Assembly: GCF_025336525.1 (NCBI RefSeq) | Contig: NZ_JAOCZP010000002.1 | Span: forward strand, 124,001 to 188,000 | Direction: 5' to 3' | Source: Chelativorans salis | GTDB taxonomy: Bacteria; Pseudomonadota; Alphaproteobacteria; Rhizobiales; Rhizobiaceae | DNA: 64,000 bases | Shown here: positions 1-64,000 of the stretch, piece after piece | Layout of the letters: each line of letters starts with the position of its first letter | Position numbering within the stretch: the stretch's first letter is position 1 | Made by a program: the position numbers and the translations under genes | The notes under the pieces: model-generated | Told to the model about the DNA's origin: nothing | Database searches by the model: none | The model's input: the letters and a program-made list of their open reading frames with translations, nothing else

Positions 1-731
1 TCGCCGCGCTGCTCGGGCTGGTGTTGCTCTGGATGCTGCGGCAGAAGCGGCCTGCGCGGGGCGACATCGGCTCGCTCACCGTCGTTGCTCTGGGCGTCGT
101 GGTTGGCTTCCCGCTCCTGACGGCGCTTGCGCTGCAGCATATCACTTCGGCGCATTCAATTGTCTTTATAGGCCTGCTGCCGCTTTGCACCGCGATTTTC
201 GGTGTGCTGCGCGGCGGGGAGCGGCCGAAGCTGGCCTTCTGGCTGTTCTCGATCGCCGGCAGTCTTCTGGTTGCTGGCTTCGCGCTGGCCGAGAGCGGTT
301 CAGCGTCGCTGACGGGCGATCTTCTGATGATTGCGGCGATTCTGCTCTGCGGGCTTGGTTATGCCGAAGGCGCCACGCTCTCGCGCCGTCTCGGCGGCTG
401 GCAGGTGATCTCGTGGGCGTTGGTGCTGGCGCTGCCGGTTATGGCCATCCTCGCGCTGGTGACAATTCCCGTGAACTGGAGCGGGGTCGGAACACCTGCC
501 TGGATTTCGCTCGCCTATGTCTCAGTGTTCAGCATGCTGATCGGTTTCGTTTTCTGGTATCGCGGGCTTGCGCTCGGCGGCATCGCCGGGGTTGGACAAT
601 TGCAACTCCTCCAACCCTTTTTCGGACTTGCGCTAGCCGGGTTGCTTCTTGGTGAGCCGGTCGCCTGGACGATGATCGCCGTCACGGGGCTAGTCGTACT
701 TTGCGTCGCCGGTGCCAAACGCTTCGCGTGA
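1..731 (+). CDS. EamA/DMT-family permease, 5' end outside the window
   Basis: Drug/metabolite transporter superfamily (EamA) inner-membrane permease, a family that mostly exports amino acids or other small metabolites. The visible part is almost entirely hydrophobic helices with a repeated helix-hairpin layout and the typical C-terminal part (LLLGEPVAWTMIAVTGLVV). The reading frame stays open to the left edge, so the GTG at position 21 is unlikely to be the start and N-terminal helices are probably missing. Family identity is clear from the architecture; the substrate cannot be told. No operon partner is visible: the next gene is convergent. Confidence 0.85.
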   Translation, partial: AALLGLVLLWMLRQKRPARGDIGSLTVVALGVVVGFPLLTALALQHITSAHSIVFIGLLPLCTAIFGVLRGGERPKLAFWLFSIAGSLLVAGFALAESGSASLTGDLLMIAAILLCGLGYAEGATLSRRLGGWQVISWALVLALPVMAILALVTIPVNWSGVGTPAWISLAYVSVFSMLIGFVFWYRGLALGGIAGVGQLQLLQPFFGLALAGLLLGEPVAWTMIAVTGLVVLCVAGAKRFA

Positions 732-884
732 GTCAACATTGGTGACGAACGCCTGCTTCCGAGCTGCGATCGGTGGTGATGTCATCCTGCACTAATGGCC
801 AATCGATCTCCTTCGCGTGAAATGCCGACGCTGAACGTTGCCAGCCGCCGCTTTTTTGCCGAAGCAGCGCCCAAGCCACCTTGG

Positions 885-2231
885 CTAAAGCATGTGTCCT
901 ATGTCGGATGCGCCCGTTGGATAGGCGAAGATCGTCTGCTTAAGGGCTGAAGCCGTTAGATTGTTTCGAATCGCGAGGGCGAACAGGTTTATGACCTCAT
1001 CCACATGCGGGCCAACAAGATGGGCGCCGAGAATGCGTCCGCTACCTTCCTCCACGATCATTTTGAAGCCGTAAACGGATTCGGCTGTCTGCCGGGCGGT
1101 GAACCAATCCGAGGCTTTTCCTATATTTTTTCGAAATTTTAGCCCCTTACGACTGGCTTCCTCCTCGCTCAGCCCCACCGCGGCTATTGGCGGAATGGTG
1201 AAGGCGACACTGGGCACGCCGCGATAGTCGGGCTTGTGCCGGTTACCGTCGAGCAGGTTTCTTGCGACCACCTCGGCGTCATGGCTGGAGACGGGAGTAA
1301 GCGGCGGGCCAAGCTGCGCGGCATCCCCTGCCGCGTAGACGGCAGGATTCGATACGCTTTGGAGGTAATCGTTGAGCTGCAGGCGTCCATCCTTGACCGA
1401 GGTACCGGCGCGGTCGAGATCGAGGCTCCCCAAGTTTGGTACGCGTCCGGCGGCATGCACTACGAGGTCGGCTTCGATTGTCACCTCACCTGCCGCTGAT
1501 GCGGCCGTAACGCGGTATCCGGTGCTGGTCTTATCAACGGCCTCGACACTCGTCTTGGTCTGTGTGTCGATCCCCAGCGCCCGAAACTTCTCCATTAGCC
1601 AATCAACGAGCTCCGGCTCGAAATGCTTCAGCAGGCGTTCGCCCCGCTGCAGGATCGTAACCTGCGCACCAGCCAGTGCTGCAATGTGGGAAAATTCGGC
1701 GGCGATATAGCCGCCGCCGACCATAACAATGCGTTCAGGTAGGCTTTTAAGGGCAAGGAACTGTTCGCTCGTAATGAGATGTTCCTCTCCGGGGATACCA
1801 AGCCGCACCGGCTCTGCGCCGGCTGCGATCAGCGCACGCCGTGCCTCTAGGCTGTTTCCTTCCACATTCAAACTGTTCGGGCCGGTGAAACGGGCATGCC
1901 CGTGAAAAGCGTGAATGCCCTTCTCGGCGTAGCTCTTCTCCTGCTTCGCCGGCACGGGGTCGGTAAAGCTGCGCTTGAAGGCATTTAGTTCCGGCCAGTT
2001 GAGATGGGCCACACCGGCAACGCCGTGGTCCTGCATCCGCCTTGTATGATCGATCGCGGAAGCCGCACCGACCAGTATTTTCTTCGGGTCGCAGCCGCGC
2101 AGGGCACAGGTACCGCCAAAGGGGCGATAATCTACTATGGCCACCGACCACCCCGCCGCACGTATGCGCGTGGCAGCCACGCGCGCCGCCGTTCCGGTGC
2201 CAATGACAATTAGATCGAACTGGTTACTCAT
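885..2231 (-). CDS. FAD-dependent pyridine nucleotide-disulfide oxidoreductase with altered catalytic dyad
   Basis: 448-aa class I flavoprotein disulfide reductase (glutathione reductase / mercuric reductase / dihydrolipoamide dehydrogenase superfamily). The N-terminal FAD motif is a variant, IGTGTAA (residues 10-16). The redox-active CxxxxC pair is C42 and C47 (GGTCALRGCDPKK). A central NAD(P) Rossmann motif (VGGGYIAAE) and a second FAD motif (YAAGDAA) follow. The C-terminal dimerisation domain carries YPTGASD where the family normally has HPTxxE, so the His-Glu catalytic base is replaced by Tyr437 and Asp443. The cysteines are intact, so it may be an active reductase of unknown substrate rather than a true glutathione or mercuric reductase. 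No mer or lipoyl genes are nearby. Confidence 0.88.
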   Translation of the reverse strand: MSNQFDLIVIGTGTAARVAATRIRAAGWSVAIVDYRPFGGTCALRGCDPKKILVGAASAIDHTRRMQDHGVAGVAHLNWPELNAFKRSFTDPVPAKQEKSYAEKGIHAFHGHARFTGPNSLNVEGNSLEARRALIAAGAEPVRLGIPGEEHLITSEQFLALKSLPERIVMVGGGYIAAEFSHIAALAGAQVTILQRGERLLKHFEPELVDWLMEKFRALGIDTQTKTSVEAVDKTSTGYRVTAASAAGEVTIEADLVVHAAGRVPNLGSLDLDRAGTSVKDGRLQLNDYLQSVSNPAVYAAGDAAQLGPPLTPVSSHDAEVVARNLLDGNRHKPDYRGVPSVAFTIPPIAAVGLSEEEASRKGLKFRKNIGKASDWFTARQTAESVYGFKMIVEEGSGRILGAHLVGPHVDEVINLFALAIRNNLTASALKQTIFAYPTGASDIGHML

Positions 2232-2626
2232 AGCTCACCAACCACGTATTCTTGTACAATTCGGAACGCGCTGTTCCTTGGACACGATCTGCTAGTCACT
2301 TGCTCAATCGGCTCGCAACTTCCACCAAGGTTGCGCCCCTCTCCTTGCCAGGACAATGGCGCACATTCGGTGGGGCAACTTCATTCAAAATCGGCGTGAT
2401 CGGGGAACGGTTCCATGAAGCGGACCTTTAGATGGAGAGGCGCGATGAAGCGTGGGCGGCAGGTTCAGCCCACTTTCGCAGCGTGTGCGGCCGGTGATCG
2501 CACAAGTTATCTTGCGCCGAAGACCGGGGCTGCGCCTGTAAGGGCAGGGTGTCGTCCTCATGATGCCCGGCAGATGTTAGCCGCGATCCTGCACCAGCAT
2601 ATGTCCGGATGGGAGAAAATGGCGAA
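2232..2626. other. Intergenic region upstream of the GH15 gene
   Basis: About 395 bases between two divergent genes. Short open frames on both strands have no recognisable protein features. Two short GGAAC/GTTCC palindromes occur (2263-2277 and near 2404-2414). They recall the GGAAC -35 of rhizobial ECF sigma factors, but no matching -10 (CGTT at 16-17 bp) is present, so no promoter is called. Confidence 0.4.
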
Positions 2627-4354
2627 ATGATAAGCGACCTGGCCATAATCGGCGACAGGCGTACAGCTGCTTTGGTCGACCGGAAAGGCGATATCCTCTG
2701 GTACTGCCCTGGCCGGTTCGACTGTCCGAGCCTCTTCGCCGCGCTTCTCGACCCAAAGCTTGGCGCGTGGCGCCTTGACATGCCCGATGTTCGTCCCGTT
2801 CACCGCAGCTATCTCGATGACAGCGGCGTGCTCCGCACCGTGCTGGCTGCACCGCAAGGCGAATGGACCATCACCGATTTCATGCCTATCGGCCCGAACG
2901 CACCCGAAGGGCTCGTCTGCAGGCTCTTTTCCGCGCCACCCACAGATGTCCGGGTCTTCCTGCGCCCACGGCCGAACTACGGTCGCGACCGAGTGGTGCT
3001 TAAAACTGCCGGCAATGCCGTCGTCATAAACGGGCGATACAACGTCCACGCCTCCTGTCCGCTGGAGGTCGCAGACGGAGAGGTCGCATTTACATTGCCG
3101 GCGGGCCGGCAAGGATGGGCCGTGCTGGCTGAACGTGAAACTGATCCGCCAAATAGCGGGGAGATTGAGCGCTGGCTTACGGCCACGCTCGCGCATTGGC
3201 GCAGGACATTTGAGGGCGCATCCTATTCGGGTCCGTATGTGCGCGAGGTGGCGGCCTCCCTCCGAGCATTGAGGCTTCTCACTCACGAGCAGACGGGCGG
3301 CATCGTCGCCGCAGCCACCACGTCGCTTCCCGAGATCCCTGGCGGGGTGGCGAACTGGGACTACCGCTACGTCTGGCTGCGCGATGCCGGCATGATCGTC
3401 AGCGCGCTTACCCGGTTGGACGGCGACCTCGCTGAAGGCGAACGCTATCTGGAGTTCATCTGCTCGTCGCGCGGCAGTTCCCCGCGTTACCCGGTGCCCG
3501 TCTTCTCCACGCTTGATTATGAGCGGGCGCCCGAGGAAGAGACGCTCGACTGGGCGGGCTATGTTGGCAGCCGCCCCGTACGGATCGGCAATGGCGCGCG
3601 CGACCAGATGCAGCTCGACGCTTTCGCCAATGTCTTGCTCGCCGCCAAGCTTATCTATCAACGGTCCGAGCGCCGGCCGCACTGGGAGACGGTGTCGGCC
3701 ATCGCGGATTTTCTGGCAGAACACTGGCGCGAGCCGGATCACGGCATCTGGGAAGAGCCTGTTACACGCCAGTACACCGCCGGTAAGGTGATCGTCGCCT
3801 GCGGCCTTGGCTCTATCGCCGAGTTCTCGTCAGATCCGGGGCAGGCTGAGCGCTGGCGCACCGCCGTGGGCGAGATTCGCGACTTCGTGTCGAAAGAATG
3901 CATGACCTCGACAGGCGCTTACGCCGTCTATGCAGGCAGCGAGGAGGTGGACGTCTCGGCGGCGCTTTTCCCGGTGTGGGCTTATACGGCGCCCGACACG
4001 CCGGAGATGCTAGCGACAATGGCGGCACTGGAACGCGATTGGTCCCGGAAAGGTCTGCTCTACTGGCGGCGGCTCGAATGCTCCGATTCCCGCAAGGAGG
4101 GCGCTTTCCTTGCAGGCACATTCTGGGTCGCCCAATACTGGATCATGCGCGGCGATCTCGAGCGGGCACGGCGCATCTTCGATGCGGGCCTCGCCTGCGC
4201 CAACGATCTGGGACTGTTTGCCGAGGAAGGCGACCCTCAAACCGGGCGCATGCTTGGCAACTTCCCTCAAGCCTTCGCGCATGCCGCTTTCATCGGTGCG
4301 GTGATCGACCTGAAGGCGGCGCTTGAAGGCGAAGCTGGGGGAGAAAAAGCATAA
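2627..4354 (+). CDS. Glycoside hydrolase family 15 protein (glucoamylase/trehalase-like)
   Basis: 575-aa cytoplasmic GH15 enzyme. The N-terminus (ISDLAIIGDRRTAALVDRKG) is the usual start of bacterial GH15 proteins, a beta-sandwich domain followed by an (alpha/alpha)6 barrel. The barrel holds the family motif WDYRYVWLRDAGM, and GIWEEP near the general-acid position. Bacterial members hydrolyse alpha-glucosidic bonds and several are trehalases; the substrate here is unknown. The ATG at 2627 is preferred over 2609 because GGGAG lies 11-12 bases upstream and the protein then begins at the conserved block. No signal peptide. A tiny coupled ORF overlaps its stop codon. Confidence 0.88.
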   Translation: MISDLAIIGDRRTAALVDRKGDILWYCPGRFDCPSLFAALLDPKLGAWRLDMPDVRPVHRSYLDDSGVLRTVLAAPQGEWTITDFMPIGPNAPEGLVCRLFSAPPTDVRVFLRPRPNYGRDRVVLKTAGNAVVINGRYNVHASCPLEVADGEVAFTLPAGRQGWAVLAERETDPPNSGEIERWLTATLAHWRRTFEGASYSGPYVREVAASLRALRLLTHEQTGGIVAAATTSLPEIPGGVANWDYRYVWLRDAGMIVSALTRLDGDLAEGERYLEFICSSRGSSPRYPVPVFSTLDYERAPEEETLDWAGYVGSRPVRIGNGARDQMQLDAFANVLLAAKLIYQRSERRPHWETVSAIADFLAEHWREPDHGIWEEPVTRQYTAGKVIVACGLGSIAEFSSDPGQAERWRTAVGEIRDFVSKECMTSTGAYAVYAGSEEVDVSAALFPVWAYTAPDTPEMLATMAALERDWSRKGLLYWRRLECSDSRKEGAFLAGTFWVAQYWIMRGDLERARRIFDAGLACANDLGLFAEEGDPQTGRMLGNFPQAFAHAAFIGAVIDLKAALEGEAGGEKA

Positions 4355-4437
4355 TGGACAAGCTCAACGACAGGATCACCAACCGACCCGTGTCTACATC
4401 GACGCGGCTTTGCCGTTTGCAGGAAATGCAGAATTAA
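4354..4437 (+). pseudogene. 27-codon ORF coupled to the GH15 stop, possible gene-start relic
   Basis: The ATG overlaps the GH15 stop (TAATG), a typical coupled arrangement, but the frame ends after 27 codons (MDKLNDRITNRPV...). The beginning resembles the lead-in to a Rossmann-fold SDR, yet the glycine motif that should follow is absent. Reading: the start of a lost downstream gene. The family suggestion is weak inference. Confidence 0.25.
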
Positions 4438-4618
4438 AATGTTGAAGTAGCTTTCTTTCCAAAGATAAATGCAAGAAAAGTCAAAAACTTAATAATTTCA
4501 ATTTGTCTGATGAGGTTCCAGGCGAGATTTCACAAAATCATTATAATTCCAAAGCCACGGCAACGGCCGCCTCAGGCAGCGCCACAAGCTGAACTTCGCT
4601 ATTGCCGGGTTTATCCGC

Positions 4619-5443
4619 TTACGTCTGCGGTCGTTCGCCCCGCCCGACGATGATCTCATCCGTGTTCGCCAGTAGCTTGCTAACGGCGGCGCGCGCCCTT
4701 TCAGGCTTTTGCAGCCTGATTTGTCGCTCGATCTCTTCGTGAAGCTGCTGTGCGTGCCGAAGGTCGTTCACCTCCCGCGTGACATAGACGAAGAGAGATT
4801 CCAGGCCGGACTCGATAAGCACCCCGAGGGGAATCAGGAGGTCGTTGCCGGCGGCCCGCAAGATCGCCATATGGAAGCGAGTGTCCGCCGCGGTACGGGC
4901 TCTCAGGGTAGTAGCGGTTCCCATCTCATGGCAGGCCCCGCTGATTTCGGCCATCTGCTCGTCCGTCCTGCGGGCGGCCGCAAGTGCCGCAGCTTCAGGC
5001 TCTACGATATGCCGGAACTCCTGAACCGTCGCTAGGAACTTCTCACGGTCGGGTGACATCGCGTACCAGGACAGCACATCCCGATCGAGCAGGTTCCAGT
5101 GCTCGCGCGGCTCCACCCGGCTACCTACCTTGGGCCGAGAGCTGAGCAGGCTCTTGGCCATCAGCATCTTGATCGCCTCGCGTACGGCCGAGCGACTTAC
5201 ATTGAAGGTTTCGGACCATTTCGCCTCATTCGGCAGGACAGTGCCAGGCGGATAATCGCCGCGCACGATCCGCAGCCCGATCTCGTTCGCAATGGCTGCG
5301 TGTACGCTGGCCCCCGCAAATCTCGGCAACTGAGATGGAGGCTCCGTCCGCGATACGGTTCCTGTCGGTGCCCGGTTCTTTTCTTTGTTGAGCGTCATTT
5401 TTGCCTGTTCAATCGATTTCACTATCCGGCGGTGCCCGTTCAC
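4619..5443 (-). CDS. FadR-subfamily GntR transcriptional regulator of the sugar ABC genes
   Basis: 274-aa regulator with an N-terminal winged helix (NEAKWSETFNVSRSAVREAIKMLMAKSLL) and a C-terminal all-helical FCD ligand-binding domain. FCD regulators usually repress adjacent catabolic genes and release DNA when a sugar acid or organic acid binds. The GTG start overlaps the permease stop by four bases, so it is the last gene of an ATPase-permease-regulator operon; an ATG at 5398 is an alternative start. The palindrome at 7281-7300 in the divergent control region is its likely operator. Confidence 0.88.
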   Translation of the reverse strand: MNGHRRIVKSIEQAKMTLNKEKNRAPTGTVSRTEPPSQLPRFAGASVHAAIANEIGLRIVRGDYPPGTVLPNEAKWSETFNVSRSAVREAIKMLMAKSLLSSRPKVGSRVEPREHWNLLDRDVLSWYAMSPDREKFLATVQEFRHIVEPEAAALAAARRTDEQMAEISGACHEMGTATTLRARTAADTRFHMAILRAAGNDLLIPLGVLIESGLESLFVYVTREVNDLRHAQQLHEEIERQIRLQKPERARAAVSKLLANTDEIIVGRGERPQT

Positions 5444-6462
5444 CTCGACTCGTCGCGCAAAGCCCGCAGGCGGTCGAACGCCACCGCCAGTATAATGAAG
5501 CTGCCCACGAATGCCCCCTGCCAGAATGTGCTGATGCCCAGCAGAATCAGGCTATTGCGTATCACCTCGATGAGCGCTGCGCCAACGACCGAGCCGAACA
5601 CCGTACCGGCACCCCCCATCAGATTGGCACCGCCGATCACCGAGGCAGCGATGACGCTGAGCTCCATTGACTGGCCGAGATTCGTTGTGACGCCGCCGAG
5701 CCATCCCGCCTCGAGAACGCCTGCCACGCCTGCAAAGAAGGCCGAACACATGTAGACGCTTACCTTCAGGCCGAGCACGTTGATGCCGGTGAGACCTGCT
5801 GCCCTCTCGTTACTGCCAATCGCGAACACGTGAGTACCCCAGCGGGTCCATTTCAGCATGAAGCCCGTCAGTAGCGCGAGCAGTACAAGCGCGATGACAG
5901 GATGGGCGATCCCGAAGCTCGATCCTCCGCCGAGCCAGAACAGGAGCTTTTCGTCGGGGCCGAACTGGAAAACCATCTTGTTGTTCGACAGCACCATGGC
6001 CGCACTTCGGGCAAGCGACAGCATGCCAAGCGTGACCACGAAGGGTGGGATGCGCAGATAGGCGATCAATAACCCATTGACCAGTCCAACCAGGAGCGCG
6101 GCGGCGATCGCCGCCAGCGCCGACAACCATAGCGGATTGCCGGCGTTCATGAGGATAGCGAGCACCATGGCGGAAAGGCATAGCGTTGACCCTACGGAAA
6201 GGTCGATGCCGCCGGAAATGATAACGACCGTCATTCCGAGCGCGACGATCGCAACGAAGGCGAAGTTGCGTGTGACGTTGAAGAGATTCTGCTGCGTGGC
6301 GAACGTGTCGGTCACGCTTGCAAGGACGGCGCAGGCGATCACTGCGGCAACAAACACCCAAAACGACTGCTTGTTGAAAATGCGCGAGAGATGTGAATGC
6401 GTCTGCCAGTCGATCGCCTCGTCAAGGCTGGCGAATTCTTTCGGTTTGTCCTCGGTCGTCAT
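5440..6462 (-). CDS. Sugar ABC transporter permease (RbsC/FrcC type), system 1
   Basis: 340-aa inner-membrane permease of the ribose-type carbohydrate importer class. It has a roughly 30-residue charged cytoplasmic N-terminus, then multiple helices including the signature IISGGIDLSVGS and a late glycine-rich segment (GGANLMGGAGTVFGSVVGAALI). GAGGACCCA precedes the ATG. It lies 7 bases after the ATPase gene and overlaps the regulator gene. It should pair with the single-domain ATPase next to it and the binding protein encoded divergently at 7664. Sugar unknown. Confidence 0.92.
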   Translation of the reverse strand: MTTEDKPKEFASLDEAIDWQTHSHLSRIFNKQSFWVFVAAVIACAVLASVTDTFATQQNLFNVTRNFAFVAIVALGMTVVIISGGIDLSVGSTLCLSAMVLAILMNAGNPLWLSALAAIAAALLVGLVNGLLIAYLRIPPFVVTLGMLSLARSAAMVLSNNKMVFQFGPDEKLLFWLGGGSSFGIAHPVIALVLLALLTGFMLKWTRWGTHVFAIGSNERAAGLTGINVLGLKVSVYMCSAFFAGVAGVLEAGWLGGVTTNLGQSMELSVIAASVIGGANLMGGAGTVFGSVVGAALIEVIRNSLILLGISTFWQGAFVGSFIILAVAFDRLRALRDESR

Positions 6463-6469
6463 TGGGTCC

Positions 6470-7210
6470 TCATGCCGCCTGTATTGCGCCTGTGATCAGA
6501 CCGGTAATCTCTTCCGGCGTCGTCTCCGAGACCGGCTTGTCTGCCACCTTCCGCCCGCGTCTCAACACAGTGATGCGATCGGCGACCGCGAAGACGTCCG
6601 GCATGCGGTGGCTGATCAGGATCACGGCGATCTGCTGGCGTTTCAGTTCCCGTATGAGATTAAGAACCTCGGCCACCTGGCGCACGGAGATCGCGGCCGT
6701 CGGCTCGTCCATCAGCACGATCTTGGCCGATGCGAGGCGCGTGCGGGCGATCGCCACGGCCTGTCGCTGGCCGCCGGACATGTCTTTTACGAAATCCTTC
6801 GGCCGCGTCTCCGATTTAAGCTCCTTGAACAGTTTCGCTGCTACAGCGTTCATGGAGGCGTAATCCATGATCCGAAACGGGCCGAAGGAGCGGGTCAACT
6901 CGCGGCCGAGGAAGACGTTCGTCGCGGCCGTCAGGTTGTCGCAGAGCGCAAGGTCTTGATAGACGATCTCGATTCCGCTCTCGCGCGCCTCGATCGGGTG
7001 ATGGAAATCTTTCTGCGCGCCGCCGATGTAGATGCGGCCACCCGAGGGCCGGTAATTGCCGGCTATGATCTTCACCAGCGTCGACTTGCCGGCACCATTG
7101 TCCCCCATAAGGCCAAGCACCTCGCCGGCGTCGAGCGACAACGAAACCTCTTCCAGCGCCTGGATGGCCCCGAAGCGCTTGGAAATCCACTCCAACCTCA
7201 GAACAGTCAT
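6470..7210 (-). CDS. Sugar ABC transporter ATPase, single-domain (FrcA-like), system 1
   Basis: 246-aa nucleotide-binding subunit. Walker A GDNGAGKST (36-44), Q-loop Gln85, signature MSGGQ (144-148), Walker B IVLMDEP (164-170) and switch His201 are all intact. It has one ATPase domain, as in FrcA of the fructose importer, instead of the fused pair of RbsA, so it must act as a homodimer. The ATG at 7210 has GGGAGGG five bases upstream; a frame eight codons longer lacks such a site. First gene of the leftward operon. Confidence 0.92.
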   Translation of the reverse strand: MTVLRLEWISKRFGAIQALEEVSLSLDAGEVLGLMGDNGAGKSTLVKIIAGNYRPSGGRIYIGGAQKDFHHPIEARESGIEIVYQDLALCDNLTAATNVFLGRELTRSFGPFRIMDYASMNAVAAKLFKELKSETRPKDFVKDMSGGQRQAVAIARTRLASAKIVLMDEPTAAISVRQVAEVLNLIRELKRQQIAVILISHRMPDVFAVADRITVLRRGRKVADKPVSETTPEEITGLITGAIQAA

Positions 7211-7280
7211 TTTTCCCTCCCGGCCTGACCGCAATGTGCGGCCGGATTGCGCCTTCGGTCAATAGTATGAAAAGACAAAT

Positions 7281-7300
7281 TTGTAGGTTTTATCAGACAA
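7281..7300. promoter_or_regulatory. Operator-like inverted repeat in the divergent ABC control region
   Basis: TTGTAGG-N6-CAGACAA is an imperfect 7-bp inverted repeat ending in TTGT/ACAA. A perfect 10-bp palindrome (ACAAATTTGT, 7275-7284) overlaps its left arm. Both lie between the divergent ABC operons in locally AT-rich DNA. TTGT-N-ACAA half sites suit GntR/FCD regulators, so the regulator at 4619-5443 is the likely binder (inference). Confidence 0.5.
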
Positions 7301-7357
7301 TATATTGACGGAGACCAAATGCTCTGTCTATCTTCGGCCTGGGAGGAGATAGTCGGC

Positions 7358-7402
7358 ATGCACGTTCTGGTTACCGGGGCGACAGGCAAGGTCGGACAGG
7401 TG
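7358..7402 (+). pseudogene. N-terminal relic of an NAD-dependent epimerase/SDR
   Basis: An ATG with an upstream GGAGGA is followed by codons for MHVLVTGATGKVGQ, the exact first strand and glycine-rich NAD(P) turn of extended SDR/epimerase enzymes. After about 15 codons the similarity stops. The frame then runs, without recognisable content, into the binding-protein gene at 7664. This looks like a deletion scar of an enzyme gene that once sat at the head of this operon. Confidence 0.5.
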
Positions 7403-7663
7403 AGCGCCGCTGCAGCTTTGCCTCGCCTGAACCGCCACATGTCGGCCCTATCTCAGAAACCGGATGGGCAACAGAAGCGCCAAAGCGGAGCGCCGATTGG
7501 CGCGCGCCACTATTTCGAAAAACCGATCGAACTCGCCTGGGGCGTACCAAAGCTCGGTGGGAGGGGCCGACAAAAACCCTGTACCCGGCTGAGGAAGGCG
7601 GCTGCAAGTGCAAGCGCGGCCGTGAACACGCGCATAAAGCGCAATTATGAAAGGGAGGAAGTG

Positions 7664-8656
7664 GTGAAAAGAATCAAGATCGGCCTTCTGGCCGCAGCAC
7701 TTGTGGGTTTTCTCGACGGAACGGCGCTAGCGCAGGAAAAGACGCTCGCGATTGTGGTGAAGGGACTCGACAATCCCTTCTTCGAGCAGATCAATCTCGG
7801 CTGCCAGAAGTGGAACAACGAGAACGCGAACTCCGGATATAAATGCTTCTACACAGGTCCCGCCTCCAGCGCCGACGAGACCGGCGAGGTGCAGATCGTG
7901 GATGATTTGCTGACACGCCCCGATGTGGCGGCGATCGCGATCTCACCGTCGAACGCTCCACTAATGGCCAAGCTGTTGCGGGAGAAAGCGCCGAAAATAC
8001 CTGTCATGACCATCGACGCCGACCTGTCGCAGGACGACGCAGATCTGCGCAAGACTTATCTCGGTACTGACAACTACCTGATGGGCGTGAAATTCGCCGA
8101 GTACCTGCAAGAGCTGAAGCCTGACGGTGGAAGCATCTGCCTGCAGCTCGGAAATGTCGCGGCAGATAACATCAACGCGCGCGCGGCCGGCACCCGCGAT
8201 ACGCTGGCCGGCGAAAAGGGAATCGAGCGGCTCACTGGCCAGAATGGCTGGACGGAAATCGAGGGCTGCCCGGTCTTCACCAACGACCAAGTGGATCTCG
8301 CCAACCAGCAGATGGCCGATACCTTCACCGCCAATCCCGACCTCGATGCCTTCGTGCTCGAGGGCGGCTGGGCGCAGTTCGCACCGCAGGCTTATGCCCA
8401 GGTCACGGGTCAGGTGATGGACAAGCTCGATGCCAAGGAGCTGATCATCGTGGCCGGCGACACGCTGCCGCCGCAGATCGAGGCGCTCAAGGCCGGCAGG
8501 AGCCATGTCCAAGTCGGCCAGCGCCCGTTCGAGATGGGTTATCGCGCGCCTTCAGTCATGGTCGACCTGATCGAGGGCAAGGCAGTCAAGCCCGTCATCT
8601 ATACAGGACTCGACGAGTGCACGCAGGAGAACGTCGACACCTGCATTGCGCAATAG
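7664..8656 (+). CDS. Periplasmic sugar-binding protein, system 1
   Basis: 330-aa type I periplasmic binding protein of the ribose/galactose class, with a Sec signal peptide ending at TALAQEK. The mature start (LAIVVKGLDNPFFEQINLG) is the conserved first strand; two Rossmann-like lobes follow. The open frame begins upstream at 7319, but GGGAGG (7653-7658) and the signal peptide place the start at GTG 7664 or 7661. Four or more cysteines in the mature chain, including a C-terminal ECTQENVDTC, suggest disulfides. It probably feeds the divergent permease/ATPase pair. Confidence 0.9.
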   Translation: MKRIKIGLLAAALVGFLDGTALAQEKTLAIVVKGLDNPFFEQINLGCQKWNNENANSGYKCFYTGPASSADETGEVQIVDDLLTRPDVAAIAISPSNAPLMAKLLREKAPKIPVMTIDADLSQDDADLRKTYLGTDNYLMGVKFAEYLQELKPDGGSICLQLGNVAADNINARAAGTRDTLAGEKGIERLTGQNGWTEIEGCPVFTNDQVDLANQQMADTFTANPDLDAFVLEGGWAQFAPQAYAQVTGQVMDKLDAKELIIVAGDTLPPQIEALKAGRSHVQVGQRPFEMGYRAPSVMVDLIEGKAVKPVIYTGLDECTQENVDTCIAQ

Positions 8657-8789
8657 GAAGGTCGCCCCCGCACCGACATACGGCCGCGTAAGGCACGGTC
8701 GTGACGAACCGCAACGCCGTCGTCGCATCGCGCCGGTGAAGGGCCGCTGCATTGCAACGAAAAGAGACGAACACCTGGAGGAAACGATC

Positions 8790-9740
8790 ATGAAATTGAG
8801 AGTAGTCGCTTCAGCACTCCTTCTTGCTTCCGCATTCGCGTCCACCGGCGCGGTCGCACAGGACAAGAAGGCACTTGCCTTTGTCGTAAATGGCGCATCC
8901 GACTTCTGGAAGCTCGCCGAGGCCGGGGTCAAGAAGGCACAGGAGGAACTCCCGAACTACAGTCTACAGTTCAAATATCCCGAGCAGGCCGCCGCGGCCG
9001 TCCAGCAACGCCTCATGGAAGATCTGGTTGCCGCCGGCATCTCCGCCATTATGGTGAGCGCGGTCGACCCTAAAACCTCGACCGACGCGCTCAACCGTAT
9101 AGGCAGCGAAGTCCCGCTCTTCACCACAGACAGCGATGCGCCGGATACCAACCGCGTCGCCTATATCGGATCGTCCAACACCGATGCGGGCCGGCAGGCT
9201 GGCGAGATTGCTCTGAAGGCGCTGCCGGAAGGTGGCAAATGCATCGGCTTCGTCGGGCTTCCGGGCGCCGACAATGCGCGCGAGCGTATCGAGGGCATGA
9301 AGGAAGTGATCACCGGCTCGAAGGTCGAACTGATCGATGTGCGCGGTGACGATATCGACATGACGCGCGCCAAACGCAACGTCGAGGATGCGCTCGCCGC
9401 GAACCCCGGCATCGACTGCATGGTCGGCTTTTACTCCTACAACCCGCCGCGGATCTACGAGGTGCTGAAGGAGGCGGGTAAGCTGGGGGAGGTCACCGTC
9501 GTCGCCTTTGACGAAGACCCAATCACGCTGGGGGGCGTGCGCGAAGGGACGATTGCGGGAACGGTTGTTCAGCAGCCTTATGAATGGGGATATCAGGGCA
9601 TGAAGCTGATGGCTGCCTTTCTCCAGGGCGATAAGACGATGATTCCGCAGGACAAGCTGGTGATCGTTCCGACCAAAATCATCGACAAGTCGAACGTCGA
9701 TGCCTTCGAGGCTGAGCTGAAAGCACGGATTGGCGGCTGA
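8790..9740 (+). CDS. Periplasmic sugar-binding protein, system 2
   Basis: 316-aa type I binding protein with a signal peptide (cleavage after GAVAQ) and the usual two-lobe pattern (KALAFVVNGASDFWKLAEAG at the start, a CIGFVGLPGADNARERI hinge region). GGAGG ends about 8 bases before the ATG. It lies 133 bases after the first binding-protein gene and is followed by a strong hairpin, then by an ATPase and a permease. It resembles the other binding protein in fold class only, which suggests a different ligand. Confidence 0.92.
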   Translation: MKLRVVASALLLASAFASTGAVAQDKKALAFVVNGASDFWKLAEAGVKKAQEELPNYSLQFKYPEQAAAAVQQRLMEDLVAAGISAIMVSAVDPKTSTDALNRIGSEVPLFTTDSDAPDTNRVAYIGSSNTDAGRQAGEIALKALPEGGKCIGFVGLPGADNARERIEGMKEVITGSKVELIDVRGDDIDMTRAKRNVEDALAANPGIDCMVGFYSYNPPRIYEVLKEAGKLGEVTVVAFDEDPITLGGVREGTIAGTVVQQPYEWGYQGMKLMAAFLQGDKTMIPQDKLVIVPTKIIDKSNVDAFEAELKARIGG

Positions 9741-9755
9741 GGCCTCGTTGGAGCG

Positions 9756-9782
9756 GGCCGGCGAGACCTCCCCGCCGGCCCT
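9756..9782 (+). terminator. Hairpin after the system-2 binding-protein gene
   Basis: GGGCCGGC (9756-9763) pairs perfectly with GCCGGCCC (9775-9782) around an 11-base loop, starting 15 bases after the stop codon. No T-run follows, so it is more likely an mRNA-stabilising or attenuating stem than a full terminator. Confidence 0.5.
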
Positions 9783-9802
9783 GCCTGCTCTCTCCACCGG
9801 AT

Positions 9803-11347
9803 ATGCAAGCGATGATGCAATGGCGACCGCAAAACCCTTCCATAGCTGAAACGCTCTTCTCGCTCAGCCGGGTGACCAAGCACTACCCCGGCGTAACCGC
9901 ACTTCGGGATGTCGACCTTTCCGTCTCGGCGGGCGAGGTGGTGGGCCTTATCGGCGAGAACGGGGCGGGCAAGTCCACGCTCATGAATATACTGGGCGGG
10001 GTGACCGTGCCGAGTTCGGGCACGATCCACCTCAATGGCGAAGAAAGGCCGAATCTTACGGTTCCGGACGCGATCAAGGGCGGCATCGCGTTCGTCCATC
10101 AGGAATTGAACCTGTTCGAGAACCTGTCGGTGGCGGCCAACATCATGATCGGCCGCGAACCGCTGGTGGGAGGTCCGTTGCGTTTGGTGGATCGCAAGCG
10201 CCTTCGGGAGCTTGCCGAGCCGCTCCTTGTCCAGCTTGGTGCCGATTTTGGGACCGACACGCTGGTCGCCGAACTGACGCTGGCGCAAAGGCAGTTGGTC
10301 GAAATCGCCAAGGCGCTCTCGCTCAACGCACGTATCCTTATCCTGGACGAGCCGACCTCCAGCCTTACCGTCACCGAGACTGACCGTCTGCTCCGCGTCG
10401 TCGCCCGGCTGAAGGCAAATGGTGTCGGCGTCATTTTCATTTCGCACCGCCTGGGCGAGGTGAAGCGCTGCGCAGACCGCGTGATCGTGCTGCGGGATGG
10501 TCGCGTCGTCGCCGAGTTGGGTCACGAAATGATCGAGCAGGAAATAATGATCCGCCACATGATCGGGCGCGAGCTGAAAATGCTCTATCGTCCGCCCGCG
10601 GAGCCTGTCGGCGACAAGATGCTGGAATTGGTTGGGCTGCGCACCGCCTACCGGCCCGACCGCAGCATTTCGCTGGATGTCCGGCAGGGAGAGATTCTGG
10701 GCTTGGCGGGCCTCGTCGGTTCGGGCCGTACCGAGCTTGCTCGCACGGTGTTCGGTATCGAACCGCCGCTCGCCGGCGAAATCCGTGTCGGCGGCGAGAC
10801 CGTTGCGATAAACAAGCCAGCCGCAGCCATTGCCCTCGGACTTTACCTGGTTCCAGAGGATCGTAAACGCTCCGGCCTTTTGCTCGACTTCTCAGTCGCA
10901 AAGAATGTGAGCCTTGCCAATCTGTCTGCTGTCGTCTCTCGCGGTCTATTCGATGCTGCTGCGGAAACGAGGCTTGCCTGGAAATGGAAGGACCGCCTGG
11001 CGATCAGGTGTTCCGACACGAAAGTGCCGGCCGCTTCTCTGTCGGGCGGCAACCAGCAGAAAGTGGTGCTGGCAAAATGGCTGTCGATGACGCCGCGCGT
11101 GCTCATTTTCGACGAGCCGACGCGCGGCATCGATGTCGGGGCCAAGCATGAGATCTACACGCTGATGCGATCGCTTGCCGATAGCGGTACGGCCATATTG
11201 ATGATCTCCAGCGACATGGAGGAGGTGATCGGCGTCAGCGACTGTATCGCGGTCATGCATGAAGGGGCGATATCCGGCACTTTGACCCGCGACTGTTTCA
11301 GCGAGGAGAACATTCTCTCATTGGCAGTCGGGCGGGTGTTGAATTGA
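9803..11347 (+). CDS. Sugar ABC transporter ATPase, fused double domain (RbsA-like), system 2
   Basis: 514-aa ATPase made of two tandem nucleotide-binding domains, as in RbsA/MglA/XylG. The first domain has a canonical Walker A (GENGAGKST), an LTLAQRQ signature and LILDEPTSSL. The second has the degenerate Walker A GLVGSGRTEL with SGGNQQKV and FDEPTRGIDVG. The asymmetry is normal for this family. It follows the system-2 binding protein and the permease begins at its end, so the operon is binding protein-ATPase-permease. Confidence 0.93.
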   Translation: MQAMMQWRPQNPSIAETLFSLSRVTKHYPGVTALRDVDLSVSAGEVVGLIGENGAGKSTLMNILGGVTVPSSGTIHLNGEERPNLTVPDAIKGGIAFVHQELNLFENLSVAANIMIGREPLVGGPLRLVDRKRLRELAEPLLVQLGADFGTDTLVAELTLAQRQLVEIAKALSLNARILILDEPTSSLTVTETDRLLRVVARLKANGVGVIFISHRLGEVKRCADRVIVLRDGRVVAELGHEMIEQEIMIRHMIGRELKMLYRPPAEPVGDKMLELVGLRTAYRPDRSISLDVRQGEILGLAGLVGSGRTELARTVFGIEPPLAGEIRVGGETVAINKPAAAIALGLYLVPEDRKRSGLLLDFSVAKNVSLANLSAVVSRGLFDAAAETRLAWKWKDRLAIRCSDTKVPAASLSGGNQQKVVLAKWLSMTPRVLIFDEPTRGIDVGAKHEIYTLMRSLADSGTAILMISSDMEEVIGVSDCIAVMHEGAISGTLTRDCFSEENILSLAVGRVLN

Positions 11348-11364
11348 GATTCGGGGGCTTTGCA

Positions 11365-12333
11365 GTGAATCGTAAGGATCTGGGGCTCCTTGTCCTCATT
11401 CTCGTCATTGGCATCGTGGTGGCGTTGATCAATCCGCGCTTTCTGTCGCCGGTCAACCTGTCGAACACGGCGAACCTGATCGGGCTCTTCGGCATCTTCG
11501 CCCTCGGCCAGGCCTTCGTCATCATCTCGGGCGGCATTGAGCTTTCGGTCGGATCGATCATTGCTCTGCTTGGCGTTGTCTTCCTCGATCTCGTCGCTGG
11601 CAACACCATGCCCTGGGGCGCGGCGATGATCGTCGTCATTGCGCTCGGCTGCCTGATGGGTCTCGTCCACGGCTTCCTCGTCACGCGAATGGGACTGCAG
11701 CCCTTCGTGGTTACCCTTTGCGGTCTGCTCGTCTATCGCGGCATCGCCCGTTACTATACCAACGACGCCACCGCGGGTTTTCCCTTCGGCGCAAGTTTTC
11801 CTTGGCTCGAATGGCTGACTGCCGGCCGCTTCTACGGCATCCCGCACAGCCTCGTCATGTTCGTCATCCTCGCGGGGATAATGGCTGTCGTGCTGCACCG
11901 CTCGGTCTTCGGGCGCCGTCTCTTCGCTGTCGGGAAGAACGAGGAAGCGGCGCGCTACAGCGGCATCGACACGGTACGCACTACCGTGACCGCCTATGTG
12001 ATCTGCTGCGGACTGACGGCAGTCGCCGCTATCTTCATCGCCATGTACACCCGCTCGATTTCACCTTCCTCGCACGGCAATTTTTACGAGCTGTATGCCA
12101 TTGCGGCTGCGGTCCTCGGCGGCTGCTCCCTGCGAGGCGGAGAGGGTTCCATCTTAGGAGTCGTGCTCGGTACCGTTTTGCTTCAGGTTCTGCAGAACCT
12201 CGTCAACCTGCTGGGGATCCCGAGCTCGCTCAATTTCGCTGTGATGGGCTCCGTGATCCTGATCGGCGTGCTCGTCGACCAGCAATTTGCGCAGAGGCGA
12301 CAGCGTATCGTCCGCGCTCGATCAGTCGCATGA
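11365..12333 (+). CDS. Sugar ABC transporter permease (RbsC type), system 2
   Basis: 322-aa polytopic permease with the class motif IISGGIELSVGS and the late glycine-rich segment (GGCSLRGGEGSILGVVLGTVLL). The open frame starts at a TTG overlapping the ATPase stop, but GTG 11365 has GGGGG seven bases upstream and gives a family-like N-terminus directly before the first helix. Last gene of the system-2 operon. Confidence 0.9.
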   Translation: MNRKDLGLLVLILVIGIVVALINPRFLSPVNLSNTANLIGLFGIFALGQAFVIISGGIELSVGSIIALLGVVFLDLVAGNTMPWGAAMIVVIALGCLMGLVHGFLVTRMGLQPFVVTLCGLLVYRGIARYYTNDATAGFPFGASFPWLEWLTAGRFYGIPHSLVMFVILAGIMAVVLHRSVFGRRLFAVGKNEEAARYSGIDTVRTTVTAYVICCGLTAVAAIFIAMYTRSISPSSHGNFYELYAIAAAVLGGCSLRGGEGSILGVVLGTVLLQVLQNLVNLLGIPSSLNFAVMGSVILIGVLVDQQFAQRRQRIVRARSVA

Positions 12334-12359
12334 GGTGACCCCCGGGCTCAATCCGTCAT

Positions 12360-13795
12360 TTAACGTCTTGAGATCTCGACCCGGTAATCGCAGAGGGCGA
12401 CGATCTCCGGACGGTGGGTGGCAAGCACCATGGTCAAGCCGTCGTGGCGCAGATTTTCCATGATGCGGGCGCTCTGTTCGGCGGAAAGATGGGTGAATGC
12501 CTCGTCGAAGAAGCGCACTTCGTTGGAGTGATAAAGAGCCTGCGCAAGCAGGAGACGCTGGATTTCGCCGCGATTCAAGCCTTGGTTCTCTAAGCGCTCG
12601 CGGCCATCGGAATCCACGAAGAAGCCGAGCCGTCCCGATAACTCGGCGCGGTTGAGTGCCCGGACCAGGCGTTCCCTGTCCACCTCTTCTTCGCCGGCGA
12701 TGAAGCTTGCAAGCGAGCCTCCACGAATTCGTCGTCGGCGAAGACGAAGCCGGCAGGGGCCGGCCCCATCAACCTCTTGCCCTTGTAATAGACAGCGCCG
12801 TCTATCGGCTGCCGTTGGCCGGAAAGAAGCTCGAGGAGGGTGGTCTTGCCGGAGCCGCTCGCCCCGCAGATCGCCACCAGGTGGCCTGCTGCGATGCGCA
12901 AGCTGAAGTTCTTGAAGAGGTTGGCATCAACGCCGTTGAAGCCGAAATCGACGGTGCACGCCTCAATGACCGCGTCACTGGCCGGAAGCTCTAAGCGGCT
13001 AGGCTGGAGGGACGCCATTGCTTCCTCCGGGCCATCGGCCGCGGCCGACATGGTTATAAATTTCAGCCGCGCGATGTTGGTCGTGATCCGGCAGAGGATG
13101 CCGGACGCCGCGGCACGCGCGGTCTCCAGCCCCCTGTGCTGGCGGTGCCGTTGAAGCTGAAGGACGACCTGCGGCAGCGCGCCGAGAATGGCGATGGCGA
13201 TGGTGACGACGAAGAGGAATGTCGGCAAGCGGATGTACATGAGGACGAGCATGGGCAGGATGGAAAGCGAGCCTGCTGCAAAGAGCAGCGCCTCGGCAGC
13301 CGCCTTTCCGGAGCGGGCAAGGACAGCGCAAAGCTGATGCGCCGCAACCGGCCCGTGAGCCGCGACGAACTGCGGCCTGAGCGACCACATGAGCGAGAGC
13401 CTCAGGATCTCCTCGCGCTCCTGGGCAAGTGAATCGAGATAGAGCTGCGCCCGCTGAACGAGGAGCTGAGTGAGAAAGACGGTGACTGCAACGCCTGCGA
13501 TGAGCCAGGATGCGGCCCAGAAGGCACCGATGGACTGGCTCGGGACCGCAAAAGCCAGAACGTTGAAATTGGTGATGAAGAGCAGCGAGCTCGCAAGCGA
13601 AAGCATGAGTTGGAACAAGAGCGCCTGCCGCATCAGACTGCGGATGGGATGGAAGATATATTTTCCGATCGCGCCGGCGGTGGGGCCTTCACTAGGCTCA
13701 TAAGGTTCAAAAAGAATGCGCGTCTCGTCCACCTGATGCCAGTCGAGGTTGGTCCCGGCCAGGATCTCCCCTTCCTTTAGCAGGAGGCGAAGTCA
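12360..13795 (-). pseudogene. Decayed ABC exporter (membrane domain plus ATPase) with a 1-base frameshift
   Basis: Two frames together spell an ABC exporter. The first (13732-12590) gives membrane helices and Walker A (GASGSGKTT). The second (to 12360) gives a signature-region variant (LNRGEIQRLLLAQAL), a Walker B (VRFFDEAF) and the switch His (ATHRPE). The frames join at about 12718, where adding one G to GAGGCTCG restores VEGSLASFIAGEEEVD, so one base has been lost. Upstream of the GTG at 13732 the frame is still coding-like for about 20 codons and then hits a TGA. The membrane part is short (about 200 instead of 300 residues). It is probably a dead gene; a sequencing error could explain the frameshift but not the rest. 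Confidence 0.75.
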
Positions 13796-13986
13796 AAGCT
13801 CTTGTCGTGGAAAAGAGAATCTCGAGGTCAAGGTCCACTTACTGTAAACGAGTCTGTTGTACTGTCAGACGCAACGATCTGCGGCGAAGAGGCCCTAGCC
13901 GGACTGCAACTCAGCATGATTAGAGGCCTGGCTTCTGCTGCCAAGCAGCGTGCAGCCGCGTAGTTTGATGATGGGGACGGAAGCAG

Positions 13987-15747
13987 ATGCGAACGAGGGA
14001 ATTGGCTGTCGGCCCGCGTGGAGGAGCGGCGAGGCCCACTTCCGATCCCAGACCTTCCGCGGGGAATGCGGGACTCCAAATCGCAATTCGGGCGGCATGG
14101 CTCATACTTCCAACGGTAATGCTGTTCCTTGCGCCTGTTGCCTTTGCGTCAGAGTGCCTGTCCCTGAAGCCCAATGAAGCTCATCAGTTTCAGGCGCCGG
14201 GCGCCGGAAGTGCGGATGTCGTTTGGACCGTGGAAGGAGTTCCCGGCGGGGCACCGACGATCGGGATCATCAACGATAAGGGACGTTACACCGCGCCGGC
14301 AAATGTGCACGGAGCCGTGGACGTCACGGTCACGGCAGCTTCGGCAAACGGCTCTGGAGAGTCCAAAAGCTGGGCCGTCTGCAATGAACTTTTTGTCCGG
14401 CCCGGCGATACCCACCACGTGGCGACCATCGGATTCGATTCTGCCCAGGGGACGTCCGACGCCCCATGGCGCACCATCCAGCACGCGGTCGACCAGGCTA
14501 AGCCGGGAGACAAGGTCCTGGTTCACGGGGGCGTCTATAACGAGACGGTGATGATAACGCGCTCGGGCTCGGCCGAAGGCGGCTACATCACGCTTGCGGA
14601 GGCACCGGGAGAGAGAGCGATCATCGACGGTGCCGGACTGGTCCGGCAGCCCTTCGGAATGAGCGGTCTGATCACCCTTGCCGACGTCAGCTATGTCCGC
14701 GTGAAAGATTTCGAGATTCGCAACTACAAATCGGACAGCGAATTCATCGTGGTCGGCGTTCTCGTACAGGGAGCAGGCGAGCGCATCGAGATACGAAACA
14801 ACGTGATCCATCAGATCGAAGCCAACAACATCCCATTGAGGGGAAATGCCGATGGCCTGGGCATCGCCGTCTACGGGCAAACCGAGCTTCCTCTTCGCAA
14901 TGTCATAGTCGACGGCAATGAGCTTTTTGACCTCAAGACCGGCAGAAGCGAGGCGCTGACCATCGGCGGCAATGTCGAGGGCTGGCAGGTCACGAACAAT
15001 GTCGTGCGCGATAACAATTTCATCGGCATCGACGCGACCGGCTATTATGTCAACGGTACCGAATCCGATCGCGCACGCCGGGGCTGGATCGCCGGGAACG
15101 CCGTCTACAATCTCTCAAGCGCGGAAAATCAGGCTCTGACCTTCGTTGCCGCTGCGGTCGGCATTTATGTCGATGGCGGCCACGACATCACCATCGAGCG
15201 CAACAGGGTCGAGGCTAACGACGGCGGTATCTGGCTCTTGAGCGAGCATCCTGGGAAGGATACCAGCAATGTGATCGTCCGCAACAACCTCGTGCGCTTC
15301 AATCGCGACGCCGGCATCCTGGTCGGCGGTTATGACGAAGTCCATTCCGGCGGCGCTGACAACTGCACGATCGTGCACAACACGCTTTTCAGGAACAACA
15401 GCCGCGACGTGTCCGGCATCCATTCGGGCGAGCTTCAGATCGGCCACCATGCGAGCGATGTCCGCTTCGAGGACAACATCCTTCTTGCCGGCCCTAAAGG
15501 CTACGTGATCACCAGGTTCTCTCCGGCCAAGTCGAGTTCCGTGACGATCAGGCATAACCACTACTCTGCCTCTCCCGGCAGCGATCGCACGCGCTGGTTC
15601 TGGGTCGACCGGAATTTCTACAACGACGGCAGGTCCGGAGGCGATTTCGATGCGTTCAAGGCCGCCAGCGGCGACGAGGGAAGTGTCGTCGAGGAGCCTG
15701 ATGTCCTGAATGTCGACTGGTCGGAGTGGCGGTGGACCGCAGACTAG
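13987..15747 (+). CDS. Secreted right-handed parallel beta-helix protein
   Basis: 586-aa protein with a long N-terminal leader (the hydrophobic core LILPTVMLFLAPVAFASE begins near residue 40), an Ig-like segment (VVWTVEGVPGG ... GRYTAPANV) and then APWRTIQHAVDQAKPGDKVLVHGGVYNE, the classic entry to a pectate-lyase-like beta-helix. Repeated Asn-rich turns (IRNNVI, VDGNELF, VTNNVVRDNNF, VRNNLVRFN) mark the coils. Such proteins bind or cleave polysaccharides outside the cell or act as epimerases; no catalytic set can be assigned by eye. It stands alone, divergent from the decayed exporter. Confidence 0.8.
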   Translation: MRTRELAVGPRGGAARPTSDPRPSAGNAGLQIAIRAAWLILPTVMLFLAPVAFASECLSLKPNEAHQFQAPGAGSADVVWTVEGVPGGAPTIGIINDKGRYTAPANVHGAVDVTVTAASANGSGESKSWAVCNELFVRPGDTHHVATIGFDSAQGTSDAPWRTIQHAVDQAKPGDKVLVHGGVYNETVMITRSGSAEGGYITLAEAPGERAIIDGAGLVRQPFGMSGLITLADVSYVRVKDFEIRNYKSDSEFIVVGVLVQGAGERIEIRNNVIHQIEANNIPLRGNADGLGIAVYGQTELPLRNVIVDGNELFDLKTGRSEALTIGGNVEGWQVTNNVVRDNNFIGIDATGYYVNGTESDRARRGWIAGNAVYNLSSAENQALTFVAAAVGIYVDGGHDITIERNRVEANDGGIWLLSEHPGKDTSNVIVRNNLVRFNRDAGILVGGYDEVHSGGADNCTIVHNTLFRNNSRDVSGIHSGELQIGHHASDVRFEDNILLAGPKGYVITRFSPAKSSSVTIRHNHYSASPGSDRTRWFWVDRNFYNDGRSGGDFDAFKAASGDEGSVVEEPDVLNVDWSEWRWTAD

Positions 15748-15843
15748 CCGGGGACTGCCCGGGTGGGCCTCGCACTGCTTTAGCACCAACCCGGGAGATC
15801 CTGTGGGAGGAAAGTCCGCGCTTTTTGATCCAGCGCCACTATC

Positions 15844-16080
15844 TCAGTTGTTTTCAGGATCCGTTTCAGCCTCGAAAGCCATCATCGTGGACTTGATGAT
15901 GCCGTAGAGGCCTGGAATGCCGATCAGAGTTCCCAGAAGGATCGTGGGGAACGTACCAAGATGTAGAACGCCGGAAATCGACCAGACCGCCGCGGCCACG
16001 CCTGCGGTGATCTCGGTAGCTACGAAGACCGAGACGGAGATGAAGCCCAGTAGGCTCCAGAAATTGACGACGCGTTTCAT
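15844..16080 (-). CDS. Small two-helix membrane protein
   Basis: 78 aa (MKRVVNFWSLLGFISVSVF...), with two hydrophobic segments separated by a short polar turn and an acidic tail (EAETDPENN). The ATG at 16080 has AGGA about 8 bases upstream; a longer frame to 16149 lacks a site and begins with non-membrane sequence. The helix lengths fit a small inner-membrane protein. No family recognised, and no obvious link to the neighbours. Confidence 0.55.
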   Translation of the reverse strand: MKRVVNFWSLLGFISVSVFVATEITAGVAAAVWSISGVLHLGTFPTILLGTLIGIPGLYGIIKSTMMAFEAETDPENN

Positions 16081-16198
16081 GGAAAATCCTGCCCGTCCAC
16101 TCGGACGTGACGAGAGCGCCGGCCATGTTGTGGCCGACAATGGAGGCACACGAAGCGTTCCGTGCGCGTTGGAAAGATTCCGACCGATGCCGGGATCG

Positions 16199-16558
16199 TC
16201 AGCTGGGCAGCGGCGGAGCTCTCGCCTGATGCGAGGAAGTAACGCCGGAGAGATGCCTATCAGAGGAGGTGGGCAGGCGTGCCCATTGCGAAAATTCTAC
16301 CGGCAGGAGAATGGATTCGACAGGATGCACCGCCGCGTTTCCCGAGCCCGTACCGCCCTCCGCGGGCGTGTGCCGGGACAGCGCTTTGACGTGCGCGATG
16401 ATCTCCTGAAGAACTGCCGAAACTTCATGCTGTTCGGCGCGGGTAAGGCGGGGCTCGTCGAGGGGAGCGATATCCGGTGGCGAAAGCCGCGCATTCAGGC
16501 CCAGACAGCAGATCGCCAGGAACAGCACACAAGCACGGCGCAATGGGACCGGAATCAT
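16199..16558 (-). CDS. Hypothetical small exported protein
   Basis: 119 aa starting MIPVPLRRACVLFLAICCLG, which reads as a signal peptide or single anchor. A predicted helix follows (LTRAEQHEVSAVLQEIIAHVKAL), then a low-complexity tail. The ribosome site is poor and no family is recognised. It lies divergent from the GNAT-RimK pair. It may be real, but support is limited to the leader-like start. Confidence 0.35.
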   Translation of the reverse strand: MIPVPLRRACVLFLAICCLGLNARLSPPDIAPLDEPRLTRAEQHEVSAVLQEIIAHVKALSRHTPAEGGTGSGNAAVHPVESILLPVEFSQWARLPTSSDRHLSGVTSSHQARAPPLPS

Positions 16559-16776
16559 CGGAAGATCGTCCGCAGGAAATCGTACGCTATTTATCGCATG
16601 CTGGAGCTCTTGGCGATACGGAATCGACGGGTGCGGCACTGCTGCCTCACGCTGCCACAATTCGGCCGAAATTCGGGAGCGTTAGCGCAATTCGGCTTGC
16701 GCGGCAGAAGGCGACTCGCAAGCACCCCTCGCCGCCGGGGGATTTTGGCCTTCTGGCTCGAGGTAGGCAGCCGAAA

Positions 16777-17259
16777 ATGGCCCTGATACTGCGCTTAGCC
16801 TGCGTCTCCGATGTAGAACAGCTCGACGCGATCGAACAGAGCGCCTTCGCGCATGACCGCCTTTCCCGCCGCTCCTTGCGAGGCTCCATCCGGCGGGAGA
16901 CGGCGCAGATGATCGTCGCCGATCGCGACGGCACGCTCGTCGGGTATTGTCTTGTCCTTTTCCGCAAGAGCAGCCGCATCGCGCGGCTCTATTCCTTAGC
17001 CGTCGCGCCATCTCATGCCGGTTCCGGCCTCGGTCGGATCCTGCTTGCCGCCGCCGAGGAGGCCGCGCGCAGGCAGGGACGCCTTTCACTCCGTCTCGAG
17101 GTCCGCGAGGACAATCTTCGCGCCATCGGGCTCTACGAACGGAGCGGCTATCGTCGCCTAGGCAGCAAGCCCGGCTATTACGAAGATGGCGTGGCCGCTA
17201 TCAAAATGGAAAAGTGCCTTGAACACGCAACATCGGAGGAGATAGAGGCTGCACTATGA
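16777..17259 (+). CDS. GNAT-family N-acetyltransferase coupled to a RimK-like ligase
   Basis: 160-aa GCN5-related acetyltransferase. The acetyl-CoA loop is VAPSHAGSGLGRILLAAAEE (Q/RxxGxG/A type), followed by LRLEVREDNLRAIGLYERSGY, the RimI-like C-terminal half. The open frame starts 100 codons earlier, but only from ATG 16777 does the protein fit the family, with AGGT upstream. Its stop overlaps the next start (ATGA), so it is translationally coupled to the ATP-grasp ligase. The likely role is acetylation of a small amine, amino acid or peptide made or used by the partner enzyme. Confidence 0.88.
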   Translation: MALILRLACVSDVEQLDAIEQSAFAHDRLSRRSLRGSIRRETAQMIVADRDGTLVGYCLVLFRKSSRIARLYSLAVAPSHAGSGLGRILLAAAEEAARRQGRLSLRLEVREDNLRAIGLYERSGYRRLGSKPGYYEDGVAAIKMEKCLEHATSEEIEAAL

Positions 17260-18716
17260 GCTGGGTCATCCTCACCGGCAGACAGAGCGACCTCGATCAG
17301 GTCGCTACCCCTCACAAGATCATTACCAACCGGGACTATCTGTCCCATCCCACCCTTTTTCGGAACCAGCGGCCGAAGATCATCAACCTGTCCAACAGCT
17401 ATGCCTATCAGAGCCGCGGCTACTATGCTTCACTGCTGGCGAGCTCGCGCGGCCACCGCGTGATCCCCACCGTGGAGACGATGATCGACTTGTCAGAGCG
17501 AAAGCTCTACGAGGCGGCGCTGCCGGAGCTCGAACAGGCGCTCAACAAATGCCGCAAAGAGCTGGGCGGCACGCTGCCGAGAACGGTGACGGTCTTCTTC
17601 GGCATCGGCCCGTCCAAGGCCTGGGACCGCTTCGCGCGGCTCCTCTTCGACTGGTTTCGGGCGCCGGCCCTCGAGGTGATCATCAATGACGATCAGCAGA
17701 ACTCCATCAAGAAGATCGGCTTTCTACCGCTCGGCCGCATGGATGCCGACCAAAAGGCGCGCTTCATCACCTGTCTGGGCCGATATACAGCCCGCGAATG
17801 GCGCGACAGCAAGGCGCGCACGCCGGCACGCTATACTTTCGCCACTCTGATCGATCCGCAGGAGGAGTTGCCTCCCTCCTCGGTTGCCTCGCTGAAGTAC
17901 TGGTCGCGGATTGCAGAGAAGATGGGTGTCGAGGTCGAGCCGATTTCAAGGAAAGACCTGGCAAGGTTAGCCAATTACGATGCGCTCTTCATCCGCGAGA
18001 CCACATCGATCTCCAACCATACCTATCGCTTCGCGCGCCGTGCGCAGCAGGAAGGCATGCCGGTGATTGACGATCCCTTGTCGATGATCCGCTGCACCAA
18101 CAAGGTCTATCTCAACGAGTTGATGACGGCCACCAAGGTGCCGGTGCCGCCGACGGTGATGATCGCCGGGCCGGGCGATCTGCAAGCTGCGGCCCAGACG
18201 CTTGGCTTTCCCCTGGTTCTGAAGATTCCCGACGGCTCGTTCTCCCGTGGCGTGAAGAAGGCGTCGAACCTAGCCGAGCTGACCGAGCTCGCGACACGAT
18301 GGCTCGAGAAGTCCGATCTGCTGATCGCTCAGAAGTTCGTCCCCACCGATTTCGACTGGCGTATCGGCGTGCTCGGTGGCCGGCCACTCTTCGCCGTCCA
18401 CTACCTGATGGCTAAGAAGCACTGGCAGATCGTCAATCACGATCGTCGCGGGCGGCCCGACCAGGGCGGCATCCGTACCGTCAGCCTGCGAGATGCACCA
18501 GCAATCGTCGTCGACACCGCTGTCAAGGCGGCAAGCTGCATCGGCGACGGCCTTTATGGTGTCGACCTGAAGGAGACGGATGACGGCGTCTACGTCATAG
18601 AGGTAAACGATAACCCGAATCTCGACCATGGCTGCGAGGATACCGGCGAGAAGGATGAGGTCTGGATCCGCCTTACGCAGTGGTTCATCGACCGGCTGGA
18701 GCGGGTGGGACGGTAG
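17256..18716 (+). CDS. RimK-like ATP-grasp ligase with N-terminal extension domain
   Basis: 486-aa protein. The first roughly 180 residues match the N-terminal domain known from RimK-like ATP-grasp proteins (RLAN type; YLSHPTLFRNQRPKIINLSN, then GYYASLLASSRGHRVIPT). The C-terminal part is the ATP-grasp fold: FPLVLKIPDGSFSRGVKKA is the glycine-rich loop, IAQKFVPTDFDWRIGVLGG the central strand, and VIEVNDNPNLDHG the Mg-binding ExNxNP. Such enzymes join an amino acid to a carboxylate through an acyl phosphate. It overlaps the GNAT gene by four bases. Product unknown. Confidence 0.88.
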   Translation: MSWVILTGRQSDLDQVATPHKIITNRDYLSHPTLFRNQRPKIINLSNSYAYQSRGYYASLLASSRGHRVIPTVETMIDLSERKLYEAALPELEQALNKCRKELGGTLPRTVTVFFGIGPSKAWDRFARLLFDWFRAPALEVIINDDQQNSIKKIGFLPLGRMDADQKARFITCLGRYTAREWRDSKARTPARYTFATLIDPQEELPPSSVASLKYWSRIAEKMGVEVEPISRKDLARLANYDALFIRETTSISNHTYRFARRAQQEGMPVIDDPLSMIRCTNKVYLNELMTATKVPVPPTVMIAGPGDLQAAAQTLGFPLVLKIPDGSFSRGVKKASNLAELTELATRWLEKSDLLIAQKFVPTDFDWRIGVLGGRPLFAVHYLMAKKHWQIVNHDRRGRPDQGGIRTVSLRDAPAIVVDTAVKAASCIGDGLYGVDLKETDDGVYVIEVNDNPNLDHGCEDTGEKDEVWIRLTQWFIDRLERVGR

Positions 18717-18733
18717 TGGCGGTAGAATGCGGG

Positions 18734-19666
18734 CTAGCGCCCCGGCCGTGACTGTTCGATCCCAGGGATGCCTCCGATCTGCTCGGTGAGGAAGTCAACC
18801 AGCAGCCGGACCCGCGCAATCCCCGCGCGCTCCGGGACGATCAGCATACTCAGGGCGACGGGCGGCGGTGAATGGTCCGGCAGGATGGCCATGAGCCGGC
18901 CGGTCGCCAAGAGATCGTCGACAAGCCATTGATGGGCAGGTGCAATGCCGCGCCCAGCGATAAGCGCCTCGCGCACGGCAAGTCCGTGGTTGACACGAAA
19001 CCGTCCTCCGAAGGGCACCGCATGGTGCTCGCCGCCTGGTCCCTGCAGTGCGAGGGTGTCGCTTCCCGCTATGTTCGACATCCGGATGCCTTCATGACCT
19101 GACAGCTCCTGCGGGACAGCCGGCGTACCCCGCGCCGAAAGATAATCTGGTGCCGCCACGAGCAGTCGCCGGGACTGGCCGAGAGACCGCAGCTTCAGCG
19201 AACTGTCGATGAGCGGACCCAGGCGAAGCGCGACATCGACACCTTCTCGGACAAGATCGATCCGCTCGTCGGTGAGGCTGAGGTCCACCTGGATGTCGGG
19301 ATAGCGGTCCTGAAACGCGAAGATCAGCCGGGTGACATGCAAGATACCGAAAGCCGCCGTGCAGGATATCCGGATCGTGCCGGCCGGCGCTCCGCGCGTG
19401 CCCCGTGCTTCATCACCGGCCTGCTCCACGAGACGGAGGATCTGGACGCTGTTGGCATAGTAGCGGCTGCCTTCATCGGTCATCGTGACACGCCGGGTGG
19501 TCCTGCTGAGCAGGGGCACGCCGACGGCTTCCTCGAGTTCTTGCAGATGCCGCGTGACCGTCGACTGTCCAACGCCCAGCTCCCGCGCCACTGCCGAAAG
19601 GCTGCCACGCTCCGCCACACGAACGAAGGTGCGCATGCGTTCGAGCGATACGTCCAATCTATCCAC
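18734..19666 (-). CDS. LysR-family transcriptional regulator
   Basis: 310-aa regulator with an N-terminal winged helix (MRTFVRVAERGSLSAVARELGVGQSTVTRHLQELEEAVG) and a two-lobe effector domain. It belongs to the branch often paired with divergent oxidoreductase genes, and here it is divergent from an NAD(P)H:quinone-reductase-like gene, with about 93 bases between the starts. That gene is its likely target. The gap has AT-rich dyad-like sequence (ATAATCATATGCAT) but no clear T-N11-A box could be fixed. Confidence 0.9.
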   Translation of the reverse strand: MDRLDVSLERMRTFVRVAERGSLSAVARELGVGQSTVTRHLQELEEAVGVPLLSRTTRRVTMTDEGSRYYANSVQILRLVEQAGDEARGTRGAPAGTIRISCTAAFGILHVTRLIFAFQDRYPDIQVDLSLTDERIDLVREGVDVALRLGPLIDSSLKLRSLGQSRRLLVAAPDYLSARGTPAVPQELSGHEGIRMSNIAGSDTLALQGPGGEHHAVPFGGRFRVNHGLAVREALIAGRGIAPAHQWLVDDLLATGRLMAILPDHSPPPVALSMLIVPERAGIARVRLLVDFLTEQIGGIPGIEQSRPGR

Positions 19667-19759
19667 TATTCGGCATAATCATATGCATTACCAGTCTCTA
19701 GCGGATCGATTTTGCATTGTCTACCTGTGGGTCCGTTTCCCACTATCGGAGCCGACCCT

Positions 19760-20542
19760 ATGAAAGTTCTGCTTGTTTTCGCTCATCCCGAACCGCGCTC
19801 GCTTAATGGGGCGCTGCGCGACGTTGCTATCAAGGAGCTTGAGGCCCAAGGCCAACAGGTGAAGGTGTCGGATCTGTATGCCGACCGCTGGAAATCCGAG
19901 GTCGACCGCGCCGACTTTCCGCCGCTGGCGCCGGACGCACGGCTCAAGCCGGCCGCGGCTTCCGGAGAGGCCTTCGCCGCTGATGCGCTGACCGACGACG
20001 TTAGAGCCGAGCAGGCGAAACTCCGGTGGGCCGACGTTCTGATCCTTCAGTTTCCTCTCTGGTGGTTCTCCATGCCGGCGATCCTCAAGGGCTGGGTCGA
20101 TCGCGTGTATGCCTACGGGTTCGCCTATGGCGTCGGCGAGCACAGCGATAAGCGTTGGGGTGATCGTTACGGCGAGGGGACCTTAGCTGGGAAGCGCGCG
20201 ATGCTGATCGTGACCGCCGGCGGCTGGGCGGAGCACTACGCCGAGCGTGGGATCAACGGATCAATCGACGACCTGTTGTTCCCCATCAATCATGGCATCC
20301 TCTATTATCCGGGCTACGATGTCCTTCCGCCGTTTGTGGCCTACAGGGTCGATAGTCTCGATGAGACCGGCTTCGAACCCGTGGCTGAGCGCCTGCGCGA
20401 GAGAATGCGTACGCTGGCGACCATCCCGCCCATTCCCTATCGGCGGCAGAACGGCGGCGATTATCTGATCCCGAGCATGCAGCTCCGCCCCGACCTGGGC
20501 AAACCGGGTGTGACCGGCTTAGCCCTTCACGTGGACGCGTAG
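19760..20542 (+). CDS. NAD(P)H dehydrogenase (quinone), NQO1/MdaB-like flavodoxin fold
   Basis: 260-aa flavoprotein: MKVLLVFAHPEPRSLNGAL is the FMN/FAD-binding first strand and loop, and FPLWWFSMPAILKGWVDRVYAYGFAYG the conserved middle block of the NQO family. A C-terminal IPPIPYRRQNGGDYL closes the chain. It reduces quinones or related electrophiles by two electrons in the cytoplasm. The start at ATG 19760 is set by the conserved first residues. Divergent LysR gene. Confidence 0.9.
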   Translation: MKVLLVFAHPEPRSLNGALRDVAIKELEAQGQQVKVSDLYADRWKSEVDRADFPPLAPDARLKPAAASGEAFAADALTDDVRAEQAKLRWADVLILQFPLWWFSMPAILKGWVDRVYAYGFAYGVGEHSDKRWGDRYGEGTLAGKRAMLIVTAGGWAEHYAERGINGSIDDLLFPINHGILYYPGYDVLPPFVAYRVDSLDETGFEPVAERLRERMRTLATIPPIPYRRQNGGDYLIPSMQLRPDLGKPGVTGLALHVDA

Positions 20543-20592
20543 GAACAATCGACCTGGCCTCGCCAACGAAGCGTGACAGGGTGATCTGTGGT

Positions 20593-21654
20593 CTATGCCT
20601 CTCGTGCGCCTAACCAGCGCAGCACGAGCGATTCCTCCTCGTCGAGACCCTTCAGGAGGCGCCTGTTGCTGCGGCGGATCTCGGCGAGTTCGGGGGCGAG
20701 ACGTCCCTCGGTCCACGCCTCGATCACAGCGGGGTGGATGTAGCAGCGGCGACATGTGGCGCGCGTATTGCGCAGCCGGCGTGCCACGCGGTCGATCACC
20801 GCGTTGAGCTCGCGCGCCGCAAGCCGCTTTGTTGGGGGCAGTTCCACGGAGGCCAGCATCATGGCAGCCGCACGCGTAGCACCCCAGGTGCGGAAGTGCT
20901 TTGAGGTGAAGGTTTCGCCTGCATGGTCATGGATATAAGCATTGACATCGTGCGAGTGCACGGGCCGGCGCTCGCCCTGCTCATCGATATATTGAAACAA
21001 CTGCTGTCCTGGCAGTTCCTGGATGGAACGGATGATGCGCCCCAATCGGCGGTCATGGAGCTTCAGTTTCCATTCCTTCCCGGATTTTCCGACGAAGGAG
21101 AAACGCAGCCGGGTTCCTTCCACCTTCACATGGTGGTTTTCCAGCGTGGTGAGGCCAAAGCTCATGTTCTGGCGCCGGTACGTGTCGTTGCCGATCCGGA
21201 TCATCGTGCGGTCGAGAAGCATTACAATTGAGGCGATGGCGCGCTCGCGCGGGATGCCGTGTCTTGCGAGGTCCTTTTCCACCTGCGCCCTCAGCTTGGG
21301 TAGGCCTTGGCCGAAGGCGACAAGGCTCGTGAACTTGGCTTCGTCCCGGAGGGTATGCCAGTCGAGATGGTAGCGATACTGCTTGCGCCCCCGCTGGTCG
21401 CGCCCGGTTGCCTGGATATGCCCCTCGGGATCGGGAGAAATCCACACATCCGTCCATGCTGGCGGAATGGCGAGCGTGCGGATGCGTGCTCGCGTTTCCG
21501 CGTCTTCCACCCTGGTGCCGTCAGCGGCGATATAGGTGAAACCCTTGCCGGCGCGCCGGCGGCGGATGCCCGGTTCGGTATCACTCACATAGGTGAGCTT
21601 CGCCCGTTGCGCGTCTGCAATCGGACCCTCCGGGGCCCGAGTGGGGACATCCAT
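20593..21654 (-). CDS. DNA topoisomerase IB (poxvirus-like)
   Basis: 353-aa type IB topoisomerase. It has the N-terminal motif LTYVSDTEPGIRRRRAGKGF, the block IPPAWTDVWISPDPEGHIQATGRDQRGRKQYRYH, and the catalytic domain with LTTLENHHV, FVGKSGKEW, FRTWGATRAAA and, near the end, CRRCYIHPAVIEAW, whose Tyr is the expected DNA-linking nucleophile. Enzymes of this class relax positive and negative supercoils. A frame 54 codons longer exists; the ATG at 21654 gives the usual family length though it lacks a strong ribosome site. Sporadic distribution in bacteria is known for this family. Confidence 0.93.
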   Translation of the reverse strand: MDVPTRAPEGPIADAQRAKLTYVSDTEPGIRRRRAGKGFTYIAADGTRVEDAETRARIRTLAIPPAWTDVWISPDPEGHIQATGRDQRGRKQYRYHLDWHTLRDEAKFTSLVAFGQGLPKLRAQVEKDLARHGIPRERAIASIVMLLDRTMIRIGNDTYRRQNMSFGLTTLENHHVKVEGTRLRFSFVGKSGKEWKLKLHDRRLGRIIRSIQELPGQQLFQYIDEQGERRPVHSHDVNAYIHDHAGETFTSKHFRTWGATRAAAMMLASVELPPTKRLAARELNAVIDRVARRLRNTRATCRRCYIHPAVIEAWTEGRLAPELAEIRRSNRRLLKGLDEEESLVLRWLGAREA

Positions 21655-22100
21655 TTTGTTCAGGTTCGTACTCCTCGTCCGGCACAACGGCGTGCGGTCA
21701 CTAATGAGCGGCAGGCGTGGATTGTTCCGCCTTTTCGGCCAGGAGAACCTCCTTTTGGCCACCGGAATGCGATGGAGAGAATTGCCGCAGGCTGCCTTCA
21801 ACAAAACGCGCCACATCTCTTACGGGTCTAGGCTCTTCTATAGGAGCGAACCTTGCCATTGCGTCTCCCACAATAGCGCGATCCCCTTCGCGCCCATTCG
21901 ACGGATGTGTAGTGGCGCGGTCAAGGTGATGTATCCGCCACCCCTCCATCGGCCTAGTCCCTTCCCGACCGGCTGCCGATCTCCCCAGGGTTAAGTTGAC
22001 ATCAAATATCATCTTTTATAACGGTCCCTGCCAGGCAGCCGCCGTAGGCGAAGCAACCCAGAGAAAAAGAATCAGTTGCTTTGATCGCAGGGGGCGTGCT
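21655..22100. other. Control region between topoisomerase and siderophore receptor
   Basis: About 446 bases between divergent genes. Apart from the iron box and promoter at 21996-22022 no gene or repeat is apparent. The open frames crossing it are antisense or extend from neighbouring genes without usable starts. Confidence 0.5.
21996..22022 (+). promoter_or_regulatory. Promoter with RirA-type iron box (IRO)
   Basis: TGA-N9-TCA at 21997-22011 fits the iron-responsive operator described for RirA in rhizobia. It overlaps TTGACA (21996-22001), with TATAAC 15 bases further on (22017-22022; short spacing). Placement on the -35 fits repression when iron is sufficient. A start site near 22030 supports translation from GTG 22101. 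Confidence 0.6.
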
Positions 22101-24218
22101 GTGCCTGTCCATTCGTTCTTCCGTCCTTTCAACCTTGCTCTGCTCGCGGCCAGTTCGCCGTCCTGGCCCGTGTTGCAGGCAGTCGCGCAGGAGGCGCCGA
22201 CGCAGCTTGAACGTCTGGAGGTGGAGGCCGAGAGCGACGACATCCTGGTCCAGGACGGCTATGTCGCAAAGCAGGACCGCATCGGCACCAAGGTGGATAC
22301 GCCGATCGCTGAGATCCCGCAGGCGATCTCGGTGGTGACGCAGGACCAGATCGAGGACCAGAAACCGCGCACGCTCAACGAGACCCTCGGCTACACGGCA
22401 AGCGCCAATCCGAACAGCTACGGCTTCGACAGCCGCTATGACGCTTTCTATCTCCGCGGTTTCCCGGCCCATTACAATGGACTGTTCCGCGACGGCCTGC
22501 GCCAGTACAACGGCCCCTCCGCCTGGTTCAAGACGGAACCCCACGGCATCGAGGGCCTCACGGTGCTCAAGGGGCCAGCCTCTTCCCTTTACGGCGTCAG
22601 TGGCCCGGGCGGCATTGTGAACCTGGTGACGAAGCGGCCGAAGGACGAACGGTTCCGCGAAATCGAGCTGCTTGGCGGCACGCATGAACGCTCCCAAGTG
22701 GCATTCGACTTCTCCGGGCCCGTTAACAATGAAGGCACGCTCCTTTACCGCCTGACCGGTCTCGGGCGACTATCCGAGACTGAGCTCCCCGGCTATCCCG
22801 ACGATAAGCTGTATCTGGCTCCCGCCATGACTTGGAAGCCGGACGAGGACACGAAGCTGACAGTGCTTGGCGAAATCTCCCGCGCGGTCACTGGAGGCAC
22901 TGCATTCTTCTACAACCCCGCTTACGGTGAAGTTTCGAATATCTATAGCGGCGATCCGGCATGGAACGACTTCACGGGAAAGCAGGGCCGCATCGGCTAC
23001 GAGTTCGAGCACCGCTTCAACGATGTGCTCACGGTTCGCCAGAACCTGCGTTTCAGCGGCGTCGATGCCGATTTGGAGTATAGCGGCCACTACGCAGCCG
23101 ACCCGGACGAGCCCGACGTGCTTGCCCGCTATTGGGGCCATTACAAGGAGGACATGAGGAACTTCGTCGTGGACAACATGGCGCAGTTCGAATTCGACAC
23201 TGGTCCGGTCAGTCACGTGGCCGTTGCCGGCGCCGACTACGGTTGGTCGGACTACGAAGCCTACAACGGGACGTCCTACTCCTCCGTTGATGACGTCGCC
23301 ACGATGCCGCTGTCCTTCTCGGGCAGTCAGACGATGCATCAGGTCGGCGTCTACCTGCACGACCAGATGCAGTGGAACGACTTTACCCTCTTCACCAGCG
23401 GGCGCTACGACTGGGTGGATACCCAAAGCGTCGATCACCAGTTCACGGAGATCGACCAGACCGACAAGGCATTTTCCGGCCGCGTCGGCCTTTCTTACCG
23501 GACGGAGTGGGGCATCGTTCCCTACGCAAACTACTCGACCTCGTTCTCACCCAATCTCGGCTTCGTCTATGACGGCGTGACCAATGAGAGACGGGTCGCG
23601 CGGCCGACCAAGGGCGAGCAGGTGGAGATTGGCGTCAAATACGAAATCCCGGACTCCAACGCCGTTCTCAGCGCAGCCGTTTTCAACATCGACCAGAAGG
23701 ACGGCGTCGTCTACGATGGCACCTTCGACGATGCCGGCAACCAGCGGCAGCGCCAGCTCGACCTGAACTCGCGCGGCCTGGAACTTGAGGCCGCAGCATC
23801 CTTCGACAACGGCTTGGAGCTCATTGCCTCCTACACTTACATGCGCATGAAGATCGAGAAGGGCGCCCCGGGCACGGAAGGCAACGAGCTGTCCTCCACA
23901 CCCAACCATATCTTCTCGCTCTGGGGCAACTACAAATTCCAAAGCGATGAACTGGCGGGCCTCGGTCTGGGCGCCGGCATCCGCTATGTCGGTGAGAGCT
24001 ATGGCGATGATCTCAATTCGTTCGAGAACGACGATCGCATCTTCGTCGATGCGGCGCTGTCCTACGATTTCGGCGCGAGAAATCCGAAGCTCGAAGGACT
24101 GATGCTGCAGGTCAACGCCAAGAACCTGTTCGACGAGCGCAAGCCGATCTGCACGGCCGGCAACTGCTACTGGGACGAAGGCCGCTCGGTCTTCGGCAGC
24201 CTGCGCTACAGGTTCTGA
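22101..24218 (+). CDS. TonB-dependent ferric-siderophore outer-membrane receptor
   Basis: 705-aa receptor. From GTG 22101 (AGGGGG six bases upstream) it has a signal peptide, then a plug domain (DTPIAEIPQAISVVTQDQIEDQKPRTLNETLGYT; LRGFPAHYNGLFRDGLRQYNG; LKGPASSLYGVSGPGGIVNLVTKRP) and a 22-strand barrel ending in the outer-membrane signal RYRF. There is no N-terminal signalling (STN) domain, so it does not drive an ECF sigma cascade. The plug style is that of hydroxamate-type siderophore receptors. First gene of a three-gene uptake operon under an iron box. Confidence 0.94.
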   Translation: MPVHSFFRPFNLALLAASSPSWPVLQAVAQEAPTQLERLEVEAESDDILVQDGYVAKQDRIGTKVDTPIAEIPQAISVVTQDQIEDQKPRTLNETLGYTASANPNSYGFDSRYDAFYLRGFPAHYNGLFRDGLRQYNGPSAWFKTEPHGIEGLTVLKGPASSLYGVSGPGGIVNLVTKRPKDERFREIELLGGTHERSQVAFDFSGPVNNEGTLLYRLTGLGRLSETELPGYPDDKLYLAPAMTWKPDEDTKLTVLGEISRAVTGGTAFFYNPAYGEVSNIYSGDPAWNDFTGKQGRIGYEFEHRFNDVLTVRQNLRFSGVDADLEYSGHYAADPDEPDVLARYWGHYKEDMRNFVVDNMAQFEFDTGPVSHVAVAGADYGWSDYEAYNGTSYSSVDDVATMPLSFSGSQTMHQVGVYLHDQMQWNDFTLFTSGRYDWVDTQSVDHQFTEIDQTDKAFSGRVGLSYRTEWGIVPYANYSTSFSPNLGFVYDGVTNERRVARPTKGEQVEIGVKYEIPDSNAVLSAAVFNIDQKDGVVYDGTFDDAGNQRQRQLDLNSRGLELEAAASFDNGLELIASYTYMRMKIEKGAPGTEGNELSSTPNHIFSLWGNYKFQSDELAGLGLGAGIRYVGESYGDDLNSFENDDRIFVDAALSYDFGARNPKLEGLMLQVNAKNLFDERKPICTAGNCYWDEGRSVFGSLRYRF

Positions 24219-24222
24219 GCGG

Positions 24223-25503
24223 ATGGCCGCAAACTCCTCCACTTCGCCGTCGCCTGCCGCCGTCGTCCTGGCGGTGGGCGGCCTCTATGTCGCGCAGAGC
24301 GTCATCGGCGGCATCACCTGGGCCGGCTTGCCGGCAGTGCTGCGCGACAGCGGGTTGCCTCTCGACAGCGTCGGATTGCTTTCGCTCATCGCGCTGCCAT
24401 GGGCACTGAAGTTCCTGTGGGCACCGATGGTGGAACGGTTCAGACTGCCCTCCACCGGTCGCAACCGGTCTGCTGTGATCGTGATGATAGGCGGCGGCAT
24501 CTGCATCGCGGGGCTGGCCGCTATAGGCCTGATGGGCCCCAGTACGATTGGCCCCGTCCTCGCTTGTCTTACATTGGTTGCCCTGGCTGCCGCGACCGTC
24601 GACATCGCCTGTGACGGTTACGCCGTGGAAAGCCTTGCCCGAAAGCACCATGGGTGGGGCAATGCAGCCCAGGTAGGTGGCGCCTATCTGGGGTCCGCCA
24701 TTGGCGGGGGATTATTTCTCGTCCTTGTCGCCACCTATGGGTGGGGCCTCGCCACTTGGAGCATGGCCGCGCTTCTCGTGCTTCTCGGACTGCCTTTCCT
24801 GCTGCGCTCGCGCGGTCTTGCCGCGACGGAGACCCGCTCGCATGTCCCCTCGCTCGCATCGGCTTTGCGCCGGTCCGAGATCCGCCGTGGGCTGCTGGCC
24901 GCGGCTCTCTACGTGCTTGCGCAGAAGACGGCCATGGTGATGCTCGGTCCGTTCCTTATCGACGCGGGGTTGGACCTTGCGACGCTAGGCATCCTCAACG
25001 GCGTCGGTAGCATGTTCATCGGACTCGCGGCGGCGCTTGCAGGAGGTGCGTTGGTAAGAAGGCTCGGCGCGCGCACCATGCTTGTGATTGCTCTGGTGCT
25101 GCAGGCGGGCGCGCTCTTCTTCTTCGCAACCCACGATCTCTTCCCGGATACCCCGGCTTCGGTGCTCGTTGTCGTGGCGGTGGCAAGCTCCTCCGGCATC
25201 ATGGCACTCGGGTTCGTCGCACTTTATGCCCAGTTCATGCACTGGTCGGACCCGCGCCAGGGCGGCATCGATTTCACTCTGTTCCAGTCAATGGATGCGC
25301 TGGTCTCAATGGCCGGCGGCGTGGTGGCCGGTTATGCCGCGCAGCATCTCGGCTACAGCATCTTCTTTGCCGCTGCCGGCTTAATCGCCGTCGCTATCGT
25401 GCCGGCGATCATGATCGTCACCGGACGGTCCACGACAACTGAAGGCGCCACGCCGGAAACCGCTCGTCCCGCTACGTTCATGCCGGTTGGGGAGAACAAA
25501 TGA
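24223..25503 (+). CDS. MFS ferri-siderophore importer, RhtX/FptX family
   Basis: 426-aa, twelve-helix carrier. The opening (GGLYVAQSVIGGITWAGLPAVLRDSGL) and LPWALKFLWAPMVERF mark the RhtX/FptX branch, which moves siderophores across the inner membrane as a single protein and replaces an ABC importer (rhizobactin 1021 and pyochelin systems). It starts four bases after the receptor stop and overlaps the next gene. Consistently, no ABC siderophore genes are present here. Confidence 0.9.
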   Translation: MAANSSTSPSPAAVVLAVGGLYVAQSVIGGITWAGLPAVLRDSGLPLDSVGLLSLIALPWALKFLWAPMVERFRLPSTGRNRSAVIVMIGGGICIAGLAAIGLMGPSTIGPVLACLTLVALAAATVDIACDGYAVESLARKHHGWGNAAQVGGAYLGSAIGGGLFLVLVATYGWGLATWSMAALLVLLGLPFLLRSRGLAATETRSHVPSLASALRRSEIRRGLLAAALYVLAQKTAMVMLGPFLIDAGLDLATLGILNGVGSMFIGLAAALAGGALVRRLGARTMLVIALVLQAGALFFFATHDLFPDTPASVLVVVAVASSSGIMALGFVALYAQFMHWSDPRQGGIDFTLFQSMDALVSMAGGVVAGYAAQHLGYSIFFAAAGLIAVAIVPAIMIVTGRSTTTEGATPETARPATFMPVGENK

Positions 25504-26588
25504 GCAGAAGCCTCCCGCTCCACGCCGAAACCACCATTGCATCGGCTTCACCGCTGGACGTCATGGCGAAGCTGCGCGACCATTTTATCGAGCATGGCAC
25601 CGTTTCCGGCTCCGACGATCGGTGGAGCGTCGAGTTCGACATCGGGACGGTTGATGCGGTCGCGGATGACGGTGCAATGCAGTTTCGAGTCTCCGCTGCC
25701 GATGCAACCTCGCTGGCCTATCTGCAATGGGGCGTGGTCGAGCATGTCTGCGAGTTCACGCCCGGCAAGGCGCCTGAGATCGACTGGCAGGGCGGCATCG
25801 CACCGGGTGCGCCGTTGCCCTATTTTCGCGAGATGCGCGTTCTGCGTGCCGCGCAGCTGACTCCGCGCATGCGACGTCTGACCCTTGTTGGCGACGATCT
25901 GCAGCGCTTCAGCCACGACGGCATGCATGTGCGGCTGCTGCTTGCGCCGGAAGAGGGCGTGAGGCCGGTCTGGCCAGTGATGGGTGCCGACGGCCGCCAG
26001 GCTTGGCCGGAGGGACCTCGGCCGGTTGCTCGCGTCTACACGATCCGACGCATCGACGTGGCTGCGGGCGAGATCGACATCGATTTCGTGCTTCACGAAG
26101 GCGTCGAAACGCCCGGCGCGAGCTTCGCGCTTGAAGCCAGATGTGGCGACGTAGTCGGCATGACCGGCCCAGGTGGGGGTGAGTTGGGCGAGGCCGACTG
26201 GTATCTCCTTGCCGGGGACGAGACCGCGCTGCCGGCGATCGGCCGCATGCTGGAGGAAATGCCTGCCGGCAAGCAAGTCGTCGCCTTGATTGAAGTTGCC
26301 GACGACGCCGAGCGTCAGGAACTTCCGACGAAAGCGGATCTCGACCTGCGCTGGCTCTCGCGCGAGGGCAGGCCGGCCGGCACGACGACGCTGCTTGCCG
26401 ATGCGGTCAGGGCGCTTCCTTTCCTTGGCGACAACACTTTGGTCTTCGTCTGGACGGGCTGCGAGCACGCCGCCGCCCGCGAGATCCGCGCTTATTTGCG
26501 CAAGGAGCGGGGCCTGCCGCGCCGGGATTGCCTCGTGGCTGCGTACTGGCGGCGGGGAATCTCCGGCGAGGTCGAAGGCAGTGATTGA
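25500..26588 (+). CDS. Siderophore-interacting protein (FAD-dependent ferric reductase) with DUF2218 domain
   Basis: 362 aa. The first roughly 95 residues form a DUF2218-type domain (TTIASASPLDVMAKLRDHFIEHG). The rest is the SIP flavoreductase: RPVARVYTIRRID for FAD binding, GPGGG, YLLAGDETALPAIGRMLEEMP for NAD(P)H, and VWTGCEHAAAREIRAYL. It removes iron from the imported siderophore by reduction in the cytoplasm. It overlaps the MFS gene by four bases (ATGA), completing receptor-carrier-reductase. Confidence 0.92.
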   Translation: MSRSLPLHAETTIASASPLDVMAKLRDHFIEHGTVSGSDDRWSVEFDIGTVDAVADDGAMQFRVSAADATSLAYLQWGVVEHVCEFTPGKAPEIDWQGGIAPGAPLPYFREMRVLRAAQLTPRMRRLTLVGDDLQRFSHDGMHVRLLLAPEEGVRPVWPVMGADGRQAWPEGPRPVARVYTIRRIDVAAGEIDIDFVLHEGVETPGASFALEARCGDVVGMTGPGGGELGEADWYLLAGDETALPAIGRMLEEMPAGKQVVALIEVADDAERQELPTKADLDLRWLSREGRPAGTTTLLADAVRALPFLGDNTLVFVWTGCEHAAAREIRAYLRKERGLPRRDCLVAAYWRRGISGEVEGSD

Positions 26589-26652
26589 AGTCGCTGCGAC
26601 TAACGAACAGACCGAGCCGCGGCGATAGCCATGCCGGCATACCCGCGGCGCT

Positions 26653-27333
26653 TCATCGGCGCTGACCGCCGGCGCCTGTCGACTCGCGCTTGCTGAGGTT
26701 CGAGACCAGATCGCTGAAGCGGTCGCCCTGCACGGCGACATGGTCGCGCAGGCGGGACCGCGCCGCCTCGGCGTCGCCGGCAAGGATCGCTTCGACGATG
26801 GCCGCATGCTCGCTGAAGGAGACCTTCATGCGGTTGCGCACCCGTAGTTGCAGGCGCCGGTAGGGGCGCAGGCGTCGGTGCATGGCTACACACTGCTCGG
26901 CGAGGAAGCCGCTGTGACTGGCCTCGTAGATTGCGTAGTGGAATACCTCGTTGTTGTAGTAATAGGAATCGGTGTCCTCGCTAGCCGCCGAGCGTTCGCA
27001 GCGCGCGTGGCTCTCCAGGATGGCGGTCTTATCCTCTTCGGTATGGCGGCGCGCTGCAAATGCCCCCGCCATGCTTTCGAGTTCGGCCATCACCTCGAAC
27101 ATTTCAAATATGCGGTTCGGCCCGGGATCGACGACGACCGCGCCACGCCTCGGCCGGATCTCGACCAGCCCGATGGCGCTAAGCTGCATCAGCGCTTCTC
27201 GAATCGGCGTGCGTGACACGCCGAAACGGGCGGCAAGCTGTGCCTCATCGAGGCGTTCTCCAGGTTCGAAAATCCCGGTGACGATGCCGTTTTCGATCTC
27301 GTCGCGCAGCTTGTGGAATGTGCTTTCAGCCAT
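26653..27333 (-). CDS. matR: MatR-like GntR/FCD regulator of malonate genes
   Basis: 226-aa GntR regulator with winged helix (LDEAQLAARFGVSRTPIREALMQLSAIGLVEIRPRRGAVV) and FCD domain (EVFHYAIYEASHS; SFSEHAAIVEAILAGDAEAARSRLRDHV). The ATG at 27333 has GAGGAACAG directly upstream. It is divergent from the malonate transporter and enzyme genes, as matR is in rhizobia, and a MatO-like palindrome lies between. Likely represses until malonate binds. Confidence 0.88.
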   Translation of the reverse strand: MAESTFHKLRDEIENGIVTGIFEPGERLDEAQLAARFGVSRTPIREALMQLSAIGLVEIRPRRGAVVVDPGPNRIFEMFEVMAELESMAGAFAARRHTEEDKTAILESHARCERSAASEDTDSYYYNNEVFHYAIYEASHSGFLAEQCVAMHRRLRPYRRLQLRVRNRMKVSFSEHAAIVEAILAGDAEAARSRLRDHVAVQGDRFSDLVSNLSKRESTGAGGQRR

Positions 27334-27378
27334 GCTGTTCCTCGAATGCGAGAGCCAGATCAAATACAAAATAATCGC

Positions 27379-27392
27379 TCTTGTATACAAAG
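27379..27392. promoter_or_regulatory. MatO-like operator
   Basis: TTGTATACAA (27381-27390) is a perfect 10-bp palindrome inside TCTTGTATACAAAG. It closely resembles the operator reported for MatR of Rhizobium leguminosarum bv. trifolii (TCTTGTA/TACACGA), and sits 46 bases from the matR start and 77 bases from the matP start. Confidence 0.7.
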
Positions 27393-27468
27393 AATTTGAC
27401 TCTGAGCACAAGATCGGCAAGCTGCAATGCTCATGCGGCGGGAGGGCCGCAATACCAGGGAGGACAAA

Positions 27469-28473
27469 ATGCAGAAACTCTTAAGCATGCTGAAATTGGC
27501 GACCTGTGTCGCTGTTGGCTGTATTGCCGCCAGTGCCGCCGGAGCGCAAACAGTTTTGAAGGCGTCGCACCAGTTTCCGGGTGGAAAGGGCGACATACGG
27601 GACGAGATGGTGCAGCTGATCGCGCGCGAGGTTGCAGCCGCCGATGTGGGTATCGAGATACAGGTCTTTCCCGGCGCGTCCCTCTATAAGCCGAATGACC
27701 AGTGGAACGCCGTCACCCGCGGACTGCTCGACCTGACCTCCTTTCCGCTCGACTACGCATCGGGCCGTCACCCGGAGTTTTCTGCGACGCTGATGCCTGG
27801 CCTTGTCGGCAATTTCGACCGCGCCATGCGCCTGAATGATTCCGAGTTCATGCAGGACATTAAGCAGGTCATTGAGGATGCGGGCGCCATGGTGATTTCG
27901 GATGCGTGGCTGTCGGGCGCTTTCGCATCCAAAAAGAATTGCATCACTTCACCGGACACCGTGAAGGGGCAGGTGATCCGTGCGGCGGGCCCGGCGTTCG
28001 AGGAAATGCTTGCGGCTGCCGGTGCGTCGATCACCTCGATGCCGTCGTCGGAAATCTACACAGGCATGCAGACGAACGTCCTCGACGCCACCAACACGTC
28101 TTCGGCGAGTTTCGTCTCCTACCGGTTGTTCGAGCAGGTGAAGTGCCTGACGGCGCCCGGCGAGAACGCCTTGTGGTTCATGTACGAGCCGGTGCTGATG
28201 TCCAAGAGCGTGTTCGACAAGCTGACGCCGGAGCAGCAGCAGGCTATCCTGGATGCCGGCGAGAAGGCCGAGGCTTTTTTCAACGAAGAGATCAGAAGCG
28301 GTGATGAGTTGATGGTCGAGACCTACGAGAATGCCGGTGTCGAAGTGGTCGAAATGTCGAAGGCGGATTACGACGCCTGGCTCGAGGTAGCCAAGGATTC
28401 CGCCTACAAGAACTTCGCCGAAAAAGTGCCGGGTGGTGACAAGCTGATCGAGAAGGCCTTGGCAGTGGAATAG
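27469..28473 (+). CDS. matP: Malonate TRAP transporter, periplasmic binding subunit
   Basis: 334-aa DctP-family protein with signal peptide (cleavage after ASAAGA), LKASHQFPGGKGDIRDEMVQLIARE at the mature start and the family helix DATNTSSASFVSYRLFEQVKCLT. GGGAGG precedes the ATG at 27469. Gene order with small permease, large permease, malonyl-CoA decarboxylase and synthetase matches matPQMAB of Sinorhizobium meliloti, so malonate is the likely ligand. A hairpin follows the stop codon. Confidence 0.88.
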   Translation: MQKLLSMLKLATCVAVGCIAASAAGAQTVLKASHQFPGGKGDIRDEMVQLIAREVAAADVGIEIQVFPGASLYKPNDQWNAVTRGLLDLTSFPLDYASGRHPEFSATLMPGLVGNFDRAMRLNDSEFMQDIKQVIEDAGAMVISDAWLSGAFASKKNCITSPDTVKGQVIRAAGPAFEEMLAAAGASITSMPSSEIYTGMQTNVLDATNTSSASFVSYRLFEQVKCLTAPGENALWFMYEPVLMSKSVFDKLTPEQQQAILDAGEKAEAFFNEEIRSGDELMVETYENAGVEVVEMSKADYDAWLEVAKDSAYKNFAEKVPGGDKLIEKALAVE

Positions 28474-28483
28474 GGTCGGTAGA

Positions 28484-28516
28484 GGTCGGCGGCATGCGGG
28501 AGGTGCGCCGCCGACC
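28484..28516 (+). terminator. Hairpin after matP
   Basis: GGTCGGCGGC (28484-28493) pairs perfectly with GCCGCCGACC (28507-28516) around a 13-base loop in the gap between matP and matQ. No T-run. Likely stabilises matP mRNA or partly terminates. Confidence 0.5.
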
Positions 28517-28545
28517 GGCTTCTTCCCACGACAAGGTATTCGAGA

Positions 28546-29094
28546 ATGGTGCAGGTCTATATCCGGGTCGTCGGCCAGATGTCGCGCGCATTTGCAGTGC
28601 TGGCGACAGGGCTGATGATCTCGGCCATGGTGGTCGTCTGCCAGATGATCCTGATGCGGTACGTCTTTCGGCTGCCGACGATCTGGCAAAACGACTTCGT
28701 TGTCTTCGCGGCGACCGGAGCGATGTTTCTCGGCGCGCCATACGTGCTGCTTAGAGGCGGTCATGTCGGCGTCGACGTTGTCGAACTGATGGTCAGCGAG
28801 GGCGTTCGCCGGCGGCTGCGTCTTGTTGCGAGCCTGCTCGGCCTTTCCTTCTGCGCCGTCATGCTGGCGGCGACCTGGATACAGTTCCACGACGCCTGGG
28901 CCGGCAATTGGCGTCATTCGAGTGTCTGGGGGCCGCCGCTCTGGATACCGCTATCGGCCTTGCCGCTGAGCTTTGCCATGCTCTGCCTGCAATATGTCGC
29001 GGAAATTGCAGCGCAACTTTCCGGTCTTGTGGAGGAGCCTATCACCCCCGCGGGAATAGATCCGGAAACTCCTGCAAGCACAGACCTGCCATGA
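28546..29094 (+). CDS. matQ: Malonate TRAP transporter, small permease subunit
   Basis: 182-aa DctQ-family membrane protein with four hydrophobic segments, the conserved WQNDFVVFAATGAMFLGAPYVLLRGGHVGVDVV block and the terminal SALPLSFAMLCLQYV. It links the periplasmic binding protein to the large permease. Tail of about 25 polar residues. Lies between matP and matM. Confidence 0.88.
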   Translation: MVQVYIRVVGQMSRAFAVLATGLMISAMVVVCQMILMRYVFRLPTIWQNDFVVFAATGAMFLGAPYVLLRGGHVGVDVVELMVSEGVRRRLRLVASLLGLSFCAVMLAATWIQFHDAWAGNWRHSSVWGPPLWIPLSALPLSFAMLCLQYVAEIAAQLSGLVEEPITPAGIDPETPASTDLP

Positions 29095-29107
29095 GAGGGG
29101 ACGTCCG

Positions 29108-30424
29108 ATGAGCCCGACTTTCGCTGGCCTGACCATCATCGCCGCCCTGTTCGTGCTTCTGGGCACTGGCATGCCGATTGCCTTCGCGCTTGGGCTTGCC
29201 GCCTTCCTCGCCCTGTTTCTGGAGAGCGGTGTCGGTATCTTTTACGTCCTTGGCGATACGATGTTTTCAGGCATCGCCAATCTAGCCTATGTGGCGATCC
29301 CGATGTTCGTCCTCATGGGCGCTGCGGTTGCATCCTCGCCGGCAGGCGCAGACCTCTACACATCGCTCGACCGCTGGCTGAACCGCGTGCCTGGCGGGCT
29401 GGTCCTTTCCAATATCGGCGCCTGCGGCATCTTCTCGGGCATGACAGGTTCGTCGCCTGCCACCTGCGCGGCAATCGGCAAGATGGGCATCCCCGAGATG
29501 CTGCGGCGTGGCTATCCGACCTCGGTCGCAACAGGCTCCATCGCCGCAGGCGGCACGCTCGGCATCCTCATCCCGCCTTCGGTGACGCTGATCGTCTACG
29601 GCATCGCCACAGAGACTTCGATCGGACGACTGTTCATGGCCGGCGTGTTTCCGGGGATCATGCTGACCTTCATGTTCATGATCTGGGCGATCGTCGACTG
29701 CAAGCGGAAGGGATATGAGTTCAATACCCGCGCCTTGCGTTTCACGATGCGCGAAAGGCTGGCCGGGCTGCCGCGTGTCCTGCCATTCCTGCTGATCATC
29801 GCCGGCACGCTCTATGTGCTCTATGGCGGGATCGCGACGCCGTCCGAGGCGGCGGGCGTGGGGGCAATGCTGACGCTTCTCGTCGTCGTCATCGCTTACC
29901 GGCTGTTCCGCTTCCGCCCCATCGCCGGCATTTTCGGTTCCGCCATGCGAGAGAGCGTCATGATCATGATGATCATGGCGGCGGCGGAGCTGTTTGCCTT
30001 CGCCCTGTCCTCGCTCTTCATCACCCAAACGGTTGCGGCGGCCATCGCCGACATGGAGGTCAATCGTTGGGTTCTGATGGGGATCATCAATCTCTTCCTT
30101 CTGGTGGCAGGGATGTTTCTGCCGCCGGTGGCCGTCATCGTCATGACGGCGCCTATGCTGTTTCCGATCATCACCCAGGCGGGCTTCGACCCCTACTGGT
30201 TCGCGATCGTGCTGACGATCAATATGGAAGTAGGGCTGATCACCCCGCCCATCGGCCTCAACCTGTTTGTCATCAACGCGATCGCACCCGACGTGCCCAC
30301 CAGGGATATCCTGTGGGGTGCGCTTCCCTATGTGTTGGTCATGTTCCTGGCCATCATCATCCTGTGCATCTTTCCTAGTATCGCCACCTGGCTGCCCAAC
30401 CAGATGATGGGTGTTATCCAATGA
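29108..30424 (+). CDS. matM: Malonate TRAP transporter, large permease subunit
   Basis: 438-aa DctM-family sodium-coupled permease: long hydrophobic helices with FSGMTGSSPATCAAIGKMGIPEM, GGTLGILIPPSVTLIVYGI and the late EVGLITPPIGLNLFVI repeat of that motif, which line the transport site. GAGGGGA precedes the ATG. The stop overlaps matA by four bases (ATGA). Confidence 0.92.
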   Translation: MSPTFAGLTIIAALFVLLGTGMPIAFALGLAAFLALFLESGVGIFYVLGDTMFSGIANLAYVAIPMFVLMGAAVASSPAGADLYTSLDRWLNRVPGGLVLSNIGACGIFSGMTGSSPATCAAIGKMGIPEMLRRGYPTSVATGSIAAGGTLGILIPPSVTLIVYGIATETSIGRLFMAGVFPGIMLTFMFMIWAIVDCKRKGYEFNTRALRFTMRERLAGLPRVLPFLLIIAGTLYVLYGGIATPSEAAGVGAMLTLLVVVIAYRLFRFRPIAGIFGSAMRESVMIMMIMAAAELFAFALSSLFITQTVAAAIADMEVNRWVLMGIINLFLLVAGMFLPPVAVIVMTAPMLFPIITQAGFDPYWFAIVLTINMEVGLITPPIGLNLFVINAIAPDVPTRDILWGALPYVLVMFLAIIILCIFPSIATWLPNQMMGVIQ

Positions 30425-31857
30425 ACGGTGCGACCTTTTTCAGCGATATGCTCCAGGCCATCACCGATCGCGGGCGCCGGGTGCTGTCCCTTAGTCCGCG
30501 CGATGGCGCTGCACGCACAGGCATGGGAGCCGTGGAAGCGGCCTGCGAGACGCTGCTTTCAAGCCGGGGCGAGGCGTCCGGCATGGCGCTCGCAAAGGAT
30601 ATTCTGGATCGCTGGGAACATTTCGACCAGGCACAACGGCGCGATTTCATGATGATGCTGCTTCTGCGCTTCGGGCCGGATGCGGAGCGGCTGGAGGGAG
30701 CAATCGACGCCTACCGCGCCGACCCGACGCCGAGGGCACTCTTGGGGTTGCACACGGCGGCGGAGCCGCGCCGGCAGGAGCTGATCCGCCGCCTCAATCT
30801 GGCGCCGAAGGGCATTTCCATCCTGGTGCGCATGCGTGAGACGCTTTTGAACCTCAAGGCAGAGGAGCCGGAGCTTGCGGCCGTCGATGCCGATTTCGCG
30901 CATCTTTTCACATCCTGGTTCAATCGCGGCTTCCTGATGCTGCTGCCGATAAGCTGGTCGACGCCGGCCGATATCCTGGAAAAGGTGATCCGCTACGAGG
31001 CGGTGCATCACATCGACGGCTGGGACGAATTGCGCCGGCGGCTCAAGCCGGAGGACCGGCGCTGCTTTGCCTTCTTTCACCCGCAGCTCGTCGATGAACC
31101 GCTGATCTTTGTGGAGGTCGCGCTGACGAGGGAGGTGCCGGCAAACATCGCCGACGTTCTGCAGGAGGACCGGGCGCCACTGCCCGCTCAAGACGCGACG
31201 ACAGCCGTCTTCTATTCCATCTCCAATTGTCAGGCGGGACTGCGCGGGGTCTCGTTCGGAAACTTCCTGATCAAGCAGGTGGTCGAGGATTTGCGCCGCG
31301 AGCTGCCGAAATTGAACACCTTCGTCACTCTTTCCCCCGTGCCGGGCTTCGCCGATTGGCTGTCGCGCGAGCGCCGGGCGGAAGCTTCCGGCATACTGAA
31401 TGCCGAGGAGCGCGAGCGGTTGGAGGCGCTGGATGATCCCGAATGGGCCGACAAGCAGGATGTCGCCGCGCATCTGAGGCCGGTCATGACGGCGCTTGCC
31501 GCCCGCTATTTCCTGCGGGCGCGAACAGCCAAGGGCAAGGTCGTCGATCCGGTTGCCCGCTTTCATCTCGGCAACGGCGCACGGCTCGAGAAGATCAACT
31601 TTCTCGCCGACCGCTCCCCGCGAGCCATGCGCCAGGCGCACGGTCTGATGGTCAACTATCTTTATAAGCTCGAGGACATCGAAGCCAACCACGAGGCCTT
31701 CGCTGCGCGCGGCGAGGTGGTGGCGGCGCAGCCGATCCGCCGGCTGGCGCCGGCAGGCCGCACCCTGCGAAGCTCTGTGCCGGTAACCGGCGTACCGGAG
31801 GGTGAAGGCCCGGTAGGCGAACCTATAAGAACAAAAGACAGCAAGGAGCTTTCTTGA
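30421..31857 (+). CDS. matA: Malonyl-CoA decarboxylase
   Basis: 478-aa MCD-family enzyme, converting malonyl-CoA to acetyl-CoA and CO2. The helical N-terminal domain contains KGISILVRMRETLLNL and FNRGFLMLLPISWSTPADILEKVIRYEAVH. The GNAT-like catalytic domain has FYSISNCQAGLRGVSFGNFLIKQV, ELPKLNTFVTLSPVPGFADWL and VARFHLGNGARLEKINFLAD, which carry the expected active-site Ser and His. Coupled to matM and matB by overlapping codons. Mitochondrial-type MCD in a bacterium is normal for the mat system. Confidence 0.95.
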   Translation: MNGATFFSDMLQAITDRGRRVLSLSPRDGAARTGMGAVEAACETLLSSRGEASGMALAKDILDRWEHFDQAQRRDFMMMLLLRFGPDAERLEGAIDAYRADPTPRALLGLHTAAEPRRQELIRRLNLAPKGISILVRMRETLLNLKAEEPELAAVDADFAHLFTSWFNRGFLMLLPISWSTPADILEKVIRYEAVHHIDGWDELRRRLKPEDRRCFAFFHPQLVDEPLIFVEVALTREVPANIADVLQEDRAPLPAQDATTAVFYSISNCQAGLRGVSFGNFLIKQVVEDLRRELPKLNTFVTLSPVPGFADWLSRERRAEASGILNAEERERLEALDDPEWADKQDVAAHLRPVMTALAARYFLRARTAKGKVVDPVARFHLGNGARLEKINFLADRSPRAMRQAHGLMVNYLYKLEDIEANHEAFAARGEVVAAQPIRRLAPAGRTLRSSVPVTGVPEGEGPVGEPIRTKDSKELS

Positions 31858-33371
31858 TGAGCAACCATATGTTCGACGCCATCGGTGAGGCTGCAAGGCC
31901 GGGCGCCACCTTCATCGAGACGCTCGATGGGCGGGTGTGGACATATGACGAGATGCTCGCGACTTCCAGCCGGCTCGCAGCCACGCTGGAAAGATTGTCG
32001 GTAAAACCGGGCGACCGTGTCGCCGTGCAGGTGGAAAAGAGCCCTGAGGCCCTGATGCTCTATCTCGCCTGCCTGCGCGCAGGCGCCGTCTACCTGCCGC
32101 TCAACACCGCCTACACGATAGCCGAGCTTGATTATTTCATCGGGGACGCCGAACCGCGGCTGGTTGTGTCGACGCCCGATGCGGCCGAAGGCGTTCGCGC
32201 AATCGCAGCGAAACATGGGGCACACGTCGAAACGCTCGACGACAGGGGCGGTGGCAGCCTGCCGCAGCTTGCGCGGGAGATGGAGCCCGATTTCAAGAAT
32301 GCAGTGCGCGGGCCGGAGGATTTGGCCGCCATCCTCTACACCTCCGGCACGACCGGCCGTTCGAAGGGAGCGATGCTGACACATGACAATCTGCTCTCCA
32401 ACGCCCTGGCGCTGCGGGACTACTGGCATTTCACCGCAGCCGACCGGCTGATCCATGCCCTGCCGATCTTCCACACACACGGACTGTTCGTCGCTTCCAA
32501 CGTGGTCCTTTTGTCCGGCGCGTCGATGTACTTCCTGCCGAAATTCGACGCTGACGAGGTGTTGCGGCTGATGCCGAAGGCGACCGCGATGATGGGGGTG
32601 CCGACCTTCTATGTGCGGCTCGTGCAGCACGAGGGTCTCAACCACGAGGTGGCCGCTGGCATGCGCCTCTTCGTTTCCGGTTCGGCACCGCTGCTTGCCG
32701 AGACGTATACGCGCTTCCGTGAGATGACTGGCCATGCGATCCTCGAGCGCTACGGCATGACCGAAACCAACATGAACACGTCCAACCCCTATGACGGCGA
32801 GCGCATTGCCGGCACTGTTGGCTTTCCTCTGCCTGGCGTTTCATTGCGCATCACAGACCCTGAAACGGGCGGCCCGCTCGGTATCGATGAGACGGGCATG
32901 ATCGAGGTGAGGGGCCCCAACGTCTTCAAGGGCTATTGGCAGATGCCGGAAAAGACGGAGGCCGAATTCCGCCCCGACGGGTTCTTCATCACAGGTGACC
33001 TCGGGAAGATCGATGCGAAGGGGTATGTCCACATCGTCGGGCGCGGCAAGGACCTCGTGATTTCCGGCGGGTACAACATCTATCCCAAGGAGGTCGAAAC
33101 GGAGATCGACCAGCTTCCAGGCGTCGTCGAAAGTGCGGTCATCGGCGTGCCGCATCCGGATTTCGGCGAGGGCGTCACGGCGATCGTCGTGCGCAAGCCG
33201 GATGCTGAGGTCAACGAGGACACGGTGCTTAAGGGCCTCAAGGAGCGGCTCGCGCGCTACAAGCAGCCCAAGCGCGTGATCTTCATCGATGATCTGCCGC
33301 GCAACACGATGGGCAAGGTGCAAAAAAACGTGCTGCGCGAAAGCTACAAGTCGCTCTACTCCGGCGGCTGA
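31857..33371 (+). CDS. matB: Malonyl-CoA synthetase
   Basis: 504-aa acyl-adenylate enzyme that activates malonate with ATP and CoA. Motifs: AILYTSGTTGRSKGAMLTHDN (P-loop), ERYGMTETNMNTSNPYDGERIAGTVG, FFITGDLGKID, and VGRGKDLVISGGYNIYPKEVE before the C-terminal NTMGKVQKNVLRE lysine. The ATG at 31857 shares its A with the matA stop and has AAGGAG upstream. It closes the operon import-activation-decarboxylation. Confidence 0.94.
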   Translation: MSNHMFDAIGEAARPGATFIETLDGRVWTYDEMLATSSRLAATLERLSVKPGDRVAVQVEKSPEALMLYLACLRAGAVYLPLNTAYTIAELDYFIGDAEPRLVVSTPDAAEGVRAIAAKHGAHVETLDDRGGGSLPQLAREMEPDFKNAVRGPEDLAAILYTSGTTGRSKGAMLTHDNLLSNALALRDYWHFTAADRLIHALPIFHTHGLFVASNVVLLSGASMYFLPKFDADEVLRLMPKATAMMGVPTFYVRLVQHEGLNHEVAAGMRLFVSGSAPLLAETYTRFREMTGHAILERYGMTETNMNTSNPYDGERIAGTVGFPLPGVSLRITDPETGGPLGIDETGMIEVRGPNVFKGYWQMPEKTEAEFRPDGFFITGDLGKIDAKGYVHIVGRGKDLVISGGYNIYPKEVETEIDQLPGVVESAVIGVPHPDFGEGVTAIVVRKPDAEVNEDTVLKGLKERLARYKQPKRVIFIDDLPRNTMGKVQKNVLRESYKSLYSGG

Positions 33372-33515
33372 AGCCCGCCTCCATGGCCGCCTACCTCGCC
33401 CCGCCCTTGGGCTCGAGTATTTTGGGCCAGGCGATCAGCGTATGCGGCGATGTGTTGCGGATGACGGGGTCCTCCGGGCTATGATGGATGCATTGTGACG
33501 ATAGAGGCGAATCTC

Positions 33516-33941
33516 ATGAAAGCACGCATCAAATGGGTCGAGGACAGGACCTTCATCGGCGAGTCGGGGAGCGGGCACAAAGTCGTGCTTGGGACGGCTT
33601 TTGGGCCGGAGGGGCGAACCCCGGGGCCGAGCCCGATGGAGATGGTACTGATCGGGACGGGAGGCTGCTCGGCCTTCGATGTCGTGCACATCCTCGAAAA
33701 GGGCCGCGAGGCGGTCGAGGACTGCGTCGTGGAGATGGATGCAGAGCGTGCAGAACAGGACCCGAAGGTGTTTACCAGCATTCATATGCATTTCGTGGTC
33801 AAAGGCCGTGGCCTGGCGACGAACAAGGTTGAACGTGCCATTGGGCTGTCGGTCGAAAAATATTGTTCGGCGTCTGCGATGCTTGCAAAGACGGCGACGA
33901 TCACCCACGATTTTGAGATCGTCGACACTACCGCGACCTAA
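33516..33941 (+). CDS. OsmC family peroxiredoxin-like protein
   Basis: 141 aa with the OsmC fold pattern: GPEGRTPGPSPMEMVLIGTGGCSAFDVVHILEKGRE carries the first conserved Cys, and KVERAIGLSVEKYCSASAMLAKTATI the second. Together they form the thiol pair that reduces organic hydroperoxides in active OsmC/Ohr proteins. ATG 33516 has GAGGCG upstream and gives the usual length; a GTG seven codons earlier is less likely. Single gene after the mat operon. Confidence 0.9.
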   Translation: MKARIKWVEDRTFIGESGSGHKVVLGTAFGPEGRTPGPSPMEMVLIGTGGCSAFDVVHILEKGREAVEDCVVEMDAERAEQDPKVFTSIHMHFVVKGRGLATNKVERAIGLSVEKYCSASAMLAKTATITHDFEIVDTTAT

Positions 33942-34108
33942 TTTCCGCACGCCTGTCACCGGGTGGCGCGCTTGGAATACCGGCTTGGGCCGCAGATGGC
34001 CTGAGCAGTGATCCCCAGAAGCTCAATGGGTGGAACTCCTCGAGGTGTAGGACCGTTCGAGGAACGAGTCGGACGACGGTTCATGCCCGCAAAAAATGAG
34101 TGATGCCG

Positions 34109-34501
34109 ATGGCGGTCGATTTCAATCATACCATCGTCTGGTCGAGGGATCGCTCCGCATCCGCGGCCTTTCTTGCCGAGATGCTGGGGCTTCCCGCGCC
34201 AAGCAAGTTCGGACCGTTCGATGTCGTTAAGACCAACAACGGCGTCAATGTGGACTTTGCGGAGAAGGCGGGAGAAATTTCCGCGCAGCACTATGCGTTC
34301 CTCGTCAATGAAGTGGAGTTCGACGAGATTCTCAGCCGCATTCGCGCAAAGGGCTTGCCGTATTGGGCCGATCCTGCCCAACAAAAGGATGGAGAAATCA
34401 ACACCCACGACGGCGGGCGGGGGCTGTATTTCGAGGACCTGAACGGCCATCTCCTGGAAATCATTACGCGCCCCTATGGCAGCGGCGGCTGGCAGCCGTA
34501 A
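34109..34501 (+). CDS. VOC/glyoxalase-fold protein
   Basis: 130-aa vicinal-oxygen-chelate protein with two beta-alpha-beta-beta-beta modules. Candidate metal ligands are the His in DFNHTIV, the His in AQHYAFLV and the Glu in GHLLEIITRPYG. Members include glyoxalase I, fosfomycin thiol transferases and dioxygenases; nothing here decides the reaction. ATG 34103 is a possible alternative start; no strong ribosome site precedes either. Confidence 0.8.
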   Translation: MAVDFNHTIVWSRDRSASAAFLAEMLGLPAPSKFGPFDVVKTNNGVNVDFAEKAGEISAQHYAFLVNEVEFDEILSRIRAKGLPYWADPAQQKDGEINTHDGGRGLYFEDLNGHLLEIITRPYGSGGWQP

Positions 34502-34664
34502 CGAAACGGATCACGCTCGGGAAAGGATTTGAAATCCAAAAGACCGCGCCTCATCGAAACTGCATAACTAATGCCAAGCGCTGATGAGTTGTTGCGAGAG
34601 ATCGGCGTGACAAGCTCGCGCCTTCCGCACTACGGTAAGCCGGACCGGCGAGGGGGCACTGGCA

Positions 34665-35012
34665 ATGAGCGCCTATACGGAGTTCACCGGCACCGTCCAC
34701 CACGTGGACGGCATCCGTTACACGCTTACCGACCCGCTTATCTGGCATATCGGCGTGGAGGACGGGCCAGCCTATACTGTGCCGGCGGGCTATATCTTCG
34801 ACGTATCGGTGCCGGCACCGCTCCGCTGGCTTACCGACCCGCATGATAAGCGGTATTTCAAGGCGGCCGCCCTGCACGATCACATGCTGGAAGCTGACTG
34901 GTCACGGATCACCGCGGCTGCCGAGTTCCACAACGCCCTGATGGCTGACGGCGTGCCGGCACTGCGCCGCCTGATAATGTTTCTGTCCGTCGCGCTTTGG
35001 AAGTACCGGTAG
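34665..35012 (+). CDS. DUF1353 family protein (phage-associated family)
   Basis: 115 aa. PAGYIFDVSVPAPLRWLTDP and AAALHDHMLEADWSRITAAAEFHNALMADGVP match the DUF1353 layout, in which a conserved HD pair lies in a helix. The family is common in prophages and gene-transfer-agent-like clusters, function unknown. GAGGGGGC precedes the ATG. No other phage genes surround it, so it is probably a stray or domesticated copy. Confidence 0.75.
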   Translation: MSAYTEFTGTVHHVDGIRYTLTDPLIWHIGVEDGPAYTVPAGYIFDVSVPAPLRWLTDPHDKRYFKAAALHDHMLEADWSRITAAAEFHNALMADGVPALRRLIMFLSVALWKYR

Positions 35013-35063
35013 GGTCATGTGGTATTCTGTCGAACCGGCATACGCCAAGGAAAGCGAACAAGG

Positions 35064-35810
35064 ATGAAGAAAGCAGGTCCGCCGGAGGCCAGACCAGCAG
35101 GGCGCCGCCGACTCCCGGAGGAAGAACGCCGCGCCGAGATATTGCGGCAAGCCGCAGACTATTTCGCCCAACACGGATTTTCCGCTTCGACGCGGAATCT
35201 GGCGTCAAGCCTCGGCGTCACGCAAGCGCTGCTCTACAAGTATTTCAAGTCGAAGAACGATCTAATCGAGAAGACGCTCGAAGCCGCTTTTGGCGGATCA
35301 ATGGACCAATCGCCCTGGCTTGACGCGGGCGTGCCGCTCGAGCAGTCACTCCATCGGTTCTACAAACGATTTGTTGCCGGCTCGAGCGAACCGCGAATGC
35401 GCCTGTTCATTCGCGCCGGCCTGGACGGGCATTCGTGGCCGACCAGGCGGGGAAACACTCTCACCGGGCGGCTGTTTCTTCCTGCAATTGCTGCCTTGCG
35501 GAAAGCCGCTTCGCTACCAGGCCTCGAAGAGCAGCCGGCGATGCGCGGCGAGCGTGAACTGGTCATGATGCTTCACGCTTCAATGGTTTTTCTCGGTATT
35601 CGCCGTCATATCTACGGAATGCCGATGCCGAGCAATCTGGATGACGTTGTCAGCCTCTATGTAAGGACCTTTGTCGAAGGTGCCCTGCCGGCGATCCGTC
35701 GCTTGCACGAAGCCGGGGAAGAGAGCCTCAAGGTCACGCTCCTTGCGCCGCTGCCGGAAGAACCCGCCGAAGCTATCTCTTCCGATCGGAGACGAACTTC
35801 CAATAGGTGA
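35064..35810 (+). CDS. TetR-family transcriptional regulator
   Basis: 248 aa with an N-terminal helix-turn-helix (RRAEILRQAADYFAQHGFSASTRNLASSLGVTQALLYKYFKSKNDLIEKTLEA), then an all-helical ligand and dimer domain. AAGGAAAG precedes ATG 35064. The 3' end overlaps the convergent cytochrome P460 gene by 38 bases. It may control the divergent or convergent neighbours, but no operator can be tied to it. Confidence 0.88.
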   Translation: MKKAGPPEARPAGRRRLPEEERRAEILRQAADYFAQHGFSASTRNLASSLGVTQALLYKYFKSKNDLIEKTLEAAFGGSMDQSPWLDAGVPLEQSLHRFYKRFVAGSSEPRMRLFIRAGLDGHSWPTRRGNTLTGRLFLPAIAALRKAASLPGLEEQPAMRGERELVMMLHASMVFLGIRRHIYGMPMPSNLDDVVSLYVRTFVEGALPAIRRLHEAGEESLKVTLLAPLPEEPAEAISSDRRRTSNR

Positions 35811-36285
35811 AGGTAAAGTCGCGGTCCGCGCGATTCGCGTGGCAGGAAAAGCATCCGTCGAAGCTTGCATCCGGCCTGGGGCTTCCGTCCGGCAGGTACC
35901 ACGCGTAGTCCCAATGGCCATTTGCAGTTGTCCAAGCCGCATTCTTTTCCATCACAAAGATATTGGTAATGGCGTCAAGCGCGATCAGGCGGCCATCATC
36001 ACCCCAAACAAGATTTCCGTCCGCATCCGTTGTCGCGTCGTGATCTTCCATGATCAGGAGCGTGCCGTCGGGAAGGTCTTCACCCGCCACGGCGGCGGCA
36101 TGCGCTTCCCGGTTCACGTACATTTTGCGCACCCGCTTTCGATCGAGATGGTCGACATCCAGATAGTTCAGAAATTCGTCCTGGTAATTCTCGGGCAAGG
36201 AAACCTCGTCCGGACCGGAGGAGGATTTGTCGGCGGCAAGAACAAGCGCCGATGCGGTGATCAGTCCAAAAACAAAGCCGCGCAT
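35773..36285 (-). CDS. Cytochrome P460 family c-type cytochrome
   Basis: 170 aa with a signal peptide (MRGFVFGLITASALVLA). The fold pattern of P460 is visible (PENYQDEFLNYLDVDHLDR, NREAHAAAVAGEDLPDGTLLIMED) and the heme c site CFSCH is near the C-terminus, followed by ANRADRDFTFTYWKF. Characterised members oxidise hydroxylamine or NO, or act as cytochrome c'-beta; the Lys crosslink of true P460 cannot be judged here. Its ATG shares one base with the cupredoxin stop (TGATG), so the two are co-translated. Periplasmic. Confidence 0.87.
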   Translation of the reverse strand: MRGFVFGLITASALVLAADKSSSGPDEVSLPENYQDEFLNYLDVDHLDRKRVRKMYVNREAHAAAVAGEDLPDGTLLIMEDHDATTDADGNLVWGDDGRLIALDAITNIFVMEKNAAWTTANGHWDYAWYLPDGSPRPDASFDGCFSCHANRADRDFTFTYWKFVSDRKR

Positions 36286-36602
36286 CACTCCACCTCCACG
36301 ACCGTCAGCATATGGGAATGGAACACGCATTCCACTTCGAATGCACCGGCCTTGCGAAGGGTAAGAACGATCTCTTCGCCCGGCTCCTGAGCACCCAGAT
36401 CGAGCGCGTATCCGGCCGTTGGCACGAACACGTCGTGCGTGGCGGTGTCGTCGTTGACGAAGCGGATCGTGTCGCCAACCGCCGCGTTGATCCTGGCGGG
36501 CTCATAAGTACTTCCCGCCATCGTGACCGTATGCTCCGCAGCCAGGGCGTGGGGAGCTACAAGAAAAACAACTGCTGCTAAGCTGAGGGGGCTTTTGTGC
36601 AT
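36285..36602 (-). CDS. Periplasmic cupredoxin (amicyanin/pseudoazurin-like)
   Basis: 105 aa: signal peptide (cleavage after PHALA), then VTMAGSTYEPARINAAVGDTIRFVNDDTATHDVF with the first copper His, and EVECVFHSHMLTVVEVE with Cys, His (+3) and Met (+6), the amicyanin spacing of a type 1 copper site. GGGAGG precedes the ATG. It is coupled to the cytochrome P460 gene, suggesting electron exchange between the two. The promoter region upstream holds a 30-bp perfect palindrome. Confidence 0.88.
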   Translation of the reverse strand: MHKSPLSLAAVVFLVAPHALAAEHTVTMAGSTYEPARINAAVGDTIRFVNDDTATHDVFVPTAGYALDLGAQEPGEEIVLTLRKAGAFEVECVFHSHMLTVVEVE

Positions 36603-36930
36603 CCATCCCTCCCGATCGGCCAGTTCTAAGTACATCCTCCGCAAGCGCTGAGTGTGCCGGACACGATATAAGTTGTCAATTGACAACTTATATCGGAGGA
36701 CCCCCTCGCGGGCGACCGTCCGCAACCGTCGGATGTTCCAGTGGACGCCATATGTCTTAGGTACGGAACTTTGTCGTGTATGGTCGCGAGCGCTATTGCA
36801 CCGCACAAGTGAAAAAAGGGGGTTTCCCCTTGGCCGCCCATCTCAATGCTGTCACGTGTGAATGCCGGGCGCCGTCCGGGAAGGAGGGAAGGGCGGACAA
36901 TGCATACCGGAAAATTGGCAGGAGGCACCG
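36603..36930. other. Divergent control region, cupredoxin/P460 versus arsC
   Basis: About 328 bases without a gene. It holds the long palindrome at 36665-36694. The remainder has no recognisable coding on either strand. Confidence 0.5.
36665..36694. promoter_or_regulatory. Perfect 30-bp palindrome, candidate operator
   Basis: The 15-bp left arm GATATAAGTTGTCAA is followed directly by its exact complement TTGACAACTTATATC, with no spacer. It lies 63 bases upstream of the cupredoxin start. Perfect symmetry of this length is far beyond chance and points to a dimeric or tetrameric repressor or activator. The nearby TetR is one candidate; the TTGTCAATTGACAA core also suits GntR or MarR proteins. 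Confidence 0.7.
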
Positions 36931-37353
36931 TTGACCACTACCATCTACCACAATCCTGACTGCGGCACCTCGCGTAATACTCTGGCGATGATCCGTCAGT
37001 CCGGCGAGGAGCCCGAGGTGATCGAATACCTGAAGAACCCGCCATCGCGGGAGAGACTCCGGGAGTTGATCGCGGCGATAGGCATCACGCCGCGCGAACT
37101 TTTGCGCAAGAAGGGCACGCCCTATGATGAACTCGGGCTCGACGATCCGAAATGGACCGACGAGGAACTGATCGATTTCATGATGGCGCATCCGATCCTG
37201 ATCAACCGGCCGGTCGTCGTCACGCCCCTTGGTGCAAAGTTGTGCCGCCCCTCGGAGACCGTCTTGGATATTCTGCCCAATCCCGACATCGGTCCCTTCA
37301 CGAAGGATGATGGCGAGGTCGTCATCGATACGGAAGGCCGTCGCGTCCGCTAA
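36931..37353 (+). CDS. arsC: Arsenate reductase, glutaredoxin-dependent type
   Basis: 140-aa ArsC. TTIYHNPDCGTSRNTLAMI holds the catalytic Cys11, which attacks arsenate. LRELIAAIGITPRELLRKKGTPYDELGL and HPILINRPVVVTPLGAKLCRP are the conserved middle and arginine-bearing blocks. The TTG at 36931 is chosen because GGAGG lies six bases upstream and the family N-terminus follows at once. It reduces As(V) to As(III) for export. It begins the arsenic locus, with arsH next. Confidence 0.92.
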   Translation: MTTTIYHNPDCGTSRNTLAMIRQSGEEPEVIEYLKNPPSRERLRELIAAIGITPRELLRKKGTPYDELGLDDPKWTDEELIDFMMAHPILINRPVVVTPLGAKLCRPSETVLDILPNPDIGPFTKDDGEVVIDTEGRRVR

Positions 37354-37375
37354 ATTTCGGTTTTGTTAGAAATAT
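37352..37375. promoter_or_regulatory. Upstream, imperfect ArsR operator copy
   Basis: AAATTTCG-N8-AGAAATAT has the same arm sequence and the same 8-base spacer as the perfect copy 54 bases downstream. It starts inside the arsC stop codon and ends just before the -35 of the arsH promoter. Confidence 0.45.
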
Positions 37376-37377
37376 CC

Positions 37378-37430
37378 TTGACCGCACCTTTCTGAGCTAC
37401 TATCCATATTTCGGATAAAATCGAAATATG
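37378..37430 (+). promoter_or_regulatory. arsH promoter with ArsR-type operator
   Basis: TTGACC (37378-37383), 17 bases, then TATCCA (37401-37406) form a fair sigma-70 promoter. CATATTTCG (37405-37413) and CGAAATATG (37422-37430) are a perfect 9-bp inverted repeat with an 8-base spacer, overlapping the -10. The likely binder is the ArsR encoded at 38282. Confidence 0.6.
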
Positions 37431-37468
37431 AGTAGTGGCGCGTGGGGTTCCGCGCTCAGGAGAACAGA

Positions 37469-38200
37469 ATGACCGATTCCGCCCGCCCGATGGACACCTT
37501 TCCCAACATCCTCGAAGAGCAGTTCCATCAGGTCGATCCCACAGCATTGTTCGGTGCCCCACGTTCCGCCCATCCTCCCCGAATTCTCATGCTCTACGGT
37601 TCTCTGCGCGAACGCTCCTATTCGCGGCTTGCGACAGAGGAGGCGGCGCGGATTCTTCGCCGACTGGGGGCGGAAGTGCGCATCTTTAATCCTTCCGGTC
37701 TGCCGCTACCCGACTCCACATCGGCCGATCATCCGAAGGTGAAGGAATTGCGTGAGCTTTCACTCTGGTCGGAAGGGCATGTCTGGTGCTCACCAGAGCG
37801 CCACGGGTCCATGACTGGTATCATGAAGGCGCAGATAGACTGGCTACCGCTGTCCATGGGCGGCATCCGGCCCACTCAAGGGCGCACGCTCGCCGTCATG
37901 CAGGTCTGTGGCGGCTCGCAGAGCTTCAACGCCGTCAACCAGCTTCGCGTCCTCGGCCGCTGGATGCGCATGTTCACCATTCCCAACCAGTCATCCGTTG
38001 CAAAGGCCTTTGCGGAGTTCGATGAAGGTGGGCGAATGAAGCCGTCTTCCTACTACAACCGTATCGTCGACGTGATGGAGGAGTTGATGAAATTCACGCT
38101 GCTCCTGCGCGACCGCGCCGCTTATCTGACGGATCGCTACTCCGAGCGGGTAGAGAGTGCGGAGGAGGTGGCGAAGCGGGTGAATCAGCGCTCGCAGTGA
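37469..38200 (+). CDS. arsH: ArsH, NADPH-dependent FMN organoarsenical oxidase
   Basis: 243-aa flavodoxin-fold protein. [24 protein letters not shown] is the FMN phosphate loop, [23 protein letters not shown] the ArsH signature, and [25 protein letters not shown] the second flavin block. ArsH oxidises trivalent methyl- and aromatic arsenicals to the less toxic pentavalent forms. It has its own promoter within the arsC-arsH gap and is followed by arsR. Confidence 0.95.
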
Positions 38201-38281
38201 GCGGCGACCAGTCCAATGGAGTAATTCGATGCCCGTCGAAGTTCGATTGACCAGTCTGACACGCTCACATAGGTTTGTTCC

Positions 38282-38602
38282 ATGAAACACGAACAAGCTG
38301 CGGCACAGCTCGAAGCGTTGGGTAACCCGACCCGGCTGAAGATCTACCGCATCCTGGTGCGCGCCGGTGCGGAGGGAATGTCCGTGGGAGGGGTGCAGGA
38401 ACAGCTTAGGATCCCGGCGTCAACGCTGTCGCACCATTGCAAGCGCCTGTGTGAGACTGGCCTGGTGACCCAGGAGCGGCACGCGACGACGTTGATCTGC
38501 CGTGCCAATTATCCCAGCATGCAGGCACTCATCGGCTACCTGGCGAACGAGTGCTGCGCCGATGGAAGCTGCCCTCCAACGATAAGAGAAACAGCATCCT
38601 GA
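38282..38602 (+). CDS. arsR: ArsR-family metalloregulator with C-terminal Cys triad
   Basis: 106-aa SmtB/ArsR winged-helix repressor (ALGNPTRLKIYRILVRAG; IPASTLSHHCKRLCETGLVTQERHATTLICRANY). The classical ELCVCDL arsenic site in the recognition helix is absent. Instead Cys91, Cys92 and Cys97 (ECCADGSC) at the C-terminus resemble the site of the Acidithiobacillus-type ArsR (Cys95, Cys96, Cys102), so As(III) sensing probably occurs there. It likely binds the inverted repeats before arsH. Confidence 0.9.
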   Translation: MKHEQAAAQLEALGNPTRLKIYRILVRAGAEGMSVGGVQEQLRIPASTLSHHCKRLCETGLVTQERHATTLICRANYPSMQALIGYLANECCADGSCPPTIRETAS

Positions 38603-38654
38603 TCGACTTTCATTAGCCAACATGTGGGCAGGCCAACTGCTGCCGGAGCGCCCA

Positions 38655-39893
38655 GTGACGACGAATGTCATCGAAGACGAACCCGAAAGACGCCATGCAG
38701 GGACCGGCTGGCTGATAACAGCCCTGGGTGTTGCCCAGATATGCTCCTGGGGTTCGCTCTATTACAGCTTTCCGTTGATAGCCGAAGCCATGCGCTTCGA
38801 CCTCGGCTGGTCAAAGCCGCAGATCTACGGCGCAGCGACACTCGGCATGGCGCTCGCAGGTATGGCGGCCTATCCGGTAGGGGCGGCGATCGACCGCGGG
38901 CGAGGGCGTTATGTGATGAGCCTCGCCGCAGTTGCCGCCGGCTTCCTGCTTTTCGCCTGGTCGCAGGTCTCCAGCATTGTGGCCTTCTACTTCATCCTGG
39001 CAGGGATCGGCTGCCTTCAGGCCGCGACGCTATATGAACCCGCCTTTGCCGTCATCACGCGGCGCGTCGGGGCAGGCCTGGCCAGGCGGGGTATAACCGC
39101 CCTGACGCTGTGGGGCGGTTTCGCCTCCACGGTCTTCATCCCTCTCGTTCAGTTTCTGATCGACGCCTATGGTTGGCGCGGTGCGTTGATGGCGCTCGGC
39201 GCCATCAACATCGTCATCTGTGGTGGCCTCTACTTTCTTGCGATCGATCCGGCCAAGGATCATTCACTTCCTCCCCGCCAACCGCACGAGGCGCTGCCGC
39301 TCGCCAGGCGCAAGGCGGTGGTGTGGGCCATCCGCCGTCCGGTGTTCTGGGCGCTGATGTTGTCTTTCGTCTCCTACGCCGCAGCGTTTTCGACCCTAAC
39401 ATTCCACCTCTACCCACTGCTTCTTGAACGCGGCCTCGATGCTACCGGCGTGGTCGCCGTCATGGCCGTGATCGGGCCGGCACAGGTGGCGGGCCGCATC
39501 CTTATCTGGGTCTTCGCGCCCCATGCGCCAGTCCGATCGATCGGCTCTATGATCGTCATTATCTTTCCGCTCGCCGTTGTCGGTTTTGCCTGGGCGCCGC
39601 CGCAGGTGATTGTCATCGCGGCGATTGCTGCATTCTACGGTGCGGCGAACGGCATGATCACGATCGTGCGCGGCTTGGCGGTGCCGGAGATGGTGAGCAG
39701 AGAAGCCTACGGTTCGATCAATGGCGTTCTGGTTGCGCCGATGAACCTCATGCAGGCGGTCGCGCCCCTGGCAGCCGCTTTGCTATGGTCGCTCAGCGGT
39801 GGGTATGACACCGTGCTGATTGCGGTGGGTATTGGCGCGATGATCCTCTGCATCGGCTTCTGGACCGCGACGCTTCTGGCGCGGGTACGATGA
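38655..39893 (+). CDS. MFS exporter of the arsenic locus (ArsK-like candidate)
   Basis: 412-aa, twelve-helix major facilitator protein (GVAQICSWGSLYYSFPLIAEAMRFDLGWSK; WGGFASTVFIPLVQFLIDAYGWRGALMALG). Located directly after arsR with no arsB or acr3 in the window, it is the only efflux candidate for As(III) or organoarsenicals here. MFS efflux pumps such as ArsK and ArsJ are known in ars loci, so the role is inferred from position. GTG 38655 has CGGAG upstream; ATG 38622 is possible but lacks a site. Confidence 0.75.
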   Translation: MTTNVIEDEPERRHAGTGWLITALGVAQICSWGSLYYSFPLIAEAMRFDLGWSKPQIYGAATLGMALAGMAAYPVGAAIDRGRGRYVMSLAAVAAGFLLFAWSQVSSIVAFYFILAGIGCLQAATLYEPAFAVITRRVGAGLARRGITALTLWGGFASTVFIPLVQFLIDAYGWRGALMALGAINIVICGGLYFLAIDPAKDHSLPPRQPHEALPLARRKAVVWAIRRPVFWALMLSFVSYAAAFSTLTFHLYPLLLERGLDATGVVAVMAVIGPAQVAGRILIWVFAPHAPVRSIGSMIVIIFPLAVVGFAWAPPQVIVIAAIAAFYGAANGMITIVRGLAVPEMVSREAYGSINGVLVAPMNLMQAVAPLAAALLWSLSGGYDTVLIAVGIGAMILCIGFWTATLLARVR

Positions 39894-40036
39894 CGTCATG
39901 TAGCGGAAGGGCGCTACCACCAGTCCTGCGCTCCGACCAAATTCGTTTGCCGACGCGCGTTCATGTTGATCACGAGCAACTTCGAGGTTTGAATCATGCC
40001 GCCGCGGCAACTTTTTGTTAAAGCGTCACAATCCGC

Positions 40037-40061
40037 TGCGCCGGCGGGGAGCGCCGGCGCA
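40037..40061. terminator. GC-rich hairpin between convergent genes
   Basis: TGCGCCGGC (40037-40045) pairs perfectly with GCCGGCGCA (40053-40061) over a 7-base loop, between the converging MFS and TPP-enzyme genes. Only a weak T-rich stretch follows on either side, so it may be a bidirectional terminator of modest strength. Confidence 0.4.
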
Positions 40062-40068
40062 ATCTTCC

Positions 40069-41724
40069 CTACAGAACCAGCCTTGGCGACAGCGCTTTTG
40101 GGTCGATCTGGAGCTCCAGGATAGCTGGTCGCCCGGACGCCTTGGCGCGAGAGAAGGCGGCGGGAAAGTCCTCGTCGCGCGATACCGTTTCGCCGTAGGC
40201 GCCATAGGATTGTGCGAGTGCCGCAAAGTCTGGGTTGACAATTGTCGTCCCCGAAACGCGCCCAGGATAGTGCCGCTCCTGATGCATCCTGATCGTACCA
40301 TACATGCCGTTGTTGGAGACCAGAACGATAATGTCGGCGCCGTACTGGCAGGCGGTGCCGAACTCCTGCATCGACATCTGGAAGCAGCCATCACCGGCGA
40401 GACAGACGACGTCCCGCTCGGGGTGGGTGAGCTTGGCGGCGACGGCCGCCGGTAGGCCGTAACCCATCGAGCCCGAGGTCGGGGCAAGCTGGGTCCGCCA
40501 CCTCTTGTAGGAGAAATAGCGATGCAGCCAGGCTGAATAATTGCCGGCGCCGTTGGTGAGGATGGCATCGTCCGGCAGGGTCTCGGAAAGATACCGGATC
40601 ACGTTTTCCATCTTCAGGGCACCAGGTGTTTCGGCCGTCTTGTGCCATGCTTCGTAGTCAGCGCGGGCTTCGCGGCGCCATCTGGCCCAGGCGGGAGGAG
40701 CGGAGAAGGTTGCGGCGGCAAGCTTCCTCAAAAGCGCGGGCGGCCGGGCGGCGATGCCGAGGCTCGGGTGGTAGACGCGGCCGAGCTCGTCAGGGTCGGG
40801 ATAGACATGGATAAGACCCTGCGCAGGCTGCGGGATGTCCACCAGCGAATAGCCGCTCGTCGTCATCTCGCCGAGCCGTGCGCCCAGCACCAGCAGCAGA
40901 TCCGCCTCCCGCACCCTCTGGGCCAGCTTCGGATTGATGCCGATGCCGATGTCTCCGACATAGCAAGGACGTCGGTTGTCCAAATAGTCCTGGCAGCGGA
41001 AGGAGGCGCCGACGGGCAGGTCATAGGCTTCGGCGAAGCAGGCAAGATCGTGCGCAGCTTCAGCCGACCAGCCGCCGCCACCGACAATAGCGAGCGGGCG
41101 CGATGCATTCTTCAGGGCGACGAGAATCTCGTCGATCGCTTCCGGAGAGACCTCCATGCGGGGAACTGCGGCCTTCGGCGCATCAGCTACCTCGGCGTGC
41201 GCCGACAGCATGTCCTCTGGCAGAGCAAGCACCACGGGCCCCGGCCGACCGGACATCGCCACATGAAAGGCGTGGCTGATATATTCGGGGATGCGCTCGG
41301 TGAGTTCGATCTCCGCCACCCACTTGGCGAGCGGCCCGAACATCTGCCGGTAGTCCACTTCCTGAAAGGCCTCGCGGTCACGCTGGTGGCGCGCCACCTG
41401 GCCGATGAAGAGGATCATCGGCGTCGAATCCTGATAGGCGACGTGGACGCCGGCCGATGCATTGGTGGCACCGGGACCGCGCGTCACGAAGGCGATGCCC
41501 GGCTGTCCGGTCAGCTTGCCGTGGGCCTCGGCCATCATTGCAGCGCCGCCTTCCTGCCGGCAGACGATGGTGTCTATGTCACTCTCGTAGAGGCCGTCGA
41601 GCGCGGCCAGGAAACTTTCGCCAGGAACGGAATAGACACGCTCCACGCCCTGTATCTTCAACTGATCGACTAAAATTTTGCCGCCGTGACGCAGGCCGTG
41701 GCGGGCCTCAGTCTGTTTCAGCAT
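40069..41724 (-). CDS. Thiamine-diphosphate-dependent enzyme, acetolactate-synthase-like
   Basis: 551 aa with the three TPP-enzyme domains: the Pyr domain (VYSVPGESFLAALDGL; CRQEGGAAMMAEAHGKLTGQPGIAFVTRGPGATNA, with the catalytic Glu), a central domain, and the PP domain (GSMGYGLPAAVAAKL; GDGCFQMSMQEFGTACQYGADIIVLVSNNGMYG). The Glu argues against glyoxylate carboligase, which lacks it. It is probably a 2-oxo-acid decarboxylase or carboligase in the adjoining organic-acid pathway. ATG 41724 overlaps the 3' end of the upstream regulator gene; weak ribosome site. Confidence 0.87.
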   Translation of the reverse strand: MLKQTEARHGLRHGGKILVDQLKIQGVERVYSVPGESFLAALDGLYESDIDTIVCRQEGGAAMMAEAHGKLTGQPGIAFVTRGPGATNASAGVHVAYQDSTPMILFIGQVARHQRDREAFQEVDYRQMFGPLAKWVAEIELTERIPEYISHAFHVAMSGRPGPVVLALPEDMLSAHAEVADAPKAAVPRMEVSPEAIDEILVALKNASRPLAIVGGGGWSAEAAHDLACFAEAYDLPVGASFRCQDYLDNRRPCYVGDIGIGINPKLAQRVREADLLLVLGARLGEMTTSGYSLVDIPQPAQGLIHVYPDPDELGRVYHPSLGIAARPPALLRKLAAATFSAPPAWARWRREARADYEAWHKTAETPGALKMENVIRYLSETLPDDAILTNGAGNYSAWLHRYFSYKRWRTQLAPTSGSMGYGLPAAVAAKLTHPERDVVCLAGDGCFQMSMQEFGTACQYGADIIVLVSNNGMYGTIRMHQERHYPGRVSGTTIVNPDFAALAQSYGAYGETVSRDEDFPAAFSRAKASGRPAILELQIDPKALSPRLVL

Positions 41725-41728
41725 GGTC

Positions 41729-42472
41729 TCACACGTCTGCAATATCGGCGCGGTCGGCAAGCCGTTGCGCCGCGCGTTCGAAATGGTCACGGGTGGTTTT
41801 CCTGGCGGCTTCGGTATCGCGGATTCGGATAGCCTCGAAGACGGCTTGATGCTCGGCCAGCACAGCCGTTCCCCACTCCGTCGCCCTGGCGTTCTTGACC
41901 GCCACGGAACGCAGATTCTCGAAAATCTTTGCCTCGATCATGCCGATGAACTCGACATAGTAGTCGTTGCCGGAAGCCTCGGTGATGGCGCGGTAGAAGG
42001 CGAATTCAGCGTCGACACGCCGCTCGACGGCGTCGTCGCCCTGGGTGATGGCCGAAACCATCTCCTGCAGAAAGCTCTGGATGCCGGTGAGCTGGGCGGC
42101 GGTGCGTGCCGTGGCGGCAAGGGCGGAGGCGTCCGCTTGCACACCTGTCCGCAGTTGCAGCAACTGCACGAGCTGCTTGCGCTTTTCGAAGCAGGCGGGG
42201 CTGATGCGAAAGGCGCTGCGCTGCCGGGCCTCGGTGACGAAGGCACCGACGCCCTGGCGGGCCTGAATGACGCCGTCATATTTCAAAAGCGAGATCGCCT
42301 CCCGCACCACCGTACGTGCGACGCCGAATTGGTCCGAGAGGGATTGCTCGGTCGGCAGCCTGTCCCCCGGCTTCAATTGGCCCGCCTCGATCGCTGAGGA
42401 GATGTTCTTGGCGATCTCGTCAGGCAGTCGGCGCGGGCGGTCGATCTTCGGAAATAGCTCTGGATGCTGCAC
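41729..42472 (-). CDS. FadR-subfamily GntR regulator
   Basis: 247 aa with a winged helix (LPTEQSLSDQFGVARTVVREAISLLKYDGVIQARQGVGAFV) and an FCD domain (AEFAFYRAITEASGNDYYVEFI; EHQAVFEAIRIRDTEAARKTTRDHFE). GTG 42472 has AGAGG five to six bases upstream; the longer frame to 42631 would run across the operator. Co-transcribed with the TPP enzyme and divergent from the dehydrogenase/TRAP operon, which it likely controls together with its own. Confidence 0.88.
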   Translation of the reverse strand: MQHPELFPKIDRPRRLPDEIAKNISSAIEAGQLKPGDRLPTEQSLSDQFGVARTVVREAISLLKYDGVIQARQGVGAFVTEARQRSAFRISPACFEKRKQLVQLLQLRTGVQADASALAATARTAAQLTGIQSFLQEMVSAITQGDDAVERRVDAEFAFYRAITEASGNDYYVEFIGMIEAKIFENLRSVAVKNARATEWGTAVLAEHQAVFEAIRIRDTEAARKTTRDHFERAAQRLADRADIADV

Positions 42473-42567
42473 GGGACCTCTTTCTGCCTGGTTCGCGTCC
42501 GGCTCTTTGTGCTGTCCTGGTACCCGGTCTCCGGCCACCGGACAATCACTCGTCCTAGGGGATAGCG

Positions 42568-42597
42568 ATAAAACAGTTGTCTGACAATCTGTTTTAT
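42568..42597. promoter_or_regulatory. Extended palindrome, FadR-type operator
   Basis: TTGTCTGACAA (42577-42587) is a core inverted repeat, flanked by ATAAAACAG (42568-42576) and CTGTTTTAT (42589-42597), which are exact complements of each other. It sits between the divergent regulator and dehydrogenase genes, the usual place for an FCD regulator's operator. Confidence 0.65.
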
Positions 42598-42642
42598 GTT
42601 TTTCTGGCCGCGAAATCGCATTGCAAGCCATAGGGAGGAACG

Positions 42643-43560
42643 ATGCCGGAGCCTGCTTCGCCGCATGTGGGGTTTGTCGGTCTTGGGGGAATGGGCCGCG
42701 GTCTCGTCAAGAATCTGCTCAAGCACGGCATAGCCGTTACGGTGCATGATCTCGACGCAAGCGTCGTCGCGCGCGCCGTCGAGCAGGGTGCGCGAGCCGG
42801 CGATGATCCGGTGGCGATGGCCAGCGAGGCGGATGTCTTCGCCGTCTGCATCACCACGGCGGAAGCCGTGCGCGACATGGCGCTGAGGCCCGGCGGCGTT
42901 CTCGACGCGATGCGCAAGGGGGCGATCTTCCTGGATCACACCACGGTGTCGCCGCAGCATGTGGACCTGATGCGCAGCGAATGCGCAGCACGCGGGCTCG
43001 CCTATGCCGAGGCGCCGATGACACGCACGCCGGCCCATGCCGATCGCGGCGAGGTCAATGTCCTGTTCGGCGGCGAGGCCGAGCTTCTGGAGCGGCTACG
43101 GCCGGTCTTCGACTGCTACGCCGAAAACATCTTCCATGTCGGTCCGGCCGGCCACGCCATCCGCCTCAAGCTGATCCACAACTACATCGCCTTCGCCAAC
43201 GTCGCCTCCTGGTGCGAAGGGTTTGCGCTCGCCGCGCGGGAGGGGCTCGACATGAGCAAGGTGATTTCGATCATCTCCGCCGCCGGCGGCAAGTCGGGCA
43301 TGATGGATCTCTACGGCGAGATGACACTCAGGCGCGATTTCACGCCCCACATGTCACTCGCCAACGCCCAGAAGGACATCCGCTACTACGCGCATTGGCT
43401 GGAGGAGGCGGGGCTGCCCGGTTTCATGGCGGAATCGGTCCATCAGACCTACGCGCTCGCCTCGATCATGGGACACGCCGGCGAAAGCTGCACGGCGGTG
43501 ATCAAGGCCTATGAGCAACTGACGGGGGTCGAGGCGAAACTGCCCGATCCAAGAACCTGA
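42643..43560 (+). CDS. NAD(P)-dependent dehydrogenase of the 3-hydroxyisobutyrate/tartronate-semialdehyde reductase family
   Basis: 305-aa beta-hydroxyacid dehydrogenase. VGFVGLGGMGRGLVKNLLKHG is the cofactor motif, FLDHTTVSPQHVDLM the substrate loop (DxTT/S), AEAPMTRTPAHADRGEVNVLFGG the third block, and KLIHNYIAFANVASWCEGFALA holds the catalytic Lys and Asn. GGGAGG precedes the ATG. The substrate is a 3-hydroxy acid or semialdehyde. Leads the TRAP operon. Confidence 0.9.
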   Translation: MPEPASPHVGFVGLGGMGRGLVKNLLKHGIAVTVHDLDASVVARAVEQGARAGDDPVAMASEADVFAVCITTAEAVRDMALRPGGVLDAMRKGAIFLDHTTVSPQHVDLMRSECAARGLAYAEAPMTRTPAHADRGEVNVLFGGEAELLERLRPVFDCYAENIFHVGPAGHAIRLKLIHNYIAFANVASWCEGFALAAREGLDMSKVISIISAAGGKSGMMDLYGEMTLRRDFTPHMSLANAQKDIRYYAHWLEEAGLPGFMAESVHQTYALASIMGHAGESCTAVIKAYEQLTGVEAKLPDPRT

Positions 43561-43588
43561 CCCGACAAGCATAACAGGGAGGAAAACC

Positions 43589-44572
43589 ATGCTTGGAAGA
43601 CGGACTGCCGTGGCTGCGATTGCCGCCATATCTATGATGTCACCGCTGGCGGCGCATGCCGCCGACGTGACGCTCAAGCTGGCGCACTTCGCGGCCGAGA
43701 CCCATCCGGGCCACATTGCCGCGAAACAGTTTGCCGAACGCGTCGCCGAGCGCACGGATGGCGCGGTCGAGGTCGAGCTCTACCCCGCCAATGAGCTTGG
43801 CTCGCCGCCCGAACAGCTCGAACAGACCGTTCTGGGCGTCGTTGATATGAACCTGCCGACCCATGGCGGGCTCGACAAATACGAAAAGGCCTTCGCAACC
43901 GTGATGACGCCATTCGCGTTTCGCGACTATGAGCACGCCCATCAGGTGCTCGATGGCCCGTTTACGGAATGGGCAGCGCCCAGGCTGGAGGAGGACGGGC
44001 TCGTCATGCTCAGCCACTGGGAATACGGTTTCCGCAACATCACCAACGGCGTCCGCCCCATCAATACGCCCGACGACGTGAAGGGGCTGAAACTGCGCAC
44101 GCCGCCGGAGTTGCAGATCGTCGCTGCCGTTGAGGGACTCGGCGCGAGCACGGCGCAGATCGCCTTTCCCGAGCTGCCCAACGCGCTCAACCAAGGCGTG
44201 GTCGACGGCCAGGAAAATCCGATCGGCGTGATCTATCACTTCAAGCTCAACAAACTCCAGGATCACCTGGCGCTAACCCGCCATGTCTACAACAGCATGG
44301 TGCATGTGATTTCCAAGTCGTCATGGGACAGGTTGACCCCGGAACAACAAGCCATCATCCGCGAGGAAAGCACTACCGCCGGCGCGCTGATGCGCAAGCT
44401 GGTGCAAGAGCAGGAAGAGGAGGAGATCGCTGCGCTCGAGGCGTCGGGTATGAAGGTGACGCGGCCTGATCTTTCAGCATTTGCGGCACTTATGGGCCCC
44501 GCGCATGAGCGTGTGGCCGAATATGCGGGCGAGGAGAACATGAAAACCTTCCTCGGTTTCCTCCAGAAATAA
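43589..44572 (+). CDS. TRAP transporter, periplasmic substrate-binding subunit (DctP)
   Basis: 327 aa with signal peptide (cleavage after AAHAA), LKLAHFAAETHPGHIAAKQFAERVAERTDGAVEVELYPANELG at the mature start, and LKLRTPPELQIVAAVEGLGASTAQIAFPELPNALNQGVVDGQENP, the DctP helix with the Arg that clamps the ligand carboxylate. The ligand is therefore an organic acid. Followed by a 13-bp perfect hairpin, then the large and small permeases. Confidence 0.92.
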   Translation: MLGRRTAVAAIAAISMMSPLAAHAADVTLKLAHFAAETHPGHIAAKQFAERVAERTDGAVEVELYPANELGSPPEQLEQTVLGVVDMNLPTHGGLDKYEKAFATVMTPFAFRDYEHAHQVLDGPFTEWAAPRLEEDGLVMLSHWEYGFRNITNGVRPINTPDDVKGLKLRTPPELQIVAAVEGLGASTAQIAFPELPNALNQGVVDGQENPIGVIYHFKLNKLQDHLALTRHVYNSMVHVISKSSWDRLTPEQQAIIREESTTAGALMRKLVQEQEEEEIAALEASGMKVTRPDLSAFAALMGPAHERVAEYAGEENMKTFLGFLQK

Positions 44573-44578
44573 CAACGG

Positions 44579-44607
44579 GCCGGGAGGAAGGACGCCTTCC
44601 TCCCGGC
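44579..44607 (+). terminator. Hairpin after dctP-like gene
   Basis: GCCGGGAGGAAGG (44579-44591) pairs perfectly with CCTTCCTCCCGGC (44595-44607) around a 3-base loop, 6 bases after the stop codon. No T-run. Very stable, probably protecting the binding-protein message or partly ending transcription. Confidence 0.55.
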
Positions 44608-44623
44608 AAACGGGACCCGCTTC

Positions 44624-45910
44624 ATGCTCGCCCTCGTCATCCTCCTTTGTCTGCTCGCGCTCATCTTCCTCGGCGTGCCGGTCGCGGTCGCCCTCGGCGT
44701 GGTGGCCGCGGGATTCTACATCGTCTCTGGCGACTTCGCCGTTCTGTCGATGCTGCCACAGCGCATGTTTTCGGCCACCACCGCCTTCACGCTGCTTGCC
44801 ATTCCCTTCTTCATCCTGGCCGGGAACCTGATGAACACGGGCGGCATCACCCGCCGCATCTTCCGCTTCGCCAATGCCTGCGTCGGGCATATCCGCGGCG
44901 GTCTCGGCCAAGTGAACGTGCTGGCAAGCCTGATTTTTTCTGGCATGTCGGGGGCCGCGGTGGCCGATGCTGCCGGCCTTGGTCAGGTTGAGTTCAAGGC
45001 TATGACCGATCGCGGCTACGATCCGGAGTTTTCCGCTGCCATCACCGCCGCCTCCTCGACCATAGGCCCCGTCTTCCCGCCGTCCATTCCTTTCGTGCTC
45101 TATTCATCGATCACAGGTGTCTCCGTCACGAAGCTCTTTCTGGCCGGCGTCGTTCCTGGGCTGCTGATGGCCGGCGCCCTGATGGTGTCGGTCTATCTGG
45201 TCTCTGTTCTCACGCGCATGCCGCGCGAGCCGCGCGCCTCGCTGCGCGAAATCGCTGTCAGCTTTGCCGATTCCGCGCTGTCGCTGTTCACGCCGGTCAT
45301 TATCATCGGCGGCATTTTCGGCGGTATCTTCACGCCGACGGAAGCCGGTGTGGTCGCCTCCGCCTACGCGCTGGCGATCTCCATGTTCGTCTATCGCGAG
45401 ATCACCTGGGCACACCTGCCCGCCGTGCTCTGGGATACGCTCGTGCACACGGTGCGGGTAATGTTCGTTATCGCCGCCGCCGGCTTCTTTGGCTGGCTAT
45501 TGATCCACCAGCGCATCCCAAACCAGCTTATTTCGGCGATGCTCGGTTTGTCGGACAGCCCCGCCGTCATCATGGGTATCGTCGTCTTGATCCTGCTGGT
45601 GCTGGGCATGTTCCTCGAGGGCATCGCCGTCATTGTGCTGTGCGTGCCGCTGTTTCTGCCGGTCGTGCAGCAATATGGCATCGACCCGGTCCAATTCGGC
45701 GTTGTCATGATCATGTGTTCCATGTTCGGTCTACTGACGCCGCCGGTCGGCATGGTGCTGTTCGCTGTTTCCAGTATCAGCGGTCTGACAGTTGGGCGGC
45801 TGAGCCGCGCGCTGCTGCCCTATTTCATCGGTCTCGTCGCGGTCCTCGTCATCGTCGCCTGGCTGCCGGCGGCCTCCGTCTGGCTGCCGACATTGTTGAT
45901 GGGGCCGTGA
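44624..45910 (+). CDS. TRAP transporter large permease (DctM)
   Basis: 428-aa polytopic permease. FSGMSGAAVADAAGLGQVEFKAM and SSTIGPVFPPSIPFVLYSSITG are the first substrate-site repeat; MFGLLTPPVGMVLFAVSSISG the second. It follows the binding protein and precedes the small subunit, an order (P-M-Q) that differs from the malonate system (P-Q-M) in the same window, so the two operons are not recent duplicates. Confidence 0.92.
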   Translation: MLALVILLCLLALIFLGVPVAVALGVVAAGFYIVSGDFAVLSMLPQRMFSATTAFTLLAIPFFILAGNLMNTGGITRRIFRFANACVGHIRGGLGQVNVLASLIFSGMSGAAVADAAGLGQVEFKAMTDRGYDPEFSAAITAASSTIGPVFPPSIPFVLYSSITGVSVTKLFLAGVVPGLLMAGALMVSVYLVSVLTRMPREPRASLREIAVSFADSALSLFTPVIIIGGIFGGIFTPTEAGVVASAYALAISMFVYREITWAHLPAVLWDTLVHTVRVMFVIAAAGFFGWLLIHQRIPNQLISAMLGLSDSPAVIMGIVVLILLVLGMFLEGIAVIVLCVPLFLPVVQQYGIDPVQFGVVMIMCSMFGLLTPPVGMVLFAVSSISGLTVGRLSRALLPYFIGLVAVLVIVAWLPAASVWLPTLLMGP

Positions 45911-45911
45911 G

Positions 45912-46427
45912 ATGAGAAGCGCTTTAACAGCGATCGATCATGGGGTCGGCCTGGCCCTGCGCGCCGTTGCGAGCTTTTGCCTGGCAGCCCTTTTCGCCGT
46001 GCTTTTCGTCAACGTTGTCTCGCGGACGTTCGTCCTATGGTCGCTTCCCTGGTTCGATGAAGTCGTTGAGGTGTTGTTCGCCTGGATGGTCTTCATAGGT
46101 GCCGCCGCACTCTGGCGCGAAAAGGAACATTTCCGTGTCGATTGGCTGGAAACAGCTTTGGGGGAGGGGACGCGGCGCGACGTTCTGCGGGTGCTGCTCG
46201 GCCTTCTGTCGCTCGCCTTTTTCGGGTTGATGGTCTGGACCGGGCTCGATCTGACGCTGCGCAGCCGCGCCGTCACGCCGATCCTGAACATTCCCGTGGC
46301 ATTTCTCTACGCATCCATACCGCTCGCGAGCTTCATAATGTTCATCTACAGCGCGGCGCATCTTTGCCGCAACTTTTGCATCTTCTTCACGTCATCCCAT
46401 CCATCAACTCAAGAGACCGAAGCATGA
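45912..46427 (+). CDS. TRAP transporter small permease (DctQ)
   Basis: 171-aa membrane protein with four hydrophobic segments and the DctQ block SLPWFDEVVEVLFAWMVFIGAAALWREKEHFRVDWLE. It starts directly after the large-permease stop, and its own stop overlaps the next start (ATGA). The C-terminal tail is polar. Confidence 0.88.
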   Translation: MRSALTAIDHGVGLALRAVASFCLAALFAVLFVNVVSRTFVLWSLPWFDEVVEVLFAWMVFIGAAALWREKEHFRVDWLETALGEGTRRDVLRVLLGLLSLAFFGLMVWTGLDLTLRSRAVTPILNIPVAFLYASIPLASFIMFIYSAAHLCRNFCIFFTSSHPSTQETEA

Positions 46428-46741
46428 TACTTGACCACCGTATCTACACCTGCCGCCCCGGAACGATCAGGAAGCACCTGGCGCTCTACGAGGCCAATGG
46501 CTGGGAAATCCAGTCAAAGCATCTGGGCAGGCCGATTGTCTATGCCGCGGTCGAGACCGGCGATGTCAACAGTTATGTCCATATATGGGTCTATGAGAAC
46601 GCCGCTGATCGCGATGCAAAGCGTGCCGCCCTTCAGGCCGACCCGGCCTGGAAGCGCTATCTCGAGCTGAGCGCGGAGGCCGGCTATCTCGTCAAGCAGG
46701 AAAACCGAATCCTGAAACCGGTGCCATTTTTCGGGACTTAA
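46424..46741 (+). CDS. NIPSNAP family protein
   Basis: 105-aa dimeric alpha/beta-barrel (ferredoxin-like) protein: MILDHRIYTCRPGTIRKHLALYEANGWEIQSKHLG and VHIWVYENAADRDAKRAALQADPAWKRYLE are the NIPSNAP pattern. Bacterial members often sit in catabolic operons, with unknown or enzyme-accessory roles. Coupled to the TRAP small permease by a four-base overlap, so it belongs to the organic-acid operon. Confidence 0.88.
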   Translation: MILDHRIYTCRPGTIRKHLALYEANGWEIQSKHLGRPIVYAAVETGDVNSYVHIWVYENAADRDAKRAALQADPAWKRYLELSAEAGYLVKQENRILKPVPFFGT

Positions 46742-47239
46742 AGAAGCATGCAAGGTTCTGACTTATCATATAACTGATCGGTGCCATCGTATCACTTGGC
46801 CCCGCTGGCGTGACTGGAAATCCGACAGGGGGTTTGGCCGGCCTCGAGGCCGCAAGGATTTGCTCGCATGTGGGCGAGGAGCGTGTACGCCAAGGAAGAG
46901 ACTTGGATCGCGAAGAGCGTGAAGAGATTTTCTTGCAGCGCGGGGGATCCGTCTACCTCTCGGCGCGCTCAGGCGCAATCAGATGTCGATCCAGCGTCTG
47001 AAAACATCCTTCGGCAACGAGTCATCTTGACGGCCTTCATAAGTCATCATATGACTTGTCATCTTATCATATCGGACGGCCCGTTTGCCGGGCACCGTCG
47101 CATGCCGCCGAAGCGTTCGGCTCCAGGCGGAGAGGAGGGGAGTGGTCTGCGCATCCACTGCGGGCCGCCGACCTGAAAGGCGCGTTCGCGTGGCTGCGGC
47201 GCGTGTACTTGTTGCGAGCTGCAATTCAGGGAGAGAGAG
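46742..47239. other. Intergenic control region before the TTT transporter
   Basis: About 498 bases. No recognisable coding. It contains the 10-mer CTTATCATAT twice (46762-46771 and 47063-47072) and a 17-bp inverted repeat at 47041-47057, so it looks like a regulated promoter region for the tct-like operon. Confidence 0.5.
47041..47057. promoter_or_regulatory. Inverted repeat upstream of the TTT operon
   Basis: AAGTCAT-CAT-ATGACTT is a perfect 7-bp inverted repeat with a 3-base centre, 183 bases before the TctC-like gene, and the repeated CTTATCATAT lies six bases after it. GntR or LysR proteins are candidate binders; none is encoded immediately beside it. Confidence 0.45.
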
Positions 47240-48217
47240 ATGTACAGGAAGTTTCTGACACTGCTGACCGCCGGCGCCATGGGCGTTTTTGTTTCCTCGG
47301 CGGCGCTGGCCGATTATCCGGAAAAGGATATCCGCGTCATCGTGCCATGGGGCGCGGGCGGCGGCACCGACGGCATCGTGCGCAAGCTGACCTCGATCGC
47401 AGAGAAGAACATCGGCGCTTCAATGTATGTCGAGAACATAGAGGGCGGCATCAGTGCCACCGGTATTTCCCAAGTCATGAATGCACGTCCCGACGGCTAT
47501 ACGATCGGCGCGCTTACCTATGACAGCGTGGTGACCGTGCCGTGGCAGGGCCTGCTGCCCAGCTATGACATGGACAAGCTCAAGCTAATCGCCCGCGTGA
47601 CAAGTGAGCCGGACGCCATCATCGTCGGCTCCGATACGCCTTACGAAACCATTGATGATCTCATCGCCGATGCGAAGAAAAATCCCGGCAAGGTGAAGAT
47701 CGGTATCCAGAACATCGGTTCGCGCCTGCATCTGGCGATCCTGCAGTTGCAGGACGAAACCGGTACCGAGTTCAAGATCGTCGCCTATCCCGGCGGCGCC
47801 GCGCCGCAGAAGGAGGCGATCCTCAACGACGAGGTTGACGTGGTGGCGACCAGCCTTGGCGATTTTGCACCGCTTCTGGAAAGCGGCGACGTGCGCGGCA
47901 TCCTTGAATTTTCCGAGACCACAAACCCGACCTTCAACACAGTACCCACCGCCAAGGAAGCGGGCCTTGACCTGCGCATCGGTAGCTTCATCGTGCTGGC
48001 GGCGCCGGCCGGTACGCCCGACGAGGCGATCAGCGCCATCGAACAGGCCTACAAGGAGGCGCTTGAAAGCGACGAGTTCCAGACCTGGGTTGCCAGCGTC
48101 GGTGTCACTCCCGACTGGCTCGGCACTGACGAGGTCACGCAGTGGGCCGAAGAGACGAGCCAGACGCTGTTCGACCAGATGGACATGCTGGTCGAGCAGG
48201 GCGTCATCAAGAAATAG
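47240..48217 (+). CDS. Tripartite tricarboxylate transporter binding protein (TctC/Bug)
   Basis: 325 aa. Signal peptide (cleavage after SAALA), then DYPEKDIRVIVPWGAGGGTDGIVRKLTSIAEK, the Bug-family opening that binds the carboxylate, and GVTPDWLGTDEV near the end. GGGAGAGAGAG precedes the ATG. Ligands of the family range over citrate, other carboxylates and aromatic acids. Followed by a hairpin and then TctB and TctA. Confidence 0.92.
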   Translation: MYRKFLTLLTAGAMGVFVSSAALADYPEKDIRVIVPWGAGGGTDGIVRKLTSIAEKNIGASMYVENIEGGISATGISQVMNARPDGYTIGALTYDSVVTVPWQGLLPSYDMDKLKLIARVTSEPDAIIVGSDTPYETIDDLIADAKKNPGKVKIGIQNIGSRLHLAILQLQDETGTEFKIVAYPGGAAPQKEAILNDEVDVVATSLGDFAPLLESGDVRGILEFSETTNPTFNTVPTAKEAGLDLRIGSFIVLAAPAGTPDEAISAIEQAYKEALESDEFQTWVASVGVTPDWLGTDEVTQWAEETSQTLFDQMDMLVEQGVIKK

Positions 48218-48225
48218 ACCGGATG

Positions 48226-48259
48226 CGGCCGCCAGCGGGACGAGACCCGCCGGCGGCCG
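48226..48259 (+). terminator. Hairpin after tctC-like gene
   Basis: CGGCCGCC-A-GCGGG pairs with CCCGC-C-GGCGGCCG around a 6-base loop: 13 base pairs with one A-C mismatch, 8 bases after the stop. No T-run. Same position as the hairpins behind the other binding-protein genes. Confidence 0.5.
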
Positions 48260-48285
48260 TGCCCGAGCATGTCAGGAGGCCGCCA

Positions 48286-48750
48286 ATGGCAATGCGAGAA
48301 ATGCGCTGGAGGAAGCGGCTGCTCTTTCCGCTGTTCCTGCTTGTTCTGACGACGATTTATGTCGGGGCGACGTTTCAGATCACGCCGCAATTCAGTGAGG
48401 GGGTGGTGGGGCCGCGCTTCCTACCGCTGCTGGCGGCGTTGCTCATGTATGCGGCGCTTGTTCATGTCATCCGGCGCGAGCTGGTTTCGGATGACGAAAG
48501 CGGGAAGGGCGCCTTCTGGCAACCTGTAGCGGTCGTGCTGGCGACCGCCGCTTATATCGCCCTCTTCAAGCCGTTCGGCTACAGCCTTGCGACGCTCCTC
48601 TATGTCTATGCACTGTTTCACATCTTCCATTATCAGCAGGGCCGGCCGCTGCGCAGGCTGCTCTACGCGATCGCGGTGACGGCCGTCTTCTACGGCCTGT
48701 TCACGCTCGTGTTCGGGATCAGGCTGCCAACCCTTCTGGATGTCATCTGA
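48286..48750 (+). CDS. Tripartite tricarboxylate transporter small membrane subunit (TctB)
   Basis: 154 aa with four hydrophobic segments (LLFPLFLLVLTTIYVGATF; GPRFLPLLAALLMYAALVHVI; ...). The pattern FSEGVVGPRFLPLL is typical for TctB. AGGAGG precedes ATG 48286; the longer frame upstream has no site. Its stop shares one base with the TctA start. Confidence 0.88.
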   Translation: MAMREMRWRKRLLFPLFLLVLTTIYVGATFQITPQFSEGVVGPRFLPLLAALLMYAALVHVIRRELVSDDESGKGAFWQPVAVVLATAAYIALFKPFGYSLATLLYVYALFHIFHYQQGRPLRRLLYAIAVTAVFYGLFTLVFGIRLPTLLDVI

Positions 48751-50294
48751 TGGATTTTTTTCTCGAGCTCTCGCAGGGCTTCGCCACGCTCGCCCGCCCG
48801 GACGTCCTGGCCTATATGGTGCTCGGCTTCGTCATCGGCACCTTCTTCGGCGCAGTCCCCGGCTTGACCTCTGTCTTGGCCATCGCCCTGCTTCTGCCGA
48901 TCACGTACTCCATGGATGTGGTGCCGGCGCTAGTCATGTGCGCGGCCATCTTCATGTCGGGCATGTATGCCGGCAGCATCACCGCCACGACCATCAATAT
49001 TCCCGGAGCGCCATCCTCGATGATGACGGCAATCGAGGGCCACGCCCTGATGAAGAAGGGAGAGGGCGCCAATGCGCTCGGCCATGCCGCCCTCGGCTCG
49101 ATGATCGGTGGCAGTTTGGGAGCGCTTCTGCTCATGGCCCTGATGCCGCTTGCCGCCAAGGCGTCGCTGCTTATCCAGACCCCCGGCAAATTCTCGCTGG
49201 TCCTATTCGCCCTCGTGGTGATCGTCATCGTCCAGCGCGACGCTATCGCCAAGGGGCTGATCGCTACCATGCTCGGCGTCATGATCGCGACGATCGGCAT
49301 CGATGTGATGCAGCCCATCCCGCGTTTCAATTTCGGCACCGAGATGCTCGTGGAAGGTATCGATATGATGCCCATCATCATCGGTACCTTCGCCATCAGC
49401 GAAGTGCTCTACCAGGCGCACCAGAACCAAGGAGATCTGCGGATTTCCCTTTCGCAGGCGGCATCGTCAATCATCCGCCGGCGTGACTTCCTGCCCTCCT
49501 TTGCGCAGATCCGAGAGATCGGCATCGTAACCTATCTGAAAAGTGCGCTGCTGGGATACGGTATCGGCATCCTGCCAGGCGTCGGCGGCTCCATGGCGGC
49601 CTTTGTAGCCTATGCCGACGCCAAGCGCCGGTCGAGACGCCCCGACGATTATGGCAAAGGCAGTCGTGAAGGCATTGCAGCGGCCGAGGCCGCCAACAAC
49701 TCCATGTGTGGCGGCGCCTTTGTGCCGATGCTCATGTTCGGTATTCCTGGTGATCCGACGACGGCCATCGTTCTAGGCGTGCTCGTCATCAACGGCCTGC
49801 AACCGGGGCCGCGCCTGCTGGAAACGCAGACGGATCTCATCGCACCCATGTTCGCCTCGCTCCTCGTCAGCGCACTGGTGCTCATACCCCTGACGCTGTT
49901 CCTGCTCGGCCCGTGGTTCGTGCGGATCGTGTCGATCCCCAAGGGGTTATTATACGCCTCCATCGCCGTGGTTGCGCTGGTCGGCAGCTACGTGGCGACC
50001 TTCTCTATCTTCCAGATGGCGCTGGCACTGCTCTTCGGCGTCTTCGCCTTCTTCCTGCGCCAGCAGAACTACCCGACCGTATCGCTTCTGCTGGGCTTCA
50101 TTCTGGGGCCGGATCTCGAACAATATCTGCGCCGCTCCCTGTCGTTGAGCGATGGCGATCCGACGGTATTCCTAACCAGTCCCGACAGCTTGTTCTTCCT
50201 CGCCCTGCTGGCCGTGTTCGTCTACTTCATGGTCATTAGAAAATCGAAGCAAGCCGGAATTGAAGGGAAAACGACAGTAGAGAGCGACCCCTGA
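48750..50294 (+). CDS. Tripartite tricarboxylate transporter large permease (TctA)
   Basis: 514-aa permease: VLGFVIGTFFGAVPGLTSVLAIALLLPITYSMD, YAGSITATTINIPGAPSSMMTAIEGHALMKKGEGANALG and its second-half mirror GVGGSMAAFVAYADAKR / NNSMCGGAFVPMLMFGIPGDPTTAIVLG are the TctA signatures. With the TctC- and TctB-like genes it forms a complete secondary importer, order C-B-A. No regulator is adjacent; catabolic genes for its substrate may be those at 40-46 kb. Confidence 0.94.
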   Translation: MDFFLELSQGFATLARPDVLAYMVLGFVIGTFFGAVPGLTSVLAIALLLPITYSMDVVPALVMCAAIFMSGMYAGSITATTINIPGAPSSMMTAIEGHALMKKGEGANALGHAALGSMIGGSLGALLLMALMPLAAKASLLIQTPGKFSLVLFALVVIVIVQRDAIAKGLIATMLGVMIATIGIDVMQPIPRFNFGTEMLVEGIDMMPIIIGTFAISEVLYQAHQNQGDLRISLSQAASSIIRRRDFLPSFAQIREIGIVTYLKSALLGYGIGILPGVGGSMAAFVAYADAKRRSRRPDDYGKGSREGIAAAEAANNSMCGGAFVPMLMFGIPGDPTTAIVLGVLVINGLQPGPRLLETQTDLIAPMFASLLVSALVLIPLTLFLLGPWFVRIVSIPKGLLYASIAVVALVGSYVATFSIFQMALALLFGVFAFFLRQQNYPTVSLLLGFILGPDLEQYLRRSLSLSDGDPTVFLTSPDSLFFLALLAVFVYFMVIRKSKQAGIEGKTTVESDP

Positions 50295-50428
50295 AGAGCT
50301 GAGATCGTGTCACAACTGGACGAGCGCTTGCCGGCGGCAGGCTTCGTCCAAAGCGTGGGCCGCGTTTCAGGGACGATATCGTCCTGTCAAGATCTGCACC
50401 ATGCTCGCTGGAGATGGCATCACCTGAG

Positions 50429-50900
50429 GGTCACTTCCGTCGCTCTTCCGGCTGCGTCGCGGGCGATGTCGACCATGGGAGAGAAGGTCCATCGTACGCC
50501 GTCCGCACGGGCTTCGACGGCGGCGACACGTGCCGCCCTTTCGACGAGGCCCGGATCCCAGGTTGCCGACAGCCCGAGCGGCGTAGGAAAGACAGTGCGG
50601 TATCCGTGGATGACGTCGAGGCCGAAGAGAAGCGGGATTTTCAGCCGGGACCGCTCGACCGCAATCTTCTGGTAGCGATTGGCCTCCTCGCCGGTTACGT
50701 TGAGGAAGGAGCCCACATGCACACCAGCGATCATCTCGTCATAGCTGTCGCGATTTGTGCCGGGACCGGTCGGCGCCCCGCCGGAATACTGGTTCAGCTG
50801 GCCAGCTTTTCCTGAAGCGTCATCTGCGCAAGCAGCGCCTCTACGCGCGCCTCGATGCCCGCATCACCGATCCATTCTTGCGCGCCGGGTTCATTCAGAT
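50429..50900 (-). pseudogene. Relic of a GH3 beta-glucosidase (BglX-like), N-terminal part
   Basis: Two frames join to give a GH3 start: EARVEALLAQMTLQEK in one frame, which ends at a TGA (50794-50796), then GQLNQYSGGAPTGPGTNRDSYDEM and MIAGVHVGSFLNVTGEEANRYQKIAVE, PLLFGLDVIHGYRTVFPTPL, FSPMVDIARD in the other. One base has been gained or lost near 50800-50808. After ARD the similarity stops (AAGRATEVTLR then stop), so roughly the last three quarters of the enzyme is missing. Clearly a dead gene. Confidence 0.75.
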
Positions 50901-50969
50901 GTAGCTCGCGTCTTCGCGATCGCCATTCGCGCATTGCAATAGAAGCCGCCGCGGATGAGTGGTGATAAT

Positions 50970-51146
50970 TCAGCGACCATTGCCACAGAAGGGCAGTTGT
51001 AGCGACATTAGAGCAAGGTTCAGGGAGAACACTTGGCCGATCCGCCTGTATGGCTCCTGCACACTGCCCGCCTGCGGCTCGGGGATCAGCCCGAGGGGCC
51101 AGAACAGGGTGCGCGTGATGAGGCCCGCCGACAGGCCGTTTCCCAT
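50970..51146 (-). pseudogene. Possible coding relic, unknown family
   Basis: 58 codons from an ATG, open about 13 codons further upstream (ISHTTIIGSMGNGLSAG...TRTLFWPLGLIPEPQAG). Third codon positions are strongly G/C-rich through most of it, as in the real genes around, then become mixed towards the stop. It could be a fragment of a lost membrane or enzyme gene beside the GH3 relic. Family not recognised. Confidence 0.25.
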
Positions 51147-51272
51147 GGAACCGATGATCGTGGTATGTGAGATTTTTATCTCTCCAAAATGCTAAATTAT
51201 GAGATCACAGTCGCTTCCTCAATTTGCAGCTTGGAAAGGCAGCTCTGTTTGGCTAAGAAATCGGGTATTGTG

Positions 51273-51911
51273 ATGAGCGCGTCGAAGACGACGAAAGTTG
51301 TTGGTGAAAAACTAACTCGGAGGGGGCTTCTGGCCAGTGGCCTTGCGTTCCTTGCGAGCGGGTGTGTCTCGGTGCCTCGGAGAGTCGCTGCTCCCGCCGC
51401 CAGCCCACCGGCCGATCCCTATGCCCGGATGGCTCAATTCGAGGTGGATCCGGTCTATCGTCGGCAACGCGTACCGTATGACGGGGCCGAGGGATCCGGA
51501 ACGATCGTGGTGGACCGCGGCAACCGCTTCCTCTATTTCGTTGAGGATGACAGCTGGGCCACGCGCTACGGTGTCGGTATTGGAAAGGAAGGACGTACGC
51601 TCTCGGGCAGGCTAAAGGTAGGGCGCAAGGCGGAGTGGCCTTCCTGGACTCCCACTGCCAACATGATGAAGCGAGAGCCGCGCTACCTGCAGTTTGCGGG
51701 CGGTGTCCCCGGCGGTATCCACAATCCGCTCGGCGCGCGGGCTCTCTATCTTTATCGAGGCGGTCGCGACACGATGTATCGGATACACGGCACCAACGAG
51801 CCGTGGTCGATCGGTCAGGCGGTATCGAGCGGGTGCATCCGTCTGACGAACGACGACATCATCCACCTTCACGATCGAACACCAGTCGGAGCGACGGTGG
51901 TCATCATCTAG
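51273..51911 (+). CDS. L,D-transpeptidase (YkuD) with Tat-like leader
   Basis: 212 aa. The leader TRRGLLASGLAFLASGC has twin arginines and a Cys that could be lipidated. The catalytic domain reads IVVDRGNRFLYFVEDD, then YRIHGTNEPWSIGQAVSSGCIRLTNDDIIHL, with the HxxN...SxGCxR active site. Such enzymes crosslink peptidoglycan 3-3 or attach proteins to it, from the periplasm. ATG 51273 fits the leader; the frame is open 28 codons upstream. Confidence 0.88.
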   Translation: MSASKTTKVVGEKLTRRGLLASGLAFLASGCVSVPRRVAAPAASPPADPYARMAQFEVDPVYRRQRVPYDGAEGSGTIVVDRGNRFLYFVEDDSWATRYGVGIGKEGRTLSGRLKVGRKAEWPSWTPTANMMKREPRYLQFAGGVPGGIHNPLGARALYLYRGGRDTMYRIHGTNEPWSIGQAVSSGCIRLTNDDIIHLHDRTPVGATVVII

Positions 51912-52207
51912 GGTCGCAAAGGCAGGGGCGCCCATCCCTGGCAAAATAATAATCAACAAAGGAGGTGCGGCCGGAGGCATCCCTCAGCTCGGCTCGATTC
52001 GCATCCTTCAGCAGACGGGTACGCGAACCCCGGCGTATCGGTCGGGATTCGCCGCTTGTGCTCGAGGAGCTTTCCAATCCGGCAAGGAATATTATCTTTT
52101 CCTGTTAACGGAGTGTCGCTGTGTCTTTCCTGCACTAGGCTCTGTGGCTTTTTGCCGCTAATTATCTGGATGTACCTTCGACAATACGTGAGGGGAAGGA
52201 TTGCCTT

Positions 52208-52348
52208 ATGAACAAGATTCTCATCGTTGTAGGGACTGCAATTGCAGTTGCTGGCCTTTCCGGCTGCATCGGCAAAGGCAAGGGAAAGGCGCCGCCGCCG
52301 GTCGCTGTGAGTGAGCCAGCGCCTGCGCCCGCACCGGTCTATAAGTAA
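52208..52348 (+). CDS. Small lipoprotein, 46 aa
   Basis: MNKILIVVGTAIAVAGLSGC is a classic lipoprotein signal with lipobox LSGC (Cys20), followed by a Lys/Gly stretch and a Pro/Ala-rich tail (PPPVAVSEPAPAPAPVYK). AGGGGAAGG lies about 8 bases before the ATG, and a strong hairpin follows the stop. Such short lipoproteins are common in rhizobial envelopes, function unknown. Confidence 0.75.
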   Translation: MNKILIVVGTAIAVAGLSGCIGKGKGKAPPPVAVSEPAPAPAPVYK

Positions 52349-52364
52349 CGTTGACCTAGGCGAT

Positions 52365-52394
52365 ATGGATAAGGGCCATCGGGCCCTTATCCAT
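52365..52394 (+). terminator. Strong intrinsic-type terminator after the small lipoprotein
   Basis: ATGGATAAGGGCC (52365-52377) and GGCCCTTATCCAT (52382-52394) form a perfect 13-bp stem with a 4-base loop, followed by TTAAATTGG. It lies 16 bases after the lipoprotein stop. Confidence 0.7.
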
Positions 52395-52491
52395 TTAAAT
52401 TGGTTTTCCTGGGCCGGCTTCCGCTTTGCAGTACATGCTGTCGTAGGCGGAGGAGAGGGAAGATTTTGCGTGGGCTCGCTATGGAGCGCGC

Positions 52492-53166
52492 ATGCTTGAA
52501 ATTGGCTCTATGATCGGCCGCTGGGTCCTCATCGGTTTCTTCGCCCTTTCCGTAGCTTCCTGCCAGACGAGCGGAGAGACGGGCGCGGTAGAGACTGTCC
52601 AAAACAGCTCCCTGCAGGACACTTCTCAGATTGTCATGCAGTCGGAACCGCCGGCGCATGGCGATGACTTGGCGACCGCGTCACCTCAGGGCGAAGGACA
52701 GTACTTCATTGAATTCCGCTCCCGTTACGCGCTGAGCTACGGTCATTCCTTCGTTATTTTCGGACGCCTGGATCAGGCAGGGAATATGATAAATCCCGAG
52801 GTTGCCGGCCTTCATCCGGCGTCCGACAGCGCTGTCCCATACATGCTCGGCCATCTGGTGCCGGTGCCTGCAGAGACCGGGTGGAGCGATGGTGACCTGG
52901 AAGACGAGTACATGTCGGCGAATTGGCGCGTGATGCTGAGCAAGCCAGAGTACGATAAGGTGGTCGCCTATATCCGCGATTTGCAGCGCGACTCGCCGAT
53001 GTGGCATGCAGCTTTGTATAACTGCAATGCTTTTGTGGGGGAGATCGCGAGCTTCATGGGATACAGAACTCCCTTCATCTGGCTCAAGCCGCAGGAGTTC
53101 ATCACTAAGCTACGCCAGATGAACGGCGGCGCGAATGCGATTGGCACCACCCGGCAGGCGGCCTGA
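52492..53166 (+). CDS. Lipoprotein with a putative permuted NlpC/P60 (papain-like) domain
   Basis: 224 aa. The leader WVLIGFFALSVASC gives Cys24 as lipidation site. After an acidic linker the domain reads YALSYGHSFVIFGRLD (His85) and, about 93 residues later, WHAALYNCNAFVGEIASFMG (Cys178). The order His first, then Asn-Cys-xx-Phe-Val resembles LRAT-like, permuted NlpC/P60 enzymes, which cleave or transfer acyl groups. This is inference from motif spacing; the protein may simply be an uncharacterised rhizobial lipoprotein. GGAG precedes ATG 52492. Confidence 0.7.
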   Translation: MLEIGSMIGRWVLIGFFALSVASCQTSGETGAVETVQNSSLQDTSQIVMQSEPPAHGDDLATASPQGEGQYFIEFRSRYALSYGHSFVIFGRLDQAGNMINPEVAGLHPASDSAVPYMLGHLVPVPAETGWSDGDLEDEYMSANWRVMLSKPEYDKVVAYIRDLQRDSPMWHAALYNCNAFVGEIASFMGYRTPFIWLKPQEFITKLRQMNGGANAIGTTRQAA

Positions 53167-53289
53167 ACGTCCACGTGAAACCAAGCTGCGCTCCAGGGAT
53201 GACCACTCGTCAAGTAGCGAAGGGGCTCAGCATTATACACCGCGCTGCGCCGGCTCTGCCGTGCGCGGCAACCTCTCGGTGAGGCAGGA

Positions 53290-53883
53290 ATGAACATCAC
53301 CCTGGACACGGCCGGCGAAGCTCTCTGGGTCGTGGGCGTGGTCGCCTGGTACATCATCCGCTATCCCTTCGAGCGCCGGGCCAGACGCGTACGGGTCGTA
53401 AGGAATGACCGCTCCCTTCCGGACACGGTTGGTTTGGCACTGGCTCTTTTCGGTCTTGCTATCTTCCCGGCACTCTACGTCTTCACGGGTTTCCCAGCAG
53501 CCGGCGATTATCCGGCCGGTCTGTCGACAATCGCTCTCGGGACCGCCTTCTTCTCCTGTGCTCTTTGGCTTTTTCGTAGTTCCCACAAAGCCCTTGGACG
53601 GAACTGGTCGATCAGCCTGGAAATACGTGAAAAGCACAAGCTTGTCTGCATCGGGCCATATGCCGTGGTCCGCCACCCGATGTATACGTCCTTTCTATTG
53701 ATGGCGGTCGGCCAGGCCCTTCTGCTGTCGAACTGGGTTGTCGCTCTGGCAGGATTGGCGGGTTTCGCATTTCTCTTTTTTCTGCGGATCGGCAAGGAAG
53801 AACATATAATGCTGGAGAGCTTTGGTCCGCAGTACCGTGCTTACATGGAGAGAACCAAGAGGATCATTCCCTATCTCTATTAG
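53290..53883 (+). CDS. Isoprenylcysteine carboxyl methyltransferase-family membrane protein
   Basis: 197-aa integral membrane protein with five or so helices. SLEIREKHKLVCIGPYAVVRHPMYTSFLLMAVGQALLLSNW is the SAM-binding signature of ICMT/PEMT-type methyltransferases, and EEHIMLESFGPQYRAYMERTKRIIPYLY is the usual C-terminus. It methylates a lipid or other hydrophobic substrate at the membrane. It is 12-15 bases from the next gene, forming a cassette with an E2-like acyltransferase and an SDR. Confidence 0.87.
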   Translation: MNITLDTAGEALWVVGVVAWYIIRYPFERRARRVRVVRNDRSLPDTVGLALALFGLAIFPALYVFTGFPAAGDYPAGLSTIALGTAFFSCALWLFRSSHKALGRNWSISLEIREKHKLVCIGPYAVVRHPMYTSFLLMAVGQALLLSNWVVALAGLAGFAFLFFLRIGKEEHIMLESFGPQYRAYMERTKRIIPYLY

Positions 53884-53898
53884 TGAAAGAGTGGCGTG

Positions 53899-54681
53899 AT
53901 GCGCGGTCGATCCGTAAAGCTTTCGGCGCCCAGGCGCCTCGTCGGCGACCTGATGAGATTTTCCATTGGAATTCCGAGGGTTACCGTCCAGCGGCGGATG
54001 CATCTTGGTCCACTGCTGGAGGCGAGAAAAGTACTGCATCCAAGGCCCTCGTGGACCGCGATTTTCCTGAAGGGCTATGCACTTCTGGCCTGTGAGACGC
54101 CGGGGCTGCGTCGTGCCTATGTTAAGTTGCCCTGGCCGCAGCTCTATGAATACCCCACAAGCGTCGCATCGATTGCCCATGAGCGGGACTATGAAGGCGA
54201 ACGTGCCGTCCTTCTGAGCCTTATCAAAGGCCCGGAGAGGTATTCCATCCCGGATCTGAACACCCGCTTGCTAGCGGCGCGCTCCCGCCCAGTCCTGAAG
54301 ATCAGGGAGTTCCGGCGTGCGTTGAAGTTTGCCCGCGCGCCGGCGCCGGTGCGACGGCTCCTTATGTGGTTGGGGCTCAACCTCGGACGGCAGCGGGCGA
54401 ACTTTTTCGGCACTTTCCAGTTCTCCGTCTATTCCGCACTTGGAGCGGAGTCCTTGAACCCGCTGACACCGTTGACGACACTTCTCAACTACGGCCCTAT
54501 CGGAGAGGATGGTTCCGTCGACGTCCGCATTCATTACGACCACCGGGTCATGGATGGCGCCGACGTCGCCCGCGCGCTGGAGAGGTTTGAAAACATTCTG
54601 AACGAAGCCGTCGCTAGGGAGTTGAATGAGCTTGCCAGCGATGTGGCCAGCCCCATAATTCAAAGCGAGCCGTGCAGGTAG
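53899..54681 (+). CDS. E2-like (2-oxoacid dehydrogenase) acyltransferase domain protein without lipoyl domain
   Basis: 260 aa. RFSIGIPRVTVQRRMHLGPLLEAR and, near the C-terminus, IHYDHRVMDGADVARALERFENIL carry the HxxxDG active-site motif of the CAT/E2 catalytic fold. There is no lipoyl or subunit-binding domain and no E1 or E3 gene nearby, so it is not part of a 2-oxoacid dehydrogenase complex. A free-standing acyltransferase acting on a CoA thioester is likely. ATG 53899 or GTG 53896 as start. Confidence 0.78.
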   Translation: MRGRSVKLSAPRRLVGDLMRFSIGIPRVTVQRRMHLGPLLEARKVLHPRPSWTAIFLKGYALLACETPGLRRAYVKLPWPQLYEYPTSVASIAHERDYEGERAVLLSLIKGPERYSIPDLNTRLLAARSRPVLKIREFRRALKFARAPAPVRRLLMWLGLNLGRQRANFFGTFQFSVYSALGAESLNPLTPLTTLLNYGPIGEDGSVDVRIHYDHRVMDGADVARALERFENILNEAVARELNELASDVASPIIQSEPCR

Positions 54682-54754
54682 GCCATGTGGTGGCGATTCG
54701 TGCGGAGGAGAAGGGCTTACCGGATGAGGACGATGCTAGCGCTGGAGCTGTGCC

Positions 54755-55681
54755 ATGAGCGCGCGGGGTGACTTGCGTCCCGCCGTGGTCGTCACCGGAG
54801 CCTCTGCGGGGATTGGGCGGGCGATCGCTCGGATTGCTGCGCGGGAAGGTAGCGCAATTGTCCTAATTGCACGCTCGTCAGACGGTCTTCAGGCCGTGGC
54901 GGAGGAGGTGCGTGAGGCGGGTGCCGAGAGCTTCACGCTCGAGCTGAACCTTCTGGCTGAGCATGCTCCCGCGCGCATCGAACGCTTTCTGTCAGAGCAA
55001 GGCCTCTTTTGCGATGTCCTCGTCAACTGCGCTGGCTATGGTCTGCGCGGTGCGGCGAACACCCTTCCCGTGGACGAGCAGATGGACATCATCAACCTCA
55101 ATATACGAGCCTTGAGCGATGTCACGCTACGGTTCCTGCCGGGTATGGCGGTGCGCCGGCGGGGCGGGATTATAAACTTCAGCTCTGTGGCCGGCTTCAC
55201 CCCCGGGCCCTACATGGCTGTCTACTACGCCAGCAAGGCATTCGTGCGCTCCTTCTCGCAGGCGCTACATGAGGAGGTTCGCCACGCAGGCGTGACGGTC
55301 ACATGCGTGGCGCCAGGACCGGTGCGGACGGAATTCTTGGGGGTCTCAGGGGCAAGACAGACAATCCTTTTCCGGTTCCTGCCGGCGCTTCCTCCTGAAG
55401 TGGTGGCCGAGAAAGCCTGGCGGAGCTTTAGATCCCGCCGCCGCTTCGTTGCCCCAGGTCTTTCGTCAAAGCTGGCAATTCTGACGGCCAGGCTGTTTCC
55501 TTCCTCAATGATGTTGCCACTTATCGCAAAGCTCCAGCGCCGTGGGAATGACCCATGCCCCTGCGGATCGGGCAAGAAGTTCAAGAAGTGCCATGGTGCG
55601 AAGCGGACCTCCCTTCAGCGGGGAACAACATTGAAAGCGCTATCTACAGGAAGTTCGAGGGATGGAAGCTCTTCTGTTTGA
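54755..55681 (+). CDS. Short-chain dehydrogenase with C-terminal SEC-C zinc motif
   Basis: 308 aa. The SDR part has TGASAGIG (14-21), NCAGYG, the catalytic Ser (FSSVAG, 142-147) and Tyr157/Lys161 (YYASK), followed by PGPVRTEFLG. A linker leads to NDPCPCGSGKKFKKCHG (Cys268, Cys270, Cys279, His280), the SEC-C zinc motif best known from the SecA C-terminus. The fusion is unusual. It lies 73 bases after the acyltransferase gene. Likely reduces a fatty or polyketide-like carbonyl; the role of SEC-C is unknown. Confidence 0.88.
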   Translation: MSARGDLRPAVVVTGASAGIGRAIARIAAREGSAIVLIARSSDGLQAVAEEVREAGAESFTLELNLLAEHAPARIERFLSEQGLFCDVLVNCAGYGLRGAANTLPVDEQMDIINLNIRALSDVTLRFLPGMAVRRRGGIINFSSVAGFTPGPYMAVYYASKAFVRSFSQALHEEVRHAGVTVTCVAPGPVRTEFLGVSGARQTILFRFLPALPPEVVAEKAWRSFRSRRRFVAPGLSSKLAILTARLFPSSMMLPLIAKLQRRGNDPCPCGSGKKFKKCHGAKRTSLQRGTTLKALSTGSSRDGSSSV

Positions 55682-55754
55682 TTGACTTTCGAGGTATGAG
55701 CATCTGAAGTGAAGGAGCAGCCCTTATCTCCCGGGCCGCGCCTTCCCCTGTCGG

Positions 55755-56654
55755 TTAGATCGGCGCGCCACGGGACAAATATGTCTCGATCAGCTCTTCC
55801 ATGTGCGCGTCCCGCGCCTTGGCGGTCTCCCCACCCATTACGATCGCGACAACCCGCCGTCCGCCGCGGCCGGCGGAGGTAGCGAGATTGTAACCGGAAG
55901 CGCGGATATAGCCCGTCTTGAGCCCATCGACGCCGTCTACGCGGCCAAGAAGATCGTTGTGTCCTTCGATCGTTTTGCCCGCGTAGGAGAAGCTGCGGTT
56001 GGAGAAATAGTGGTAATGGTGGGGAAAGCGCTTGTGCAGCGCCATCGCCAATAACGCCATATCGTGCGCTGTCGTAATCTGCTCGGGATCGGGTAGTCCA
56101 GATGCATTGCGGAATATGGTGGAGCGCATGTCGAGTTGGCGCGCCTTCGCCGTCATCATCTTTGCGAACTGCTCCTCCGAACCGGCCAGATATTCCGCGA
56201 CCGCCGTGGCCACATCGTTTGCGGATTTGACGCAAAGTGAGAGAATGGCCGTGTTGATATCGATGCTCTGGCCCGCCCTCAGGCCGATCTTTGACGGCGG
56301 GCGAGACGCAGCGTAGGCGGAAACCGGTATCTGGCTCAAAGGGTTGAGGCGGCCGGAATCCAGGGCCTCGAAGAGAAGGTAGAGCGTCATCATCTTAGTG
56401 AGCGAGGCGGGATGACGCGGCACATTCGAGGCCTCTTCGTAGAGAACCTGTTCCGTATTGGCGTCGATCACGATCGCGGCATATTTTTCCGACACCAGCG
56501 GCTTCACCGCGGGTGCGACAACTGCAGTGGTCGTGCAGCCGGCGAGGGCGAGGAGAACCGCCAGCATGGCTATGAGGCGGCCTGCGGAATTGACGATCTC
56601 GCGAAGAGCGATGTGCAAAGGTTTCCCGCTCGTGTAGGACAGTGGGAGGAGCAA
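55755..56654 (-). CDS. D-alanyl-D-alanine carboxypeptidase (serine-type, PBP5/6-like)
   Basis: 299 aa. Leader with a possible lipobox (LAVLLALAGC), then the penicillin-binding triad: PASLTKMMT (SxxK), CVKSANDVA (SxN) and GLKTGYIRASGYN (KTG). The chain ends soon after the KTG domain, so the C-terminal membrane-anchor domain of classical PBP5 is absent and the lipid anchor may replace it. It trims peptidoglycan stem peptides. The first residues before the leader core are uncertain; an ATG at 56570 is an alternative start. Confidence 0.92.
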   Translation of the reverse strand: MLLPLSYTSGKPLHIALREIVNSAGRLIAMLAVLLALAGCTTTAVVAPAVKPLVSEKYAAIVIDANTEQVLYEEASNVPRHPASLTKMMTLYLLFEALDSGRLNPLSQIPVSAYAASRPPSKIGLRAGQSIDINTAILSLCVKSANDVATAVAEYLAGSEEQFAKMMTAKARQLDMRSTIFRNASGLPDPEQITTAHDMALLAMALHKRFPHHYHYFSNRSFSYAGKTIEGHNDLLGRVDGVDGLKTGYIRASGYNLATSAGRGGRRVVAIVMGGETAKARDAHMEELIETYLSRGAPI

Positions 56655-56821
56655 AATGCCGGCTGATGATGCCCGAGCCGTTCACGCGCCGCAATCCCGA
56701 GGCGAAGTGACTTCTGGGGTTATCGAAACGAATTTGTCCCGCTGAAGCCATAGAGGTGCTGCTCGGCATTATGGTCAAAGGGAGGATCTCGCAGTGAGCG
56801 GGCCCGACCATCTTCATCAGC

Positions 56822-57010
56822 ATGACGCCATCGCCGCCGCGCCTGCGCCTGGAAACGACGGTCGAGGTGCTCGTGAACCTCCTCGACGAAATGGACGGCG
56901 ACGAGGACTTGGAGGAGGGGCGGAGACTTGGAGCCGTCTATAGGACCTGGAGGGAGGTTGTGGCCTACTACGACCATTCCGGCCAGTTATGGAGCTCCCA
57001 AGGCGTTTGA
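56822..57010 (+). CDS. Small acidic hypothetical protein, possibly a fragment
   Basis: 62 aa. VEVLVNLLDEMDGDEDLEEG follows the pattern LxxLLDxMDGDxDLE found in small Hyphomicrobiales proteins of unknown function often lying in accessory DNA. The rest (AVYRTWREVVAYYDHSG) is not recognised. It may be a truncated copy. Confidence 0.4.
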   Translation: MTPSPPRLRLETTVEVLVNLLDEMDGDEDLEEGRRLGAVYRTWREVVAYYDHSGQLWSSQGV

Positions 57011-57138
57011 TCGGGTATTCATGCCAATAATGTAGTCCGGCTGCTGCGGTGGCCGGGTTTTTCCATTGGTTCGGGCGCTTTTGGCGGCACTGGAACCGAT
57101 GTCGGTGGACGACAGTTCCCTCAGCGAGGAGACAACCA

Positions 57139-57450
57139 ATGGCTTTCCCGCCGAAACCGCCACCACAACCTCCGGGACCGAAGCCGGAGCCGCCGCGGCC
57201 AATTCCACCGGACGAACCGCCAGATGTCCCGCCCCGGCCGGGCCCACGGCCACGCCCTAGGTGCCGCGGGCCGGGCGCCGAATCTGCTTGGATGCCAAAG
57301 GGCGGCGACCGTTTTGTCATCGCGACTGCCTTTGTAGGATGGGTGAGGCAGGTGTTGCTCGCCCTCAGTCCAACCGCGGTATTCCACCTCTACCACCACC
57401 TCCGGCCGAGCCCAGACGACGCCCTTCTCTTTCAGTCCTGTAATCGGTGA
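57139..57450 (+). CDS. Possible proline-rich small protein
   Basis: The first 40 or so codons are dominated by Pro (MAFPPKPPPQPPGPKPEPP...) and GAGGAG lies about 9 bases before the ATG. The downstream half is antisense to the LigD relic and looks non-coding, so any original gene has been truncated. Low confidence. Confidence 0.3.
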   Translation: MAFPPKPPPQPPGPKPEPPRPIPPDEPPDVPPRPGPRPRPRCRGPGAESAWMPKGGDRFVIATAFVGWVRQVLLALSPTAVFHLYHHLRPSPDDALLFQSCNR

Positions 57451-57693
57451 CCTCTCAGTTCGGATGGTGTCCAGGCGCTTCTTCAACGTAGGTTCGGACT
57501 CTGTGTTGAAACCAGTCCCGATGCCGTCAGCATAGGCAGGGCCTACCGTCCCTAATTGTGGCAGCAGCACCTTGCCGATCCCGCCGAAGCCTTTGCCCGG
57601 CACATAGCCGATGGCGATGAACTCGTCGCCAAGCACGATTTGGTCTTCACCCATCCTGTGCAACGGCCGGAGCGGTACGCGGTAGCCGGGCAT
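57300..57693 (-). pseudogene. Relic of an ATP-dependent DNA ligase (LigD ligase C-terminal domain)
   Basis: One frame gives DEFIAIGYVPGKGFGGIGKVLL, then GIGTGFNTESEPTLKKRLDTI, SPITGLKEKGVVWARPEVVVEVEYRGWTEG and HPSYKGSRDD, the OB-fold C-terminal domain of LigD-type ligases (the Ku-dependent end-joining enzyme). The nucleotidyl-transfer domain with the active Lys is absent, and the frame past RDDKTVAAL is unrelated. A dead fragment left in the accessory stretch. Confidence 0.75.
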
Positions 57694-58528
57694 ACTTTCA
57701 GCAGGCCGCGACCTCAGGGAGGATATAGCACCTAGCTACCATGGCTGAGCTTCCTACCCACAATGGGCGGATTGCCGGGAAGTCGCGAAGGTGGCTAAAT
57801 GCTTGCTTGCACGAAGGGGCACTGTGGGCCGCTAGGGCCTTTCAGCTCGCAAGCGGCATCTGTGGTAGGGGGAAGTGCATTGGCCCCGGTAAGGCTCGAC
57901 GTAGATGATACGAGCCGCCGGGGTCTTCCCTCTAGAGGACGCATTTTCCCAGCCACAGAGTGCCGCTTTCCCCGCCCCCTGAACGGCACTCGCGGTGGGG
58001 CGTCGGGCAAACACGAACCCCGGCGCCCCACCTTGATCCCAGTATTGCGCTTGTTACCGGAACGTCGTGGCGGTGCAGCCTGGCGTGCCTCCCCTGAAAT
58101 GTCCTCGCTTTGCGGTTAGTCTGGATATCGGACAGGTGAACGAATACTGCCTTCAAGTTGTCTTTCCCCCCTGGCAGAGCCAATCTAGCTCTATTTTTCC
58201 CCACAAGCCCGAACATAGTGGGTCGAAGCGGCTGATGCCAGCGGGTATGACTAAATGAATGCCTCCTCTTTCAACGATCTCGTCCGAAAAGTCTGTCGAA
58301 CTTGCTTGAGCGTCGCTGCGCGTCAGATGACCGCCCAACAGATGGTGACATTGTTCTTGTAGGAAAGGTGACGTCCCAATCTGCAGAATAGCAAGCCTGC
58401 ATCTACGGCAGCTTATGGGAAACTATAGGGGCGCGTAGGAAGGCTACAAATGAGGCGCGAAGCAGTCATTTCCCGCGGGTATGGCCAAGGTCTCCTTCCG
58501 GTCTGAGTCGCCTATTCCGCTCAGATGA
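57694..58528. other. Gene-poor stretch in the accessory region
   Basis: About 835 bases. Several short frames on both strands, none with a recognisable domain or a convincing ribosome site. No repeat or RNA structure was identified by eye. Probably decayed DNA between the LigD relic and the mobile unit. Confidence 0.4.
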
Positions 58529-58774
58529 TCACTCACCGTCGATCGGTCGCGCCAGCCGAACGCCAGGACCGCCGCCATTCTGTGAAATGAACTCAATCCC
58601 GACCGCTTCGAGCGAGAGCACCAGAGCCTGGACGATTGATGCAGACGGCGGTTTTGAACCACGCTCGATCTGCACGATCGTTCGCAAACTAACCTTCGAT
58701 AAATCCGCCAACTCCTGCTGAGAAATATCGAGAAGCCCGCGGGCCGCACGGATTTGAGATGGGGTCACTTCCAT
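58529..58774 (-). CDS. XRE-family helix-turn-helix regulator
   Basis: 81 aa. TPSQIRAARGLLDISQQELADLSKVSLRTIVQIERGSKPPSASIVQALVLSLEAVGIEF is a complete Cro/CI-type HTH domain with little else. ATG 58774 gives the family length. Its promoter region holds TTGCAC-N5-GTGCAA (58791-58807), a likely autoregulatory operator. It is divergent from the hypothetical gene at 58897 in the mobile unit. Confidence 0.87.
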   Translation of the reverse strand: MEVTPSQIRAARGLLDISQQELADLSKVSLRTIVQIERGSKPPSASIVQALVLSLEAVGIEFISQNGGGPGVRLARPIDGE

Positions 58775-58790
58775 TGTTCTCTGATATCCG

Positions 58791-58807
58791 TTGCACAAAA
58801 AGTGCAA
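58791..58807. promoter_or_regulatory. Inverted repeat before the XRE gene
   Basis: TTGCAC-AAAAA-GTGCAA is a perfect 6-bp inverted repeat 17 bases upstream of the XRE start codon and about 90 bases before the divergent gene. The adjoining TGCATATAAT is promoter-like. The XRE protein is the probable binder. Confidence 0.5.
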
Positions 58808-58896
58808 ATATGCATATAATGTGATGCGGCTGCTGAAGGTGCCGAAATCACCGTCAGCAGCCTGACCAAAAGCCAAGCTACTGAGGAGCTCGGATC

Positions 58897-59643
58897 ATGG
58901 CTGATTCGGACGATACCACGACTTTGCCTTCCGTCACCCGCAGGCATTTGCTGTTAGGCACGATGGCGACAACGGCCGCGTGGCCGTTGCAGGATGAGGC
59001 GGCGGTTGCCGGTGCGCTAGCTGATAACCCTTCCTTCGATCCCGCGCTTTTACTCTGGCATCAATGGAAGGACGCATTTCGCAGCACGGCAGCCCTGTGC
59101 CGCAAGCAACAGCGCCTGGAAACGAAGCTGATCGGCTGCGTCGGCTTCCCTCAAGCGGAGGTTTATCTGCCGGACGAAGACGTGACCGTCACCGTCTCCT
59201 GGCTCGAGGACATTGAGGAACTTTTCGGCGACGATCCCGCGGTGGCCGACATCCGTGTCAACGCCGAAGCCGATCTCGCCGCCCATCAGGCGCGCTGGAA
59301 CGAAGCCGATGCTCAGATCGGCTATTCATCTGCCAAACGGGCCGAGCAGGAGGCGTCCGACCGCGAGCAGGACGTGTTCGATACCCTGACCCACACCCCG
59401 GCCACGTCGCTGGCCGGTGTGGCCGGCAAGCTCGATGCCATCTTGCGCGAAGGCGAGAGCTGGGAGGACTGCTCCGACTTTCCATGGCCGCAGGTGCGCT
59501 CGGTGCTGGTCGATGTCGTGCGCATCGGGCAGATGCTGCGCCCAAACGCCTTCATGCCGGGCAGCGAGCGCAAGGGACCGTATCAGCGCCGCCACCGGGA
59601 CGGCTGCTGCTTTCGGGTCTGGAAAGCTCCGGAGGGGAGTTGA
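58897..59643 (+). CDS. Hypothetical protein of the recombinase-associated gene set
   Basis: 248 aa, family not recognised. VTRRHLLLGTMATTAAWPL near the N-terminus looks like a twin-arginine leader, but the hydrophobic part is short and the rest is acidic and cytoplasmic in character (ADIRVNAEADLAAHQARWNEADAQIG; predicted helices). The C-terminus is Arg-rich (YQRRHRDGCCFRVW). It is followed after 5 bases by a second small gene; both probably travel with the recombinase. Confidence 0.7.
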   Translation: MADSDDTTTLPSVTRRHLLLGTMATTAAWPLQDEAAVAGALADNPSFDPALLLWHQWKDAFRSTAALCRKQQRLETKLIGCVGFPQAEVYLPDEDVTVTVSWLEDIEELFGDDPAVADIRVNAEADLAAHQARWNEADAQIGYSSAKRAEQEASDREQDVFDTLTHTPATSLAGVAGKLDAILREGESWEDCSDFPWPQVRSVLVDVVRIGQMLRPNAFMPGSERKGPYQRRHRDGCCFRVWKAPEGS

Positions 59644-59648
59644 AGGCA

Positions 59649-59873
59649 ATGACCAGCCATAAGTCCAATGCCCTCGATGCCGAGTTCACGTTCTGGGACC
59701 TTGCCGATCCTGAAGAGGCAGCCGTGGCGGCGCGTGATCTTTACGGGCCGGCCGCAGCCACAGCCGCCGCATCGGCCGCCTTCACGGCCCGCTATGGCGG
59801 ACGGGAGGCAGACTTCCGCTTCTGGTTCCAGGTGTTCGTGAAGCTGTCTGCCGATGATGAACGGGCCTGGTAG
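59649..59873 (+). CDS. Small hypothetical protein of the recombinase-associated gene set
   Basis: 74 aa: MTSHKSNALDAEFTFWDL, an Ala-rich helix (AAATAAASAAFTARYGG) and FRFWFQVFVKLSADDERAW. The ATG lies 5 bases after the preceding stop. No family recognised; likely co-transcribed with the gene before it. Confidence 0.6.
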   Translation: MTSHKSNALDAEFTFWDLADPEEAAVAARDLYGPAAATAAASAAFTARYGGREADFRFWFQVFVKLSADDERAW

Positions 59874-60338
59874 CCTCAGTTCACTCTATCGGGCTCTTAT
59901 GCTGGCGGCATGCCTTGGAGCCTTCCGGGGAGGTTGCCGGCCCGCGCCGGTTGGTCAAGCCCACGCCCTCCCGCGCGCCCCTTCCGGGCTGCCGGGCTTG
60001 ACCAACCGGCTTCATGGTCCGGCGCCTCGCAGGGCAGCCTGGAAGGTGTACTCCGAGCGGAGCGCTCTGCCTTCGAGCGAGGTCATTCGCATGGGCGGTT
60101 GCCGGGGAGACATGTGCGGCGTTCGGCGTTCGCACGCCCGAATGCGCCGAAGGATGACGAACGGTGTCACGAGACAGCCCGAGGCGCCTCGTAGTACACC
60201 CCAACACGATGTCGTGCGCTCTCGCTGCGAAGATCTTCCTTTTTGCGCGACGGGCTATGACGCAAGCAAGATGCACCCTTTTCCCGACGCACGTCCTGGA
60301 CAATGCTGCTGCGATTTGGGCAGGATTGGAGCCGAGGC
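59874..60338. other. Intergenic region of the mobile unit with a large inverted repeat
   Basis: About 465 bases with no convincing gene on either strand; a long minus-strand frame across it is antisense to the recombinase. The 17-bp inverted repeat listed separately is the main structure. Confidence 0.5.
59946..60010. repeat. Perfect 17-bp inverted repeat with 31-base loop
   Basis: GCCGGTTGGTCAAGCCC (59946-59962) is repeated as its exact complement GGGCTTGACCAACCGGC (59994-60010). The loop is C-rich. Flanking CCTTCC and GGAAGG could extend it loosely. It lies between two small genes of the recombinase unit and is not placed as a terminator for either with a T-run. Confidence 0.7.
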
Positions 60339-60599
60339 ATGCAGGACAGGCGCGATTGGAAGAGACAGTATTTCGCCCCAGCCAACGACAAGGTGCGGCC
60401 GGGAGTGGAGAATGCCGAGGATGCTGACATTGCGCCTTGGCAGCGAATTGACAAGGCGGTGTTGTCCTTGGCACGGCTGATCGGGAGGCGCATGGCACGC
60501 GAGCAGCACGAGGCGTTGCAGAAGGCTCAGGCCAATGACAACGCACCGCCGGCCGGAAAGGCAAAGGAACACGTGCCGGAGGGCGGGAAAAAGGAATAG
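60339..60599 (+). CDS. Small basic protein preceding the recombinase
   Basis: 86 aa: MQDRRDWKRQYFAPANDKV, then VENAEDADIAPWQRIDKAVLSLARLIGRRMAREQHEAL (amphipathic helix) and a polar tail (KEHVPEGGKKE). Similar small genes appear upstream of serine recombinases in rhizobial islands, as far as can be recalled. Stop lies 19 bases before the recombinase start, so co-expression is likely. Confidence 0.6.
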   Translation: MQDRRDWKRQYFAPANDKVRPGVENAEDADIAPWQRIDKAVLSLARLIGRRMAREQHEALQKAQANDNAPPAGKAKEHVPEGGKKE

Positions 60600-60618
60600 A
60601 AGCAGAGAGGAGCAGCAG

Positions 60619-62244
60619 ATGATCCGCGTCGCGCTTTACGCCCGCTACTCGTCCGACAATCAGCGCGAAGCCTCTATCGTAGACCAGTTCCGGCTGTGCG
60701 AGGAGTATGCGGCGCGCGAGGGATGGACGATAGTCGAGCGCTACTCGGACGCGGCAATCTCCGGCTCCAGTATGATCCTGCGGCCGGAAATCCAGGAGTT
60801 GATTACAAGCGCCCAGAGAGGTCAGTTCGACATTGTGTTGGCGGAGGCACTGGACCGCCTGTCGCGCGATCAAGAGGACATAGCCGGGCTTTTCAAGCGT
60901 CTGCGCTTTGCAGGCGTAAAGATCGTGACCTTGTCCGAGGGCACGGTGGATGAACTCCACGTCGGCTTGAAGGGCACCATGAACGCGCTGTTCCTGCGTG
61001 ATCTGGCCGCCAAAATCAGACGTGGTCAAAGCGGTCGTGTCCTGAATGGCTATGCCGCTGGCGGCCTGTCCTATGGCTATCGTGTGGTCAAGAAGCTTGA
61101 TGAGCGTGGTGAGCCGATCCGTGGCCTTCGGGAAGTCGATGAGGATCAAGCCCAGATCGTTCAGAGGATTTTCCGAGAGTTTGCGTCCGGGATGTCTTCG
61201 CGGGCGATTGTTGCGGGGCTGAATCGAGACGGCATACCTTCGCCCTTTGGCGGGGAGTGGAACGCGTCGACCATCAATGGCAATCTCAAGCGGCGCAACG
61301 GCTTTCTCTACAACGAGGCCTATATCGGCCTCCTCGTCTTCAACCGTGTCAAGATGTTCAAGGACCCCGAGACCGGCAGGCGCATCTCGCGGCCAAACCC
61401 ACCAGAAAAGTGGCAGGTCGTCGAGGCATCGCATTTGCGTATCGTCGATGACGAGCTGTGGAACGCAGTGCACGCGCGCAAGAAGCTCTACGGTGGAGCA
61501 AAGCTCCATCATCGCCGACGGCCGAAGCACTTATTCTCCGGCCTTGTCCGGTGCGGCTGCTGCGGCGCGCCCTACACGGTTAAGAGCAAGGATCAGCTCT
61601 CTTGCTCGGCCCGCCGCCAAAAGGGGACCTGCGACAACGGCAGAACAATTCGTGTTGCAGAGGTTGAGCGACGTGTCCTTGAGGGCATCAAGAAGCGCAT
61701 GCTGGGTCCCGATGCCATCGCCGACTTCCTTGCCGAATATCATGCTGAACAGAAACGCCTGAACGCCGTGAATCGGCAGCGCCGTCGGCACGCTGAAAAG
61801 CGGATTGCCACTATAGAAAGGCAAATCCGCAATATTATCGATGCTATCGCCGACGGCATTGCGACGTCCGGCATGAAGTCGAGGTTGTTTGAACTGGAGC
61901 GCGAGAAGGAGAACTTGACTGAGGAGCTCAAGGTCATGGCGTCCGCGGAGAACATAGTGGAATTCCACCCGGCCTCGGTCGAAGCCTATCGACGGCGGAT
62001 TTCGGAGCTTCAGGGCGCGTTGCGCTCCGACGATAGCGACCGCCGTGAGGCGGCGAACATCATCCGCTCGCTGGTCACCGGAATTGAGATAATGCCAAAG
62101 GAAGGCAGGGGACAGGTGGAGTTAAGAGTGCATGGCGCGCTCGCGGAGCTAATCAACCTACCAAATCGCAAATCGGGTGAGGCGCCCAGGACTGTATTGA
62201 TGGTAGCGGAGGAGGGACTCGAACCCCCGACACAAGGATTATGA
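60619..62244 (+). CDS. Large serine recombinase (site-specific integrase)
   Basis: 541 aa. Resolvase domain: VALYARYSSDNQREASIVDQF with nucleophile Ser11, AISGSSMILRPEIQELI, and ALDRLSRDQEDIAGLFKRL. Then a recombinase domain, a Cys-rich zinc ribbon (RCGCCGAPYTVKSKDQLSCSARRQKGTCDNG), and a coiled coil (KRIATIERQIRNIIDAIADGI...LEREKENLTEELKVM). GGAG precedes the ATG. The last residues (AEEGLEPPTQGL) are encoded by the 3' end of tRNA-Met on the other strand, as expected for an integrase restoring or overlapping its target. Confidence 0.94.
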   Translation: MIRVALYARYSSDNQREASIVDQFRLCEEYAAREGWTIVERYSDAAISGSSMILRPEIQELITSAQRGQFDIVLAEALDRLSRDQEDIAGLFKRLRFAGVKIVTLSEGTVDELHVGLKGTMNALFLRDLAAKIRRGQSGRVLNGYAAGGLSYGYRVVKKLDERGEPIRGLREVDEDQAQIVQRIFREFASGMSSRAIVAGLNRDGIPSPFGGEWNASTINGNLKRRNGFLYNEAYIGLLVFNRVKMFKDPETGRRISRPNPPEKWQVVEASHLRIVDDELWNAVHARKKLYGGAKLHHRRRPKHLFSGLVRCGCCGAPYTVKSKDQLSCSARRQKGTCDNGRTIRVAEVERRVLEGIKKRMLGPDAIADFLAEYHAEQKRLNAVNRQRRRHAEKRIATIERQIRNIIDAIADGIATSGMKSRLFELEREKENLTEELKVMASAENIVEFHPASVEAYRRRISELQGALRSDDSDRREAANIIRSLVTGIEIMPKEGRGQVELRVHGALAELINLPNRKSGEAPRTVLMVAEEGLEPPTQGL

Positions 62245-62277
62245 TTCCTCTGCTCTAACCAACTGAGCTACTCCGCC
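62201..62277 (-). tRNA. tRNA-Met (CAU), elongator type
   Basis: 77 bases including encoded CCA. Read on the minus strand: acceptor GGCGGAG pairs with CTCCGCT (one G-U); D-stem GCTC/GAGC; anticodon stem GAGGA/TCCTT with loop ATCATAA giving anticodon CAT; T-arm GGGGGTTCGAGTCCC; discriminator A. It overlaps the last 44 bases of the recombinase gene. CAU could also be a lysidine-modified Ile tRNA, but the overall sequence looks like alphaproteobacterial elongator Met. Confidence 0.93.
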
Positions 62278-62339
62278 GCAGGAGGTGCATGGGGCATCGC
62301 CGGTGGGTGATGGGGCCAGGCACCTTCGAGGACGGGCGG

Positions 62340-62368
62340 ATATAAGGTTGTGCGCGTGGCGGTGTCAA
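62340..62368 (-). promoter_or_regulatory. Sigma-70 promoter of tRNA-Met
   Basis: On the minus strand a perfect TTGACA (62363-62368) is followed after 17 bases by TTATAT (62340-62345). The tRNA begins about 63 bases downstream. Confidence 0.6.
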
Positions 62369-62506
62369 GCGGCTCGGCTATTTGCAAAGAAGCATTTCGT
62401 CGGGGCGGCTGCGACCCTTCGTCGTGGCTCTCATCGGGGTCTGCGGGCTTGAGTTGCGGGGCCGGCGCCGATATGTGTCGGCAACGCCAAATCTTGTGAC
62501 GATTAT

Positions 62507-63460
62507 ATGAAGCCGCGAATCGCAGTCCTTGGGTGCGGGTATTGGGGATCGAACCATATCCGCACGCTTAAGTCGCTCGACGTTCTCAGCGCCGTGTCGG
62601 ATGCCAATCGGCCGCGAGCCGAGGGCTTCGCCAGCGAGCAGGACTGCCGCGTCGTCGATCCCGAAGACCTGTTCGACGACAAGGAAATCGATGCCGTGGT
62701 GATGGCATTGCCGCCGCAGTTTCATGCCGACTACGCGATACAGGCTATCGCTGCCGGCAAGGACCTGCTGGTCGAAAAGCCGATCGCGCTCACCGTCGAG
62801 GATGCCGAAAGGGCAGTGCAGGCCGCGCGCAAGGCGAAACGTGTCTACATGGTCGGCCACGTGCTGCGCTTTCACCCTGCCTTCGAGACGCTGAAATCAC
62901 TTATCGATGCCGGTGAACTCGGCGAGGTGCGCTACATTCACTCGCACCGCCTGGGGCTTGGGAAATTCCACACTGAGAATGATGCGCTGTGGGATCTGGC
63001 GCCGCACGATCTCTCCATGATCCTGGCGATCACCGGTGCCGCGCCGATCGAGGTGCGGGGTGAGGGGGCGGCGCTGCTCGATCATTTGAGCGACTTTGCG
63101 CATCTGCACATGCTTTTTGAAAACGGGCTGAGGAGCCACCTCTTCGCCTCGCGCCTCAACCCCTATCGCGAGCGGCGGTTGACGGTGGTCGGTACCAAGG
63201 CGATGGCCGTGTTCGACGATGTCGAGCCGTGGGGGCGCAAGCTCGCCGTCTATCGCCACGCCGTGTGGCAGGACAGCGGCCAGTGGGCCTTCACCACCAA
63301 CGAGCCGACTTATGTGCCGGTCGAGGAGGGCATGCCGCTGACGCGTGAGCTCGAGCATTTCATCGACTGCATCGAGACGCGCAGCGAGCCACGCACCACT
63401 GGCGAGGAAGCAATCGAGGTGTTGCGCATCCTCACCGCCGGCACTGTGTCGCACTACTGA
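62507..63460 (+). CDS. Gfo/Idh/MocA-family oxidoreductase (WlbA-like)
   Basis: 317 aa. PRIAVLGCGYWGSNHIRTLKSL is the Rossmann NAD(P) motif, DLLVEKPIALTVEDAE holds the EKP signature with the catalytic Lys, and GHVLRFHPAFETLKSLIDAGELGEVRYIHSHRL and WDLAPHDLSMIL (with the general-acid His) complete the active site. The pattern is nearest to sugar-nucleotide 3-dehydrogenases of surface-polysaccharide pathways, but no such genes lie in the window. Single gene to the right of the tRNA. Confidence 0.88.
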   Translation: MKPRIAVLGCGYWGSNHIRTLKSLDVLSAVSDANRPRAEGFASEQDCRVVDPEDLFDDKEIDAVVMALPPQFHADYAIQAIAAGKDLLVEKPIALTVEDAERAVQAARKAKRVYMVGHVLRFHPAFETLKSLIDAGELGEVRYIHSHRLGLGKFHTENDALWDLAPHDLSMILAITGAAPIEVRGEGAALLDHLSDFAHLHMLFENGLRSHLFASRLNPYRERRLTVVGTKAMAVFDDVEPWGRKLAVYRHAVWQDSGQWAFTTNEPTYVPVEEGMPLTRELEHFIDCIETRSEPRTTGEEAIEVLRILTAGTVSHY

Positions 63461-63568
63461 AGGCACTTCCACCGGCCGCTGAAGTGTCAGCCATTCTCGG
63501 ATGAAGACACGGCGGGGCCCCGCGCGCGAGAGGCTGGGCGGGCAAGAGACGCTGAACCCGGACGGACC

Positions 63569-64000
63569 TCAGGCCGGCAGGTCTACCAGGCGCGCCAACT
63601 GTGCCTCCGCTTCGGCGCGCCGCTCCGAGCGCTCGATGAAGCCACCGCCGAAGACACGCGCTTCCTCTCCGTCATCGGAATAGAGCACACAGGCCTGGCC
63701 TGGCGCCACGCCGGCCTCGCCCTCATGCAACTCTACAAATGCGGTGCCGTCCCGGTGATGCAGCGTGGCGGGCGCCGGCGGGCGGGTGGAGCGCACCTTC
63801 GCGTAGAGATCCATGCCGTTCTCGGGGATGGCCTCCAGCGGCCGGTCGCCCAGCCAGTTCACCTGGCGCAGGGTGAGCCTACGCGTCTCCAGCGCCTCGC
63901 GCGGGCCGACCACGACGCGCGCTCGCTCGGCATCGAGATGCACGACGTAGAGCGGCTCGCCGGCGGCAATGCCGATGCCGCGGCGCTGGCCGATCGTGTA
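63569..64000 (-). CDS. mnmA: tRNA 2-thiouridine synthase MnmA, C-terminal part
   Basis: The frame enters from the right edge with [33 protein letters not shown], the conserved block between the catalytic and C-terminal domains of MnmA, and continues through the C-terminal beta-barrel ([48 protein letters not shown]). MnmA thiolates U34 of Lys, Glu and Gln tRNAs in the cytoplasm. The start and active-site cysteines lie outside the window. Confidence 0.92.

Follow-up and report, generated by a model that had tools for sequence, protein, structure and literature searches.

Three neighbouring genes on the + strand of a Chelativorans salis contig encode a membrane methyltransferase, a free-standing acyltransferase and a reductase, and raise the question of whether they form a unit and what such a unit would make. 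The genes lie in a window of 64,000 nucleotides (the whole stretch of DNA that was analysed), to which all coordinates below refer. The original prediction, an ICMT-like protein, a lipoyl-free E2-fold protein and an SDR with a SEC-C tail, was borne out at the level of the genes: all three + strand open reading frames are where it placed them, and the intergenic gaps measure 12 and 73 bases, the first growing to 15 with the alternative ATG at 53899 as the E2 start. Comparison with related loci predicts a conserved envelope locus of six genes in Rhizobiaceae (GTDB sense), of which these three make up the downstream half.

The ICMT-family membrane methyltransferase (ICMT; 53290-53883, +) matched the isoprenylcysteine carboxyl methyltransferase models over nearly its whole length (PF04140, E 5.1e-15; NCBIfam NF040696, 247.6 bits, above the cut-off of 160), and its RHPxY motif was found in 79/79 copies. 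Unlike those enzymes, it has no known prenylated CaaX substrate at this locus; a prenylated CaaX peptide was rejected as substrate because the Cys of the neighbouring small lipoprotein is the N-terminus of the mature protein, in contrast to the C-terminal Cys of CaaX substrates. The E2/CAT-fold acyltransferase (E2; 53896-54681, +, alternative ATG at 53899) shares the catalytic-domain fold of dihydrolipoamide acyltransferases and their DHRxxDG and GTFxxS motifs, both present in 80/80 loci. PF00198 covered ∼30 residues near its end (25.6 bits; cut-off 23), and its predicted structure (pLDDT 74.6) matched whole E2 catalytic domains (Foldseek E 2.7e-11, probability 1.00), with 12-20% identity to solved E2s among the 50 best structure matches. 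Against PDB sequences, phmmer returned chance-level matches only; a 40-member profile found three E2s. Pfam and NCBIfam listed no lipoyl or peripheral-subunit-binding domain in E2, and no E1 or E3 gene is among the annotated neighbours; membership of a 2-oxoacid dehydrogenase complex was thus rejected, as originally predicted.

The third gene encodes a classical SDR (54755-55681, +; PF00106, E 6.7e-42) with a SEC-C zinc motif in its tail (residues 265-281; 55547-55597, +; PF02810, E 8.8e-10, 38.7 bits, cut-off 20.4), where the window protein has the ligand pattern CxCGSG...C. The SDR motifs GxSxGIG and YxASK occurred in 73/74 and 71/74 copies, respectively, and the SEC-C motif in 67/74, being absent, degraded or cut short in seven. 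Across the whole SDR domain, the best NCBIfam match was mycolate reductase (NF040690); however, its 156.4 bits fall under the cut-off of 380, and the locus SDR adds the SEC-C tail. We know of no mycolates in these bacteria. The likeliest chemistry for the three enzymes is acyl transfer, carbonyl reduction and methylation near the membrane. Hydroxybutyrylation of lipid A on its very-long-chain acyl group was considered and dropped, since nothing was seen linking it to these genes.

Related loci were selected by E2 alone, and 80 of the 101 found were kept; as these loci share ancestry, their counts do not stand for independent events. ICMT, E2 and SDR occurred together in the same order and on the same strand in 74/80, so the predicted cassette does recur, but as the distal half of a block ordered L,D-transpeptidase (LDT), mini-lipoprotein, a larger lipoprotein (LIPO), ICMT, E2 and SDR/SEC-C. 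In these E2-chosen loci the mini-lipoprotein and LIPO were present in 80/80, ICMT in 79/80 (disrupted in L020), LDT in 77/80 (absent from L020, L028 and L050) and SDR in 74/80 (absent from six by tblastn); the complete set lay on one strand in 72/80. In one further genome (G088, L223) the five larger genes are present, and a pattern search did not find a mini-lipoprotein. The original prediction had missed the 46-residue lipoprotein at 52208-52348 and the membership of two other upstream genes in the block.

The whole block was seen only inside Rhizobiaceae (GTDB sense); the neighbourhood search proposed with the original prediction did return co-occurrence across many rhizobia, with the full arrangement confined to one family. 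Within that family E2 is patchy, occurring in 31/297 genomes and in 4/16 genomes of the genus, compared with 71/297 family genomes for LIPO; among genomes with a close E2, a GKGKGKAP pattern was found ≤1.8 kb from it in 28/29 (family sample, compared by hand). Confinement to one family and patchy presence could both be expected if the arrangement were shared ancestry devoid of functional meaning, a reading that we disfavour as highly improbable, for the flanks turn over while the block stays. It occurs on both chromosomes and plasmids, and flanking families free of overlap with the block's own genes reached at most 10/80 loci, apart from a divergent SDR at 71/80. Also counting against mere ancestry, an ATG or GTG in frame with SDR shares bases with the stop codon of E2 in 68/74 loci with SDR (the window, with its gap of 73 bases, has no overlap), and the catalytic motifs have stayed intact in every or almost every copy. 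What the sequences show directly is which genes the block has, their order and conservation, and the intact motifs. The block is probably one functional locus.

The mini-lipoprotein (52208-52348, +), an unannotated 46-residue product, has an LSGC lipobox, a mature part of 27 residues with GKGKGK, a Pro-rich composition and a C-terminal VYK. A script requiring a terminal K or R found it in 79/80 loci, and the remaining copy (L028, lipobox LNAC) was recognised by eye. Counting the window, all 81 copies have the terminal Lys, GKGKGK and a lipobox-like tetrapeptide, and differences by codon position (0.22/0.12/0.51) fit a coding gene. Just 3′ of its stop lies a stem-loop of 13 pairs with a loop of 4 (52365-52394, +). 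Stems of at least nine pairs followed the mini-lipoprotein in 70/80 sequences (the window and 79 loci), vs. 5.6% of shuffles, and followed LDT in 0/77, LIPO in 5/80, SDR in 5/74 and E2 in 22/80. A promoter and terminator scan, which looked for T-run terminators, found nothing beyond the level of shuffles, and this stem-loop was not among its hits; it is possibly a terminator or an mRNA-stabilising hairpin, and its position suggests at least partly separate transcription.

Braun's lipoprotein (Lpp) has a mature part of 58 residues and a long alpha-helical trimeric body. By comparison, the mature mini-lipoprotein spans 20-30 residues with a mean of 19% Pro (81 copies), and it would hardly form a long coiled coil because it is so short and Pro-rich. 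The two systems otherwise correspond in outline: in E. coli, Lpp and LdtA/LdtB/LdtC likewise comprise a small lipoprotein with a C-terminal Lys and YkuD L,D-transpeptidases, as described in PMC12729407. That paper also describes C. burnetii LimB27 and L. pneumophila Lpg1810 as envelope proteins tied to peptidoglycan via Lys, listing Lys21 for the former and a C-terminal Lys-Thr for the latter; the likeness to these proteins is one of description. In contrast to the Lpp system, the transpeptidase gene is adjacent here, LIPO, ICMT, E2 and SDR are extra, and the covalent link is a predicted one. LDT (51189-51911, +) is a probable lipoprotein with a YkuD domain (PF03734, E 2.7e-22), an SGC lipobox noted by eye and HGT...SSGCIR; the motif HG[TS]...S.GC[IVLM]R was found in 77/77 block copies. 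The amidase DpaA is described as being without an Arg conserved in LD-transpeptidases (PMC12729407), which we assume to be the Arg after Gly-Cys in this motif. The C. salis genome has 15 YkuD matches.

Whether the terminal Lys goes with the transpeptidase could be followed among relatives of the mini-lipoprotein. A small-lipoprotein pattern was found at 49 places, of which 35 were counted as lipoprotein-encoding loci; L218, with no small lipoprotein, was dropped, and the 13 places beside E2 were left out. Twenty of the 35 end in Lys, 19 of them with a block-type LDT nearby (63-100% identity), and none of the 15 with other ends has one. Because 15 of the 20 Lys-ending loci belong to the block, a fairer comparison looks outside it: there a block-type LDT lies near 4/5 Lys-ending relatives vs. 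0/15 others. The association has exceptions: L224/L100 has a terminal Lys yet no LDT or LIPO within 3 kb. Outside the block the ends are often KG, NG, DG or KP, so that linkage to peptidoglycan cannot be general to the small-lipoprotein family.

This frequent lack of the Lys among relatives also fits a different reading, in which the mini-lipoprotein is not peptidoglycan-linked and is instead a small lipoprotein of the outer membrane, of the LptM, entericidin or vesicle type, whose terminal Lys has another role. Some copies do have weak, below-cut-off NCBIfam or Pfam similarity to LptM, limited to the signal peptide and lipobox, and PMC7296081 describes A. tumefaciens Atu8019, a small lipoprotein annotated as an entericidin, as partly surface exposed and acting in vesicle docking. 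No entericidin model was among the matches listed up to E 1 for the mini-lipoprotein copies, however, and the association of Lys with LDT outside the block also argues the other way; we consider this reading unlikely. For linkage of the mini-lipoprotein to peptidoglycan we put the chances at about even.

LIPO (52492-53166, +) has an invariant lipobox Cys24, YGH (His85) and NCN (Cys178), and GH[ST]...NCN was found in 80/80 loci. Up to E 1 the window protein matched no Pfam family. Among members, 3/31 matched Pfam Lnb_N (best E 0.0012), and a distant one reached 14.7 bits, under the cut-off of 22.2. The alignment of the LIPO profile with the Lnb_N profile gave a probability of 83.7 (hhalign, E 8.1e-6, 131 columns), with the His and Asn-Cys aligned. 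Searching PDB sequences with the profile found nothing, and the structural model, which is poor (pLDDT 68.6), gave no confident Foldseek match in the PDB; at rank 7 stood Aichivirus 2A (probability 0.12), a protein that we take to carry an H-box/NC motif. LIPO remotely resembles the permuted NlpC/P60 proteins (Lnb_N/DUF4105, PPPDE, LRAT) and may be a distant relative. As in the lipoprotein N-acyltransferase Lnb (DUF4105), LRAT, YiiX and Tox-Act1, the catalytic His would precede the Asn-Cys; LIPO differs as a lipoprotein of ∼220 residues with no Pfam match of its own, the compared Lnb_N proteins having 280-830. Permuted NlpC/P60 enzymes act on lipids, DUF4105 has been identified as Lnb, and the group that includes Lnb acts on lipids or lipoproteins, according to PMC12994826. 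It is a toss-up whether LIPO acts on an acyl group. LIPO adjoins the small lipoprotein in 32/35 of the examined pattern loci, and one genome has a small lipoprotein with LDT and without LIPO (L216, L217).

The halves of the block can also be found apart, which bears on whether the enzymes serve the lipoproteins at all. Beyond Rhizobiaceae (GTDB sense), E2 occurred alone, with SDR, or near a PEMT/ICMT-like gene. Nine genomes of another family with E2 had no match to LDT, LIPO or ICMT nearby, and only 2/9 had SDR near E2; at L085, too, E2 and SDR are paired and the envelope genes absent. Conversely, the envelope half exists without the enzyme half (e.g., L215 and L225). The stretch around a distant E2 (L092) contains a PPTase, a fatty-acid desaturase and a PEMT/ICMT-like gene, as well as a type I PKS noted by eye. 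A polyketide or lipid cluster was rejected as the principal setting, PKS-like or KAS III-like genes lying near the distant relatives L086 and L092 only. Pairwise protein distances correlated at 0.83-0.85 within ICMT/E2/SDR and at 0.69-0.72 with LIPO, LDT falling between (0.77-0.81), in a comparison that has no species-tree control.

Transcription of matching genes is documented for S. meliloti, so the locus is not wholly undescribed, contrary to the original prediction: genes matching E2 and the mini-lipoprotein were found in 2008 by transcriptome sequencing and RT-PCR, with no function given in the available text (PMC2396165). VBISMc2171 (789 nt) was matched to E2 and VBISMc2174 (141 nt) to the mini-lipoprotein, and SMc01200, SMc01202 and SMc01204 to LDT, LIPO and SDR, by length, order and spacing (1473 vs. 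1475 bases in L093) rather than by sequence; going by order, SMc01203 is presumably ICMT. Table 2 of that report has RT-PCR products joining LDT, the mini-lipoprotein and LIPO, and E2 with SDR, whereas none was detected that spans E2 and the gene upstream of it. Separate transcripts, originally named as grounds for abandoning the cassette, are thus suggested in part, upstream of E2 and not between E2 and SDR. At the place of the mini-lipoprotein, upstream of SMc01202, PMC2573895 has a predicted sRNA candidate, sm6, with no microarray detection in its row. No experiment on the function of the locus was found in the literature searched, which covered few subscription papers.

The two transcription groups, the E2-SDR pairs devoid of envelope genes, the setting of L092, the envelope genes lacking E2 and the tighter correlation within ICMT/E2/SDR would all suit an independent lipid-tailoring cassette, which might, for example, esterify or cap a membrane lipid or a very-long-chain acyl group and would merely adjoin an envelope module made up of the LDT, mini-lipoprotein and LIPO genes. 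Against this stand the mini-lipoprotein and LIPO in every E2-chosen locus despite differing flanks, and the missing species-tree control tempers the correlations; we judge an independent cassette rather unlikely. That ICMT, E2 and SDR serve the same structure as the mini-lipoprotein and LIPO is put forward only tentatively.

The reading that we prefer, to which we give a probability of roughly 0.45, takes the block as an envelope locus whose mini-lipoprotein is attached to peptidoglycan and whose three enzymes alter a lipid or acyl group associated with it; both the link and the chemistry are inferred. The mini-lipoprotein would be lipidated at its Cys and presumably sorted to the outer membrane, its Pro-rich body of ∼26 residues acting as an extended spacer. 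The YkuD transpeptidase encoded next to it would couple the invariant C-terminal Lys of the mini-lipoprotein covalently to meso-diaminopimelate, the reaction that LdtA/B/C perform on Braun's lipoprotein in E. coli. LIPO, as a putative permuted NlpC/P60-like thiol enzyme, may add, remove or swap an acyl chain, either on the mini-lipoprotein or on a phospholipid next to it, in the manner of Lnb and LRAT. SDR might reduce the carbonyl of an acyl substrate and E2 pass that acyl group on from CoA or a carrier protein as donor; with ICMT methylating a product at the membrane, the three would furnish the site with a modified lipid or acyl group. A more specific version, which we consider doubtful, is a dedicated Rhizobiaceae pathway for an unusual wall anchor: a mini-Braun lipoprotein with its own transpeptidase, its membrane end remodelled by the Lnb/LRAT-like lipoprotein and its acyl group made and capped by SDR, E2 and ICMT, with SEC-C possibly guiding SDR to the point at which the lipoprotein emerges, at the ribosome or on the Sec path.

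According to PMC11527210, Braun's lipoprotein is missing from Agrobacterium tumefaciens and its relatives, whose outer membrane is tied to the wall through outer-membrane proteins. If the preferred reading is correct, a mini-lipoprotein with its own transpeptidase would be a second kind of anchor between outer membrane and wall in these bacteria. The block also places a free-standing E2-fold acyltransferase and a SEC-C-tailed SDR in a genomic setting that recurs, and LIPO is a candidate family of lipid-acting lipoproteins.

The three enzyme genes of the original prediction, an ICMT-like methyltransferase (ICMT, 53290..53883, +), an E2-type acyltransferase (E2, 53896..54681, +), and an SDR with a SEC-C tail (54755..55681, +), were all present in the window just as predicted. 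ICMT matched PF04140 and passed the curated NCBIfam cut-off (NF040696, 247.6 bits vs. 160), and domain searches upheld both the absence of a lipoyl domain from E2 and the C-terminal SEC-C motif of the SDR. An AlphaFold2 model of E2, made from an input alignment of 29 sequences and of medium quality (pLDDT 74.6), had E2 catalytic domains as its top PDB matches (E 2.7e-11, probability 1.00); the protein has the fold of a 2-oxoacid dehydrogenase E2 but not the features of an E2 complex. The SDR scored below the mycolate reductase family cut-off. Its cofactor motif, TGxxxGIG, retains the T that is replaced by V, I, or L in most SDRs of the related loci L005-L084.

Recurrence was assessed by searching the E2 family against one genome per species, which gave 101 relatives; the best 80 loci (L005-L084), picked by E2 alone, were kept and came from Mesorhizobium, Rhizobium, Sinorhizobium/Ensifer, Chelativorans, Aquamicrobium, Ferirhizobium, and other Rhizobiales. 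All 80 E2 orthologues at these best 80 of 101 loci retained DHRxxDG and GTFxxS. The partners of E2 there were an H/NCN lipoprotein (LIPO, 52492..53166, + in the window) in 80, ICMT in 79 (the gene is disrupted in L020), and a YkuD transpeptidase (LDT, 51189..51911, +, whose domain and motif identify it as an L,D-transpeptidase) in 77. The SDR accompanied E2 in 74, and all five genes shared a strand in 72 of the 80. ICMT, E2, and SDR do recur as neighbors, as had been proposed, but the conserved unit is larger than those three and also holds LDT, LIPO, and a mini-lipoprotein. An in-frame SDR start overlapped the E2 stop in 68 of the 74 loci with an SDR; the corresponding gap in the window is 73 bases. 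A divergent second SDR (∼254 aa) on the opposite strand, usually directly upstream of LDT, was found in 71 of the best 80 loci, and no minus-strand ORF of at least 200 aa was found at window positions 44267-55614. In the 8-kb flanks of these 80 loci, some of which run off the contig, no other family exceeded 10/80 once block-overlapping ORFs were removed, and the block was found on both chromosomes and plasmids, in differing surroundings. One copy, L093 (CP090106.1, 3.72 Mb), is labeled pSymB, although metG, tgt, and coaD surround the block, and is probably a mislabeled chromosome.

The mini-lipoprotein was recognized from annotated plasmids, in which a 39-46-aa protein lies between the transpeptidase and LIPO; its counterpart in the window is an unannotated gene at 52208-52348 (+) encoding 46 aa with GKGKGK and a C-terminal Lys. 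It was present in 80/80 of the best 80 of 101 loci (79 by script, one by eye), and with the window copy counted, all 81 carried a lipobox-like tetrapeptide and GKGKGK and ended in Lys; the mature part had 20-30 residues (median 26), and the endings were VYK (54), VIK (14), ITK (9), VFK (3), and IYK (1). Differences per codon position (0.22/0.12/0.51) are consistent with a coding gene. A stem with 9 pairs or more lay 3′ of its stop in 70 of 80 sequences, vs. 5.6% of shuffles; the same feature followed LDT in 0/77, LIPO in 5/80, SDR in 5/74, and E2 in 22/80. In L028 (5800-6800), three-frame translation read by eye showed an LDT that looks degraded, with a fragment like the catalytic region, beside an intact mini-lipoprotein.

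To compare the terminal Lys with TRANSPEPTIDASE, the 297 family genomes were scanned with a GKGKGKAP pattern, which gave 49 hits spread over 45 of them. Thirty-six of the 49 were looked at (30 first, then all six remaining outside the block); one of those six, L218, had no small lipoprotein and was dropped, giving n=35, and the 13 places left out all adjoin E2. A block-type transpeptidase lay near 19 of the 20 small lipoproteins ending in Lys (63-100% identity) and near 0 of the 15 with other endings, two of which (L106 and L219) had a different YkuD protein nearby (39 and 43%). Because 15 of the 20 Lys-ending loci are the block itself, the fairer comparison is outside the block, where a block-type transpeptidase occurred at 4/5 Lys-ending loci (66-72%; partial match at L217) vs. 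0/15 others. These five loci, without ICMT, E2, or SDR nearby, are L215, L216, L217, L225 (=L114), and L224 (=L100), of which L216 and L217 both come from a single genome. The terminal Lys goes with the block-type transpeptidase, as an association among related genomes rather than a set of independent events. The genome of L216 and L217 (G177) carries, at both copies, mini-lipoproteins that resemble each other and end in Lys, with a block-type transpeptidase but no LIPO nearby, and also holds a block copy, L087, in which the SDR was not detected. G-K-repeat mini-lipoproteins ending in KG, NG, DG, or KP adjoin LIPO homologues at L102-L106, L112, L113, L115-L119, L124, L195, L199, L219, and L220, and the block-type transpeptidase was absent from such loci wherever searched.

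A LIPO homologue adjoined 32 of the 35 small lipoproteins (absent at L216, L217, and L224). LIPO probably also occurs without one, because a narrow script detected none alongside 18 of 20 more distant relatives. Positions that do not vary in LIPO include the lipobox Cys24, His85 (YGH), and Cys178 (NCN); Cys24, His85, and Asn177-Cys178 were also invariant among 20 aligned members that included distant relatives. Pfam searches of 31 members gave weak permuted papain-like matches only (Lnb_N 3/31, PPPDE 1/31), neither of them in the window protein, and distant members matched PPPDE, Lnb_N, and LRAT, all below cut-off. A LIPO profile aligned its His and Asn-Cys with those of 13 Lnb_N proteins (probability 83.7, E 8.1e-6), although LIPO falls below the Lnb cut-off; no confident PDB match was found for its weak AlphaFold2 model (pLDDT 68.6). 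Permuted NlpC/P60 enzymes are described as lipid-acting, and the Bacteroides lipoprotein N-acyltransferase Lnb as DUF4105 (PMC12994826).

In Sinorhizobium meliloti 1021, transcriptome sequencing was accompanied by RT-PCR confirmation of 20 new genes (PMC2396165), among which VBISMc2171 (789 nt) and VBISMc2174 (141 nt) agree in length, order, and spacing with E2 and the mini-lipoprotein, respectively. Table 2 of that paper lists SMc01200 and SMc01202 as sharing a transcript with VBISMc2174, and SMc01204, but no upstream gene, as sharing one with VBISMc2171; by gene order, these are LDT, LIPO, and SDR, respectively. This table therefore supports two transcription groups, transpeptidase with mini-lipoprotein and LIPO, and E2 with SDR. 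Of the shared transcript expected for the three-gene cassette, the E2-SDR part holds, but joint transcription of ICMT and E2 is unsupported in the condition used there.

E2 is patchy in its distribution, being found in 4/16 genomes of the genus (own genome counted), 31/297 of the family (LIPO was in 71), two of these 31 being divergent, and 3/289 of the class sample (own genome counted). The phylum sample held it in 13/398, four from the same family (own genome counted) and nine from a second family of the same order, all in one genus. Around these nine, ribosomal protein S4 and aldolase-like genes recurred (read by eye), matches to LDT, LIPO, and ICMT were not found, and at two of the loci E2 is followed by a pair of SDRs, one of which lacks SEC-C and shares 47-48% identity with the window SDR. 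The SDR adjoins E2 in L085, and the surroundings of E2 in L092 include genes for a PPTase, a fatty-acid desaturase, and a PEMT/ICMT-like protein, as well as a PKS-like gene (the last read by eye). From these loci, E2 and SDR are the most widely shared pair among the relatives seen, and a lipid or acyl connection recurs.

Elsewhere in the window, a large serine recombinase with Resolvase, Recombinase, and zinc-ribbon domains (60535-62244, +) overlaps with its 3′ end a tRNA-Met gene (62201-62277, −), which may be where an integrated element ends. A 104-aa ORF (50420-50734, −) that lies between the transpeptidase and a TctA-family gene is probably a gene remnant: of the 316 positions of the N-terminal domain of glycoside hydrolase family 3, it matches only 25-132.

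We propose, with a probability of about 0.45, that the block is an envelope locus combining a mini-lipoprotein tether, acyl handling by LIPO, and lipid chemistry by SDR, E2, and ICMT. The mini-lipoprotein would tether the outer membrane to peptidoglycan, attached by its own transpeptidase, as sequence association and analogy to Lpp suggest. At ∼3 Å per residue, the Pro-rich chain of ∼26 residues, if extended, would reach ∼75-80 Å, close to the span commonly quoted for Lpp, but without the long helical body of Lpp. Judging from the enzyme families, LIPO may act on an acyl chain where the tether meets the membrane, and SDR, E2, and ICMT may respectively produce a lipid or acyl group, transfer it, and methylate it; that these three modify the anchor itself is less likely. 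We rate the proposed envelope locus as a variant of lipoprotein-peptidoglycan anchoring. Agrobacterium tumefaciens and other related species reportedly have no Lpp and attach outer-membrane proteins to the wall instead (PMC11527210), which makes a tether of this kind in the group a surprising and testable claim.
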